IMG/VR virus record: IMGVR_UViG_3300042502_000051
Span: 1 to 43,798 of that record
Origin: a virus
Length of the DNA: 43,798 nt
Reading direction: 5' to 3' (one strand)
Shown here: piece after piece, positions 1 to 43,798 of the stretch
Layout: every line of letters begins with the position of its first letter
Position numbering within the stretch: position 1 is the stretch's first letter
Notes under the pieces: model-generated
Told to the model about the DNA's origin: nothing
The model's input: the letters and a program-made list of their open reading frames with translations, nothing else
The model's database searches: none
Made by a program: the position numbers and the translations under genes

Positions 1-868
1 GATTCTTAGTTGTATAAGATTGTACCTGATGAACGTGCGAAGCTATTGCGCTTTGCTTAACCCTATCGTAAAGCGTTTTAGCTGGGTTTACACCGCTTCC
101 CCTTCTAAATGTAGTATCTCCGTGAATGATAGGTAATTTGCCGAACTTAACGTGATCTATATTTTTAATTCCTATAATGTTAAAAGTATTTAGCATTAAG
201 ATTTCCTCAATGTTAAATTTGCCGTTTAACCCTAATAATTCAGGCGCTTTGGTTCTCATATACCTTTCATAGCGAAATTCATGATTTGCGTCTAAGTTGT
301 AGTAAATAGGAATTAAAGGAAAAGTTGCTCTTATAAATCCTAACATCTCAATTATCGCCTCATATTCCTCATCAAACTTTCTTACTCTTGGGTCTTTCTG
401 GAAGTCGCTTAATTGATAAAAGTCAACTAAATCGCCATTGATAAATAATGAATCAATCTTTTGTTCGTTTAAGTATTTAAAGCAAACATCAATAGCCTTT
501 GGATCGTGGAATGGGACTTGTAGATCAGAAATAAATCCCATCTTCTTAATTCCTATTGGCAAACAATAAACAACCTTTTCCTCAACCCAAGTAGGCGGTT
601 GAACAAAGTTTGAAGCAGTACGCTTAAAATCTTCTATAAATTGTTTGTTAGTGTTTCTTGTACTTTTTCCTTCGCCAGTCTTTCCTCTGTAATAACGTAC
701 CAAATAACGTACATTTTCTTGATTGTCAAAGTGTGCGCTTTGCTCCTTCATAATCAAAGAGGCTAAAGTGTTAGATGGCATCCATTGAGGATATTTGGCT
801 AAGTAGTCCAAGACTATTTGACCACTCATTGTGGTTTTGCTTCCGCCTCTTTTTTTTGTTGTTGTCAT
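1..868 (-). CDS. Calcineurin-like metallophosphoesterase, C-terminus cut by window edge
   Basis: I translated this frame directly; it is open from the ATG at 868 to the left edge (289 codons seen) and has no stop in the window. The N-terminal ~100 residues look like a small helical DNA-binding-type domain. The phosphoesterase core then shows its metal-binding motifs in order: a D-x-Q version of the DxH site (SDLQVPFHD), GDLVDF, NxxANHE (the GNHE equivalent), IHGD and a final HVH. Such proteins hydrolyse phosphomono- or diesters with two metal ions; phage members may act on nucleic acids, but the substrate cannot be read here. It starts 9 nt after the module A lysozyme stop. Module B has an unrelated exonuclease at this position, preceded by an almost identical start region. 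The family call is firm; the role is inferred. Confidence 0.85.
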   Translation of the reverse strand, partial: MTTTKKRGGSKTTMSGQIVLDYLAKYPQWMPSNTLASLIMKEQSAHFDNQENVRYLVRYYRGKTGEGKSTRNTNKQFIEDFKRTASNFVQPPTWVEEKVVYCLPIGIKKMGFISDLQVPFHDPKAIDVCFKYLNEQKIDSLFINGDLVDFYQLSDFQKDPRVRKFDEEYEAIIEMLGFIRATFPLIPIYYNLDANHEFRYERYMRTKAPELLGLNGKFNIEEILMLNTFNIIGIKNIDHVKFGKLPIIHGDTTFRRGSGVNPAKTLYDRVKQSAIASHVHQVQSYTTKN

Positions 869-877
869 AGGTTTATT

Positions 878-1480
878 TTAGGTTAGTGAGTTTAGTATCA
901 AATCTGCTTCTTCTTCTCTGCGTTTGACCAAGCCATCTAATCCTACATTTTCCCAGAGTCTTTTGCTTCTTTCTATTTGGTCAGCTATGCCTTCGTAGTC
1001 AGCTTTAGCAACAAGATCAACAATGGCTCTCATTTCTTTTCTTCTATCGCCTTCTAATTTGTTCCCCCTGTTATAAATCATAGAAACCAACGCACCCCTT
1101 GTATCTTCGTTTAACGAATCTAATTCAGGATAAATAGCTTTAGTCAAAGCGTAATACTTAGGTAGCGACTTATTAACGAATACATCGTACGCAAAATTGT
1201 ATGGAATCCTAACTTGTAATATTTCCCCTCTCATCATTGATTTAACCGCCTCTCCTTTAATGCCGACTACTTTTCTTAACGCATTTAAATAGTTTAAATT
1301 TAAGCCCTGCCAATCGCTAAAAAACTGCTTTTCGGTTACATAACCAACATCATATCCTAAGCCTATCGTACATCCCGAATCTCCACCAGCCCAAATTGGC
1401 TTTTGGTATCTTTTCTCGTACACAGAGCGCCCTCCGACCTCGTGCTTGATAATCATTTCAATCGCTTTCTTAGAAATCAT
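878..1480 (-). CDS. Endolysin, T4-lysozyme/pesticin-like muramidase (module A)
   Basis: A 200-residue protein that should cleave the glycan of peptidoglycan. The T4-type pattern is visible: Glu14 in the first helix (IIKHEVGG), then GCTIGLGYD with Thr38 and Asp44 in the E-D/T arrangement of the GH24/pesticin-like fold. It has no signal peptide, so release depends on the holin-like genes just upstream. The ATG overlaps the stop of a 28-residue membrane peptide (ATGA), which fixes the start. It is nearly identical to the module B lysozyme at 30,031-30,633. It is the last gene of the lysis cassette, and the next gene begins 9 nt later. Family placement comes from motif layout, not a search. Confidence 0.9.
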   Translation of the reverse strand: MISKKAIEMIIKHEVGGRSVYEKRYQKPIWAGGDSGCTIGLGYDVGYVTEKQFFSDWQGLNLNYLNALRKVVGIKGEAVKSMMRGEILQVRIPYNFAYDVFVNKSLPKYYALTKAIYPELDSLNEDTRGALVSMIYNRGNKLEGDRRKEMRAIVDLVAKADYEGIADQIERSKRLWENVGLDGLVKRREEEADLILNSLT

Positions 1481-1563
1481 ATTACTTGTTTTATAAAGTA
1501 AACTAAGCTAATAACCCATAAAAGCAACGCTACTTTAAATGATAACCTTTCGTTGTTTCTCAT
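1477..1563 (-). CDS. 28-residue single-span membrane peptide of the lysis cassette (A)
   Basis: This short gene was found by reading the gap between the holin-like gene and the lysozyme. It encodes 28 residues: a charged N-terminus (MRNNERLSFK), one hydrophobic helix (VALLLWVISLVYFI) and a short tail ending KQVI. Its ATG overlaps the stop of the upstream gene and its TGA overlaps the lysozyme ATG (both ATGA), so it is probably translated by coupling. Module B has a 28-codon counterpart with the shared pattern LWVI-LVYFI-QVI, which argues for a real gene. A role as antiholin, pinholin-like peptide or coupling leader is inference; no family is recognised. Confidence 0.75.
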   Translation of the reverse strand: MRNNERLSFKVALLLWVISLVYFIKQVI

Positions 1564-1763
1564 TTGTTGGTAAATTTATCTATTGTTGTTAATCCTGCAA
1601 ATGCCATAGTCATATAAAAAACCAAATCCCCTAAATGGTCGCTTTTACTAATAACAAACGTAGTAAATAAGCACAAAGCACCAATGGTAGCCAGAACCCT
1701 TTTGTGGCTCATTGACCCCATCTCATCACTAAACATTGAAATAATAAATTGCTTAAACTTCAT
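1560..1763 (-). CDS. Holin-like protein, two transmembrane segments (A)
   Basis: A 67-residue protein with a short amphipathic N-terminus (MKFKQFIISMF), a basic stretch containing SHKR, and two hydrophobic segments at about residues 23-38 (LATIGALCLFTTFVI) and 46-60 (LGDLVFYMTMAFAGL) joined by a short polar turn. Size, topology and position directly ahead of the lysozyme fit a class II-type holin that would let the signal-less endolysin reach the wall. It follows the spanin-like gene by 1 nt and overlaps the next small gene. The module B copy (30,716-30,910) is very similar. Holin function is inferred from context and topology. Confidence 0.7.
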   Translation of the reverse strand: MKFKQFIISMFSDEMGSMSHKRVLATIGALCLFTTFVISKSDHLGDLVFYMTMAFAGLTTIDKFTNK

Positions 1764-1764
1764 A

Positions 1765-2304
1765 TTAGAACTTTTTATAGTAACCTAAAGAATATCCGTT
1801 CATAGTTGCAGTTGCCGTATATAAGGTGTTTTTAGCCGTTTTAAGTGCGATTGAACCTCCTATCCCAATTTGTCCGTTAAAGTGCCTTAAATCGCCTATA
1901 AATCCCAAATAAAGCTGGTTTCTTTGCTTTTGCTCATTAGTAATCGTTTTATAGATCACTTTCTCCTTAATTTGAGCGTTAAATGACCTTCCAATGATTG
2001 AATTACGGCTGATTGTGTCTTGTATGTATGCGTATCCTAAAGAGTCTATGCGCATAGTATCGGAATAGACCTTTACTTGGTTGTAATCCTTTACGATTGT
2101 AATTGTGTCCTTAATTGTGTCTATTAAGTAAATTGTGTCTAAAATGACAAAAGGGATAGATTTCCCTTTAATAAACTTAGTAAAAGTTTTCTGTTGGTAA
2201 ACTGTGTCGCTTACAATTATAGGTTCACTTTTGGTGTATCGTGCATCACTTCCGATGAAAAAGATTAGAACCGCCACTAATAGAACGATTACTACCTCTT
2301 TCAT
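1765..2304 (-). CDS. Membrane-anchored spanin-like protein with outer-membrane-type C-terminus (A)
   Basis: A 179-residue protein. Residues 3-18 (EVVIVLLVAVLIFFIG) form a signal anchor or uncleaved signal peptide. The middle is rich in beta-forming DTxY/DTI repeats (DTVY, DTIYLIDTIKDTITIV). The last ~50 residues alternate hydrophobic and polar positions with many glycines and end in GYSLGYYKKF, a terminal Phe like an outer-membrane beta-strand signal. It lies inside the lysis cassette, overlapping the 57-residue gene upstream by TAATG. A protein spanning inner membrane, periplasm and outer membrane would suit a spanin role. I recognise no named family, so spanin is a hypothesis. The B copy differs mainly in the middle and keeps both ends. 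Confidence 0.6.
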   Translation of the reverse strand: MKEVVIVLLVAVLIFFIGSDARYTKSEPIIVSDTVYQQKTFTKFIKGKSIPFVILDTIYLIDTIKDTITIVKDYNQVKVYSDTMRIDSLGYAYIQDTISRNSIIGRSFNAQIKEKVIYKTITNEQKQRNQLYLGFIGDLRHFNGQIGIGGSIALKTAKNTLYTATATMNGYSLGYYKKF

Positions 2305-2477
2305 TACTTGAATCTTTTAGTCGCTTTGATGTAATATCTTGCTGCTAAAAGACCAGAAACAATAGCAATCAAACTCGCTATAAGTGAAACTATGGGTTGC
2401 ACGTTCGCAACACTAATAAATGCGGATGTTCCGCTAACAATAGTTAATAAGTCCGATTGATTGCTATTATGTACCAT
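2304..2477 (-). CDS. 57-residue membrane protein, second holin candidate (A)
   Basis: Translated directly from a gap. The 57 residues hold a polar N-terminus (MVHNSNQSD), a weakly hydrophobic segment (LLTIVSGTSAFISV), a strong transmembrane helix (PIVSLIASLIAIVSGLLAA) and a basic tail (RYYIKATKRFK). The stop overlaps the ATG of the spanin-like gene (TAATG), and the start overlaps the stop of the gene before. The module B copy differs at about two residues (Leu-to-Val/Ile type). A small, strongly conserved membrane protein at the head of a lysis cassette could be a holin or antiholin; the sequence does not say which of the candidates forms the hole. Confidence 0.75.
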   Translation of the reverse strand: MVHNSNQSDLLTIVSGTSAFISVANVQPIVSLIASLIAIVSGLLAARYYIKATKRFK

Positions 2478-2629
2478 TACGCTTCAGTTTGTGGTTCTTG
2501 TACTTGTGGTGGATTTTGCTCTTGTGCAATCTTACCTAAAAACTGCAATAACGGAAGTCCGTAAGCAGTTGGTATCTGATTGATGTAAGCCTCTAATTCC
2601 TTTAATTGTGTTTCGTTTAGTTGTAGCAT
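2477..2629 (-). CDS. 50-residue soluble protein opening the lysis cassette (A)
   Basis: A directly translated 50-codon gene beginning MLQLNETQLKELEAYINQIP, with a conserved core GKIAQEQNPPQ and an acidic, Gln/Pro-rich end. It is probably an amphipathic helix pair and has no transmembrane segment. It is the first gene after the TATATTTG promoter-like element, and its stop overlaps the next start (TAATG). Module B has a 47-residue counterpart with the same tail. Function unknown; its place suggests a helper or regulator of lysis. Confidence 0.7.
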   Translation of the reverse strand: MLQLNETQLKELEAYINQIPTAYGLPLLQFLGKIAQEQNPPQVQEPQTEA

Positions 2630-2646
2630 AGTTTTTATTTTATATA

Positions 2647-2654
2647 CAAATATA
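2647..2654 (-). promoter_or_regulatory. Bacteroidetes-type minus-7 element before lysis cassette (A)
   Basis: On the minus strand this reads TATATTTG, matching the Bacteroidetes consensus TAnnTTTG, 17 nt before the ATG at 2629 in the only real gap between fibre-associated and lysis genes. A matching element stands at the same place in module B (32,322-32,329). The minus-33 half is weak. It would give the lysis genes their own start in addition to readthrough. Confidence 0.5.
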
Positions 2655-2673
2655 GTTAAATACTTTATATTTC

Positions 2674-3000
2674 CTAAGGGTTAGAAAATGGGAGTGGAAG
2701 TACCACAATCGGCGGGTTAACTTGATTCTCTATTTGAGCATCTAAATTAAGGTCTAAAGCCTCTACATCAATAGAAGCATCTAACCAGCCACAAACAATG
2801 TCATAGGTTAAATCCTCGTAAGGGATAAAGTTACTAACGTCATCCTTTGAGAAGGATTGAGTGCTATATACACTTGCGGTGTACTCTTTTTCGTTGATTG
2901 TTTCATTTGCGATTCTTGACCAATGTGCTACAACGACAAAGTCTGTTAAATCTCCATCTTGAGGAACGCAGTCTAATTGATTAATGTACCAGTATTTCAT
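2674..3000 (-). CDS. Small fibre-associated protein, unknown family (A)
   Basis: A 108-residue acidic protein directly downstream of the tail-fibre gene (1 nt gap). It begins MKYWYINQLDCVP, has a WSRIANET segment with ASVYSTQSF, a conserved-looking YDIVCGWLDAS, and a proline-rich C-terminus (NPPIVVLPLPFSNP). The layout recalls small proteins sitting beside tail fibres in other tailed phages (fibre-assembly helpers), but I cannot name the family with certainty. Module B has a different 117-residue protein here that shares only a Tyr/Trp pattern, so this gene appears to have been exchanged together with its fibre. Confidence 0.6.
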   Translation of the reverse strand: MKYWYINQLDCVPQDGDLTDFVVVAHWSRIANETINEKEYTASVYSTQSFSKDDVSNFIPYEDLTYDIVCGWLDASIDVEALDLNLDAQIENQVNPPIVVLPLPFSNP

Positions 3001-3001
3001 A

Positions 3002-6000
3002 TTATTTATTTTTAATTAATTGTTTAAGTTCTTCTATTTGTGCTTTTAATTCTGCTATTTCAGTATCTTTTTCTAACTTAAGTTCTTGAACTGCTTTTGC
3101 TATATAAGGAACTAAGAAATCCGTTTTTAACCCTAACATTCCTGTTTCCTTATTTGTTATGCTTACTGCTTGTGGTATTATTTTTTGAATATCTTGTGCA
3201 ATAAATCCTATGTTATCTTTTTGACCATTTATATAATCAAAATGTTTAGGTTTCATTTTAAGTACCATATCAAGACCATTCTCTACATTTGATACATTTT
3301 CCTTCATTCTTAAATCCGAACCATAAACCCAAGCAGATGCTTTTAAATAACCATACCCATCACTTCTAACATACATTAAATCCGAACTTGCTGAATCCCA
3401 AAATATACAAGCAAAAGATGCAGAAGTTGTACCATCACTTTTTACAATTAACTTACTACCTACTGAACTTGTGTTATTTACAAGTAAATTACCCCCCGAT
3501 GTGATTCTCATTCGTTCTACCTCTTGTGTTTGAAAGATAATAGGTATTGCAGTTGTTGTATTTAATTTTGCAGCACTATCAGCATAAATATTAAAACCCG
3601 CAGTTCCGTCAAAAGAAGTTACACGCAATACTCCGCTTCCGCTTCCGCTTTTCCCGTTTACATGGAATGTAGTATAACCTGCATAATCAGTTGGCGATGT
3701 TGTTCCGATTCCAACATTGCCACCGCTTGAGATTAACATTTTAACACTACCACTACTTTGAAAGTATAAATTATTTGTAGCGTTTATATAGGAATGGTCA
3801 TTATGAATTGACTGAATTGATGTTGTAACATTTCCCGCAATTACATTTAGTATGTTTCTACTATTTGTATCAGTAGTATTTGTATTTTGAAATGTGTTAC
3901 TAATAGTACTATTTGAATTACTTGAGAATGTAGCAGCACCGCTTGAAGCTATTGTAAGTAATGCAGTTTGAGCCGATGCACCCGTTTGTTTTCTAAATAC
4001 AAATCCACCGCCAACAGTATTCCATATATCTAATTCACTATTACTATTTGAAAAGTTAGTTCCTATTGCTCCAAAATAAGTATTGTAAGCCGGATAAGCA
4101 CCCGCACTATTATATTGAAATCCCGTATAACCGCCCGAAATTAATAATCTTGCACCAGCGTCTCCTGTTGTACCTATTATTAAATTACCAGCTTGAGTTA
4201 CCCTTAATCTTTCCGTTAATGTACCGCTTGAGTTTGCTACTTGAATGGCAAATGAAGCTGCAACTGCGCTTGATATAGCAAGTTCATGATAACCTACTAA
4301 CCTTGCTACTTGCACACTATTACTACTTCCTGCTGCACCTAATAAAATACCAACACCTCTACCTGATCCCCCATTACCTGTTACTGAAAAAGAAGCCACG
4401 TCTACAATTCCTGAAACACCATTATCTTGGACATCTAATTTATAACTTGGACTGGTCAATCCAATTCCTATGTTAGTTCCATTATCAAAAATTAAACTAT
4501 TCCCTATTGAACTTGCACCTGTAAACTTTGGTAGGTAATTTGTTGTACCACTTCCTGTAATACCACTTCCAGTTGTAGATATTGTACCTCCGCTTATTGT
4601 AATATTAGTTCCAGCAGTTATTACTGAACCATCAGCAGCTAATATTTGAGCAGATGTACCTCCACTTTTTATAAAACTTAATGCGATTATTGAACCAGAG
4701 AATTGACCACCTCCTGTTACATCTAATGTTGTAGTTGGACTGGCATTCATTATACCTACATTTGTTCCACTTTGATAAATAATACTATTCCCAATAGAAC
4801 TTGTACCATTAAATAAAGCTACATAGTTTGCATTACCTGTTCCTTGAACATAACCACTTAAAGAAGGAATTTGACTTGTTAAAGCTAAAGTACCTGTTGC
4901 ACTTGGTAAAGTATATGTATAAGTCCCGTTGCTAATTGTAGAACTTAATGTTAATACACCATTAACTCTTGCAGTACCATTAACATCTAATGTGAAACTT
5001 GGTGATAAAGTATTTATTCCAATCTGTGTACCACTATCAAAAATAATACTACTTCCTATTGTACTTCCTGTTGTTGTAAACTTAGGTATTGCACCATTTA
5101 ATCCTGTTCCTGTTACAGGGTTAGTTAAAACCCCTTGATATTGTGGTATGTTTAAAGTAGCACCAACTAAAGTAGCTGCTCCGCTTGTACCTGTTGTTGT
5201 TAATGTAATAGCGTTCTGCTTTGCGTTCCAAGTAGCTGCACTTGCTATGTAAGCATCTGCTAAATCAGTTGTTAAATGTAGTTCACTAAGTAAAGTTACA
5301 CCGCCTGTAATAGTTGCAGCGTTACCACTACCACTTGTTTTGTTAATATACAAGCCTTCTCCGTTACCTCCTTTAGTTATGTTTAAAGCTATGCCGCTGC
5401 CGCTTGAATGGTTAATATCAAAAGTATTACTACCACCGCTTGATGCAAAAGAACCTGTTGCACCTGTAATAACATCAGCAGTTAAATTAAATGTTCCCAA
5501 ATCGACATTTGCTGTTGCACCTGTGTAAGGTACAAAACCTGTCAAAGAAGGGAAGCTAGTCAATCCGCCTGCTCCGTTTATGTATTGACCACTATTCCCT
5601 GCAAAGCCTATGTTTATAGTTCCGCTTGTAGTAATTGGACTTCCTGTTATAGTTAATGCATCGCCAGTTTCAGTAACCGCAACGCTTGTAACTGTTCCAC
5701 TTGCACCACTTGCTCTTTGCCAAATAGTACCTGAATAAATTACCTGATCTCCAACAAAGAACACAATAGGACCAGCACCAAAGTCAACTGTTCCAGCTAC
5801 ATTACATAAATAAACATCGCCTTGATTACCTGTTCCATTTACTAAAGTAGGGGTGTTTGTTGCAGCGTTCCAAGTACCCTTATATTCCATAATAGAGTTA
5901 GGTAATTGGTCTACAAGTATTTTTCCATTTACATCTAACTGAGGTATACCAAGAGATGTATTTATAGGCAATGAAGACATAATTCCAGAAGAACCTGTTA

Positions 6001-6058
6001 AAACACCTTCTAAATTTCTTACTTTAGCACCGCTCGTTATTTGTATTTGATTTGACAT
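3002..6058 (-). CDS. Tail fibre / receptor-binding protein with S74 self-cleaving chaperone (A)
   Basis: A 1018-residue repetitive Gly/Ser/Thr-rich fibre. The N-terminus (QITSGAKVRNLEGVL) resembles that of the module B fibre and is probably the baseplate adaptor. The body repeats short beta motifs such as NVGIGTTSPT and LDVNGTARV. The last ~105 residues form a Peptidase_S74 intramolecular chaperone: SDLRMKENV with Ser914 and Lys919 of the autocleavage dyad, then the GFIAQDI and LVPYIAKAVQEL core, and a terminal coiled coil. Known S74 domains trimerise the fibre and cut themselves off. It should set host range. The three plus-strand frames inside it are shadows of its repeats. Confidence 0.9.
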   Translation of the reverse strand: MSNQIQITSGAKVRNLEGVLTGSSGIMSSLPINTSLGIPQLDVNGKILVDQLPNSIMEYKGTWNAATNTPTLVNGTGNQGDVYLCNVAGTVDFGAGPIVFFVGDQVIYSGTIWQRASGASGTVTSVAVTETGDALTITGSPITTSGTINIGFAGNSGQYINGAGGLTSFPSLTGFVPYTGATANVDLGTFNLTADVITGATGSFASSGGSNTFDINHSSGSGIALNITKGGNGEGLYINKTSGSGNAATITGGVTLLSELHLTTDLADAYIASAATWNAKQNAITLTTTGTSGAATLVGATLNIPQYQGVLTNPVTGTGLNGAIPKFTTTGSTIGSSIIFDSGTQIGINTLSPSFTLDVNGTARVNGVLTLSSTISNGTYTYTLPSATGTLALTSQIPSLSGYVQGTGNANYVALFNGTSSIGNSIIYQSGTNVGIMNASPTTTLDVTGGGQFSGSIIALSFIKSGGTSAQILAADGSVITAGTNITISGGTISTTGSGITGSGTTNYLPKFTGASSIGNSLIFDNGTNIGIGLTSPSYKLDVQDNGVSGIVDVASFSVTGNGGSGRGVGILLGAAGSSNSVQVARLVGYHELAISSAVAASFAIQVANSSGTLTERLRVTQAGNLIIGTTGDAGARLLISGGYTGFQYNSAGAYPAYNTYFGAIGTNFSNSNSELDIWNTVGGGFVFRKQTGASAQTALLTIASSGAATFSSNSNSTISNTFQNTNTTDTNSRNILNVIAGNVTTSIQSIHNDHSYINATNNLYFQSSGSVKMLISSGGNVGIGTTSPTDYAGYTTFHVNGKSGSGSGVLRVTSFDGTAGFNIYADSAAKLNTTTAIPIIFQTQEVERMRITSGGNLLVNNTSSVGSKLIVKSDGTTSASFACIFWDSASSDLMYVRSDGYGYLKASAWVYGSDLRMKENVSNVENGLDMVLKMKPKHFDYINGQKDNIGFIAQDIQKIIPQAVSITNKETGMLGLKTDFLVPYIAKAVQELKLEKDTEIAELKAQIEELKQLIKNK

Positions 6059-6059
6059 C

Positions 6060-6530
6060 CTATATATATTTTAAACTTGTATTATTAATAGTTTGACCCC
6101 TTAACCTCATTTTTAACAAGTCATATTTCATACCTATTGAATTTGCAGCATCTTTAACTGACCTATATATCTTACCTGTATTTGTATCAATTACCGACTT
6201 AGCGTGTTTACGTTCTCTTTTTTGTAAACCATTATCCCAAGCGTGTTTAGCATTTTCACTTTTTGTATTCCATTCTAAGTTAAAAACTATATTATTACCT
6301 TTTTTGCCGTCAATATGATTAACATCTGACTTATTTAAAGGATTAGGTATATATGTCATTGCAACTAATCTGTGAGCCTTTCTTTGGTATTCTTTGGAAT
6401 TTTTGCTCATTCTATAAAATACATACCCATCTCTATCAAAATATGGTTTTATAAACTTCATACTTTTAAGGCTAAAAACTTTACCATCTAATGTGATACA
6501 ATAATCTGGATGTTGTTTTATTTGTTTCAT
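6060..6530 (-). CDS. HNH homing endonuclease with NUMOD DNA-binding modules (A only)
   Basis: A 156-residue mobile endonuclease. Residues 8-60 look like a NUMOD4-type region, residues 71-100 carry the HNH core (NHIDGKKGNN, NLEW, ENAKHAW) and the C-terminus is a NUMOD1-type helix-turn-helix (YRSVKDAANSIGMKYDLL). It sits between the tube-like gene and the fibre gene. In module B those two genes are only 6 nt apart, so B shows what the uninserted site looks like. It would cut uninserted alleles and spread by repair; a short lineage-specific insertion fits that. Free-standing, not in an intron or intein. Confidence 0.9.
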   Translation of the reverse strand: MKQIKQHPDYCITLDGKVFSLKSMKFIKPYFDRDGYVFYRMSKNSKEYQRKAHRLVAMTYIPNPLNKSDVNHIDGKKGNNIVFNLEWNTKSENAKHAWDNGLQKRERKHAKSVIDTNTGKIYRSVKDAANSIGMKYDLLKMRLRGQTINNTSLKYI

Positions 6531-6539
6531 AGTTTTTGT

Positions 6540-7232
6540 TTACTGAAAAAGCGCCCTTACAAATTCTCCACTTCCTAATGCTCTACTAAATGTCAACACA
6601 CCCGTACTTGACACAAACTTAACTTCTTCATCAACAGGAGTTCCGCTTGTAATAATGCCTTGAACATCAATACCACCTCTAGAAACATACAAACAAGTGT
6701 AACCAACTGTATCAGCAAATGTAATAGATGTTTCGCCACCACTTGCCGTGTAACCTTTTGTCTTAACAGGGTTTGCACCTACTATAATTACACCTTCAGG
6801 GTTTACCTCTGTTCCTGTTATATTATACGCTCCGCTACCTTGTAAACTAATGTTATATGTAGCCACATCCTTATAAGGTGCGTTTATTGATAAACTTGTT
6901 ATATTACAAATTCCGTTAATAATAGTTAAACCATCAACGCCATTATCCACTACGAATTTAATCTCTATCGGTTCTCTTGTTAATTGCTTATCTAACATAA
7001 ACAAATAAGAAAAGCCACTCAAAGTAATCAACCCATCACAGGTTACATTCCAAGTAGCTACATCGTTCTTATATTCTCTAAACCAAGCACTTGCTTGACT
7101 TGTTACCTCTTTTTGATCTACGCTTACATTAAAAGCACAATTTGTACTACACGCAAAAGCGACATCCACCTCTGGGTCTACATCGGTTCTATGCCAATAT
7201 AACATTACGTTCTTTCCAATTACTGCTGCCAT
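6540..7232 (-). CDS. Tail-tube-like protein located after the baseplate gene (A)
   Basis: A 230-residue protein whose first ~150 residues look like a TP901-1-type tail tube subunit: the pattern W-x-V-T-C-D-G-L-I, a Tyr/Leu middle, a GxCNITSLSINAP strand and the closing DVATYNISLQGSGAY. Residues ~165-230 form an added beta domain (KTKGYTASGGETSITF ... YVSRGG ... VRALFQ). A separate, smaller tube protein is encoded before the tape measure (11,834-12,289), so this is probably a tube-fold baseplate or tail-tip component rather than the main tube. It is one of the most conserved genes between modules (36,182-36,874). Confidence 0.65.
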   Translation of the reverse strand: MAAVIGKNVMLYWHRTDVDPEVDVAFACSTNCAFNVSVDQKEVTSQASAWFREYKNDVATWNVTCDGLITLSGFSYLFMLDKQLTREPIEIKFVVDNGVDGLTIINGICNITSLSINAPYKDVATYNISLQGSGAYNITGTEVNPEGVIIVGANPVKTKGYTASGGETSITFADTVGYTCLYVSRGGIDVQGIITSGTPVDEEVKFVSSTGVLTFSRALGSGEFVRALFQ

Positions 7233-7236
7233 ATTA

Positions 7237-7244
7237 CAAATTTA
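7237..7244 (-). promoter_or_regulatory. Candidate internal promoter element (A)
   Basis: TAAATTTG on the minus strand fits TAnnTTTG and lies 4 nt before the ATG of the tube-like gene at 7232, in a short gap. The same motif is kept in module B (36,879-36,886). With so little room to the ATG it would give a nearly leaderless transcript; the match may be chance or conserved for translation instead. Confidence 0.25.
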
Positions 7245-7248
7245 ACCA

Positions 7249-9186
7249 TTAATTATAATTAATTCCATCTACTGTGTAAATAGTTGTTATTGTACTATCT
7301 ATTGCCACATTAGATATGTCTAAAACTGTTGATTGTATTTCGCCCTTAACTATGTCAATAGTCATGTTCCCAGTCATATAATACTTTTCAGATACATTTA
7401 TTTGAGCAGGGTCAGTATCGTCAAACTTAATTATCGACCCCCCTGAAAATGTACCTTCCTCATTTTCCACACCAAATATATTAGAATCAATGTTTACTAA
7501 GTTTCTCCTATAAGCGTTTATGTACTCTTTCATTATTAATTGTGATAAACCTTGAAATATACCAGAACGATTAAATTTATACCAACCTGAAGCAACCGCA
7601 TATACACTATTATCTAATACTAAAATATTGCCTATTGCTAAATTATTAACATTTCTATCAATGCCATCTCCTAAATAAACAGGATAACCAAAAGGTAAAT
7701 CTAATTCTAATGTATATTGATTATCAGCAGTTAATATAGATGTTGTTCTAATACTTGATACTGGAGAGTTAAATGTTAAATTAAAATCCCCAACAGTTAT
7801 GGAACTAGAATAAGTTGGACTGTTAAACAACTCTATAAAATAAGATAATGTTCCACCAATAGGCAATGGAGGAGTAGTTATTGTAAATTTATTAGTAACA
7901 TTTTCATCAACTGCATCAATTAAATAATAATTTCCAGATGGCGCAACAGTAGCGTCTTGCCATATCTTATCTACGTTTAGATAGTAACTTGGAGCAAACA
8001 TTCCCGCACCTGTTATTTGTAGCCTAAATTGACCTCTTATTTTAGCTACATCTTGATTAAAGAAAGTAATTGAAATATCAATAGTATCATTTTTTAAACC
8101 ATCCATAGCTACTGGCAATATTGAAACATTAGATAAAGCACCAACAGACATAAGAAATTGATTACTTGATTCATTTGCCCTAGTTACTAATGTAACACCA
8201 GAAGATATAGTCCATAAAACAGGAACGCCACCAGATAATACTTTTAAATTGCTATTACCAATGTAATTAGGAGAATACTCTAATCTGTAATCTTGTACGA
8301 AATTATTGTACCCCTTTTTAAATATCTTTACTTGGGAGTTATCTACGAAATATAAACCAGTTGTATTGCCATTAAACGCTTCAACTGTTGTAACTATTGA
8401 TGCAAGTCCAGCAGTTGAGTAAGTACCATTTGCTAAATACTCTGTATAATAATAACTATCGGAAGCCATCTCATTGATAGCTACAATATTCCACTTATTA
8501 TTGGCTTGATATATTCTACAACCAAAAGACTTAATTATCTTAGTTAATACCTCTAAACAAGTTTGATAAGTACCATCATTATTTAAAAAATAATTATGTC
8601 TTAAGAAACCTTGATTAAATGGATCATTTGCAATATTTGCAGTTCTATTGCTCATATTTGATGAGTAGTAAGAACAAGCCGTGTATATGTTTAACCCTGT
8701 TTCAAATCCAATTTGATTAAGAGCAGTAACAAAGAAATCTAATATCTTAGTAGGAGTAAAATTAGAAACTATATTAGTTTCAACAAATGGATAAGGGAAA
8801 TAATCTAATATTCCTAAGCCATCAATGGCATCAAAAGATAATTCCTTTCTGCCTGTTGAAAAAGAGTATTGAACATTATCACTTAACGCCCATCCTGTCC
8901 ACTTATATACTCCGTCAATCTTTAATTTTACTAAATACTTTCTATCGTTTAGACTTACAAAGTTTGGTAAATTATTTTGGTCATCCGTTACATCCATAAC
9001 AACAGATAATTGACTCGCATAAATTGGCTCGTAAATATCATCTGATCTTGGGATATATTGTAACTGAACACTTACTCCATCATAATCTATTACACTAGCA
9101 ACCGCTTCATCAATATACATTTCAACTACTGAAGTAGTATCACTTAGAGTTGCGCTTGTTATTCTATATTTTAAATTATATGCCAT
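7249..9186 (-). CDS. Baseplate / tail-tip protein, Dit-Tal type region (A)
   Basis: A 645-residue beta-rich protein between tape measure and tube-like gene, where siphophages encode distal tail and tail-associated proteins. Visible features are a conserved N-terminal domain with a W-T-G-W-A-L-S-D-N-V-Q segment and FDAIDGLGIL, and a central NTTGLYFVDNSQ block, all shared with the 735-residue module B protein. No enzyme motif or membrane segment is seen. It likely forms the hub that carries the fibre. It ends without the ~85-residue C-terminal domain present in B. Assignment is by position and fold type. Confidence 0.7.
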   Translation of the reverse strand: MAYNLKYRITSATLSDTTSVVEMYIDEAVASVIDYDGVSVQLQYIPRSDDIYEPIYASQLSVVMDVTDDQNNLPNFVSLNDRKYLVKLKIDGVYKWTGWALSDNVQYSFSTGRKELSFDAIDGLGILDYFPYPFVETNIVSNFTPTKILDFFVTALNQIGFETGLNIYTACSYYSSNMSNRTANIANDPFNQGFLRHNYFLNNDGTYQTCLEVLTKIIKSFGCRIYQANNKWNIVAINEMASDSYYYTEYLANGTYSTAGLASIVTTVEAFNGNTTGLYFVDNSQVKIFKKGYNNFVQDYRLEYSPNYIGNSNLKVLSGGVPVLWTISSGVTLVTRANESSNQFLMSVGALSNVSILPVAMDGLKNDTIDISITFFNQDVAKIRGQFRLQITGAGMFAPSYYLNVDKIWQDATVAPSGNYYLIDAVDENVTNKFTITTPPLPIGGTLSYFIELFNSPTYSSSITVGDFNLTFNSPVSSIRTTSILTADNQYTLELDLPFGYPVYLGDGIDRNVNNLAIGNILVLDNSVYAVASGWYKFNRSGIFQGLSQLIMKEYINAYRRNLVNIDSNIFGVENEEGTFSGGSIIKFDDTDPAQINVSEKYYMTGNMTIDIVKGEIQSTVLDISNVAIDSTITTIYTVDGINYN

Positions 9187-9188
9187 AA

Positions 9189-11144
9189 TTATACACCTCT
9201 CCTTAGATTTAAAGCAGAATTTGAACGCTGCATTGCTAATACTAAATCTTGTCCTCGTAATACAAATTGACCATTTTGACCTCCACTTGTGCTATTCATT
9301 GAACCAGCATTAAATGAAGATTGCATTATGTTTCCAAGTTTGCTTAATGGTAACACCGCCTCGCTTTCAGCACCCTCTCCAATCACCGCTAATGTTGGAC
9401 CAGTTGCAATTCCACCATCTGCCAACCCAAGTAAACCTTTAAATATATCAAAAAAGCCTTTTCCACCACCAGCTGCACCACCACCTAATAAAGACATAAT
9501 ACCAGCAAATATTGCAGCTTGAACAACCATTTCTGCCATTTGTCGTAATAATCTAGTAAACATATCTCCTAAGGCTTGTGTAGCACTTTGACCTTGCTGC
9601 ATTGCATCATACATACCAAATAAAGCACTTGTAACAGTTGATGAAATTGTATAACCAAAATCTTCATACGCTCTAGTTAAATCTTCTATATCCTTTTTTT
9701 CTTTTTCATTTTTCTTTTCTACTTTCTTTTCACTAATACCAAGAAAGAAAGTTCCATATTTATTTCTAGCTTCTTCTAATCTTTTTTGACTTTCTGGATA
9801 TTTATCTTCTGGCGCAACCATTTTCGGTTCTTCATAAGAATCCAACATATTCTTAATGCCATTTTTGATAATTTGAGCATTTTTATCAAGTGTCATCTTA
9901 TCAAACTTCGGCAATAAGTTTTCAATCTTATTAGTAGCTTGTGTAGTATCTAATTCAGCTAATTTTTTTATATAATCTTCATAAATCTTATAAACATTAT
10001 CTAAGTATGTTTGTTGATCTATTATTCCTTTACTTCTTAAAACCTCTTGCGCTTTTAACGATTTATCAAAATCCTTAGTAATTTCAACAAAAGGGTCTTT
10101 TTTATCTTTTTTATCACCACCTTTACTATCTGGTGTTTCAATATTTGTTAGAGTATTAAGTAACTCTGCATTTTTAGTTTTTGCATTTGCAATCGTAACA
10201 TCTAATGATGCGAGTAAACCAGCATATTGGTTATTTATTCTTTTTCTTTCTTCTTTAGCTTTATTTTCATTATACCCAGCACTACCACCAAATGAAGTTT
10301 TTGCGTTCTTTAAATCTTGATCTCTTTGTGCTTCAATTTTTCTTCGTTCAGCATAAGCAGCAGATAAGATTTGTTGTGTATTCTTTTCTTTTCCAGCTGC
10401 ATCTTGTTGTATTGCAGCAACATTAACTAAATGTGTTAAATATGCCTTATCAGTTTTAATTGTAGCTGCTTGTATAGCTGCATTATCAGAATATAAAGAT
10501 TTTAATCGTTTAAGCGCTTCTTCTTGTCTTTTAACATCTCCTCCTGCAATAATATTAACTAAATTTAATCCAACAGTTCTATTTGATTGAGCTTCACCAA
10601 CTATTTTATAAATATCTTGATTTAACTTATTAAGTTCTTCTCTAAATTTCTTTAACTTTTCAGTTGGACCAATAAAAAATGCAGCTATTTCATCACTAAA
10701 TGTAACTGCCAAAGAAGATACAACACCTAAAGCAAGACCAATACCAGCTGGACCAACTAAACCAGCAGCCATTGATTTCAATGCTTCAGTTGCACTTCCA
10801 CTTTTAGTTTGTAATCTTTGAAATGATTCTAATAAAGGGTTTAAGTTATTCGCAATACCTATAAATCCATAAGGAGCATCTTGTGCAACCCTTGATAAAT
10901 TAGATAAGGCATTTGTAGCATCATTAGTTGGTTTTGCAACACCATTAATTCTTGAACTTAATGTACCAATAGAACCTTCAACACTAGCTATTTTTGTGTT
11001 TAACTTTTGTATTTCACCAACATCAGTTGATCTCTTTAATTTTGCTTGTAATTTACTAAGTAAATTTTCGGCTTTTTGCAATTCAGCAGATAAATCTTCA
11101 GTATTAGCACCAATATTTATTTCTATATCTAAAATGTCTGCCAT
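9189..11144 (-). CDS. Tail tape measure protein, 651 residues (A)
   Basis: Long and helical: an N-terminal coiled coil (about residues 5-75), a conserved block (NLSRVAQDAPYGFIGIANNL), a hydrophobic segment at GPAGIGLALGVVSSLAV, a Lys/Glu-rich central rod, a second hydrophobic segment (VVQAAIFAGIMSLLGGG) and the typical C-terminal LADGGIATGPTLAVIGEGAE. Tape measures set tail length at about 0.15 nm per residue, which predicts roughly 98 nm. It follows the G/GT chaperone gene by 5 nt. The ends match the 587-residue B protein closely while the centre does not. Confidence 0.93.
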   Translation of the reverse strand: MADILDIEINIGANTEDLSAELQKAENLLSKLQAKLKRSTDVGEIQKLNTKIASVEGSIGTLSSRINGVAKPTNDATNALSNLSRVAQDAPYGFIGIANNLNPLLESFQRLQTKSGSATEALKSMAAGLVGPAGIGLALGVVSSLAVTFSDEIAAFFIGPTEKLKKFREELNKLNQDIYKIVGEAQSNRTVGLNLVNIIAGGDVKRQEEALKRLKSLYSDNAAIQAATIKTDKAYLTHLVNVAAIQQDAAGKEKNTQQILSAAYAERRKIEAQRDQDLKNAKTSFGGSAGYNENKAKEERKRINNQYAGLLASLDVTIANAKTKNAELLNTLTNIETPDSKGGDKKDKKDPFVEITKDFDKSLKAQEVLRSKGIIDQQTYLDNVYKIYEDYIKKLAELDTTQATNKIENLLPKFDKMTLDKNAQIIKNGIKNMLDSYEEPKMVAPEDKYPESQKRLEEARNKYGTFFLGISEKKVEKKNEKEKKDIEDLTRAYEDFGYTISSTVTSALFGMYDAMQQGQSATQALGDMFTRLLRQMAEMVVQAAIFAGIMSLLGGGAAGGGKGFFDIFKGLLGLADGGIATGPTLAVIGEGAESEAVLPLSKLGNIMQSSFNAGSMNSTSGGQNGQFVLRGQDLVLAMQRSNSALNLRRGV

Positions 11145-11149
11145 CTTTA

Positions 11150-11470
11150 TTAATTTACTCCGTACAATTTAAGTGTTCTTGCTAGTTGTTCATCAGTTAT
11201 CAACACTCTTTCCTCATCAACATCTGCATCATCCAAATCTGGAATACTCCAAAAAGCCTTCATACTTTTAGGAGTTTTCTCGGTAGTGGAACTTAGATAT
11301 ACAATATAGGCAAGGTTTCTAGTCCTTGCCCATTCGTTTAACTCGTTTCTTTCCTTACCTAAAACGATAATGGAAAAGTCCTTCCAAGTCATATCCCAAA
11401 ATTCATTTGGTCGTATTCCGCACTCCGCAGCTTTAACTAGAATATCATCCCAGCTTAGCTTTGTTAGGCT
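11150..11470 (-). CDS. T part of G/GT tail assembly chaperone, reached by frame change (A)
   Basis: A 106-codon frame from the poly-A run to 11150, opening SLTKLSWDDILVKAAECGIR. It has no ATG until residue 28 (MTWKDFSII), so a separate start would lose the conserved first part. It lies in the +1 (equivalently -2) frame relative to the G gene and would give a ~223-residue G-T fusion. In siphophages such a fusion binds the tape measure and recruits tube subunits; G alone is made in excess. The same arrangement and frame relation hold in module B. Confidence 0.8.
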   Translation of the reverse strand, partial: SLTKLSWDDILVKAAECGIRPNEFWDMTWKDFSIIVLGKERNELNEWARTRNLAYIVYLSSTTEKTPKSMKAFWSIPDLDDADVDEERVLITDEQLARTLKLYGVN

Positions 11471-11819
11471 TTTTTTTTTCTTCTTCCTTCTTTACACCTG
11501 TAATGGTGTGGACTGTATTCTCAACGATATATTTTATGTAGTCAATAATTTGACCTTCTTCGCTAAAAATAGACCCCACTTCATCAATCCAATCACAAGC
11601 ATCATCAATAGTGTACTCAACCTCTTGTTTATTACTTACACAAGCAGATTTGTAACCAATGTAAACAAGCTGGACTATTATGTCTAAACTTGTTTGAGCC
11701 GTTGAAAGAACTTTAAAGTACTCATCAATACCGATATTGTTTTGTTTAGTAAACTCACGCATTGCCCAAGTACCCCACTTTAGGTGGATTGTGTTGTTGT
11801 TAGTCTTTAATTCGAACAT
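11445..11819 (-). CDS. Tail assembly chaperone G protein (A)
   Basis: A 124-residue protein between tail tube and tape measure, the usual place of the G chaperone. It begins MFELKTNNNTIHLKWGTWAM and ends in a Lys/Glu-rich tail (KKEEEKKKPNKAKLG) that is the slippage region. The overlapping T frame follows. It should bind the tape measure during tail assembly and be absent from virions. It is nearly identical to module B (41,163-41,537). The family is assigned by context, size and the frameshift architecture. Confidence 0.8.
   Translation of the reverse strand: MFELKTNNNTIHLKWGTWAMREFTKQNNIGIDEYFKVLSTAQTSLDIIVQLVYIGYKSACVSNKQEVEYTIDDACDWIDEVGSIFSEEGQIIDYIKYIVENTVHTITGVKKEEEKKKPNKAKLG
11470..11479 (-). 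promoter_or_regulatory. A10 slippage site for G/GT frame change (A)
   Basis: The mRNA-sense strand carries ten A in a row between GAAGAAG and GCC at the end of the G gene. The run is exactly ten in module B too. Reading into the T frame needs a net +1 change (one A skipped, or -2). Long A runs permit both RNA-polymerase and tRNA-Lys slippage. Confidence 0.75.
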
Positions 11820-11833
11820 AGTTTTTTATTTTA

Positions 11834-12289
11834 TTATACTGGTACTTCAGTTTGAGCAATAGGTGGTACACTTACTACGAAAGTTGCAGTAAATTTAACA
11901 TCATCTTTATCAGCAGCATTAACATTAAAGTTGCTAATAAATACTAAACTTGTAGGAGTTCCACCATAATAAACATCACCTGCTACTGGAGTTGCTCTAC
12001 CCATCTTAATTGCAAATAAAGTCTTTGCAGCGTGAGCATCGTATAATTGTTGGTAACTATCTTTAGATGGAGTTCCTGTTTCATCAATCGCAAAACCTTC
12101 ACACTCAAAAGATTGATTGAATGAAGGACTTGGAGTGTACTGATCTCCACATTTAGAAGTTGCATCAATCGTTCCTAAAGTTGATGTCAAAGAGTTGGTA
12201 GTCAAACAAGCAACAGGCTTGTATGTTCCGTCATTGTTAATGTCAGCTAAGAGGATATAATCTCTTGCGCTTACTTTTGTTTCTGCCAT
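11834..12289 (-). CDS. Major tail tube protein (A)
   Basis: A 151-residue protein beginning MAETKVSARDYILLADINND, then TSTLGTIDATSKCGDQ, SFECEGFAIDETG, a helix with YQQLYDAHAAKTLFAI, and a terminal strand KDDVKFTATFVVSVPP. This order (strand pair, long loop, helix, closing strands) is that of the siphophage tube fold. It is placed between the tail terminator and the G chaperone. Size is within the usual 130-200 residues. It is close to the B copy (149 residues). Confidence 0.8.
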   Translation of the reverse strand: MAETKVSARDYILLADINNDGTYKPVACLTTNSLTSTLGTIDATSKCGDQYTPSPSFNQSFECEGFAIDETGTPSKDSYQQLYDAHAAKTLFAIKMGRATPVAGDVYYGGTPTSLVFISNFNVNAADKDDVKFTATFVVSVPPIAQTEVPV

Positions 12290-12300
12290 TTTATTTTATT

Positions 12301-12708
12301 TTAATTTTGAGTTATGGTTATATTATATGTTATTAATACTCTAAAAACATTATCTAAAGGGTTTAAGCCGTCTAAGTTTCTTACACTTTCAACACTTAAA
12401 CTTGATGCAGTGAATCCGTTTGCCAATGTTATATTGGTGTCCGAATTTATTGCGTTCAAGACTAAATCGCTTATAGCTTCAGCACGTTTATAACCAAAGT
12501 TAGCATTTTTTGTAATAATATCAACTGTGATGCTAATACTATTTGTATAACCTGCTTTGCCTTGATCTTGGCTTGATGTTCTACCTGTCATAACAATATA
12601 CTCATCACCAGCACCTTCAGGAGCAAAACCATCATATACAACCAATCCACTTGCACTTGTCAAGTTAGTATAAAACCACTTCTTTATCTCAATATTAGGA
12701 TTTAACAT
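12301..12708 (-). CDS. Tail terminator / tail completion protein (A)
   Basis: A 135-residue protein starting MLNPNIEIKKWFYTNLTSAS, followed by strands and a helix with GYKRAEAISDLVLNAIN, ending VFRVLITYNITITQN. This resembles DUF3168 / SPP1 gp17-like proteins that cap the tail tube and join it to the head. It overlaps the upstream connector-like gene by 14 nt. The position just before the tube protein supports the call. Family assignment is from pattern and order. Confidence 0.7.
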   Translation of the reverse strand: MLNPNIEIKKWFYTNLTSASGLVVYDGFAPEGAGDEYIVMTGRTSSQDQGKAGYTNSISITVDIITKNANFGYKRAEAISDLVLNAINSDTNITLANGFTASSLSVESVRNLDGLNPLDNVFRVLITYNITITQN

Positions 12709-13237
12709 TCTTCAATACGTTTAATATGTTCTTAATCAATTTAGGCTTTTCTGTTTCAAAAGCTGGTATTAAAAATGGTTGCGGTCGCATACCTTTTCTT
12801 AATATGTTAATAGCTATTGCATAAGCAATCGACTTATCGTTACCTCCACCAATTCCCTTTCTTTTTACCCATAATGTCAAAGCCTGAACCATATCTTTAA
12901 AAGTACCATCCTTTTTGCCTCTAAAACCACTTGCTAATTCCTCAAATCCTTTTGGAATTGAAACCTTTCCACCTGTTCCAAATTCTACATAAGGAGCATA
13001 AGAAGCACTTGCGCCAACAGTAAAAACAAATCCTTTTTCTACATTTTGCTCTTTTAAGTAAATACTATTCCTTAATTGACCAAAGTTTACAGGCGCTAAT
13101 CTTTTTGCTCCTGATTGTATATTTAAAGCTGATGCATTTACTTCATCCTTAACATCTTGCTGAACTTTAGCATCTAAAGTATCAAGTTTCTTAAGAACAT
13201 CTGATAAATTACCTATGTCAAATGTAAAACTTGGCAT
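12695..13237 (-). CDS. HK97 gp10-like head-tail component (A)
   Basis: A 180-residue protein with the hallmark of the HK97 gp10 family: a helical start with VNASALNIQSGAKRLAPV, then LRNSIYLKE, and the strand PYVEFGTGG followed by RPQPFLIPAF near the end. It acts at the head-tail joint or early tail. A ~35-residue segment (about 113-150, containing LWVKRKGIGGGNDKS) is absent from the module B copy. The gene overlaps its downstream neighbour by 14 nt, and its start abuts the stop of the adaptor gene. Confidence 0.85.
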   Translation of the reverse strand: MPSFTFDIGNLSDVLKKLDTLDAKVQQDVKDEVNASALNIQSGAKRLAPVNFGQLRNSIYLKEQNVEKGFVFTVGASASYAPYVEFGTGGKVSIPKGFEELASGFRGKKDGTFKDMVQALTLWVKRKGIGGGNDKSIAYAIAINILRKGMRPQPFLIPAFETEKPKLIKNILNVLKNVKS

Positions 13238-13578
13238 TATCTATAAATTATTAACTCCAAGAACCTATTTTGGTTCTCTACGTTTTTAATTGAATGTATC
13301 GTATATCTTGAACCTTCAACATCAACCTCGTAGGAATCGTTTATGTTAACACCAAAACGAATATAGAGCCTGTTCCTTTGGTCAAATTGTAATTCTGACT
13401 GATCTATCTCACGAACTTGATTATCTGGTCTTAAATCGCCCCAAACAGTCGTTTGTAGGGCAAATATCGTAGTGAACCCACCTTGACCATCACTTGTCCT
13501 TGTTGGAGCATAGATTAAGACCTCACGAGTCATCGTGTTGGCATCTACGTAATTTGCTTTCGCTTTTCCTAACTTCAT
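13237..13578 (-). CDS. Head closure / head-tail joining protein (A)
   Basis: A 113-residue protein of the phage head-tail joining type: MKLGKAKANYVD, REVLIYAPTRTSDGQGGF, TTVWGDLRPDNQVRE, RNRLYIRFGV and YTIHSIKNVENQNRFLELII. The IYAPTRTSDGQGG and NRFLELII parts are typical of SPP1 gp16-like stoppers. A longer frame exists upstream, but the ATG at 13578 is chosen because it gives exactly the length of the B copy (42,845-43,186) and avoids overlap with the connector gene, which ends 1 nt before. Confidence 0.85.
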   Translation of the reverse strand: MKLGKAKANYVDANTMTREVLIYAPTRTSDGQGGFTTIFALQTTVWGDLRPDNQVREIDQSELQFDQRNRLYIRFGVNINDSYEVDVEGSRYTIHSIKNVENQNRFLELIIYR

Positions 13579-13579
13579 A

Positions 13580-14122
13580 TTATAAAATTGGGGATATTCT
13601 AGTCCATCTTTGACACGCTTTCCAAGACTTCTCACAAATACCTGAATCGCCATCTAATCCTCTATTCTCGTAATCGTAGCTGATTTGGTCTAATATAGCT
13701 AACTTAAGGTCTTTAGGGATAGTTGTATAACCAGCCTCATAAGTAGCTTTAAAATTGGCATATCTTGGGAATACTAACTTAGGGAACTCATTGCCTATTA
13801 ATTGTAGGTTTGTTCCTGTAATCTCTAAACCATCTTGCTCCATATCAAACAACTCAAACGTATCAATATCAACTGGACCGAAAGGAATATCAAAGTTGCC
13901 ACTAATATTGTTGAAATATGTAGTGATGTCTTTTGGTATTAAACTCAATCCTGTTGCGACTTCGATAGCTTCTCTTGCTTGTGTAATCATCAATGTAATC
14001 AAGGTATCTTCAGCACTTGTTGTAACACGGCAGTATAATTTTGCCTCTGCTAAAGTAACTGGCTCTACTATTGGTGCGATAGGAACTGCACTAAAGTCAT
14101 TAATATAATTAGAATAAGACAT
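13580..14122 (-). CDS. gp6-like head-tail connector (A)
   Basis: A 180-residue protein with the gp6/YqbG connector signature: EPVTLAEAKLYCRVTTSAEDTLI, then TQAREAIEVATGL, a central beta part, and the helical tail TTIPKDLKLAILDQISYDYENRG. It forms the ring beneath the portal. It is the first gene of the connector-tail-lysis transcript, 13 nt after a promoter-like element and just past the capsid terminator, with an AGGAT ribosome site. The B copy (43,188-43,730) is nearly identical. Confidence 0.9.
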   Translation of the reverse strand: MSYSNYINDFSAVPIAPIVEPVTLAEAKLYCRVTTSAEDTLITLMITQAREAIEVATGLSLIPKDITTYFNNISGNFDIPFGPVDIDTFELFDMEQDGLEITGTNLQLIGNEFPKLVFPRYANFKATYEAGYTTIPKDLKLAILDQISYDYENRGLDGDSGICEKSWKACQRWTRISPIL

Positions 14123-14134
14123 ATCCTTTTTTTA

Positions 14135-14142
14135 CAAAATTA
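14135..14142 (-). promoter_or_regulatory. Candidate promoter of connector-tail module (A)
   Basis: TAATTTTG on the minus strand (fits TAnnTTTG), 13 nt before the ATG at 14122 and just after a terminator. The whole spacer, including this element and AAAAAAAGGAT before the ATG, is base-for-base kept in module B, which argues for function. Confidence 0.5.
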
Positions 14143-14158
14143 CTTAATTTATTCCAAT

Positions 14159-14185
14159 AAAAAACCCCCACCGAATTGGCAGGGG
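14159..14185 (-). terminator. Rho-independent terminator after major capsid gene (A)
   Basis: Minus-strand stem CCCCTGCC / GGTGGGGG (8 bp, two wobbles) with loop AATTC, followed by six T. It lies 24 nt after the capsid stop and separates capsid from connector transcription. In B the 5' arm reads CCCCTACC, turning a G-U wobble into an A-U pair. Confidence 0.85.
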
Positions 14186-14208
14186 TTATTATTTACTAAT
14201 CCTTAGAA

Positions 14209-15300
14209 CTATACGTTACCCATATCAGCAAAGATTGCAGATGTAGTCAACATTAAGTTGATGTCTTCGTAACACTCAATACGAGCAGTTACCAAGTTCT
14301 TTTGGAAGTTATCTCCATTCTCATAAGAGAACTCGATAGCTAAACCTTCAACTTCAACTCTCTCTAAGTAGCTATTATCGAAGATCAATACTTTGTCATC
14401 AGTTACCCAAGATGCAGATACAACTGGAACACCCCAGATTGTGATACCACCATTAGGGTTTACGATAACACTACCAGCACCAGCATAGTAACCAGCAGCA
14501 ATAGTTGCTTTCAATAAGCGACCCATTTGTTGTTGAGATACTAAAGCATAAGAAGGTACAAAGTTTGCAGCCTTTTGGTTACCGATATAATCTACTAATT
14601 GTAACAAATCGTTAGTTTCAGCAGTTGTAGTTGAACCTGTTGCAGCAGCAGATACAGTAGAGAAGAATGCAGCGTTCTCAGCCTTAAAGAAATCTCTTTG
14701 TAACATTCTCGGTAAAGTTTGAGTCAAGAAAGGTAAAGACTTCAACATTTGCTTAGAGAAAGTAGAGAAACCAGCAAGGTAGTCGTTTACAACTTTAACT
14801 TCAGTTAAAGAGTAGTTGTTCTCACCTTTATCAGAACCTTCAGTTTGAGCAGCGATGTTGTTAGTTAAACCAGCGTTCTCACGATAGTAAACATACAATC
14901 CAGTTTCGCTTCTAACAGTAGGGATCAAATCTCTAAAGTTTAAACTTTGAGAAGGTTGGATAGCTGGGTTTGGAGCATAAGTTGCTTGAGAATCACCAGT
15001 TAAGTTTCCACTTAAAGTCATTGTCTTAACATCAGATAAGTCTAAACGGAATTTTCCGCTATTCTTTAAAGACTTCTCCATTGCTTCAAAATTACCATCT
15101 AATTTCTCCATGATAACTTCATCCATAAATTTAACTTCTTTCTTAGCTGCTTTCTTTTGTGTAGCTAATTGTCCGTCGATTTGCTTTTGTAACTCGTCTT
15201 TTACAACAGTTACTTGTGCAGCCACCTCTTTGATTTGGGCTTCTGCATTAGCTTGGAAACCTTTAAGGTTCTCAGCCATTTCATTGATTAAATTTTCCAT
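14209..15300 (-). CDS. Major capsid protein, HK97 fold
   Basis: A 363-residue protein. The first ~85 residues are helical and charged (coiled coil, AEAQIKEVAAQVTVVKDELQ) like the scaffolding delta domain of HK97-type capsids, which the upstream protease would remove. The rest has the HK97 pattern: an N-arm, the E-loop region (GLYVYYRENAG), the spine helix (FLTQTLPRMLQRDFFKAENAAFF), and the A-domain run PSYALVSQQQMGRLL, IWGVPVVSASWVTDDKVLIFD with its closing ARIECYEDINL. It lies between protease and terminator. Only one copy is visible; a B copy, if any, would lie past the right edge. Confidence 0.95.
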   Translation of the reverse strand: MENLINEMAENLKGFQANAEAQIKEVAAQVTVVKDELQKQIDGQLATQKKAAKKEVKFMDEVIMEKLDGNFEAMEKSLKNSGKFRLDLSDVKTMTLSGNLTGDSQATYAPNPAIQPSQSLNFRDLIPTVRSETGLYVYYRENAGLTNNIAAQTEGSDKGENNYSLTEVKVVNDYLAGFSTFSKQMLKSLPFLTQTLPRMLQRDFFKAENAAFFSTVSAAATGSTTTAETNDLLQLVDYIGNQKAANFVPSYALVSQQQMGRLLKATIAAGYYAGAGSVIVNPNGGITIWGVPVVSASWVTDDKVLIFDNSYLERVEVEGLAIEFSYENGDNFQKNLVTARIECYEDINLMLTTSAIFADMGNV

Positions 15301-15302
15301 TT

Positions 15303-16046
15303 TTACTTTTTAAATAGATTGTTAAATTGCTTAATTGCCTTTAATACTTCCTCGTTATTCTTTTCTTCTACCACTGGTGTCGGCTCAACTGATGGCTCGG
15401 GTTGAGTGATTGTTTCAGTAATCTCCAAAGTTAATAACTCGGCTTGTATTTGTTTTATTTGAATCTCCATCAAAGCAAAGGTGTCATCTGTGAATGTACC
15501 ACCTCTAAATGCCTTGATTAAGTTTTCTAATCTTATTGATAAATTTTCTTTTGTTTCTTTAAACTCTCCCTTGAAACCCAACATTGGTGTTTCTGGATTA
15601 GCACCCCAAAGAACCGCAGAACCTTCGTATAGTTTTAATTCCGTGATAGTACGCACACCAGTCTTTTGGTTTACATCCGACTTTAACGTACTAAAACCGA
15701 TTGAGTGTTGATTGATTAAACCAGCTTCATATAACTTGATAGCATCTTCGCCACATTCAGTTTCTATTAAGTCAGTAACCGCAACAAGCATATCGCCTTC
15801 TATGTATAACTCTTTAGGCTTCCCTAAAGTGTGTGCCATATCAGCTTTGTGATCTACTAAAGACCAAATCATATTTTTGCCTTTTGGTCCACGTTCTTTG
15901 ATAGTCTTGGTAAACGCTTCAGCAACGATAATATCATTGTCTAAATCTACGTTTCCAATCCTTGACCAACACGCTTTTACTGTTCTTGATTCTGGCTCTA
16001 TATCCAAAATCATATCATTGTAGCTTTTGTTTTCAATCTTACTCAT
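15303..16046 (-). CDS. Prohead maturation protease, S78/U35 type
   Basis: A 247-residue protein. The catalytic pattern of HK97-type prohead proteases is present: His66 in WSLVDHKADM and Ser115 in NQHSIGF, followed by the ITELKLYEGSAVLWGANP block. Residues after ~165 form a charged, partly coiled extension (TFALMEIQIKQIQAEL, Glu/Pro-rich linker, EEVLKAIKQFNNLFKK) that may have scaffolding functions. It stands 2 nt upstream of the capsid gene, whose delta domain is its likely target. Confidence 0.92.
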   Translation of the reverse strand: MSKIENKSYNDMILDIEPESRTVKACWSRIGNVDLDNDIIVAEAFTKTIKERGPKGKNMIWSLVDHKADMAHTLGKPKELYIEGDMLVAVTDLIETECGEDAIKLYEAGLINQHSIGFSTLKSDVNQKTGVRTITELKLYEGSAVLWGANPETPMLGFKGEFKETKENLSIRLENLIKAFRGGTFTDDTFALMEIQIKQIQAELLTLEITETITQPEPSVEPTPVVEEKNNEEVLKAIKQFNNLFKK

Positions 16047-16068
16047 ATAACAAAGTTATTAATTTTTT

Positions 16069-16950
16069 TTAATCTGCTAACAAATCTCTTATTAAATTAG
16101 AAATTTGCATCAAAGCCACATTATTAATTAGATTCCAAACCAACCCCATATCTCCCATTGGTGGGTTATCTTGTAATCTTTTTGGCTTTCCATCTTCGCC
16201 TCTAACCGCTTCATAACCTAACGTACAACGGCAGTTGATAACATCGCCAGCACTTCCACTTGGGTCGCAAGGATGTAACATTTGCTCAAAACCTCCGTTT
16301 TTAGTCTTAACATTAAATTTTTCATCGTAAGCTACTTTTATTCCATCCATGTGAAAATGGTCAAACTGATCTCTAGGTACACGCCTTGTTCGGTTATCCC
16401 TTGCAGCAATCCACTCCTTCATAGTTACAAGTCCTGTTGATGCCGTTCCTACCATTGAGCCTATGTTTGCTGCTCTACCTGTTTCCGTTCTTGCTATCAT
16501 CTCCGCTCTGTAATCTGTTATCCCAGCCGTTCTTAATAGCTTGATTGTTTCTTGTAGCGTTAAACCTTCATCAACAGACCTTATTAAGTATTGTTGAATT
16601 TGGTTTTTAGTTGTTTGAGTTATTTCTGCTGCTATATTATCTAAGCCTTTTAATTCTAAATAAGTCAGCATCACATAAGTAAACAAGTCCGTTTGCTTAC
16701 TCTTAAACTCCTCTGGACCGAAATAACCTTTCACTTGTTTTGAAACGTTTTTCTCGGCAATTTGTGCCATCTTAACGCCCATTGCAATATGAACGTTTTG
16801 GATGGTCTTTTTTATCTTCTTGTCGCTAATAGCGTTTAAATCTTGGGTATCGCAATAAGTATCCACTTGCCTTTGTAGTTCTTTCTTGAACTTAGGTGAG
16901 TAGGTTTTTATTGCGTTTAAGTATAGTTTCCTATAATCTTGCCAAATCAT
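16069..16950 (-). CDS. MuF / SPP1 gp7-like head morphogenesis protein
   Basis: A 293-residue minor head protein. The N-terminal ~130 residues are helical. The MuF core follows: ARTETGRAANIGSM, MKEWIAARDNRTRRVPRDQFDHFHMDG, then HPCDPSGSAGDVINCRC (residues ~227-242) and LGY. Such proteins travel with the portal and help DNA delivery or head assembly. The ATG overlaps the stop of the upstream gene (TAATG). No toxin domain is fused at the C-terminus; the tail is a short helix. Confidence 0.9.
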   Translation of the reverse strand: MIWQDYRKLYLNAIKTYSPKFKKELQRQVDTYCDTQDLNAISDKKIKKTIQNVHIAMGVKMAQIAEKNVSKQVKGYFGPEEFKSKQTDLFTYVMLTYLELKGLDNIAAEITQTTKNQIQQYLIRSVDEGLTLQETIKLLRTAGITDYRAEMIARTETGRAANIGSMVGTASTGLVTMKEWIAARDNRTRRVPRDQFDHFHMDGIKVAYDEKFNVKTKNGGFEQMLHPCDPSGSAGDVINCRCTLGYEAVRGEDGKPKRLQDNPPMGDMGLVWNLINNVALMQISNLIRDLLAD

Positions 16951-17342
16951 TATGCGTCTAATTTTTCAAGTAACTTACCAGCTGCATTAAATACATCTGT
17001 TTGACCTTGTTGACCTGCTCTTTGTCTAATGGCAATAAGTCCTGCTCTATCTACGTTTACAAAATCACTTGTGTAAATGTAGTGCCAATGTTCTTTCGTA
17101 TCCATTTCAGCGTTTGCATCAATGCCTAAAAACCACTTACCATAAGCAGCCATTCCGTTTTCCTCAATGTATGCGTTTTCTTCTGCTGCGCTTGGTCTGT
17201 TCCAAGTTCTTGAACTAATTACTTTGCCTTGACTAATCAATGAAGCAGCTTGTGTAATACCACTACGATTTATGCCTGTTGTTTTCTTTATTTCGCTTAT
17301 TAACTGATTAGCTAACTCTACGAACTTTTGTACGTTATTCAT
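16950..17342 (-). CDS. Unknown head-region protein, 130 residues
   Basis: Not recognised. The protein starts with a helix (NNVQKFVELANQLISEIKK) and then carries a dense conserved-looking block: RTWNRPSAAEENAYIEENG, AAYGKWFLGID, KEHWHYIYTSDF and RAGLIAIRQRAGQQG. The Trp/Tyr-rich pattern resembles small proteins seen beside MuF and portal genes in other phages. It overlaps the MuF gene by TAATG, so the two are likely co-made. Possible minor head protein. Confidence 0.6.
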   Translation of the reverse strand: MNNVQKFVELANQLISEIKKTTGINRSGITQAASLISQGKVISSRTWNRPSAAEENAYIEENGMAAYGKWFLGIDANAEMDTKEHWHYIYTSDFVNVDRAGLIAIRQRAGQQGQTDVFNAAGKLLEKLDA

Positions 17343-17344
17343 AT

Positions 17345-17719
17345 TTATTTATTTGGATTGTATGCCCAGTTCTTTAAGGAAATATCCCTCTTAGATGGAC
17401 ACTCTTTGTTTACAGGTTTGCCTTGCTCCATATTCTTCATTCTACTAACAAAGCTAATCGTTCTATTTGCCGACTTAACTTCATTTGCACCCCAATCCGC
17501 CTTCTTCTTGCTCAATAGATTTAAGTTCCTATTTACAGGACTTCTATCTAATGATGCTAAACGTGAGCATTTAGTTTCACTCCAAGCCTTTAACTCCGAG
17601 TAAGACATATTTACTGTATCGTGGTACTTTGCGTAAACTTCATCAATAACCTCGCTAAGGTCGGCTTTAAGGTCAACCTTTAAATCAAATAACTTGTCTA
17701 AAATGTCTTGACTATTCAT
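17345..17719 (-). CDS. Unknown head-region protein, 124 residues
   Basis: Not recognised. The N-terminus is acidic and helical (DILDKLFDLKVDLKADLSEVIDEVYAKY). The C-terminal half is basic with a striking run: SETKCSRLASLDRSP, NRTISFVSRMKNMEQG and CPSKRDISLKNWAYNP. The SLKNWAYNP ending looks like a conserved domain end in phage and halophile hypothetical proteins I cannot name. It overlaps the portal gene by 8 nt and is 2 nt from the next gene, within the packaging-head operon. Confidence 0.6.
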   Translation of the reverse strand: MNSQDILDKLFDLKVDLKADLSEVIDEVYAKYHDTVNMSYSELKAWSETKCSRLASLDRSPVNRNLNLLSKKKADWGANEVKSANRTISFVSRMKNMEQGKPVNKECPSKRDISLKNWAYNPNK

Positions 17720-19091
17720 TTGGTAATGTTAATGGTTGAAATTCATCTGGACTTTGTAAACTTGAAGGGATATATAGTTTTTCCATTTCCGCTTCATCTA
17801 TGTAAGGTGGAATCTCTAATCCCATAATATCCATCTTTTGCTTTGGCGCAATCCACCAAGCCTTATCTAACCATTCAACTTGCTCTGCTTTGTTAGCTTC
17901 TAATTCACCATAAACTGTTGGGTCAAAGTCAACATAAATATCAGTTCCACGATAACCCCAATCCGAATGTAGTTTTCTATTCAAGTTATCTCTAATACCT
18001 ACTAACAAAGGAATAGCGCAACGTACTGTCAATGCTTTCTCTCCTTCTCTTTGGTTGTTGTAAGTCTTGTTATCAGCATCGTTTAATAATTGAGATGGTA
18101 CTCCATAAATATTACAAAGTGCTTTCATATCCCACTTCTCACTTTCAATAATATCTAATTCAACAGGACTTAATCCAATTTGTTTCCAATCTACTTTATA
18201 ACCACTAACTGCAATTGAATTAAAGTTAGCAGAACCACCTTTTTCGCTTACGGCTCTTTTAAGTGCTTGTGCTTGTTGTGTTCCACTTATAGGGTCAAAC
18301 CTATCATCATTCATAAAAAGAACTCCAGCTGGACCACCATTCTGGAAAGAAGCAACCGCCGCAGTCTTGGCTTCGTTTGAACGAGTCAAGTTTCTCGCAG
18401 CAGCCATCAATGGTGATTGACCATATAGTTGATTCCCAGTTGTATTCCATTGTAAGTTTATGTATTTATCTTGTAATACTTCTTGTTTAGTAAAGTTCCA
18501 AAGTGGACCATAATTTAATTGGTAACCGCTAATCGTTGGAGGAAAGTTTTGAATGTCCGCTAACACGTACATATACTGCGAAGGAAGCACGTACATTTCA
18601 TACGGCTTACCATTATTGTTACCACCTTCAATCATCTTTGCGTAAACAAAAGAATTACCTGTAACTAATTTAAAAGTACACCAAGCCTCTACGAAATCGC
18701 CAAAGGTATCTTCTTCATTAGGGTATTTTAATAACTCGTTTAATCTTGCATCTTTTGTATATATTTCAAATGCTTTCTTATGTAGCTTTTCAACATCCTT
18801 CCAGTTCTCAATCTTATCTGGTTGGCTCATTAACGCTTTGTATTTCTTTGCAGAAGTTTCATCCACTACTTTGTAAACGTGGAATGGAGCAAGTTTTGCT
18901 TTGTCCGCAATTAATTTAACGATTGAATAAACTATATCGTTTGCTGAATAACCATCATTTACAAAACTAATGTTATCTCCACCTTGCCAAGTTATTATCC
19001 CTTGTTGTATCGCAACTTGTCCGTTAAAAGGAATTTGAGGTAGTACAGTAGATAGTTTTTGTCTTTTACCAAAAAAGTCAAGTAATCCCAT
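17712..19091 (-). CDS. Portal protein, HK97 family
   Basis: A 459-residue protein starting MGLLDFFGKR. It shows the HK97-type portal pattern: SANDIVYSIVKLIADKAKLAPF, a WCTFKLVTGNSFVYAKM helix-strand, YGQSPLMAAARNLTRSNEA, FQNGGPAGVLF, and the channel-region block DIIESEKWDMKALCNIYGVPSQLL with NNQREGEKALTVRCAIPLL. It forms the dodecameric ring for DNA entry. TerL lies 35 nt upstream, and head genes follow with short overlaps. Confidence 0.95.
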   Translation of the reverse strand: MGLLDFFGKRQKLSTVLPQIPFNGQVAIQQGIITWQGGDNISFVNDGYSANDIVYSIVKLIADKAKLAPFHVYKVVDETSAKKYKALMSQPDKIENWKDVEKLHKKAFEIYTKDARLNELLKYPNEEDTFGDFVEAWCTFKLVTGNSFVYAKMIEGGNNNGKPYEMYVLPSQYMYVLADIQNFPPTISGYQLNYGPLWNFTKQEVLQDKYINLQWNTTGNQLYGQSPLMAAARNLTRSNEAKTAAVASFQNGGPAGVLFMNDDRFDPISGTQQAQALKRAVSEKGGSANFNSIAVSGYKVDWKQIGLSPVELDIIESEKWDMKALCNIYGVPSQLLNDADNKTYNNQREGEKALTVRCAIPLLVGIRDNLNRKLHSDWGYRGTDIYVDFDPTVYGELEANKAEQVEWLDKAWWIAPKQKMDIMGLEIPPYIDEAEMEKLYIPSSLQSPDEFQPLTLPNE

Positions 19092-19126
19092 TATATATGA
19101 ATTTTAACAAAGTTAGACAATTTATC

Positions 19127-20293
19127 CTAAAATACCGACACCTCAAATTTTAGCTTGGTTAAATGCGTAAACACGGCATACCTACAAGCATCCATCAAGT
19201 CATCATTTGCCTTTACAGGTTCTTCTATTACGTTATCGTTTTTATCCTTTTTCCATTTGTAAGACATAAACTCCCTTCTTAGGTTTTTGCTATTGTAGTG
19301 CAAGTTTATTGGATAAGACTTCATCTTTACTATCCCTGCCCATACATCCTTTTGCGCTGGTTTAATGTTAAATCCTTGTCGGTAAAGTTCCTCAATAGAT
19401 TTAGGCTCGGCTGCATCCGCATAGATTGTGGCACGTTCTGGTAGTTTCTCTTTAATCAATCTTGATAGGTCGCTTAAAGTCAATCCGCTTTGGTAAACTA
19501 TTTCCTCAAAGTAGTTTTGTCCTTCATAATGAGTAACCTTAACTAAAGCAGCTGGGTGGACATAACCAAAGTCCAATCCATAAAAGACATCCCCATCTGG
19601 TGCTTGGTCATATTGTTTCCATTGAGTATAAATAATTTCCTTTGCTGAACCTCGTTCCCCTAATCCGTAAACTTTCCACATAAAGTCATCAGGCAAATCC
19701 TTGTATTGCTCAATGTTTCTTATTTGACTTTCGCTAAGGTTTGATATATTGTTTAGGTAGGTAGAATGTATGCGCTTATTCTTTGGGTTATCAGCTACTT
19801 CATAAACCCAAGAGATAAAGTCGGCTGGATTCCAGTCTAAGAATGATTGTCCAGTAGTACGAATTAAAAGCTGGTCAAACAAAGCCTTGCTAATTAGGTT
19901 TGCCTCGTTTACGAATAGTATATCCCTTGCTGGTCCTTTAGCTTTGTCAGGGTCTTCTAATCCGAATAACTCAATGTAAGAGCCGTTCTTAAACGTATAA
20001 ATAAAATCAGTATATCGGAAATCCTTTTCATCCCAGATGTTCCATTGCTCAAGTATGTTTTTAAAATCCCTATAAACTCCACGCTTTATGTGTGGTAGGG
20101 AATGAGATACGCACGAAATTCTTGTATTAGGCTTGGTTAAAGCTATGTGGATTAGTAACTGAACAACTGAATAGCTTTTACTTGATCTTGACCCACCTTC
20201 GTTACAAATTATCGGATAACCTTCTTCGTATGCCTTTTTATTGGCATAAAAGACAGGTGTAGCCTTAATCTTTAATTGGTTGACAATCTGCAT
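19127..20293 (-). CDS. Terminase large subunit (TerL)
   Basis: A 388-residue packaging motor. The ATPase half shows Walker A GGSRSSKS (33-40), the adenine/coupling stretch ISCVSHSLPHIKRGVYRDF, and Walker B DILFVNEA (124-131). The RNase H-like nuclease half has Asp241 in FYGLDFGY, Asp293 in IYADAAEP, and the Asp cluster in KANDDLMDACRYA (364-368). This is the Terminase_3 plus Terminase_3C layout. Its start overlaps TerS by 29 nt. Confidence 0.96.
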   Translation of the reverse strand: MQIVNQLKIKATPVFYANKKAYEEGYPIICNEGGSRSSKSYSVVQLLIHIALTKPNTRISCVSHSLPHIKRGVYRDFKNILEQWNIWDEKDFRYTDFIYTFKNGSYIELFGLEDPDKAKGPARDILFVNEANLISKALFDQLLIRTTGQSFLDWNPADFISWVYEVADNPKNKRIHSTYLNNISNLSESQIRNIEQYKDLPDDFMWKVYGLGERGSAKEIIYTQWKQYDQAPDGDVFYGLDFGYVHPAALVKVTHYEGQNYFEEIVYQSGLTLSDLSRLIKEKLPERATIYADAAEPKSIEELYRQGFNIKPAQKDVWAGIVKMKSYPINLHYNSKNLRREFMSYKWKKDKNDNVIEEPVKANDDLMDACRYAVFTHLTKLKFEVSVF

Positions 20294-20612
20294 CTGGTTC
20301 TATTGTGATTTGCACATTACCCTTTATGTCGGCGGTTATGTCGGTTGTTTGTTTAGGTTTACCTTCTAATCTATCAACTACTGCTTCATAGGCTCTTTGA
20401 TCTCCTTTCAATGCTTTGCTAATCATTTGCATATCCATCAATTCAAGTACAGTAAAATCTTCATCTTCACCTGTAATTGGATTCCTTCTTTTTTGTACTA
20501 ATTCAAGCAACCTAAGTAAACGAGTCTTTGAGTTTTGAACTCCTTTAGGTCTACCATTTGGGTTACCAGATTGACCTTTTTCAAAGTGTTTTAAGTTATC
20601 TATTCCTGCCAT
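20265..20612 (-). CDS. Terminase small subunit, DUF5681-like
   Basis: A 115-residue protein with the N-terminal FEKGQSGNPNGRPKG motif typical of DUF5681, then a helical core (LRLLELVQKRRN, LELMDMQMISKALKGDQRAYEAVVDRLEGKP). Proteins of this type precede TerL in many phages and recognise packaging DNA. It overlaps TerL by 29 nt and follows a TATCTTTG element. The role is strongly supported by position. Confidence 0.85.
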   Translation of the reverse strand: MAGIDNLKHFEKGQSGNPNGRPKGVQNSKTRLLRLLELVQKRRNPITGEDEDFTVLELMDMQMISKALKGDQRAYEAVVDRLEGKPKQTTDITADIKGNVQITIEPDADCQPIKD

Positions 20613-20627
20613 TGTATTTCCATTGTT

Positions 20628-21062
20628 TTACAAAGATATGCCACAATTAGGGCAAACCTTCCCTTTTTTGGTATTGTCTATTGATTTTGGTTCATCATTA
20701 CTTGGAACAAGAAAGTCCACATTGACACCCCATTGGCTTAAATCTTCTAATTGCCAATCATTATTTGCTAACATATCCATATCCCACATTCCATAGTGTG
20801 TATTGTCTATAACCAGTAACTTTTGCTTTTCTCTTTCGGTTAAGTTAGGCATTTTAATCACAGGCACATCTTGGATGCCTAATTCTAAACAAGCACGATA
20901 CCTTTGATTACCTCCTAAGATTACATTGTTTTCATCTATGATTAACGGCTTTGCTTCTAATAGCTTTTGATCTTCTTGAATAGACTTAACCAACTTTGCA
21001 AAGTCATCAGCATCAATCTTTCTTGGATTATTTGGATTAGGTTTGATTTCGTTAATGTTCAT
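20628..21062 (-). CDS. ParB-like nuclease-domain protein
   Basis: A 144-residue protein with the ParB/sulfiredoxin-type core: INEIKPNPNNPRKID, FAKLVKSIQEDQ, then NNVILGGNQRYRACLELGI and VPVIKM. The C-terminus ends with a half zinc knuckle CPNCG. Phage members often sit by terminase or methyltransferase genes and may bind or nick DNA; its exact role is unknown. It is the last early-type gene before TerS. The start overlaps the stop of the next gene upstream (TAATG). Confidence 0.8.
   Translation of the reverse strand: MNINEIKPNPNNPRKIDADDFAKLVKSIQEDQKLLEAKPLIIDENNVILGGNQRYRACLELGIQDVPVIKMPNLTEREKQKLLVIDNTHYGMWDMDMLANNDWQLEDLSQWGVNVDFLVPSNDEPKSIDNTKKGKVCPNCGISL
20631..20638 (-). promoter_or_regulatory. 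Candidate late promoter before TerS
   Basis: TATCTTTG on the minus strand matches TAnnTTTG and lies 18 nt before the TerS ATG, at the very end of the ParB-like gene. No TTTG stands at the usual distance upstream, so it may need an activator or be chance. Confidence 0.35.
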
Positions 21063-21259
21063 TATTGGTTATAGGTTTGGTTGTAGTAATTAATGCCTGA
21101 AGTAGCAAAAGCCATTTCATCAATACCTTCATTAAAAGCATCCACTACCTGCTCTTTTTCTTTTTCAATATACATTTGATAATTATCTTGAAACCATTCA
21201 GTAAATGATACTTGGTCTTCATTCATAATATCAACAAGTTGTTGAATTGCTGTTTTCAT
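21062..21259 (-). CDS. Small acidic protein, YYNxTY family
   Basis: A 65-residue acidic protein ending EGIDEMAFATSGINYYNQTYNQ-like, with EKEQVVDAFNEGIDE in the middle. The pattern (KEQ/KAD-xx-x-AF-NG ... YYN-TY) is shared with the protein at 28,072-28,302, so the two are probably paralogues. No function is known to me. Coupled to the ParB-like gene by TAATG. Confidence 0.65.
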   Translation of the reverse strand: MKTAIQQLVDIMNEDQVSFTEWFQDNYQMYIEKEKEQVVDAFNEGIDEMAFATSGINYYNQTYNQ

Positions 21260-21260
21260 A

Positions 21261-21452
21261 TTATCGGTTTTTTGTTGGTGTTCGTATTGAAATAATACTA
21301 TCTATTTTTTTCTCTAAATTGTCATATCCTACCCATTTACCACACTTGGTACATTCAAATTGAGTTTCTTTTATCTTACCGAACCACACATAGCCTTCGG
21401 TAACTGTACCGCATTTACAGGTATATAGCTTCTTTCCGTAAGTGTCTTTCAT
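21261..21452 (-). CDS. Small zinc-ribbon protein
   Basis: A 63-residue protein with CKCGTVTEG and, 20 residues later, CTKCGKW: two metal-binding pairs forming a zinc ribbon. A basic C-terminus follows. Probably nucleic-acid or protein binding; no specific role can be named. Its start overlaps the stop of the upstream 39-residue gene, and 1 nt separates it from the next. Confidence 0.7.
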   Translation of the reverse strand: MKDTYGKKLYTCKCGTVTEGYVWFGKIKETQFECTKCGKWVGYDNLEKKIDSIISIRTPTKNR

Positions 21453-21571
21453 TATCTGCCTTGTTTATTGTAAGGTTTAACCGCCTTGTCCTTTGGACCA
21501 GATGTTTTTTTGTACTTGCCACACTTTCTTTTGCCAAAGCTGACTTTGTTGTTACTGCTTACTTTCGCCAT
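21452..21571 (-). CDS. 39-residue basic peptide, GKxKKS...KPYNKQGR type
   Basis: Directly translated. Lys/Arg-rich: VSFGKRKCGKYKKTSGP, then KAVKPYNKQGR. I have seen this kind of short basic protein, ending in Y-x-x-Q-G-R, in Bacteroidetes phages; function unknown, possibly nucleic-acid binding. Stop overlaps the next start (TAATG). Confidence 0.65.
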   Translation of the reverse strand: MAKVSSNNKVSFGKRKCGKYKKTSGPKDKAVKPYNKQGR

Positions 21572-21728
21572 TATAATTGTTTATTAGGTCTGCCATAAAA
21601 TCAAATCTTTGTTCTTGTGTTTCACCAAATACATAGTGCGTAGTTCCATCAATTTCAAAAACATAGCAAGGATAACCTGCTATTTCTTGCTCTTTGCACG
21701 TTTCAAATATGTTACTTGTATTTGTCAA
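21552..21728 (-). CDS. Possible 58-residue protein with TTG start
   Basis: An open frame of 58 codons lies in the gap between NinG and the 39-residue gene. It has no ATG at its start; TTG at 21728 is the best candidate, 17 nt inside the end of NinG. The product (CKEQEIAGYPCYVFEIDGTT, HYVFGETQEQRFDFMADLI) reads like a folded alpha/beta protein. It overlaps the following gene by 20 nt. I include it because the gap is otherwise empty and the residue pattern is protein-like; start uncertain. Confidence 0.45.
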   Translation of the reverse strand: MTNTSNIFETCKEQEIAGYPCYVFEIDGTTHYVFGETQEQRFDFMADLINNYNGESKQ

Positions 21729-22071
21729 TTAATTCGTTTAATTCAGTTCTTGTCCATTTCTTTAGCCTATTGTTAACCGCCTCAAACTCTAACTCTTTAA
21801 CCGCTTTTTCCCCAATTCGTTCTACAAGTCCAATCCTATACATTGCTTGGTTGCCGTGCTTAAACATATTGCATCCAGCACATTGCAAATGAATGTTCCA
21901 TTCGTTAAACCTTAAAGCCGAATAACCTTTAACTGTAAAGTAGTGTCCAGCTTGATTACCATTGTAACTTCCGCAACTAATACAAGGCAATCCTTCATCT
22001 CTCTTTCTTATATACGCATTAACTACCTTTTGGGTTTTTTCTAACAACTTAGGTAAAGGTATCAATGGCAT
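21712..22071 (-). CDS. ninG: NinG/Rap-like recombination nuclease
   Basis: A 119-residue protein of the lambda NinG (Rap) type: a start helix KTQKVVNAYIRKRDEG, zinc site LPCISCGS, then NQAGHYFTVKGYSALRFNEWNIHLQCAGCNMFKHGN, an HNH-like core. NinG-type proteins cut Holliday-junction or branched DNA and act with phage annealing recombination, here the Bet protein at 26,331. It lacks the long Lys-rich N-terminus of lambda NinG. Good family match by motif. Confidence 0.85.
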   Translation of the reverse strand: MPLIPLPKLLEKTQKVVNAYIRKRDEGLPCISCGSYNGNQAGHYFTVKGYSALRFNEWNIHLQCAGCNMFKHGNQAMYRIGLVERIGEKAVKELEFEAVNNRLKKWTRTELNELIDKYK

Positions 22072-22086
22072 AAAGCAAAATTAGGG

Positions 22087-22284
22087 TTACTTTTTCAATC
22101 TAACAACACATAATCTATCGTTATGCTTGTATCTTTTTTTGTTTATTGGGTTCATATAGGTCATTATGGTTTTATAGTCAGTACCTAAAAACCTTATAGC
22201 CTTTGCTATTGACCTAAACCATATTTCTTCTTTTGTATCTAAATAAATCAGTCTTACTTCAATGTTGTTGTCTATTCCTGTCAT
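22087..22284 (-). CDS. Small NUMOD1-like DNA-binding protein
   Basis: A 65-residue protein: MTGIDNNIEVRLIYLDTKEE, then WFRSIAKAIRFLGTDYKTIM, which resembles the helix-turn-helix of NUMOD1 modules normally attached to homing endonucleases, then a basic tail. The frame extends to a TTG at 22326, but the ATG at 22284 is preferred since it overlaps the stop of a preceding small frame (ATGA). It could be a relic of a homing endonuclease or a free regulator. Confidence 0.55.
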   Translation of the reverse strand: MTGIDNNIEVRLIYLDTKEEIWFRSIAKAIRFLGTDYKTIMTYMNPINKKRYKHNDRLCVVRLKK

Positions 22285-22355
22285 CGGTTTATTAGTTTGT
22301 AATAAAGTTGTTTTAATAGTTCCCAAATAGCTATGGTTATAAATATTTTAAGCAT
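22281..22355 (-). CDS. Possible 24-residue membrane peptide
   Basis: A short frame MLKIFITIAIWELLKQLYYKLINR: hydrophobic start, basic end. Its TGA overlaps the ATG of the NUMOD1-like gene (ATGA), and its start lies within the end of the preceding 42-residue gene. May be a coupling peptide; weakly supported. Confidence 0.35.
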   Translation of the reverse strand: MLKIFITIAIWELLKQLYYKLINR

Positions 22356-22465
22356 AATCTTTTTATTTCAAAATATAGATGTGCGGTTATATAAATGCAA
22401 GAAGCTAAAGGAACGCTAATCAGCATAAACTTTAGCAATTCATAAATAAATGTTAATTGTTTCAT
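22337..22465 (-). CDS. 42-residue single-span membrane protein
   Basis: Directly translated: MKQLTFIYELLKFMLISVPL, then ASCIYITAHLYFEIK and a basic/hydrophobic end. One transmembrane helix. The ATG overlaps the TGA of the upstream 244-residue gene (ATGA), which supports translation. Function unknown. Confidence 0.55.
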   Translation of the reverse strand: MKQLTFIYELLKFMLISVPLASCIYITAHLYFEIKRLCLKYL

Positions 22466-23196
22466 AGTTGGTTTTGTAAAAATAGGTACAAAGTATATCT
22501 TTTGCACTCGTTTTTGATAAATATTTCATTATTTAATTTCTCTAAGTCTTTAGGTGTTTTAGCAGTTACCTTGTAATGTGCTATTATCTTTTTCTTTATT
22601 TGATCTGCTTTCTCTGGACTTAAATTTTCCTTGTTTAATTCCTTTCGTTTCCATAGTACATCAAAAGCCATTGTATTTAGCAACTCCCATCCTCTTTTAG
22701 CAGACTTATCCCAATTTTCGTACAATGCCTCAATAATTTCATCATCTTGGATTTTAGGTATCTCTACTGGTTGCGGTTCTACATAGGTCTTTTGTCTTAC
22801 TTGTAAAGCTATCGGCTTATAAGCTGCCATTACATCACCAAAGAATTTAGGGGTAAACATAATCGCTTTGTCAACTGATAATTTCCCCATTGCGTAAAGT
22901 TCAAAAGCTACTCCAAGTTCCTTTAGTTTAAAGTTTCCGTAATTCTTTATTACAAATTCGCATAAAAACTGAAATAACTCAATTGTAGGTGTTTGACATC
23001 CGCTTAAAGCAATACAAGTCTTTAAATGTTCTTTAACCTCAATCGGTGAGCATCTACTAACACTCATTGTATCTAAAGCAACCACAACCTTTAATTCATC
23101 TGGTTCAAGTTTATTATAGATTTCTAAGTGCATTAGCCTCTCGTTCTGCGTAAGAGAGTTTATGGATTGGGGTAATACTTCGGTTAATGATTTCAT
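22462..23196 (-). CDS. Unknown replication-region protein, 244 residues
   Basis: A helical 244-residue protein. Notable parts: YNKLEPDELKVVVALDTM, a CxxxxGC segment (CIALSGCQTPTIELFQFLC), LKELGVAFELYAMGKL and FTPKFFGDVMAAYKP, followed by a Lys-rich C-terminal half. It lies right after the DUF1376-like replication protein and overlaps it, a place where phages put helicase loaders or inhibitors. No Walker motif is visible, so it is not an AAA+ loader. Unknown function; a replication role is inferred from position only. Confidence 0.6.
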   Translation of the reverse strand: MKSLTEVLPQSINSLTQNERLMHLEIYNKLEPDELKVVVALDTMSVSRCSPIEVKEHLKTCIALSGCQTPTIELFQFLCEFVIKNYGNFKLKELGVAFELYAMGKLSVDKAIMFTPKFFGDVMAAYKPIALQVRQKTYVEPQPVEIPKIQDDEIIEALYENWDKSAKRGWELLNTMAFDVLWKRKELNKENLSPEKADQIKKKIIAHYKVTAKTPKDLEKLNNEIFIKNECKRYTLYLFLQNQL

Positions 23197-23764
23197 CGTT
23201 CCAAGATTTGTTGTTTATAAAGGTTTCTGGGTTTTTACGGAATTGTTTGTCTGGTACTGATTGTTTGTAAAGGTCAATATAATTCATTGCATTTTGCCTT
23301 TCTTCATCGGTTAATTTAATCCACTTCTTTTTTAGCTTTTGCTTATCCCCTACCTTTTTATCATAATCATTCCAAAACCATTCAAAATCTATATTTATAT
23401 TTTCATTTATAGTTATAGTTCTATTTTCAGTTTCAGTTTCCATATGCTTAGCGTATGCTTCGCTAGTGCTTTCTTTTTTAGGTGATTTAGCGTTATTTCG
23501 CCTACTTTCACTAAATTTTTGCCTTCTAATGGTTTCATTATACATTCTATCGTTGTAGTATAAACCATCTTCAACTTTAAATTTATCCCAAATCTCATTA
23601 TCATATGCTTTACATATGCTTAGCATATCCTTTTCACTTAATTTGCCTTTTTGATGTTGTAAGCACAAAAGTCTAATGTATTTACCAACTTGTTCATTAT
23701 CCATTGTAAAAGTGCCACTAAGAAAATCGCTTGTGTAAAATAACACCGCTGGGTCTTTAGCCAT
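23114..23764 (-). CDS. DUF1376/Lin1244-like phage replication protein
   Basis: A 216-residue protein. The N-terminus MAKDPAVLFYTSDFLSGTF, then DNEQVGKYIRLLCLQHQKGKL, is the winged-helix pattern of DUF1376/Lin1244-type replication initiators (lambda O-like role). A Ser/Asn/Glu linker leads to FEWFWNDYDKKVGDKQKLKKKW, a C-terminal helical domain seen in such proteins. A longer frame begins at 23788, but ATG 23764 is chosen because it starts at the conserved residues and lies just outside the terminator-like hairpin. Overlaps the next gene by 83 nt. Confidence 0.75.
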   Translation of the reverse strand: MAKDPAVLFYTSDFLSGTFTMDNEQVGKYIRLLCLQHQKGKLSEKDMLSICKAYDNEIWDKFKVEDGLYYNDRMYNETIRRQKFSESRRNNAKSPKKESTSEAYAKHMETETENRTITINENINIDFEWFWNDYDKKVGDKQKLKKKWIKLTDEERQNAMNYIDLYKQSVPDKQFRKNPETFINNKSWNDEIINRSITPIHKLSYAEREANALRNL

Positions 23765-23770
23765 AAAAAT

Positions 23771-23823
23771 AAAAAAGGCTCTCGGCATCCACCCCAGTAG
23801 GATTAGGGTTTCAGCTTTGAGCC
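23771..23823 (-). promoter_or_regulatory. Structured leader / attenuator-like hairpin before replication gene
   Basis: On the minus strand a GGCTC...GAGCC outer stem (23,819-23,823 with 23,777-23,781) encloses an ACCC/GGGT inner stem (23,806-23,809 with 23,791-23,794), separated by two ~9-nt internal-loop strands, and is followed by TTTTTTATTTTT directly before the ATG. This is a terminator-shaped element in the 5' leader. Either the methyltransferase transcript ends here or the replication gene is attenuated. Upstream sits a perfect 12-nt palindrome TAGGATATCCTA. Confidence 0.5.
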
Positions 23824-23859
23824 AATAAGTTTGAGTTAGGATATCCTACATCCTTTGTA

Positions 23860-23891
23860 CAAAAATACTACTTATTTACCATTAATTCAAA
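23860..23891 (-). promoter_or_regulatory. Promoter with both Bacteroidetes elements, replication gene
   Basis: Minus strand: TTTG (23,888-23,891), 20 nt spacer, TATTTTTG (23,860-23,867), matching TTTG and TAnnTTTG at the known spacing. It begins at the methyltransferase stop and would give a leader of about 90 nt containing the hairpin. It is one of the two best promoter matches in the window. Confidence 0.6.
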
Positions 23892-24863
23892 TTCTTGAAT
23901 AGCTTTAAAAATTTGATGTGCAACCTGTGGAACTATTGCGTTTCCGTATGCTTTGATTGATTCGTTTCTCCATTTAGAAAAGGTGATGTTGTCCAGTTCT
24001 CTGGGAAGCCCATCATTTCCTCCACAAACTGGGGGTTTAGTTGGGAAGTAGTTGAAGTCATTCTTTTTATTGTGTCTGGAAGAACCTCCCCATATTTTTG
24101 AGTTTTCCCTGTTAATGTTATTCTCAATCCAGGCTTCGTGCATCCCAAATAATCCCTTTGATTTGGTGTTGGTAACATTCCTTGTCTTGCAAGTTTCGTT
24201 AATGACATTTGATTCTCCGTTGGTGAACCACTCATTTTCCCCCCTTCCGATGCTAATGGAGTTGGTAGCATCATTGAATAGATTTGTGTCGCTAAATTTG
24301 GCATTGTTGTTCCATTCGGATACTTTTCCATTCTTGTTTTGAACTTCTCTAAATCTTGAATGTGTTCCATTGTTGTTGGAGTAAGCAACAAACCAGATTC
24401 TATATCGTTGGTGCGGCGCATTGACACCTGCAGCTGGAATAAGAAACGGTTGGACTTCATAGCCTTCCCTTTCCAAGTCATCACACACCTCGTTGAATAC
24501 CATCCCTCCATTCCAATTAACAAGTCCACGAACATTTTCGCCAATAATCCATCTTGGTTTGACCTCTTTAATGCATCTAAGCATATGTGGAAAGAGGTGT
24601 CTTTCATCGGCTTTCCCAAGTCGCTTTCCTGCACTTGAGTATGGTTGGCAAGGGAATCCTCCTGTGAGGATGTCAACTGATCCTGAGTGAATAGAGAAGT
24701 CTGTTTTAGTAATGTCATTGTAACTAATTGAATTTGGGAAATGATGTTTTAATACTTGTTGACCAAATGGATTCCATTCGCAATGAAATAGATTTTCCCA
24801 TCCCATCCATTCCGCTGCTAAATCAAATCCACCGATTCCGCTAAATAATGATGCGTGTATCAT
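23868..24863 (-). CDS. DNA (cytosine-5) methyltransferase
   Basis: A 331-residue C5 methyltransferase. Motifs in order: I LFSGIGGFD (6-14), IV GGFPCQPYS with catalytic Cys72, VI GENVRGL (Glu109), VIII QRYRIWF, and the C-terminal X block AYGNAIVPQVAHQ. The target-recognition region is long and Asn-rich. It transfers a methyl group from SAM to C5 of cytosine, probably to protect phage DNA from host restriction; no partner restriction gene is seen. It overlaps the HTH gene by ATGA. A 262-codon frame is open inside it in the +1 register. Confidence 0.95.
   Translation of the reverse strand: MIHASLFSGIGGFDLAAEWMGWENLFHCEWNPFGQQVLKHHFPNSISYNDITKTDFSIHSGSVDILTGGFPCQPYSSAGKRLGKADERHLFPHMLRCIKEVKPRWIIGENVRGLVNWNGGMVFNEVCDDLEREGYEVQPFLIPAAGVNAPHQRYRIWFVAYSNNNGTHSRFREVQNKNGKVSEWNNNAKFSDTNLFNDATNSISIGRGENEWFTNGESNVINETCKTRNVTNTKSKGLFGMHEAWIENNINRENSKIWGGSSRHNKKNDFNYFPTKPPVCGGNDGLPRELDNITFSKWRNESIKAYGNAIVPQVAHQIFKAIQEFELMVNK
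23933..24718 (-). CDS. Long overlapping frame inside the methyltransferase gene
   Basis: A 261-residue ATG-initiated frame lying wholly inside the methyltransferase gene on the same strand in the +1 register. It is far longer than other shadows in this AT-rich window and reads like a protein: KMFVDLLIGMEGWYSTRCVM, TWKGKAMKSNRFLFQLQVS, repeated LLTPT/MLPTP motifs, and NPQFVEEMMGFPENWT near the end. From memory, similar strings occur in hypothetical or methyltransferase-annotated phage proteins; I could not check this. Either dual coding or a by-product of constraint on the methyltransferase. Confidence 0.4.
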   Translation of the reverse strand: MTLLKQTSLFTQDQLTSSQEDSLANHTQVQESDLGKPMKDTSFHICLDALKRSNQDGLLAKMFVDLLIGMEGWYSTRCVMTWKGKAMKSNRFLFQLQVSMRRTNDIESGLLLTPTTMEHIQDLEKFKTRMEKYPNGTTMPNLATQIYSMMLPTPLASEGGKMSGSPTENQMSLTKLARQGMLPTPNQRDYLGCTKPGLRITLTGKTQKYGEVLPDTIKRMTSTTSQLNPQFVEEMMGFPENWTTSPFLNGETNQSKHTETQ

Positions 24864-25051
24864 ATTGAATATTGAGCAACTTGCTTCTTATTTTTCAGCT
24901 TAATAATGGTTGTTTTTATATTCATCCCATCATTCCTAAGATCAGCTATTCGTGCTGCTAATCTAAAGCATCCAAACTTGTTTAAAGCATCAATAGGGGT
25001 TAACTTTCTACCCTTATTTAAATAAGATTTAATTTGTTGATTTTGAGACAT
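24860..25051 (-). CDS. HTH_39-like helix-turn-helix protein
   Basis: A 63-residue protein: MSQNQQIKSYLNKGRKLTPI, then DALNKFGCFRLAARIADLRN and DGMNIKTTIIKLKNKKQV. This matches the helix-turn-helix_39 type found in phage early regions. It likely binds DNA, perhaps to control the methyltransferase with which it overlaps by ATGA. The homing endonuclease upstream starts with a similar dozen residues. Confidence 0.75.
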   Translation of the reverse strand: MSQNQQIKSYLNKGRKLTPIDALNKFGCFRLAARIADLRNDGMNIKTTIIKLKNKKQVAQYSI

Positions 25052-25062
25052 ATTAATTGTTT

Positions 25063-25566
25063 TTATGCGTAAATTAAAGATGTTTTATTAGTATTATATC
25101 CTAACAAATAACAATAAAGTGTTTGTTTATTTAATCCAAGTAAAGTTGCTGCTTCTTTAGCACTATCATAAAATATACCTGTTTTAGTATCTAAAACAAC
25201 TTTTGAATTAGCTAATCTTGATGCTTTGATATTTTTATTAGTAACTTTTTTTAAGCCAATTTTATAAGCGTGTAACATATTTTGACTTGGAGTTACCCAT
25301 TCAAGATTTTCTATCCTATTATCTGTTTTAATTCCGTTTATATGATTTACTTGTTTATAATTATTTGTATTTGGTATAAATGCTTCAGCTACTAACCTAT
25401 TTACACGAAACTTTTTAATTTGACCTTTATTACATAAACAAACTTGGTAATATCCATAAGCATCTAAAAATGGTTTTAATTTTCGTTTAAATTTGTTATT
25501 TATAACATTACCATCTTTACTTATGCTATAATTTAGGTATTTTGCGATTTGTGTTGTTTGGCTCAT
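25063..25566 (-). CDS. HNH homing endonuclease, early region
   Basis: A 167-residue protein with the HNH core VNHINGIKTDNRIENLEW (73-90) and PSQNMLHAYKIG, and a C-terminal NUMOD1-type helix-turn-helix (YDSAKEAATLLGLNKQTL). The first 12 residues (MSQTTQIAKYLN) match the start of the neighbouring HTH protein at 8 of 12 places, as if it used that gene's start after inserting nearby. Expected to mobilise itself into uninserted relatives. Confidence 0.9.
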   Translation of the reverse strand: MSQTTQIAKYLNYSISKDGNVINNKFKRKLKPFLDAYGYYQVCLCNKGQIKKFRVNRLVAEAFIPNTNNYKQVNHINGIKTDNRIENLEWVTPSQNMLHAYKIGLKKVTNKNIKASRLANSKVVLDTKTGIFYDSAKEAATLLGLNKQTLYCYLLGYNTNKTSLIYA

Positions 25567-25623
25567 AGTTGTAGGTTTTAAATTTGCGCTTTACGTTTTC
25601 GCCCAACGAGGGGTTGTTAATGT

Positions 25624-25908
25624 CTAAAAGGGCAAGTCATCGGTTGAATGTGGTTCTGCTTCTTGTTGGTTTACTGCAAATTCCTTCTTACCTGTTGGTG
25701 CGTTATAAGAAACCTGCTTACCTCTGCCACAATAGTTTTTCTTTGCTTTTTCTGCTCTTTCCTCTTGGCTTTGGTTGTTCCATACTGTGTGAGTGTTTCC
25801 TTTGTCATCTGGTTGCTTTAAGAAGTCGGTAGCTACGTTTGCGTAGTGTTTGCCGTTTTTAGCTTCCTTCCAGTTGATTTCCTCTTTGCAAATGTTTAAT
25901 ACAATCAT
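25624..25908 (-). CDS. SSB-like protein with DDLPF tip
   Basis: A 94-residue protein starting MIVLNICKEEINWKEAKNGK and ending STDDLPF. The acidic-hydrophobic tip is that of bacterial SSB proteins, which recruits replication and repair enzymes. The body is shorter than a normal OB-fold SSB (about 110 residues for the fold). It is basic in the middle and could bind single-stranded DNA or act as a tip-bearing adaptor. It lies between Bet and the methyltransferase, a place that suits a recombination partner. Confidence 0.6.
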   Translation of the reverse strand: MIVLNICKEEINWKEAKNGKHYANVATDFLKQPDDKGNTHTVWNNQSQEERAEKAKKNYCGRGKQVSYNAPTGKKEFAVNQQEAEPHSTDDLPF

Positions 25909-25918
25909 TGTTTTAAGT

Positions 25919-26086
25919 TTAATGTTTATTTAATTGTTCTTGTTCTAATGCTATTTCATTTTGTCTATCTTGTTCTAACTCCTCCTCATCTTCTTCTTCT
26001 TCCCAGTCGCAATGTTCTAAACAATCTGGACAAATTCCAATTTCATCCATATCGGTATATGCTCCGCAGCAAGTTGAATATGGCAT
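25919..26086 (-). CDS. 55-residue Cys-rich acidic protein
   Basis: Directly translated: MPYSTCCGAYTDMDEIGICP, then DCLEHCDWEEEEDEEELEQ. Paired cysteines (CC, CPDC, C) suggest a small zinc finger, followed by a Glu-rich helix. It fills the gap between the SSB-like gene and the 81-residue gene. Function unknown. Confidence 0.65.
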   Translation of the reverse strand: MPYSTCCGAYTDMDEIGICPDCLEHCDWEEEEDEEELEQDRQNEIALEQEQLNKH

Positions 26087-26088
26087 AA

Positions 26089-26334
26089 TTAATCGTTTAA
26101 ATAGTTTTCAAATACTTCAAATTTATCAGCTAACATTTTATAAGGAACGTAATCCCTTTTAGGTTGATCTAATAACTCTGGGAAGTGTTTTTGTTTATGT
26201 AGTTTAAGTTTATACTTAGCTAAATTTAATTGATGAATCATTTCACTTGCGTTTTGAGGATAGCTTGTATCTACTTTGTAATTCCAAAATTTAACTGCTT
26301 CTCTTAAATCCCATAATCTTGTTAATGGTGTCAT
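26089..26334 (-). CDS. Unknown 81-residue protein after Bet
   Basis: Not recognised. A basic, helical protein with Trp/Tyr residues near the start (LWDLREAVKFWNYKVDTSYP) and a Lys/His-rich centre (KLKLHKQKHFPELL). It overlaps the Bet gene by 4 nt (ATGA type), so it is co-translated with it and might assist recombination. Confidence 0.6.
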   Translation of the reverse strand: MTPLTRLWDLREAVKFWNYKVDTSYPQNASEMIHQLNLAKYKLKLHKQKHFPELLDQPKRDYVPYKMLADKFEVFENYLND

Positions 26335-27047
26335 AAAGTTTGTTTTTTCTTGGTAAATAATTTAGTTACTTCTTTGTCGGCTAATTCTTGATTCAATGTG
26401 TAAAGTTCAGCCAATTCGTTTGTGCTAATGCATAAGTCAATAGCTAATTCTAAGTCATCAAGATTATCGTGCGTTTTAATGTAGGCTGGTTTTTCATCAC
26501 TTTGCGCCATTTCATCACCTGTATAAAGTCCGCTTAAATCTTGTGGGTAAGCCTTTCTTAAAGCTAATGCCTCTGCAACTTTACTTAACATTGTATGTGG
26601 CATCTTCGCCCATAATCCCATTGGTTTGCCTTCGTTTGTTCGTTGGCAGTATTCATCCCAATAAGCTACTCCAACGGCTGCTTCATACCTTAAATCGCCG
26701 TGAAATCTAAATACTGATACCTTACAAGAAATTAACTTACCATCTTGTTCTACAAATACAGGTTCGCTTTGTCCACCATAGTTTCCGCTTCGTTCAGCGA
26801 TTACTCGGAATCCATCAATGCTTGTTTGAATGGTCATTTTTTTAGACCATCCGTTTTGCGTTTTTACGTTCCGATGGATGCAATAAATCTGCCTTGATAA
26901 TGCATCAAGTCCTGTTCTTTGTGCTTGATAAAGAAATAGCTTTAGTTCATCAACTGTTGCCTCTGGAGCAATCTGCGATTTTACTAACTCTACTTGGTCT
27001 TTCGTGTACGAAAGTTGTGGCTTTTTAGCCAGTTGTTGCTCGTTCAT
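26331..27047 (-). CDS. bet: Bet/RecT-family single-strand annealing protein
   Basis: A 238-residue annealase. The Bet pattern is clear: ELKLFLYQAQRTGLDALSRQ, QIYCIHRN, TIQTSIDGFRVIAERSGNYGG, then AVGVAYWDEYC, PMGLWAKMPHTMLSKVAEAL and ALRKAYPQDLSGLYTGDEM. It anneals complementary strands during phage recombination and concatemer formation. No exonuclease partner is adjacent, but the DEDDy exonuclease at 29,280 and NinG are nearby. Confidence 0.93.
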   Translation of the reverse strand: MNEQQLAKKPQLSYTKDQVELVKSQIAPEATVDELKLFLYQAQRTGLDALSRQIYCIHRNVKTQNGWSKKMTIQTSIDGFRVIAERSGNYGGQSEPVFVEQDGKLISCKVSVFRFHGDLRYEAAVGVAYWDEYCQRTNEGKPMGLWAKMPHTMLSKVAEALALRKAYPQDLSGLYTGDEMAQSDEKPAYIKTHDNLDDLELAIDLCISTNELAELYTLNQELADKEVTKLFTKKKQTL

Positions 27048-27098
27048 ATTGGTTGGTTTTAAAGTTTAAAATTAATACTTTTAGTGTTAATAACAAAA

Positions 27099-27536
27099 TT
27101 AAATAAGCACATTTAAGTTGAAAACATCCTTTTTTATGGTATCATCAAACTTATTTGACAATTGACCTTTAATTTTTTGGATTGAGTGCAAAACTGTTGT
27201 TCTATCCCTGTTAAAGATTTGTGCTATTTCCTCGCCATTTAATTCTGTTTTTTCCTTAGTTAAGTACATAGTCATTTGCCTTGCCAAAGTAACTTCCTCG
27301 CCTCTATATTTGGACATCATTTGTCCATACTTAATTTGATAGTAATTACATACTTTTTCGGCTATTTCCACCGCATACTCCTTTTGTTGTTCTTTGTCCA
27401 TTCTTATTGTTTTTATGTTTAAATGTTTGTCTAATAAATCCTTTAATTGATTTATCTCTTGCTTTAGTTTTTTGTTCTTTTCTCGCAAAACCTCTATTTC
27501 AAGTTCTGCCATATATGATTTATGTACTTCTTTCAT
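27099..27536 (-). CDS. Protein with DnaA domain IV only
   Basis: A 145-residue protein. Residues 1-50 form a coiled coil (AELEIEVLREKNKKLKQEIN). The C-terminal part reads like DnaA domain IV: VTLARQMTMYLTKEKTELNG, then EEIAQIFNRDRTTVLHSIQK, the DnaA-box-binding helix-turn-helix. There is no AAA+ domain. It may bind DnaA boxes in phage or host DNA, as an origin-binding protein or a competitor of host DnaA. Overlaps the 98-residue gene by TAATG. Confidence 0.85.
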   Translation of the reverse strand: MKEVHKSYMAELEIEVLREKNKKLKQEINQLKDLLDKHLNIKTIRMDKEQQKEYAVEIAEKVCNYYQIKYGQMMSKYRGEEVTLARQMTMYLTKEKTELNGEEIAQIFNRDRTTVLHSIQKIKGQLSNKFDDTIKKDVFNLNVLI

Positions 27537-27832
27537 TAGAAATGTAAAAGGTTTATTGGTAACATAAAATCCTCCGTTAAGGTATAAAGGTCCAGAATCA
27601 AGTAATGGTAGCTTTTAAGGATTCTGCGCTGGATGTCATTCATCCTTGCAATCTTGATTAGTAAATCTTCTTCACTTATCATTGTCCTTGTGTCATCCAA
27701 GCCTCGCCTCCATTCAGCAAGGTCAGCCTCAAATAGATTTTGCCTTCCCTGTGCTTGTTTTAGCAGTTCCAGTAGGATTGTTGCTCTTTTGTGCAACTTT
27801 AGTTGTTTCTCTTGATAGATTAGTTTGCTCAT
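27536..27832 (-). CDS. Unknown helical protein, 98 residues
   Basis: Not recognised. All-helical pattern (LKLHKRATILLELLKQAQGR, EADLAEWRRGLDD, DLLIKIARMNDIQRRILKSYH). It overlaps the ribbon-helix-helix gene by 104 nt at its start and the DnaA-domain gene by 1 nt at its end. The long overlap makes its start less sure; a later start would shorten it. Confidence 0.55.
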   Translation of the reverse strand: MSKLIYQEKQLKLHKRATILLELLKQAQGRQNLFEADLAEWRRGLDDTRTMISEEDLLIKIARMNDIQRRILKSYHYLILDLYTLTEDFMLPINLLHF

Positions 27833-27947
27833 ATTGTTTTAGGATTTTATAAACCAACTTACTAAGCGTTATGCCTTTATTGTCAGCTTCGGTTTGTAGG
27901 TTAGTCTTGATTTGGTTGGTTACTAATGTTGTTATTAGGGTTTTCAT
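27729..27947 (-). CDS. Ribbon-helix-helix DNA-binding protein
   Basis: A 72-residue protein. Residues 1-40 (TLITTLVTNQIKTNLQTEAD, then KGITLSKLVYKILKQYE) match a CopG/Arc-type ribbon-helix-helix. The rest is a Thr/Ser/Lys-rich tail. Likely a small repressor of early genes. It overlaps genes on both sides (47 and 104 nt). Confidence 0.65.
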   Translation of the reverse strand: MKTLITTLVTNQIKTNLQTEADNKGITLSKLVYKILKQYEQTNLSRETTKVAQKSNNPTGTAKTSTGKAKSI

Positions 27948-28068
27948 AGATTTTTTTTATGCCTTCGGCTAATTCCTTACAGGCGGTTACTGTATCTCTT
28001 ACATAGCCACTTGGCATTGTCTTTAGTTTAGTTTCTAATGTGTAAATAAATGTTTCAATTGCGTTCAT
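27901..28068 (-). CDS. Unknown 55-residue protein
   Basis: Directly translated: MNAIETFIYTLETKLKTMPS, GYVRDTVTACKELAEGIKKI, then an Asn/Pro-rich tail. Probably helical. It fills the gap before the ribbon-helix-helix gene, with which it overlaps by 47 nt, and starts 3 nt after the preceding stop. Function unknown. Confidence 0.6.
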   Translation of the reverse strand: MNAIETFIYTLETKLKTMPSGYVRDTVTACKELAEGIKKIYENPNNNISNQPNQD

Positions 28069-28071
28069 AAA

Positions 28072-28302
28072 TTAGTTTTTATAGGTTTTGTTATAATAGT
28101 CCATACCACCTTCAAATTCAAATGATTCATCTCTTTTGCCGTTCCATACGTTAATTTCGCCATTATCAAAAGCATTTCTTAGATCAGCTTTTTCCATTGG
28201 CAAATACTTTTCTTCAATAGTTTTAGCTAATTGTTCTGGAAGGAATGTAAAGGTGTGAGCAGTTTTAATGTACTCTAATAGTAATTGCATTGGTGTTTTC
28301 AT
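28072..28302 (-). CDS. Small acidic protein, YYNxTY family (second member)
   Basis: A 76-residue protein starting at the ATG at 28302 (MKTPMQLLLEYIKTAH). This start is chosen because it lies 2 nt after the stop of the preceding gene; the longer frame would overlap that gene. The C-terminus FEGGMDYYNKTYKN and the KADLRNAFDNGE segment resemble the protein at 21,062-21,259. Unknown function; probably an old duplication within the early region. Confidence 0.6.
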   Translation of the reverse strand: MKTPMQLLLEYIKTAHTFTFLPEQLAKTIEEKYLPMEKADLRNAFDNGEINVWNGKRDESFEFEGGMDYYNKTYKN

Positions 28303-28304
28303 AG

Positions 28305-28433
28305 TTAAATGTTTTGAAGGATTGCGGTAATTAAAAATGCCACGCATACAATAATAAATGCGTAAATTGGTTTGATGCTTTCAGCTTTGTAGCGTTCGTT
28401 TGCTTTCTCTTGTGGAGTTTTTAGTCTGTTCAT
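28305..28433 (-). CDS. 42-residue membrane protein
   Basis: Directly translated: a polar basic start (MNRLKTPQEKANERYKAESI) and one transmembrane helix (IYAFIIVCVAFLITAIL) near the C-terminus, so a tail-anchored topology. It lies 2 nt from both neighbours. Unknown; early small membrane proteins often act in superinfection exclusion or host takeover, but nothing here proves that. Confidence 0.6.
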   Translation of the reverse strand: MNRLKTPQEKANERYKAESIKPIYAFIIVCVAFLITAILQNI

Positions 28434-28435
28434 AT

Positions 28436-28597
28436 TTATTGGTTTTGGTTTTTAATAAGTCTTACTTCATATTCTAAGTTTAAATACATTTCCATTTTAG
28501 ATTGTATTAAATCTATTGAATAGGATTCAGCTGGAATTAATATTGTAATCCATCTGTCAGTTGTTCCTTTTTTGTAAATTTCAAATACTCGTTTCAT
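28436..28597 (-). CDS. First early gene, 53-residue unknown protein
   Basis: Directly translated: MKRVFEIYKKGTTDRWITIL, IPAESYSIDLIQSKMEMYLN, ending EYEVRLIKNQNQ. Likely a small alpha/beta fold. It is the first gene after the terminator pair and the operator-like promoter at 28,621-28,675, so it would be among the first transcribed. Function unknown. Confidence 0.6.
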   Translation of the reverse strand: MKRVFEIYKKGTTDRWITILIPAESYSIDLIQSKMEMYLNLEYEVRLIKNQNQ

Positions 28598-28620
28598 ATT
28601 GTTTGTTTTGGTTTAGAAAT

Positions 28621-28675
28621 CAAAGATAGGGTAAAACCTTATAACTTTATCAAACAAAGCAAATATTTGTGATAA
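28621..28675 (-). promoter_or_regulatory. Promoter with operator-like palindromes before early genes
   Basis: Minus strand: TATCTTTG (28,621-28,628) with TTTG 22 nt upstream (28,651-28,654). Overlapping the upstream part are a TTATCA/TGATAA inverted repeat (28,647-28,675) and, inside it, the perfect palindrome CAAATATTTG (28,660-28,669). The ATG at 28597 follows 23 nt after the minus-7 element. The layout suits a repressible early promoter; the ribbon-helix-helix protein is a candidate regulator. Confidence 0.5.
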
Positions 28676-28712
28676 GCGGTAAAAAATAGGGGATGAATGG
28701 TAAAAATGGCAT

Positions 28713-28744
28713 AAAAAACCACCCTAATAAGACTAAAAGGGTGG
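28713..28744 (-). terminator. Second rho-independent terminator at module boundary
   Basis: Minus strand: CCACCC / GGGTGG stem (6 bp) with a 14-nt loop, then six T. It lies 40 nt after the first terminator in the same direction and ends the gene-free stretch that precedes the early promoter. The 28,598-28,827 stretch holds no convincing gene. Confidence 0.75.
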
Positions 28745-28783
28745 CTAAACCTAAGTTCTCCAATATGAAAGTCAAAGATATAT

Positions 28784-28811
28784 AAAAAACCCCACCTTTT
28801 TAGGGGTGAGG
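28784..28811 (-). terminator. First rho-independent terminator, end of module B transcript
   Basis: Minus strand: CCTCACC / GGTGGGG stem (7 bp, one wobble), 8-nt loop, then six T, 17 nt after the stop of the HExxH gene. It should end the long module B late transcript. Confidence 0.8.
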
Positions 28812-28827
28812 AACTATGAACGAACAA

Positions 28828-29097
28828 CTATTTAGAACCATCTTGTAATGGTGTATCGTTAGAATTATCAACCATTCGGTATCCTTGTTGCCAAAGAACC
28901 TTACATAAAGTTACACTTTTCTCAATAATTGCATCTTCATCATCCATTGGATTGAGGATGTGTAAGCACTCGTGTAACAGGATTTCAAGCTGCTTCTTAC
29001 CCTTTAGCCGTGAGTCAATATACACAACACCATCGCTTTCAGCAATGCCGTGAGCCTGTTCCCTACCTAATTTGCGATATATGATTTTAATCTTCAT
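28828..29097 (-). CDS. Small HExxH metalloprotease-like protein
   Basis: An 89-residue protein with the zinc-protease motif HECLH (His42, Glu43, His46) in LEILLHECLHILNP, preceded by a strand (VVYIDSRLKG), as in SprT/ImmA-type small metallopeptidases. An acidic segment DDEDAI follows and could supply the third ligand. Target unknown; could cleave a repressor or host protein. It overlaps the upstream gene by 11 nt and is the last gene before the terminators. Confidence 0.7.
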   Translation of the reverse strand: MKIKIIYRKLGREQAHGIAESDGVVYIDSRLKGKKQLEILLHECLHILNPMDDEDAIIEKSVTLCKVLWQQGYRMVDNSNDTPLQDGSK

Positions 29098-29278
29098 CTT
29101 TCATTAAAGCTAAATCTGGTCTGTCTATTTCTTTAAATATAAGTTTCTCACCACCTCTTATTTTGCCTAATGTTAACTTGATCTCTTGCTCTAAGTTGTG
29201 CAGTTCAATTAGTTTAGTAACTAACCATTGCTCTTGTTGTATTGGTGTCAATTTTGCAAAGTTTTTAGGGTATCTCAT
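29087..29278 (-). CDS. Unknown 63-residue protein
   Basis: Not recognised. Helical: NFAKLTPIQQEQWLVTKLIE, LHNLEQEIKLTLGKIRGG, then an acidic end. It lies between the exonuclease (1 nt gap) and the HExxH gene (11 nt overlap) and is likely co-transcribed with both. Confidence 0.6.
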   Translation of the reverse strand: MRYPKNFAKLTPIQQEQWLVTKLIELHNLEQEIKLTLGKIRGGEKLIFKEIDRPDLALMKDED

Positions 29279-29279
29279 A

Positions 29280-30020
29280 TTATTTATCAGTCTTTGAATG
29301 AAATTTATTACAAGTTTTGCACTTGAATTGTATCCTTGTCAAACCAGTAGCCGTTACAACCTTATTATTTCTGATTAAATCATCCGAACCGCACTCTGGA
29401 CAACTGCCTCTATCCTCCCCAAATATTACCCCATAATGAGTTTTAGGCTCTATATGATTTGAAAGCATTTTAAATACCTTTTCTAATAAAACCACATCTT
29501 TTTTACAATACTTAATCATAGCTTCCATTGCAGCTTTATCTTTATGCAATAGAATATTTTTCCAAAGACTATATTCTGTTTTGATCTTTTGTCCTATGCC
29601 TAAGAAATCAGCTATATAATTAAGCCTGTTAGAATTAAACCTAAACTTTTGCCTTGCAACCTTTAATGTATCAATTGTAGTGTATTTTGGGAACATTTCT
29701 ATTTTATGAAATAAGCATCTTGTTCTAATCCAAGCTAAATCAAACTTATCTCCATTATGTCCTACTAATTCATTAGCTACGTTTGCAACCTCAATAAACT
29801 GTTCAAGCATTTTTTTATCATTCTGCTTTGCATCCCATTGTAAAGCATATACCTCCTTATCATCTTCCCATTTATAACAAATACAAATAATTGCCCTTTC
29901 TTGTATTATGTTTGAATAGTCAATGTTTTTCTTATAACCAGCTTCCCAAAATAAACCGATGTTTGGACTTGTTTCAATGTCAAAAAAAAGCCTTCTGCGT
30001 TTTGTTTTTGTTGTTGCCAT
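29280..30020 (-). CDS. DEDDy-type 3'-5' exonuclease with zinc ribbon
   Basis: A 246-residue RNase H-fold exonuclease (DnaQ/PolB-exo-like). Exo I is FFDIETSP (Asp14, Glu16), Exo II is LVGHNGDKFDLAWI, Exo III is MIKYCKKDVVLLEKV with the Tyr-x3-Asp of the DEDDy class. The C-terminus adds a C4 zinc ribbon (CPECGS ... CKTCNK). It could supply the exonuclease for Bet-type recombination or proofreading. ATG 30020 is chosen over an upstream ATG because its context matches the start of the metallophosphoesterase that occupies this place in module A. Confidence 0.9.
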   Translation of the reverse strand: MATTKTKRRRLFFDIETSPNIGLFWEAGYKKNIDYSNIIQERAIICICYKWEDDKEVYALQWDAKQNDKKMLEQFIEVANVANELVGHNGDKFDLAWIRTRCLFHKIEMFPKYTTIDTLKVARQKFRFNSNRLNYIADFLGIGQKIKTEYSLWKNILLHKDKAAMEAMIKYCKKDVVLLEKVFKMLSNHIEPKTHYGVIFGEDRGSCPECGSDDLIRNNKVVTATGLTRIQFKCKTCNKFHSKTDK

Positions 30021-30030
30021 AGGTTTTGTT

Positions 30031-30633
30031 TTATGCAATACTATTTAAAATCAAATCTGCTTCTTCTTCCCTTCGCTTAACCAATCCATCTAATCCTACA
30101 TTCTCCCAAAGTCTTTTAGACCTTTCTATTTGGTCAGCAATCCCCTCGTAATCAGCTTTAGCCACAAGATTAACAATTGCCCTCATTTCCTTGCGCCTAT
30201 CACCATCTAACTTATTACCCCTGTTATAGATCATTGAAACCAACGCACCTCTTGTGTCCTCGTTTAAAGTATCAAGTTCTGGATATATAGCTTTAGTCAA
30301 AGCATAGTATTTAGGTAGCGACTTATTAACGAACACATCGTATGCAAAATTGTATGGAATCCTAACTTGTAGTATTTCGCCACGCATCATTGATTTAACG
30401 GCTTCTCCTTTTATCCCTACCACTTTTCTTAACGCATTAATAAAGTTTAAATTTAAGCCATCCCAGTCGCTAAAGAACTGCTTTTCGGTTACATAGCCAA
30501 GATCATAGCCGAGACCTATCGTACATCCGCTATCACCTCCAGCCCAAATAGGCTTTTGGTATCTTTTTTCATACACGGCTCTACCTCCGACCTCGTGCTT
30601 AATTATCATTTCAATTGCCTTCTTAGAGATCAT
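30031..30633 (-). CDS. Endolysin, T4-lysozyme/pesticin-like muramidase (module B)
   Basis: A 200-residue lysozyme nearly identical to the module A copy, with Glu14, Thr38 and Asp44 conserved. A longer frame runs upstream from a TTG at 30735, but the ATG at 30633 is chosen: it gives the same length as A and overlaps the stop of the 28-residue membrane gene as in A. Two near-identical endolysins in one window imply recent duplication, exchange or strong constraint. Confidence 0.9.
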   Translation of the reverse strand: MISKKAIEMIIKHEVGGRAVYEKRYQKPIWAGGDSGCTIGLGYDLGYVTEKQFFSDWDGLNLNFINALRKVVGIKGEAVKSMMRGEILQVRIPYNFAYDVFVNKSLPKYYALTKAIYPELDTLNEDTRGALVSMIYNRGNKLDGDRRKEMRAIVNLVAKADYEGIADQIERSKRLWENVGLDGLVKRREEEADLILNSIA

Positions 30634-30716
30634 ATTACTTGATTTATAAAGTAAACTAATCCAATTACCCACAATACAAAACCAATTGCAAATGCTCTTT
30701 TTTCGTTGTTTTCCAT
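30630..30716 (-). CDS. 28-residue single-span membrane peptide of the lysis cassette (B)
   Basis: Counterpart of 1477-1563, found by direct translation: MENNEKRAFAIGFVLWVIGL, then VYFINQVI. It has the same length and the same LWVI/LVYFI/QVI core although other residues differ. It overlaps the upstream stop by one base (TAATG) and the lysozyme start by ATGA. This conserved pattern is the main evidence that the peptide is real. Confidence 0.75.
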   Translation of the reverse strand: MENNEKRAFAIGFVLWVIGLVYFINQVI

Positions 30717-30910
30717 TATTTACTGAATTTATCAATAGTTGTTAAACCTGCAAATGCCATACTCATATAAAAAACTAAATCGCCTAAATGGTCGCTTTTA
30801 GTAATTACAAAAGTTGTATATAAACAAATAGCACCAATAAAAGCCAAAATCCTTTTATGGCTCATAGCACCAACTTCATCACTAAACATTGAAATAATAA
30901 ACTTTTTCAT
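30716..30910 (-). CDS. Holin-like protein, two transmembrane segments (B)
   Basis: A 64-residue protein, close to 1560-1763: FIISMFSDEVGAMSHKRILA, then two hydrophobic segments (FIGAICLYTTFVI and LVFYMSMAFAGL) separated by SKSDHLGD-type polar residues. It is three residues shorter than A. Holin role inferred from topology and its place ahead of the lysozyme. Confidence 0.7.
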   Translation of the reverse strand: MKKFIISMFSDEVGAMSHKRILAFIGAICLYTTFVITKSDHLGDLVFYMSMAFAGLTTIDKFSK

Positions 30911-30911
30911 A

Positions 30912-31445
30912 TTAAAACTTTTTATAGTATCCGAAAGAATATCCGTTCATTGTTGCCGTTGCCGTATATAAGGTGTTTTTAGCCGTTTTAAGTGCAATTG
31001 AACCGCCAATACCAATTTGTCCGTTTGAGTGCTTTAAATCGCCTATAAATCCCAAATAAAGCTGGTTCTTTGACTTTGGCTCTATTAATTTGGTAATTGT
31101 TATGGTTGGTAGGTTAAAATTGGCACTAAAACCTCTGCCTTGTATCTTGTTTTGACTGATTGTGTCTTGAATGTATGCGTATCCAATAGAATCTATGCGC
31201 ATAGTATCGGAATAAACCTTTACTTGGTTATAATCCTTAACGATTGTAATTGTGTCCGTTTCAACTATGTAAATTGTGTCTAAAACTACAAAAGGGATTG
31301 AATTTCCCTTTATAAACTTAGTAAAAGTTTTCTCTTGGTAAACTGTATCAGTTAAGATTACAGGTTCACTTTTGGTGTATCGTGCCTCACTTCCGATAAA
31401 AAAGATTAGAACCGCCACTAATAGAACGATTACTACCTCTTTCAT
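30912..31445 (-). CDS. Membrane-anchored spanin-like protein with outer-membrane-type C-terminus (B)
   Basis: A 177-residue protein, counterpart of 1765-2304. The N-terminal hydrophobic anchor and the last ~50 residues (LYLGFIGDLKHSNGQIGIGG to GYSFGYYKKF) are nearly identical to A, while the middle (about residues 95-125) differs. Selection on both ends fits a protein that must reach both membranes. Spanin-like role is a hypothesis. Confidence 0.6.
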   Translation of the reverse strand: MKEVVIVLLVAVLIFFIGSEARYTKSEPVILTDTVYQEKTFTKFIKGNSIPFVVLDTIYIVETDTITIVKDYNQVKVYSDTMRIDSIGYAYIQDTISQNKIQGRGFSANFNLPTITITKLIEPKSKNQLYLGFIGDLKHSNGQIGIGGSIALKTAKNTLYTATATMNGYSFGYYKKF

Positions 31446-31618
31446 TACTTGAATCTTTTAGTCGCTTTGATGTAATATCTTGCAGCTAAAACTCCAGAAA
31501 TAATAGCAATCAAACTCGCTATTAAAGAAACTATCGGTTGCACATTTGCAACACTAATAAATGCGGATGTTCCGCTAACAATAGTTAATAAGTCCGATTG
31601 ATTGCTATTATGTACCAT
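31445..31618 (-). CDS. 57-residue membrane protein, second holin candidate (B)
   Basis: Direct translation gives a 57-residue protein that differs from 2304-2477 at about two places in the transmembrane helix (IAIISGVLAA). It has the same TAATG overlaps on both sides. Strong conservation compared with the fibre genes suggests a core lysis role. Confidence 0.75.
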   Translation of the reverse strand: MVHNSNQSDLLTIVSGTSAFISVANVQPIVSLIASLIAIISGVLAARYYIKATKRFK

Positions 31619-31761
31619 TACGCTTCAGTTGATTCTTGTGGTGGATTTTGTTCTTGTGCAATTTTGCCTAAATAACCTAAAATTGGATTAGCAAACTTTG
31701 CTGGGATTTCCATTAAATAAGTTTCTAATTCTTTAATCTGCTCTGTTGTTAGCGTTACCAT
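31618..31761 (-). CDS. 47-residue protein opening the lysis cassette (B)
   Basis: Direct translation: MVTLTTEQIKELETYLMEIP, then GYLGKIAQEQNPPQ. Counterpart of 2477-2629, three residues shorter. Its start lies 29 nt inside the end of the GIY-YIG gene, so that gene was inserted directly before it. Function unknown. Confidence 0.65.
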   Translation of the reverse strand: MVTLTTEQIKELETYLMEIPAKFANPILGYLGKIAQEQNPPQESTEA

Positions 31762-32305
31762 TGTTTTTGTTTTTTTTGTTTATATAAAATAACCTTCTTG
31801 ATTCATTCCGTTTTTGTATAGTTTCTATACTTTGTTTTTTACCAATTTTTGCCATAGATAATTTCTTTCTATGTTCTTCGCTTATTGCTCCTAATTTTTT
31901 ACCAGTTCTTGCAATTGACATTTTAAGTCTTGTTTCTTCTGATAATTTATGCCCAGTTCTGCTTTTATTGCCCTTATGAGCAATTGATAGCTTTTTTCTT
32001 GTTTCTTCAGTTATAACAGTTCCAATCGTTCCTTCCCCACCATCAGTTAAGTTTGTTAAAATACCTGTATTATTATTTTTTCTACCATATAAAGCAATAA
32101 ACTCTTTTTCTTTTTTTTGTGCTTCTTTATATGTTAAACCATCTAATAATATTTCAACTTCAATTTCACTTTTAGTTGCTATAATCTTCCAAAGACCATT
32201 TCTGTTATATCTTTCTCTTGACCTATTATATCTTTCATCGTTTCCAATTCCAATATAAAAAGGCTCGTTTTTATCTAATCTAATGTGCCTATATACATAA
32301 GCCAT
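31733..32305 (-). CDS. GIY-YIG homing endonuclease with NUMOD3 repeats (B only)
   Basis: A 190-residue protein with GIY-YIG-type motifs (YVYRH and FYIGIG near residues 3-21, then an Arg/Tyr helix and KEKEFIALYG) and, after ~100, several Lys-rich NUMOD3 repeats (HKGNKSRTGHKLSEETRLKM, SEEHRKKLSMAKIGKK) that bind DNA. Module A lacks it at this place. It sits directly behind the lysis promoter-like element. A mobile element independent of the HNH gene in module A. Confidence 0.9.
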   Translation of the reverse strand: MAYVYRHIRLDKNEPFYIGIGNDERYNRSRERYNRNGLWKIIATKSEIEVEILLDGLTYKEAQKKEKEFIALYGRKNNNTGILTNLTDGGEGTIGTVITEETRKKLSIAHKGNKSRTGHKLSEETRLKMSIARTGKKLGAISEEHRKKLSMAKIGKKQSIETIQKRNESRRLFYINKKNKNNGNANNRAD

Positions 32306-32321
32306 ATTTTAAATTTTAATA

Positions 32322-32329
32322 CAAATATA
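32322..32329 (-). promoter_or_regulatory. Bacteroidetes-type minus-7 element before lysis genes (B)
   Basis: TATATTTG on the minus strand, as at 2647-2654. Here it precedes the GIY-YIG gene (ATG at 32305), which was inserted between promoter and lysis cassette. Conservation of the octamer in the same gap of both modules supports function. Confidence 0.5.
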
Positions 32330-32353
32330 CTTATTATCTAAATATGTTTATAA

Positions 32354-32707
32354 TTATTTCGCAGTTTTAGTTTCTGCAATAGGTTCTTCTACAATAGTTT
32401 CCTCACTAACTGCTTCTTCAATATCTTCTTCAACAATTGGTTCTGGAGTAGGAGGTACATAATCGCCTGTGATTGTAACATCAATTTGAGTTGCAACCCA
32501 ATTGTAAGCATACTCATTTGTTGCCCAACCATTGTAATCTTCGCCTGTCATAGTTAAGTTACCTTCTTGTAATTTACTTTGAGTGTCGCTTAATAAAGAA
32601 TAGTAAAAAGTCGCAGCATTGTTTAAATTGTCATTAATACAATAAGCGTTAAGGATTGTTGCCGTTCCTAAGTTTAGTGGGAATACCACAGGTTGAATTG
32701 TTTTCAT
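32354..32707 (-). CDS. Small fibre-associated protein, unknown family (B)
   Basis: A 117-residue acidic protein: VVFPLNLGTATILNAYCIND, NAATFYYSLL, then GNLTMTGEDYNGWATNEYAY and NWVATQIDVTITGDYVPP, followed by a Glu/Pro-rich tail (EPIVEEDIEEAVSEETIVEE). It holds the place of the 108-residue gene of module A but is not clearly homologous. It resembles phage proteins placed beside fibres; likely a fibre or baseplate helper. Confidence 0.6.
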   Translation of the reverse strand: MKTIQPVVFPLNLGTATILNAYCINDNLNNAATFYYSLLSDTQSKLQEGNLTMTGEDYNGWATNEYAYNWVATQIDVTITGDYVPPTPEPIVEEDIEEAVSEETIVEEPIAETKTAK

Positions 32708-32719
32708 TTTTATTTTATT

Positions 32720-35700
32720 TTAGAATATTTGATAGAATCCACTTCCGTCAGCGATAATAAAGCATCTTGCTTTTGAGGCTAATGTTATAGAGCCAACATC
32801 ACTACCTGCCATATTATAGATAGTAAATCCACTACCTGCTGAAATTGTTTGTGAAAAATTTGATTTGTTTATGACAACATATTGTAAGTTATTAGAACTT
32901 GGACTTGGTAAGGTATAAGTTTGTCCTGAACCTACTGCACCACTAATAATATGATAATAAGTAGCATTAAAAGTTGTACTTGTTGTAACTAATTCTCCTG
33001 TATAAGAAATGTTATTAGCAGTTATAGCACCATTTACTTGTAGCTTACCTTGACCATTATCTGTTGTAGTGTTTACTAATACATTACCAGTAGTATTTAA
33101 ATAAAGTTGATTTCCAGAGCCACCAGCACTAATTAATATTGGTTGATAAGAGCCAGCAAACCTATATGAAGTACCTATTCTAAAAGCACTTCCACTAAAT
33201 CCGAAAAAGGCTACATTATCTGTTGAGTTTTGTTCTATTTGTAATCCACCTCCTCCACCTCCATCTGCAACTTGTTTAACTAAAAGAGTAGTATTTGTAA
33301 AACCTCCAGATGTTGAACTTGTAGTTGTGTTCATTAATACATTACCCCCCGATGTGATTCTCATTCGTTCACCATAACCAGAGCCATTATAAGTTTGAAA
33401 AACTATATCAGCAAAACTATTTGATTGTTGTACTGCTCCTATATATGCCTCTGCTGCTCCGCCTATTCCTAATGAAATACCAGTTGTAATATTTGTACCA
33501 CCAGTACTACTTGGCAATAATCTTAGGTTTGCACCAGTTCCATTATATCCGGTTGGAGCATATGTATTTTGAGACCATCCTCTAACTTGTAATGTGCCAT
33601 CCGTATCAGTTACTGGCCCTATTCTAACTAATCCCGCGCTTGTGATTCTCATTCGTTCGCTTCCGTTATTAGTTTCAAAGATAATGTCAGCGTTTTCTCT
33701 TTGTCTAAATAAAAAGTTTGTTGATTGAAACAATTGACCAATGTAAAAACCATCACTTCCTGTTGTCCCTGTATATGCAGTTTGTAATGATATACCTGCG
33801 TTATTTGTATTGTATACGTTTAAATCATTATTAGCTGTTGCTCCATTTACGTTTACACTACTTGAGAATGTAGCAGCACCATTTCCTGCTATTGTTAATC
33901 TAACTGTATCTGATGTATAAAATTTCAACCAACCTGTTGTATTCTCTCCGTTACCTTCTATTAAACTAAATGCCTGTGTATTAGAATTTCTTTGAAAAGT
34001 TAAATAGCTAATATTAGAAGCATTATTTTTTATTTCTAAGAAGTTACTTACCCTTGCAGTTCCACTAACATCAAGTTTAAAACCTGCGTCTACAGTATAT
34101 CCTATTAATAAAGAACCATATAAAGTAGTTAGTTTTGAACTTGCCGTAAACTCTGCAATAGTTGCATTTTTACCATCTGCAATTACTAAATTTCTAAATT
34201 GAGTTGCTCCGTCATTGTAACCTCTATAATTTATATATCCTGTAGAAGTCTCATTCCTACTATAATTAAAGTTTAAAGCGTTATCAGCAGATAAATAAAT
34301 TCCATATCCTAAATTATTATCTACTTTAAAAGGTATTGGAGCAGCTACTCTATCGTTAGAAATATTTAAAGCACCTGTTAAAGTACCTCCTGTTAAAGGT
34401 AGGTAACCACTTAAAGCACTACCATAATTAGGAATATTAAAAACTCCTGTTGTGCTATTATAAGTTGCAGCACCACTTGAACCTGTTGTGGTCAAGCTAA
34501 TCGCTGCTCTTGCTAAAGCATCCGTATATTGTGTTATTGTAGAACTAATAGCACCTGTTGTGTTATTATAACTAATTCCTGCTCCTGCACTTAAACTTGT
34601 TAAAGTAATAAAGTTAGAACCATTAGTAATTTGATTGTTATTAGTTGGAATCGTAATAACACCTGTTGTAGAGTTATACGCACCGCTTCCTGCCGTAAAT
34701 GACAATGCAGCACGAGCCAACGCATCTGTGTATTGAGTAATTGTTGAAGCTATTGTAAACGAAGGATAACTACCACTAATTGATATCCCTGCACCTGCCG
34801 TTAAAGAAACAGTTTGGTCAGGAGCAGAGTTAGTAATTACACCTGTTGTATTGTTGTAGCTTATTCCTGTACCTGCACTTAAAGAAGTTAAGGTTATAAA
34901 ATTAGAACCATTTGTGATTTGGTTATTATTTGTAGGTATTGTTATTACCCCTGTTGTGCTATTGTAAGCACCACTACCAGCCGTAAAACTTAAAGCTGCT
35001 CTTGCTCTTGCATCCGTAAAGTAAAGGTTTGTATTTTCAGTTACTTGACTTGTATTGTAATCGCCACTTGTAGCTACAACTGCACCTGTTCTACCAAATA
35101 CACTTGTAACCGCATCCGTATTGTCATCAGTCCAAGAAGCAGTTATTGTACCTGCATCTTGTTGTGTTAAAGTTAAAGTCTTTGTTGTAGTGCCTGTTAC
35201 TGCTGCTGAAACAATCATATTGTTATAAGCAGTATTAAAATTAGTCCAATCTAAGTTATCTAAATAACCATCAACTAAACTTGTAGCAGCAGGTATTGAG
35301 ATTGTATTGCTTGTGTTAACTAAAGGAGCAGTAAATGATAATGCAGCTTGTTTGTTATTAAACGTACTCCAATCCGTTGAACTTAACTTACCTGTATTTG
35401 TAGCCGAAGCAATAGGTAGGTTAAAAGTATGCGTATCCCCAGTTGAAACGATTGCGAAGTTTGTACCGCTTGTGCCTGTGGTTAAGAACTGTGATTGATC
35501 TGTTAAGTTATTCAAAGAAACCATCCCCTTAGATAAGGTAGTAACAACTTGACACAAATGACCATTCTCAGTATGTAAAGTAACTGTTCTACCATCTACG
35601 TTTACATAGATTCTAATTGCTAATCTATCCGTTAAAGCTAATGTTGCAGTAGCGACAGGAATAGCGAAATAATAAGGTGCTATTATAGTCCCTTGATTAA

Positions 35701-36175
35701 TATACTCAGGAACTCCAACGCTTGAACCTAATAAGGTAAAAGTTGTGCCGTCGTACTTATAAAGTTCTGCATAGAAGAAAGGGTCACCTGTATTGTTATT
35801 TACACTAAAATAGAACTCACAATTAAAGTTACCGCCAGGTATTGATAATACATCAGGGTCATTAGCATCCGTTAAATAACTTGCCACATATCCTGTTGTT
35901 GAAATAGCAATATCAGTTCCAGCACCTATGATTGGTTCTTTACTTAACTCTCTATAAGCTACCCCACCTATTGTACCTTGACTTACACTTGAGTTAAGAT
36001 AGTAAGAAACCGAACTACCACCACCTGTTGATGTTGGAAAGTCAGCTAACGTACCATCCCCTCGTACATATTGAGAAGCAGCACCATCTAAAGCGGTTAT
36101 TACCCCACTATTAGCCACTACTGGACCTTGTATATCCCTAATCTTTGCTTCGCCTGTTACTTGTAATTGACTCAT
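32720..36175 (-). CDS. Tail fibre / receptor-binding protein without S74 domain (B)
   Basis: An 1151-residue fibre. The N-terminus (LQVTGEAKIRDIQGPVVANSG) is like that of the A fibre; the rest differs. The body has Asn/Thr/Gly-rich repeats, including a 55-residue unit present twice (34,838-35,002 and 34,550-34,714). ERMRITSGGN-type repeats follow. The C-terminal ~75 residues (SGAVGSGQTYTLPSPSSNNL to SGFYQIF) form a beta domain with no S74 catalytic pattern. Probably recognises another receptor than the A fibre. Confidence 0.85.
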   Translation of the reverse strand: MSQLQVTGEAKIRDIQGPVVANSGVITALDGAASQYVRGDGTLADFPTSTGGGSSVSYYLNSSVSQGTIGGVAYRELSKEPIIGAGTDIAISTTGYVASYLTDANDPDVLSIPGGNFNCEFYFSVNNNTGDPFFYAELYKYDGTTFTLLGSSVGVPEYINQGTIIAPYYFAIPVATATLALTDRLAIRIYVNVDGRTVTLHTENGHLCQVVTTLSKGMVSLNNLTDQSQFLTTGTSGTNFAIVSTGDTHTFNLPIASATNTGKLSSTDWSTFNNKQAALSFTAPLVNTSNTISIPAATSLVDGYLDNLDWTNFNTAYNNMIVSAAVTGTTTKTLTLTQQDAGTITASWTDDNTDAVTSVFGRTGAVVATSGDYNTSQVTENTNLYFTDARARAALSFTAGSGAYNSTTGVITIPTNNNQITNGSNFITLTSLSAGTGISYNNTTGVITNSAPDQTVSLTAGAGISISGSYPSFTIASTITQYTDALARAALSFTAGSGAYNSTTGVITIPTNNNQITNGSNFITLTSLSAGAGISYNNTTGAISSTITQYTDALARAAISLTTTGSSGAATYNSTTGVFNIPNYGSALSGYLPLTGGTLTGALNISNDRVAAPIPFKVDNNLGYGIYLSADNALNFNYSRNETSTGYINYRGYNDGATQFRNLVIADGKNATIAEFTASSKLTTLYGSLLIGYTVDAGFKLDVSGTARVSNFLEIKNNASNISYLTFQRNSNTQAFSLIEGNGENTTGWLKFYTSDTVRLTIAGNGAATFSSSVNVNGATANNDLNVYNTNNAGISLQTAYTGTTGSDGFYIGQLFQSTNFLFRQRENADIIFETNNGSERMRITSAGLVRIGPVTDTDGTLQVRGWSQNTYAPTGYNGTGANLRLLPSSTGGTNITTGISLGIGGAAEAYIGAVQQSNSFADIVFQTYNGSGYGERMRITSGGNVLMNTTTSSTSGGFTNTTLLVKQVADGGGGGGLQIEQNSTDNVAFFGFSGSAFRIGTSYRFAGSYQPILISAGGSGNQLYLNTTGNVLVNTTTDNGQGKLQVNGAITANNISYTGELVTTSTTFNATYYHIISGAVGSGQTYTLPSPSSNNLQYVVINKSNFSQTISAGSGFTIYNMAGSDVGSITLASKARCFIIADGSGFYQIF
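34550..34714 (-). repeat. 55-residue fibre repeat, second unit
   Basis: Encodes RAALSFTAGSGAYNSTTG ... SAGAGISYNNTTGA. Identical to the other unit at 53 of 55 residues, but by my count about 43 of the 165 bases differ, nearly all silent. Confidence 0.85.
34838..35002 (-). repeat. 55-residue fibre repeat, first unit
   Basis: Encodes RAALSFTAGSGAYNSTTG ... SAGTGISYNNTTGV. Pair of 34,550-34,714; 123 nt separate the two units. See the finding on silent divergence. Confidence 0.85.
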
Positions 36176-36181
36176 AATATT

Positions 36182-36874
36182 TTATTGAAATAATCCACGA
36201 ATATACTCCCCAGCTTCTAAAGGTCTACCAAAAGTAAGAACCCCAGTTGAACTCACAAACTTAACATCATCACCCGTTGGAGTTCCTGTTGTTAAAATGT
36301 TTTGCGCATCTACACCACCTCTTGAAACGTACAAACAAGCATAACCGATTGTGTCCGCAAAAGTAATTGATGTTTCGCCACCACTTGCCGTGTAACCTTT
36401 TGTCTTAACAGGATTTGAACCTACTATAATCACACCGCTTGGGTCAACCTCCGTTCCTGTTGTATTGTATGCACCTGTACCTTGTAGGCTAATATTGTAA
36501 GTAGCCACATCCTTTTGTGGTGCGTTTATTGCTAAACTTGATATATTACAAGTTCCGTTAATAATTGTCAAACCATCAACTCCGTTATCCACTACGAACT
36601 TAATTTCAATCGGTTCTCTTGCTAACTGCTTTTCTAACATAAACAAATAAGAAAAACCAGTCAAAGTAATTAACCCATCACAAGTAACATTCCAAGTAGC
36701 CACATCATTTTTATATTCTCTAAACCAAGCACTTGATTGGCTTGTTACCTCTTTTTGATCTACGTTTACATTAAACGTACAATTTGTACTACACGCAAAA
36801 GCGACATCAACCTCTGGGTCAACATCTGTTCTATGCCAATAAAGCATTACGTTATTTCCTATTACTGCTGCCAT
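36182..36874 (-). CDS. Tail-tube-like protein located after the baseplate gene (B)
   Basis: A 230-residue protein of the same length as, and highly similar to, 6540-7232, including the tube-like N-terminal part and the added C-terminal domain (YVSRGGVDAQ ... IRGLFQ). Its stop is only 6 nt from the fibre start, showing the uninterrupted arrangement that the HNH gene splits in module A. Probably a tail-tip ring that connects to the fibre; differs from the main tube at 41,553-42,002. Confidence 0.65.
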   Translation of the reverse strand: MAAVIGNNVMLYWHRTDVDPEVDVAFACSTNCTFNVNVDQKEVTSQSSAWFREYKNDVATWNVTCDGLITLTGFSYLFMLEKQLAREPIEIKFVVDNGVDGLTIINGTCNISSLAINAPQKDVATYNISLQGTGAYNTTGTEVDPSGVIIVGSNPVKTKGYTASGGETSITFADTIGYACLYVSRGGVDAQNILTTGTPTGDDVKFVSSTGVLTFGRPLEAGEYIRGLFQ

Positions 36875-36878
36875 ATTA

Positions 36879-36886
36879 CAAATTTA
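36879..36886 (-). promoter_or_regulatory. Candidate internal promoter element (B)
   Basis: TAAATTTG on the minus strand, 4 nt before the tube-like ATG, same as 7237-7244. Conserved, but too close to the ATG for a normal leader. Confidence 0.25.
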
Positions 36887-36891
36887 GTCAA

Positions 36892-39099
36892 TTATCCGAA
36901 TGTTTCTAATATTTCACCTGCTCCGCTAATTCTATAAGCCTGTGAGTAAGTATCTGTAACCAAAACCTTCCACCAAATATTCGCACCATTAAATCCAACA
37001 GTTAAGAACTCACTTTGATAGAAGAAATCCCCAACTGAAGGAACACCAATATCTGCTAAGTAAACAACGTTACCAGTTAAAGGCGCAGCAAGAGCAGCCT
37101 CCTTAGTTAAATAACCATTTGATCTAAAGTGTGAATATCCTGTAACCTCCGATGGCAAGTTATTACTATCGTAAATAGTAGTCATTGTTGTTTCTACATT
37201 CTCTGGATTGATGTCCAATAAAGTAGCCATTATTACATCATTTGGTAAATCCATTGTTGAATTACCTATTATGTAACTTTTATTTTGAACAGTTATTTGT
37301 GCTGGGTCAGTATCGGAAGCCGTTATTCTCATCGCACCGCTAAATCTTCCATCTGTTGTTTCCATACCCATAAAAGAAGCATCCAAGTTAATAATGTTCT
37401 TATTTAAGCAGTTTGAATATTGCTTAACTACTAACTCACTTAAACTTCTATAAATGTCGGTAGGATATTCTTGTCTGTACCAATTCTTTAAGTTTAAACC
37501 TGTTGAGTCGCTTAAAAATCCTCTATATGTAAAAAAGCCATCATTAACATCATTAAAGCCTAAAGCAAGATCAATATCTAAAACATACTCATTTGAATCA
37601 TTGATAAAACTTTCTGTTGTTACTTGTTTAAAGTATGTTTCAACTACTAATTGAAAGTTACTTGCTTCAATAGAACCAACAGTTGATTTCCAATAAGGAG
37701 CAGAATTATCACATAAAATAAGTTCAATACTTAAATCACCTCCTATTGGTAACAAAGGCATAACCAAATCTAAATTTACTTTAGGGTCGGTTGAACTAAA
37801 TGGATAAAAATAATAATGGTCATTGAAACTTGTGTTTACCCATTGTTTATTGTTATCTAAAAATACCGAACTAACCCCATCATCAACTATTATTTTAAGG
37901 ATAAATAAAGCATCTGGTCCACTTGCAGGAACTCCTAATCCAACCACATCCATAGTTAACTTTAGTACATCACTTGTATTTACTTTAGGTAAATTTATAG
38001 GTCTAACTAATGCAGTATAAGGATTTGAAAGGGAATACTCCATAATAAAAGAATTGTATCTTCTATTTGGATATGGCTTTACATAAATTATTCCATCAAC
38101 AAATCTTTCTTCTTCCCAAGAAAAAGCATTGCCTTCTGTTGGGCTTACAACTGTATAATTCTTTAAATCCCAGTTTGTAATATAGTTATTTGGATATTCA
38201 ACTATTTTGTCAAATCTAATCTTATTAAATCCTTTTCTAATTAACTTAAATTGGCTATTATCTACAAAGTATAATCCACTTGTGTTAGCAGCAAAACCTT
38301 CAATATTTCCTGTTGATTCATAAATTGCATCATCAAATACTGTTCCATCACTATTGTAAATAGTAACATAATAAGAATCTTGTGCAAATTGAGTTAAAGG
38401 AACTATGTAAAAGTTTCCTTTTGCTTGAAATAATCTTGAACCAACTGATCTTACAATCTTTGTTAATACTTCAAGACAATTTGTTGCAACTTGATTATCA
38501 TTAATAAAAGTTGCATAATTTATATATGATTGACCTAATGTGTCCGCAGCTGGGTCATCCGTTCTATTATCCATTCCATCCGAATAAAAACTAACTCCGC
38601 TTACAATATCATATTCTAATGGATATTCTAAATTTAATAAAGCAGTCTTTATGTAAAATAAAGCCGTAAAAGTATCAACTAAAGTTGTATCATTAGCAAT
38701 AAAAAAAGGTATTCTTTCTAATATACCTAATCCATCAATAGCATTAAAAGCTAATTGTTTTCTACCTGTTGAAAATACATACTGAACGTTTTCACTTAAA
38801 ACCCATCCTTGCCAATCTAAATTTGCACCACTTAAAACTCTAACAAAATACTTTCTGTCATTCAATGTAGTAAAGTCTGGCATATCTTCTACATTATCAG
38901 TAACATCAATTGCCATACTTAATTGGCTAACATAAATAGGCTCAAAAGTATCATCACTTCTTGGTATGTATTGTATTTGTAAACTTATACAAGGATATTC
39001 TATTATTTCTCCATCATAATCATCCTCATAAATATTAACTATACTTGTTACATCCGATTTAGTTGCTGCCGTTATTCTATATTTAATTTCGTATGCCAT
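36892..39099 (-). CDS. Baseplate / tail-tip protein with extra C-terminal domain (B)
   Basis: A 735-residue counterpart of 7249-9186. Shared: the W-Q-G-W-V-L-S-E-N-V-Q segment, FNAIDGLGILE, CLEVLTKIVRS, NTSGLYFVDNSQ, SDTDPAQI. After residue ~650 it has about 85 residues missing in A (YSHFRSNGYLTKEAALAAPL to FGFNGANIWWKV-like Trp-rich end, then SGAGEILETFG), likely a small beta domain exposed at the tip. It overlaps the tape measure by 1 nt. Probably carries the B fibre. Confidence 0.7.
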   Translation of the reverse strand: MAYEIKYRITAATKSDVTSIVNIYEDDYDGEIIEYPCISLQIQYIPRSDDTFEPIYVSQLSMAIDVTDNVEDMPDFTTLNDRKYFVRVLSGANLDWQGWVLSENVQYVFSTGRKQLAFNAIDGLGILERIPFFIANDTTLVDTFTALFYIKTALLNLEYPLEYDIVSGVSFYSDGMDNRTDDPAADTLGQSYINYATFINDNQVATNCLEVLTKIVRSVGSRLFQAKGNFYIVPLTQFAQDSYYVTIYNSDGTVFDDAIYESTGNIEGFAANTSGLYFVDNSQFKLIRKGFNKIRFDKIVEYPNNYITNWDLKNYTVVSPTEGNAFSWEEERFVDGIIYVKPYPNRRYNSFIMEYSLSNPYTALVRPINLPKVNTSDVLKLTMDVVGLGVPASGPDALFILKIIVDDGVSSVFLDNNKQWVNTSFNDHYYFYPFSSTDPKVNLDLVMPLLPIGGDLSIELILCDNSAPYWKSTVGSIEASNFQLVVETYFKQVTTESFINDSNEYVLDIDLALGFNDVNDGFFTYRGFLSDSTGLNLKNWYRQEYPTDIYRSLSELVVKQYSNCLNKNIINLDASFMGMETTDGRFSGAMRITASDTDPAQITVQNKSYIIGNSTMDLPNDVIMATLLDINPENVETTMTTIYDSNNLPSEVTGYSHFRSNGYLTKEAALAAPLTGNVVYLADIGVPSVGDFFYQSEFLTVGFNGANIWWKVLVTDTYSQAYRISGAGEILETFG

Positions 39100-40862
39100 T
39101 AACCCCTAATTATATTTAATGAAGAATTAGACCTTTGCATTGCTAAAACTAAATCTTGACCTCTTAATACAAATTGACCATTATTTCCCATACTATTACC
39201 ATTCATTGCACCAGCATTAAATGAAGATTGCATTATATTACCAAGTTTGCTTAAAGGCAATACTGCTTCACTTTCGCTTCCCTCACCAATCATTGCTAAT
39301 GTTGGACCAGTTGCAACTCCACCAGCAGCCATCTTTGGTATGCCTAATATTTTAGTAAAAGCACCCATAAATGATACTCCACCACCAGCTGCACCACCAC
39401 TTATTAAAGATAAAATCCCAGCAAATATTGCAGCTTGAACAACCATTTCTGCCATTTGTCTTAATAATCTACTAAACATTTGTCCTAATGCTTCTCCAGC
39501 ACTTGCACCTTGCTGCATAGCATCATACATACCAAACAAAGCACCTGTAACTGTTTGTGAAATTGTACTTGCAAATTGTTCATAGGATTTATTTAATTCT
39601 TCTAAATATTGTTGTTGTTTTTTGAAACTACCTTCAACATTCTTTTCAGTCATTTTAAGCCAACCAGTTTGCCATTTAGCAAAATCATTATGTAGCTTCT
39701 CTTGATCCTTAAAATATGTATCTTCTGGTGCTTTTTCTAATGGTGTAAGAAGTGCATTAGTTTTATTAATTGATGTAATTAAATTACTTGCTTCTTTATA
39801 AGATAATGTTTTATCTTTTTTAGGTTTTGGAGTAGTTGTAGTTATATCAGCAGTTCCAAAAGTATTAGTTAACGATTTTTGAAGTTTATTAGCTTCATCA
39901 TCATATTTTTTACGCAGATTCTTTAATAATTCAATTTGTCCTTGTAAACCTTCTTGAATTGCTAATTTACTTTCTGCTGCTTGAATACCAATTGATGCAG
40001 CATTGCCAAACATAGCAGTAAATGCAGTTCCAAGAGTGGGTGTTAAAGGAGTTCCTTTTGATATTTCTAACTCAAGCATTTTTTTAGCTGCTTGTGCAGA
40101 TGCTTCAGTTGCAATTGCCTTTTTAAATGTCATTTGGATATAAGTATCCGCATAATCAGTTAAAAACTTTTCAGCAGTAGCTAAATCATTTGTTTTTGCA
40201 ATTGTATCTCCTAAAGTTGAATTAAACTCTTTTAAGAACTTATCTTTAGTTATTGAACCTTGTTGAAATAACTCAAAACTACTTTTTAGTTTATCAATAT
40301 CTGTGGTAGCTTTAACAAAAGCACTTGAACTTTCTTTAATTAAATTACTTTCTACTTTAAATGCATCTCCAAGACCTTGCATTTTTTCGGTAATAAAATT
40401 ACCTATATCATCTCCAAATGCAACAAGAAGTGATGAAACAACACCTAATGCAATACCAATACCAGCTGGACCAGTAAGACCAGCAACCATTGATTTTAAA
40501 GCACCACCAGCACCACCACTTTCTTTTGATAATCTTTGGAATGATTCTAATAAAGGATTTAAGTTATTCGCAATACCTATAAATCCATAAGGAGCATCTT
40601 GTGCAACTCTTGATAAGTTACCTAAAGCATTTGTAGCATCAGCAGCAGGTCTGCCAACCTTATTCATTTGTTGACCTAAAGTGCTAATCGTTGTATTAAG
40701 AGTCTTAATTGAATTATTTAAATAATTAATCTCACCAACATTAGTAGCTTTCTTTAAAGCAGCCTCAAATTGTTTTAATAGATTTTCAGCTTTTTGTAGT
40801 TGCGATTGTAAGTCAGTTACGTTTGCACCTATATTAATATTTAAATCTATATTTTCTGCCAT
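39099..40862 (-). CDS. Tail tape measure protein, 587 residues (B)
   Basis: Same architecture as 9189-11144: an N-terminal coiled coil, the block NLSRVAQDAPYGFIGIANNL, a hydrophobic segment GPAGIGIALGVVSSLLVAFG, a divergent central rod, a second hydrophobic segment (VVQAAIFAGILSLISGG) and C-terminal MAAGGVATGPTLAMIGEGSE. It is 64 residues shorter than A, predicting a tail about 10 nm shorter (near 88 nm). Confidence 0.93.
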   Translation of the reverse strand: MAENIDLNINIGANVTDLQSQLQKAENLLKQFEAALKKATNVGEINYLNNSIKTLNTTISTLGQQMNKVGRPAADATNALGNLSRVAQDAPYGFIGIANNLNPLLESFQRLSKESGGAGGALKSMVAGLTGPAGIGIALGVVSSLLVAFGDDIGNFITEKMQGLGDAFKVESNLIKESSSAFVKATTDIDKLKSSFELFQQGSITKDKFLKEFNSTLGDTIAKTNDLATAEKFLTDYADTYIQMTFKKAIATEASAQAAKKMLELEISKGTPLTPTLGTAFTAMFGNAASIGIQAAESKLAIQEGLQGQIELLKNLRKKYDDEANKLQKSLTNTFGTADITTTTPKPKKDKTLSYKEASNLITSINKTNALLTPLEKAPEDTYFKDQEKLHNDFAKWQTGWLKMTEKNVEGSFKKQQQYLEELNKSYEQFASTISQTVTGALFGMYDAMQQGASAGEALGQMFSRLLRQMAEMVVQAAIFAGILSLISGGAAGGGVSFMGAFTKILGIPKMAAGGVATGPTLAMIGEGSESEAVLPLSKLGNIMQSSFNAGAMNGNSMGNNGQFVLRGQDLVLAMQRSNSSLNIIRG

Positions 40863-40867
40863 CTTTA

Positions 40868-41188
40868 TTAGTTTGCTCCGTACAATTTAAGTGTCCTTGC
40901 CAATTGTTCTTGTGTTATCATCACCCTATCTTCTTCAACATCAGCTTGATCTAACTCTGGTATGCTCCAAAAAGCCTTCATTGATTTTGGTGTTTTCTCG
41001 GTAGTAGAACTTAAATATACAATATAGGCAAGGTTTCTTGTCCTTGCCCATTCGTTTAACTCGTTTCTTTCCTTACCTAAAACGATAATGGAAAAGTCCT
41101 TCCAAGTCATATCCCAAAATTCATTTGGTCTTATTCCGCACTCCGCAGCTTTAACTAAGACATCATCCCAGCTTAGCTTTGTTAGGCT
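40868..41188 (-). CDS. T part of G/GT tail assembly chaperone, reached by frame change (B)
   Basis: A 106-codon frame from the A10 run, SLTKLSWDDVLVKAAECGIR onward, ending KLYGAN. Exactly the same length as in A. In B the frame also extends upstream to an ATG at 41242, but that stretch (MKVQSTPLQVQRR) is just the +1 reading of the G gene. Translation as a G-T fusion is expected. Confidence 0.8.
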   Translation of the reverse strand, partial: SLTKLSWDDVLVKAAECGIRPNEFWDMTWKDFSIIVLGKERNELNEWARTRNLAYIVYLSSTTEKTPKSMKAFWSIPELDQADVEEDRVMITQEQLARTLKLYGAN

Positions 41189-41537
41189 TTTTTTTTTCTT
41201 CTTCCTTCTTTGCACCTGTAATGGTGTGGACTGTACTTTCAACGATATATTTTAAATAGTCAATTATTTGACCTTCTTCGCTAAAAATAGAACCCACTTC
41301 ATCAATCCATTCGCAAGCATCATCAATGGTATATATAACTTCATCTTTCTTGCTTACACAAGCAGATTTGTAACCAATGTAAACAAGCTGAACTATAATG
41401 TCTAAACTTGTTTGAGCCGTTGCAAGAACTTTGAAGTATTCATCAATACCGATATTGTTTTGTTTAGTAAACTCACGCATTGACCAAGTACCCCACTTTA
41501 GGTGGATTGTGTTGTTGTTAGTTTTTAATTGGAACAT
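41163..41537 (-). CDS. Tail assembly chaperone G protein (B)
   Basis: A 124-residue protein, same length as 11445-11819 and nearly identical: MFQLKTNNNTIHLKWGTWSM to KKEEEKKKPNKAKLG. Placed between tube and tape measure. See the A entry for role; differences are scattered single residues. Confidence 0.8.
   Translation of the reverse strand: MFQLKTNNNTIHLKWGTWSMREFTKQNNIGIDEYFKVLATAQTSLDIIVQLVYIGYKSACVSKKDEVIYTIDDACEWIDEVGSIFSEEGQIIDYLKYIVESTVHTITGAKKEEEKKKPNKAKLG
41188..41197 (-). promoter_or_regulatory. A10 slippage site for G/GT frame change (B)
   Basis: Ten A on the mRNA strand between GAAGAAG and GCC, same as 11470-11479. Bases around it are also kept. Net +1 (or -2) change needed. Confidence 0.75.
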
Positions 41538-41552
41538 AGTTTTTTTTATTTA

Positions 41553-42002
41553 TTATGATTGCTCTGTTTGAGTGATTGGTGGAACACTTACTACGAAAGT
41601 TGCAGTAAACTTAACATCATCCTTATCAGCAGCATTAACATTAAAGTTGCTAATAAATACTAATTGACCAGCACCACCATAATAAACATCACCTGCCACT
41701 GGAGTTGCTTTACCCATCTTAATAGCGAATAAAGTTTGAGCAGCGTGAGCCGTATACAATTGTTGGTAGCTATCTTTAGAAGGAGTACCTGTTTCATCAA
41801 TCGCAAAACCTTCACATTCAAAAGATTGGTTAAAAGATTGATTTGGAGTGTATTGGTCTCCACACTTAGAAGTTGCATCAATTGTTCCTAAAGTTGATGT
41901 CAAAGCATTAGAAGTCAAACAAGCAACAGGCTTGAATGTTCCATCATTGTTAATGTCAGCTAAGAGGATATAATCTCTACCGCTTACTTTTGTTTCTGCC
42001 AT
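41553..42002 (-). CDS. Major tail tube protein (B)
   Basis: A 149-residue protein close to 11834-12289 (MAETKVSGRDYILLADINND, SFECEGFAIDETG, KDDVKFTATFVVSVPP). Two residues shorter, with a small change near the GGAGQLVF loop. The near identity suggests A and B tube subunits could co-assemble if both are made in one cell. Confidence 0.8.
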   Translation of the reverse strand: MAETKVSGRDYILLADINNDGTFKPVACLTSNALTSTLGTIDATSKCGDQYTPNQSFNQSFECEGFAIDETGTPSKDSYQQLYTAHAAQTLFAIKMGKATPVAGDVYYGGAGQLVFISNFNVNAADKDDVKFTATFVVSVPPITQTEQS

Positions 42003-42013
42003 TTTATTTAATT

Positions 42014-42421
42014 TTAATTTTGAGTTATGATTATGTTATATGTTATTAATACTCTAAAAACGTTATCTAAAGGGTTTAAGCCATCTAAGTTTCTTACACT
42101 TTCAACACTTAAACTTGATGCCGTAAATCCGTTTGCCAATGTAATATTGGTGTCCGAATTGATTGCAGTCAAGACTAAATCGCTTATAGTTTCAGCACGT
42201 TTATATCCAAAGTTAGCATTTTTTGTAATAATATCAACTATGATAGTAATTGTATTTGTATAACCTTCTTTGCCTTGATCTTGTGTTGATGTCCTACCAG
42301 TTAAAACAATATACTCGTTACCAGCACCCTCTGGAGCAAAACCATCATAAACAACCAACGAAGTTGCACTTGTCAAATTGGTATAAAACCACTTTTTTAT
42401 CTCTATATTAGGATTTAACAT
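42014..42421 (-). CDS. Tail terminator / tail completion protein (B)
   Basis: A 135-residue protein with the same length as 12301-12708 and few substitutions (ends NVFRVLITYNIIITQN). It overlaps the gp10-like gene by 14 nt, as in A. DUF3168/gp17-like by pattern and position. Confidence 0.7.
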   Translation of the reverse strand: MLNPNIEIKKWFYTNLTSATSLVVYDGFAPEGAGNEYIVLTGRTSTQDQGKEGYTNTITIIVDIITKNANFGYKRAETISDLVLTAINSDTNITLANGFTASSLSVESVRNLDGLNPLDNVFRVLITYNIIITQN

Positions 42422-42845
42422 TCTTTAGCAATTTAGTTATTCTTTCAATTAATTTAGGTTTCTCATTTTCAAAAGCAGGTATTAAAAAAGGTTGTGGTCT
42501 AATATTTACTTTAGCAGCCTTTTTACCTTTAAATACAATAGCTAATTCTTCATAACCAGCTGGAACAGTTACTTCAGTTCCTGTGCCAAATTCAATGTAT
42601 GGAGCATATTTTGCCTTTGCGCCAACAGTAAAAACAATCTCTTTCTTTTTGATATCTTCTTTTAAATAAATGCTATTCCTTAAAAACCCTAAGTCAACAG
42701 GTGCTGCTCTTTTAGCATTAGATTGAATAGTCAAAGCAGATGCGTTCATTTCATCCCTTACTTCAGCTTGTATCTTAACATCTAATTTATCTAAGTCTTT
42801 AAATACATCAGCTAAATTTACCATATCTAAAGTAACTCTATCCAT
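42408..42845 (-). CDS. HK97 gp10-like head-tail component, shortened (B)
   Basis: A 145-residue protein, counterpart of 12695-13237 with ~35 fewer residues. Core features remain (MNASALTIQSNAKRAAPV, LRNSIYLKE, PYIEFGTGTEV, RPQPFLIPAF). The segment after FKGKK is reduced to AAKVNI. This is the usual ~145-residue size of the family, so the A copy probably carries the insertion. Confidence 0.85.
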   Translation of the reverse strand: MDRVTLDMVNLADVFKDLDKLDVKIQAEVRDEMNASALTIQSNAKRAAPVDLGFLRNSIYLKEDIKKKEIVFTVGAKAKYAPYIEFGTGTEVTVPAGYEELAIVFKGKKAAKVNIRPQPFLIPAFENEKPKLIERITKLLKNVKS

Positions 42846-43186
42846 TACTTGTAAATTATTAACTCCAAGAACCTATTTTGGTTCTCTACGTTTTTAATGG
42901 AATGTATTGTGTATCTATCGCCTTCAACCTCTACCTCATAGGAATCTAATATAGTAACTCCAAAACGAATATAAAGGCGGTTTCTTTGGTCAAATTGCAA
43001 TTCCGACTCTCCTATCTCACGAACTTGATTATCTGGTCTTAAATCACCCCAAACTGTGCTTTGTAGGGCAAATGTGGTAGTGAAGCCACCTTGACCATCG
43101 CTTGTCCTTGTTGGAGCATAGATTCCAACCTCACGTGTCATCGTGTTGGCATCAATATAATTTGCTTTCGCTTTACCTAACTTCAT
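42845..43186 (-). CDS. Head closure / head-tail joining protein (B)
   Basis: A 113-residue protein, same length as 13237-13578 (MKLGKAKANYID, REVGIYAPTRTSDGQGGF, NRFLELIIYK). The ATG follows the connector stop by 1 nt. It supports the start chosen for A. Confidence 0.85.
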   Translation of the reverse strand: MKLGKAKANYIDANTMTREVGIYAPTRTSDGQGGFTTTFALQSTVWGDLRPDNQVREIGESELQFDQRNRLYIRFGVTILDSYEVEVEGDRYTIHSIKNVENQNRFLELIIYK

Positions 43187-43187
43187 A

Positions 43188-43730
43188 TTATAATATTGGG
43201 CTTATTCTTGTCCATCTTTGACACGCTTTCCAAGATTTCTCACAAATACCAGAATCACCATCCAAGCCTCTATTTTCGTAATCGTAAGAGATTTGATCTA
43301 ATATGGCTAATTTAAGGTCTTTAGGGATAGTTGTATAACCAGCCTCATAAGTAGCCTTTAAATTGGCATATCTTGGTGAAACTAATTTAGGGAACTCATT
43401 GCCTATTAATTGTAAGTTAGGTGTTGTAACCTCTATTCCATTTTGCTCCATATCAAACAACTCAAACGTATCAATGTCAATTGGTCCGAAAGGAATCTCA
43501 AAATTGCCACTTACATTGTAAAAATAAGTAGTTATGTCTTTTGGTATTAAACTCAATCCTGTTGCCACTTCAATAGCTTCCCTTGCTTGTGTAATCATTA
43601 ACGTAATCAAAGTATCTTCGGCACTTGTTGTAACACGGCAATACAATTTTGCTTCTGCTAAAGTAACTGGCTCTGTTATTGGTGCGATAGGAACGGCACT
43701 AAAGTCATTAATATAATTAGAATAAGACAT
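43188..43730 (-). CDS. gp6-like head-tail connector (B)
   Basis: A 180-residue protein nearly identical to 13580-14122 (EPVTLAEAKLYCRVTTSAED, TQAREAIEVATGLSLIPKD, then KDLKLAILDQISYDYENRG). First gene of module B inside the window; the promoter-like element lies 13 nt before its ATG. Confidence 0.9.
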   Translation of the reverse strand: MSYSNYINDFSAVPIAPITEPVTLAEAKLYCRVTTSAEDTLITLMITQAREAIEVATGLSLIPKDITTYFYNVSGNFEIPFGPIDIDTFELFDMEQNGIEVTTPNLQLIGNEFPKLVSPRYANLKATYEAGYTTIPKDLKLAILDQISYDYENRGLDGDSGICEKSWKACQRWTRISPIL

Positions 43731-43742
43731 ATCCTTTTTTTA

Positions 43743-43750
43743 CAAAATTA
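43743..43750 (-). promoter_or_regulatory. Candidate promoter of connector-tail module (B)
   Basis: TAATTTTG on the minus strand at the same distance (13 nt) from the connector ATG as in A. The surrounding ~50 nt are the same in both modules. Confidence 0.5.
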
Positions 43751-43766
43751 CTTAATTTATTCCAAT

Positions 43767-43793
43767 AAAAAACCCCCACCGAATTGGTAGGGG
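43767..43793 (-). terminator. Rho-independent terminator at right edge (B)
   Basis: Minus-strand stem CCCCTACC / GGTGGGGG, loop AATTC, six T. Homologue of 14,159-14,185. It implies that a transcript, probably of a second capsid gene, ends here from beyond the window. Confidence 0.85.
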
Positions 43794-43798
43794 TCATT

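Follow-up and report, generated by a model that had tools for sequence, protein, structure and literature searches.

Within the C5-cytosine DNA methyltransferase gene of the viral sequence analysed here (IMG/VR record IMGVR_UViG_3300042502_000051; the whole stretch of 43,798 nucleotides is called the window) lies a second long reading frame, and the locus thus raises the question whether one piece of DNA encodes two proteins and, if so, what the second protein does. The large frame is called alpha and the nested frame beta, and the features of the locus are given below with the basis of each assignment in brackets.

23868-24863, minus strand: alpha, the large frame, a C5-cytosine DNA methyltransferase of 331 aa (PF00145, TIGR00675, PHROG 363)
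23933-24718, minus strand: beta, the nested +1 frame of 261 aa, predicted motif-IX/target-recognition subunit (PHROG 1008, purifying selection)
24716-24718, minus strand: ATG of beta, within alpha codons 49-50 (AAT GAC) (fixed alpha third base)
24369-24863, minus strand: alpha residues 1-165, SAM-binding/catalytic core (invariant columns, model, match to M.HhaI)
24054-24368, minus strand: alpha residues 166-270, predicted disorder, purifying selection undetected in the alpha frame (pLDDT, substitution rates)
24044-24388, minus strand: beta residues 111-225, variable region and putative target-recognition region (beta ratio, repeats)
24377-24388, 24257-24268 and 24164-24175, minus strand: LPTP-type repeats of beta (in the variable region)
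23987-24043, minus strand: candidate motif IX in the beta frame, beta residues 226-244, QLNPQFVEEMMGFPENWTT (best hhalign match)
23925-23960, minus strand: motif X in the alpha frame, alpha residues 302-313, SIKAYGNAIVPQ (alignment of the alpha C-terminus)

Beta starts at base 146 of the alpha gene, in the +1 register, and lies entirely within the alpha ORF, giving a fully nested overlap of 786 bases. Alpha matches PF00145 (E 4e-48), TIGR00675 and PHROG 363 (E 5e-72), and the core motifs FSGIGG (motif I), GGFPCQP with the catalytic Cys72, ENV and HQRYRIW stand in invariant columns. The presence of motifs I, IV (PC), VI (ENV), VIII and a GN[AS]V-type X identifies it as a C5-cytosine DNA methyltransferase. 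Altogether alpha holds motifs I-VIII and X, and no motif IX was detectable in it, its C-terminal part aligning with one-chain enzymes at motif X alone (E 1.4e-5). Residues 1-165 resemble M.HhaI both as a profile (E 7e-28) and in predicted fold (Foldseek E 3e-13), and the model is confident there with the exception of short loops, while residues 167-307 are predicted to be disordered (pLDDT about 30).

Beta residues 11-246 match positions 34-282 of the 329 in PHROG 1008 (E 7e-25), a family labelled 'DNA methyltransferase'. No match to beta was found in Pfam or NCBIfam, among known defence-system proteins or, by sequence search with the beta profile, among solved structures, and the AlphaFold model of beta alone is poor, with a mean pLDDT of 47, so that a target-recognition domain finds no support from the predicted fold. 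The original prediction, made from the sequence alone, had stated that comparable strings occur in deposited phage proteins, and rightly so, with the PHROG 1008 match and relatives in 84 deposited phage records (tblastn). The repeat strings that it named are present as LLTP, LPTP and LPTP at residues 111, 151 and 182, and the stretch that it quoted, NPQFVEEMMGFPENW, occupies residues 228-242; its description of the product as Trp-rich was overstated, there being three Trp in beta.

Directly upstream of the methyltransferase gene, and overlapping its start by 4 bases, is a gene for a 63-aa winged helix-turn-helix protein (24860-25051, minus strand; HTH_39, PF14090; PHROG 4973). An HNH homing endonuclease with NUMOD4/NUMOD1 domains (25063-25566, minus strand) adjoins the methyltransferase gene, and a second homing-endonuclease-like gene is located at 31733-32305. 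An overlap of 83 bases in different frames (23114-23196) is found between a replication-protein-like gene (23114-23788) and the gene following it (22462-23196). The window also contains two lysis/tail modules of identical order (878-14122 and 30031-43730), whose paired proteins are mostly 80-95% identical with outliers at 30-64%, and which may represent a chimeric assembly of two related phage genomes or a true duplication.

Beta is a conserved and selected protein-coding gene

The +1 frame of the window is open for 271 codons, including 10 upstream of the beta ATG, and the other forward frame of the alpha gene for at most 32. Synonymous-codon shuffling, with the alpha protein sequence and codon usage kept fixed, gave no run of at least 261 open codons in 20,000 trials (mean longest run 108, maximum 260), indicating that the beta frame is real and no effect of composition; shuffling of codon order gave one such run in 20,000. 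The selection set consisted of 77 alpha genes, namely that of the window and those of 76 relatives, and the +1 frame is open throughout in all of them, with a mean of 7.4 stops in their synonymous shuffles and an open frame in at most 0.1% of these. Over alpha-aligned codons the beta-frame residues show 64% identity to those of the window, where alpha and codon usage would predict 34%, and every one of the 76 relatives exceeds all 300 of its own shuffles in this respect.

Substitutions in 25 independent pairs were classed by their effect on both frames. Among changes that are nonsynonymous in alpha, the omega-like ratio of nonsynonymous to synonymous change in beta is 0.42 (0.34-0.50), obtained by plain counting and not from a full overlapping-gene model, with few doubly synonymous sites, and the same calculation for the +2 frame as control gives 1.85 (1.60-2.18). 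Over the alpha core the ratios are 0.20 for alpha and 0.55 (0.43-0.68) for beta, and in the region of motifs IX and X both frames are at about 0.3. In the variable region (beta residues 118-222) the beta ratio is 0.38 (0.26-0.50), and substitutions that change alpha but are silent in beta occur as often as those silent in both frames (rates of 0.351 and 0.291), so that no purifying selection on alpha is detected there. Positive selection should not be read into the alpha ratio for this region, 1.58, since the silent changes of alpha fall on codon position 2 of beta.

One reading makes beta a mere by-product of alpha, kept open by composition and with a product that is not made or has no function. 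It has in its favour that the +1 frame is generally more open than the +2 frame under shuffling (mean longest runs of 108 and 39), but this reading, to which we assign practically no probability, is already refuted by the open frames of the relatives, where about seven stops would be expected, and by the substitution counts with their clean control frame, and the shuffles, the conserved ATG and a conservation exceeding what alpha dictates all speak against it as well. The frame of 261 codons beginning with ATG that had been noted in the +1 register of the gene is thus borne out at 23933-24718 on the minus strand, and true dual coding, first proposed only as possible, is strongly supported. Stops in close homologues, or substitutions explained by the methyltransferase frame alone, had been named as evidence that would count against it; the frame is uninterrupted in those homologues and the methyltransferase frame alone does not explain the pattern.

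Distribution of the nested pair and the start of beta

In addition to the deposited phage records, relatives of beta were found in 280 IMG/VR stretches in a first scan. Both nested frames are annotated in several deposited phages, among them Paenibacillus phage Tadhana (genes 54/55) and E. coli phage K1ind2 (ORF29/28, with beta annotated as 'Mte8'), and no dual-coding analysis or description of the phage overlap was found in the papers searched. All 85 loci of the first set showed both frames, beta lying at +1 relative to alpha; the frames are interrupted in L022, L023 and L047 and in a few cases cut by contig ends. In a second viral scan, with contigs partly shared with the first set, 80 of 80 loci were nested. 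Bacterial genomes gave 58 loci, in all of which beta is read at +1 relative to an alpha frame, mostly from Bacteroidota with some from Bacillota and Pseudomonadota, a Phycisphaerales bin and one Heimdallarchaeota bin; eight genome copies are decayed, frame-broken or truncated. More distant matches to PHROG 1008 are present in 4 of 250 Bacillota genomes and 15 of 249 Pseudomonadota genomes and are nested in every case where both frames were recognised by the profiles; some weak matches were not recognised as beta, and plasmids yielded only five distant matches. A stand-alone beta outside a methyltransferase gene was sought and not found, every recognised beta being nested in an alpha, and none of the 34 one-chain C5 methyltransferase genes used as controls contains a beta-like frame. 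Lacticaseibacillus phage R9.1 and Porphyromonas phage018a have a separate beta according to their annotation, and upon re-reading it is nested in both.

The start codon of beta is ATG in 77 of 77 genes. The wobble base of alpha that falls within this ATG is T in all 70 distinct genes, and where alpha has Asn at this position the codon is AAT in 56 of 56 cases, against 48% AAT elsewhere in alpha. Shine-Dalgarno signals are located inside alpha just before the annotated start of beta in Tadhana (GGGAGGTG) and K1ind2 (GGAG), and no Shine-Dalgarno-like sequence precedes the beta ATG in the window. The relatives of the window are mostly Bacteroidota and environmental phages, and Shine-Dalgarno signals are often absent from Bacteroidota genes.

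Alternatively, ribosomes translating alpha could pass into the beta frame by programmed +1 frameshifting and thereby make an alpha/beta fusion. The beta frame is already open in the 10 codons 5' of the ATG and the window has no Shine-Dalgarno-like sequence there, both in favour of such a fusion, and at L022:2831-3850 and L023:2831-3850 a frame break does fuse alpha residues 1-119 to beta residues 45-253, leaving alpha residues 118-326 as a separate frame; this break may come from an error in sequencing, or the two halves may have been swapped naturally. However, the ATG is found in every gene of the set and the alpha wobble base that forms it is fixed, phages whose hosts use Shine-Dalgarno sequences have one ahead of it, and a fusion would be without motif X. 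On account of the fixed ATG and of the motif X missing from a fusion, independent internal initiation is preferred, and we regard frameshifting as very unlikely.

Motif IX and the predicted division of the enzyme

When the profile of beta is compared with that of one-chain C5 methyltransferases (hhalign), its best match is motif IX, with QLNPQFVEEMMGFPENW against R-LT-RE-aRLQGFPD. The score is 27.6, whereas none of 200 column permutations exceeded 20.6. The match is a short one of about 22 columns, with an hhalign probability of 5-15%, and depends on this permutation control and on its position. The motif (LNPQFVEEMMGFPENW) is found only in beta, and its distance to motif X in alpha is 18.7 codons in 49 of 49 measurable genes, where one-chain enzymes have 16-18 residues. 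From motif VIII in alpha to motif IX in beta the median is 123 codons (77-219), against 97-132 in one-chain enzymes. Since motif order and spacing match across the two frames, the DNA is co-linear with that of an ordinary one-chain enzyme, and the target-recognition part and motif IX would thus sit in the other frame of an otherwise normal enzyme order.

The variable region of beta has from 0 to 4 LPTP-type repeats among the relatives, and their number correlates with length (r = 0.66, 114 sequences), which suggests that the region may be a modular recognition region. The strings ATNS and VTNT, repeated in the variable region of alpha, are the shadow of these repeats in the other frame.

We consider it very probable that the gene encodes, in two frames, the two polypeptides of a C5-cytosine DNA methyltransferase split in the manner of M.EcoHK31I, with beta as the small subunit; judged from sequence, beta is most likely the missing half of the enzyme of alpha. 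Motifs I-VIII, forming the core for SAM binding and catalysis, and the C-terminal helix of motif X would come from alpha, and motif IX together with the target-recognition region from beta, started independently at the ATG inside alpha. Alpha and beta are expected to bind each other and assemble into one methyltransferase, the DNA target of which would be set by beta. The phage setting, and the fact that no endonuclease of a restriction-modification pair was recognised next to the methyltransferase gene, point to a role as an orphan phage methyltransferase that may shield the phage DNA from host restriction.

A real protein overprinted in the methyltransferase gene but with a separate function, for instance in anti-restriction or regulation, is in our opinion improbable. 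Such a function would agree with the lack of Pfam or NCBIfam matches and of a solved relative, with the low-confidence structure and with the N-terminal 110 residues, which are unlike any part of a methyltransferase. Beta is however never seen without alpha, it carries motif IX at the normal distance from motif X of alpha, and alpha for its part shows neither motif IX nor constraint in the recognition region. By-product, separate anti-restriction protein and frameshift fusion are all ranked below the split enzyme. The original prediction had suggested an unknown companion of the enzyme, for example a specificity or an anti-restriction factor; the former fits, as beta carries motif IX and a constrained target-recognition region, the latter is unsupported, and the companion is not unknown, belonging to PHROG 1008 and resembling the M.EcoHK31I alpha/beta pair.

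The split enzyme may have originated through frame changes on both sides of the target-recognition/motif IX segment, which shifted this segment out of frame. More tentatively, a reciprocal frame change could have split an ordinary C5 methyltransferase in place, carrying this segment into the +1 frame; beta would have acquired a new N-terminal part that overprints the catalytic motifs, and alpha a disordered, unconstrained linker replacing the recognition domain, with beta as a specificity subunit of 0-4 LPTP-type modules and the double reading fixed across several bacterial phyla and their phages; this fuller scenario we regard as possible, with the odds somewhat against it.

Comparison with known systems

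The split kind of methyltransferase is already known from a few bacterial enzymes and has rarely been examined in phages. The pairs of Tadhana (genes 54/55) and K1ind2 (ORF29/28), which belong to PHROG 1008, have a homologue of beta nested likewise at +1, but at 27-29% identity. The one-chain enzymes M.HhaI and M.HaeIII share sequence and predicted fold with alpha residues 1-165, whereas their recognition region and motif IX are within the single chain.

The small chain of M.EcoHK31I has 176 aa, compared with 261 aa for beta, and its coding sequence lies in a different frame within that of the large chain, as beta does here. Of the two polypeptides that make up M.EcoHK31I (YGGCCR), the large one bears motifs I-VIII and X and the small one motif IX (PMC3404938), the distribution also seen at the present locus; the comparison covers motif distribution and nesting. 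The predicted TRD of M.EcoHK31I has been placed in the large subunit (PMC3404938), whereas the constrained recognition region is in beta here, and M.EcoHK31I is a member of a restriction-modification pair, whereas the present gene is a phage orphan. M.AquI (CYCGRG) is likewise a C5 methyltransferase of two polypeptides, but is split C-terminally with both motifs IX and X in the small subunit (PMC3404938), while motif X stays in alpha here.

A nested overlap of 786 bases, with both proteins under purifying selection and the register unchanged in phages and in genomes of several bacterial phyla, makes this an unusually clear case of natural dual coding, and the selection pattern assigns jobs to each frame region by region. 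If the split enzyme is correct, annotations of these common phage enzymes that list alpha alone describe half an enzyme, and alpha expressed by itself would fail or be without specificity. For enzymes of the M.EcoHK31I type as a class, the data suggest that the target-recognition region should be reassigned from the large to the small subunit.
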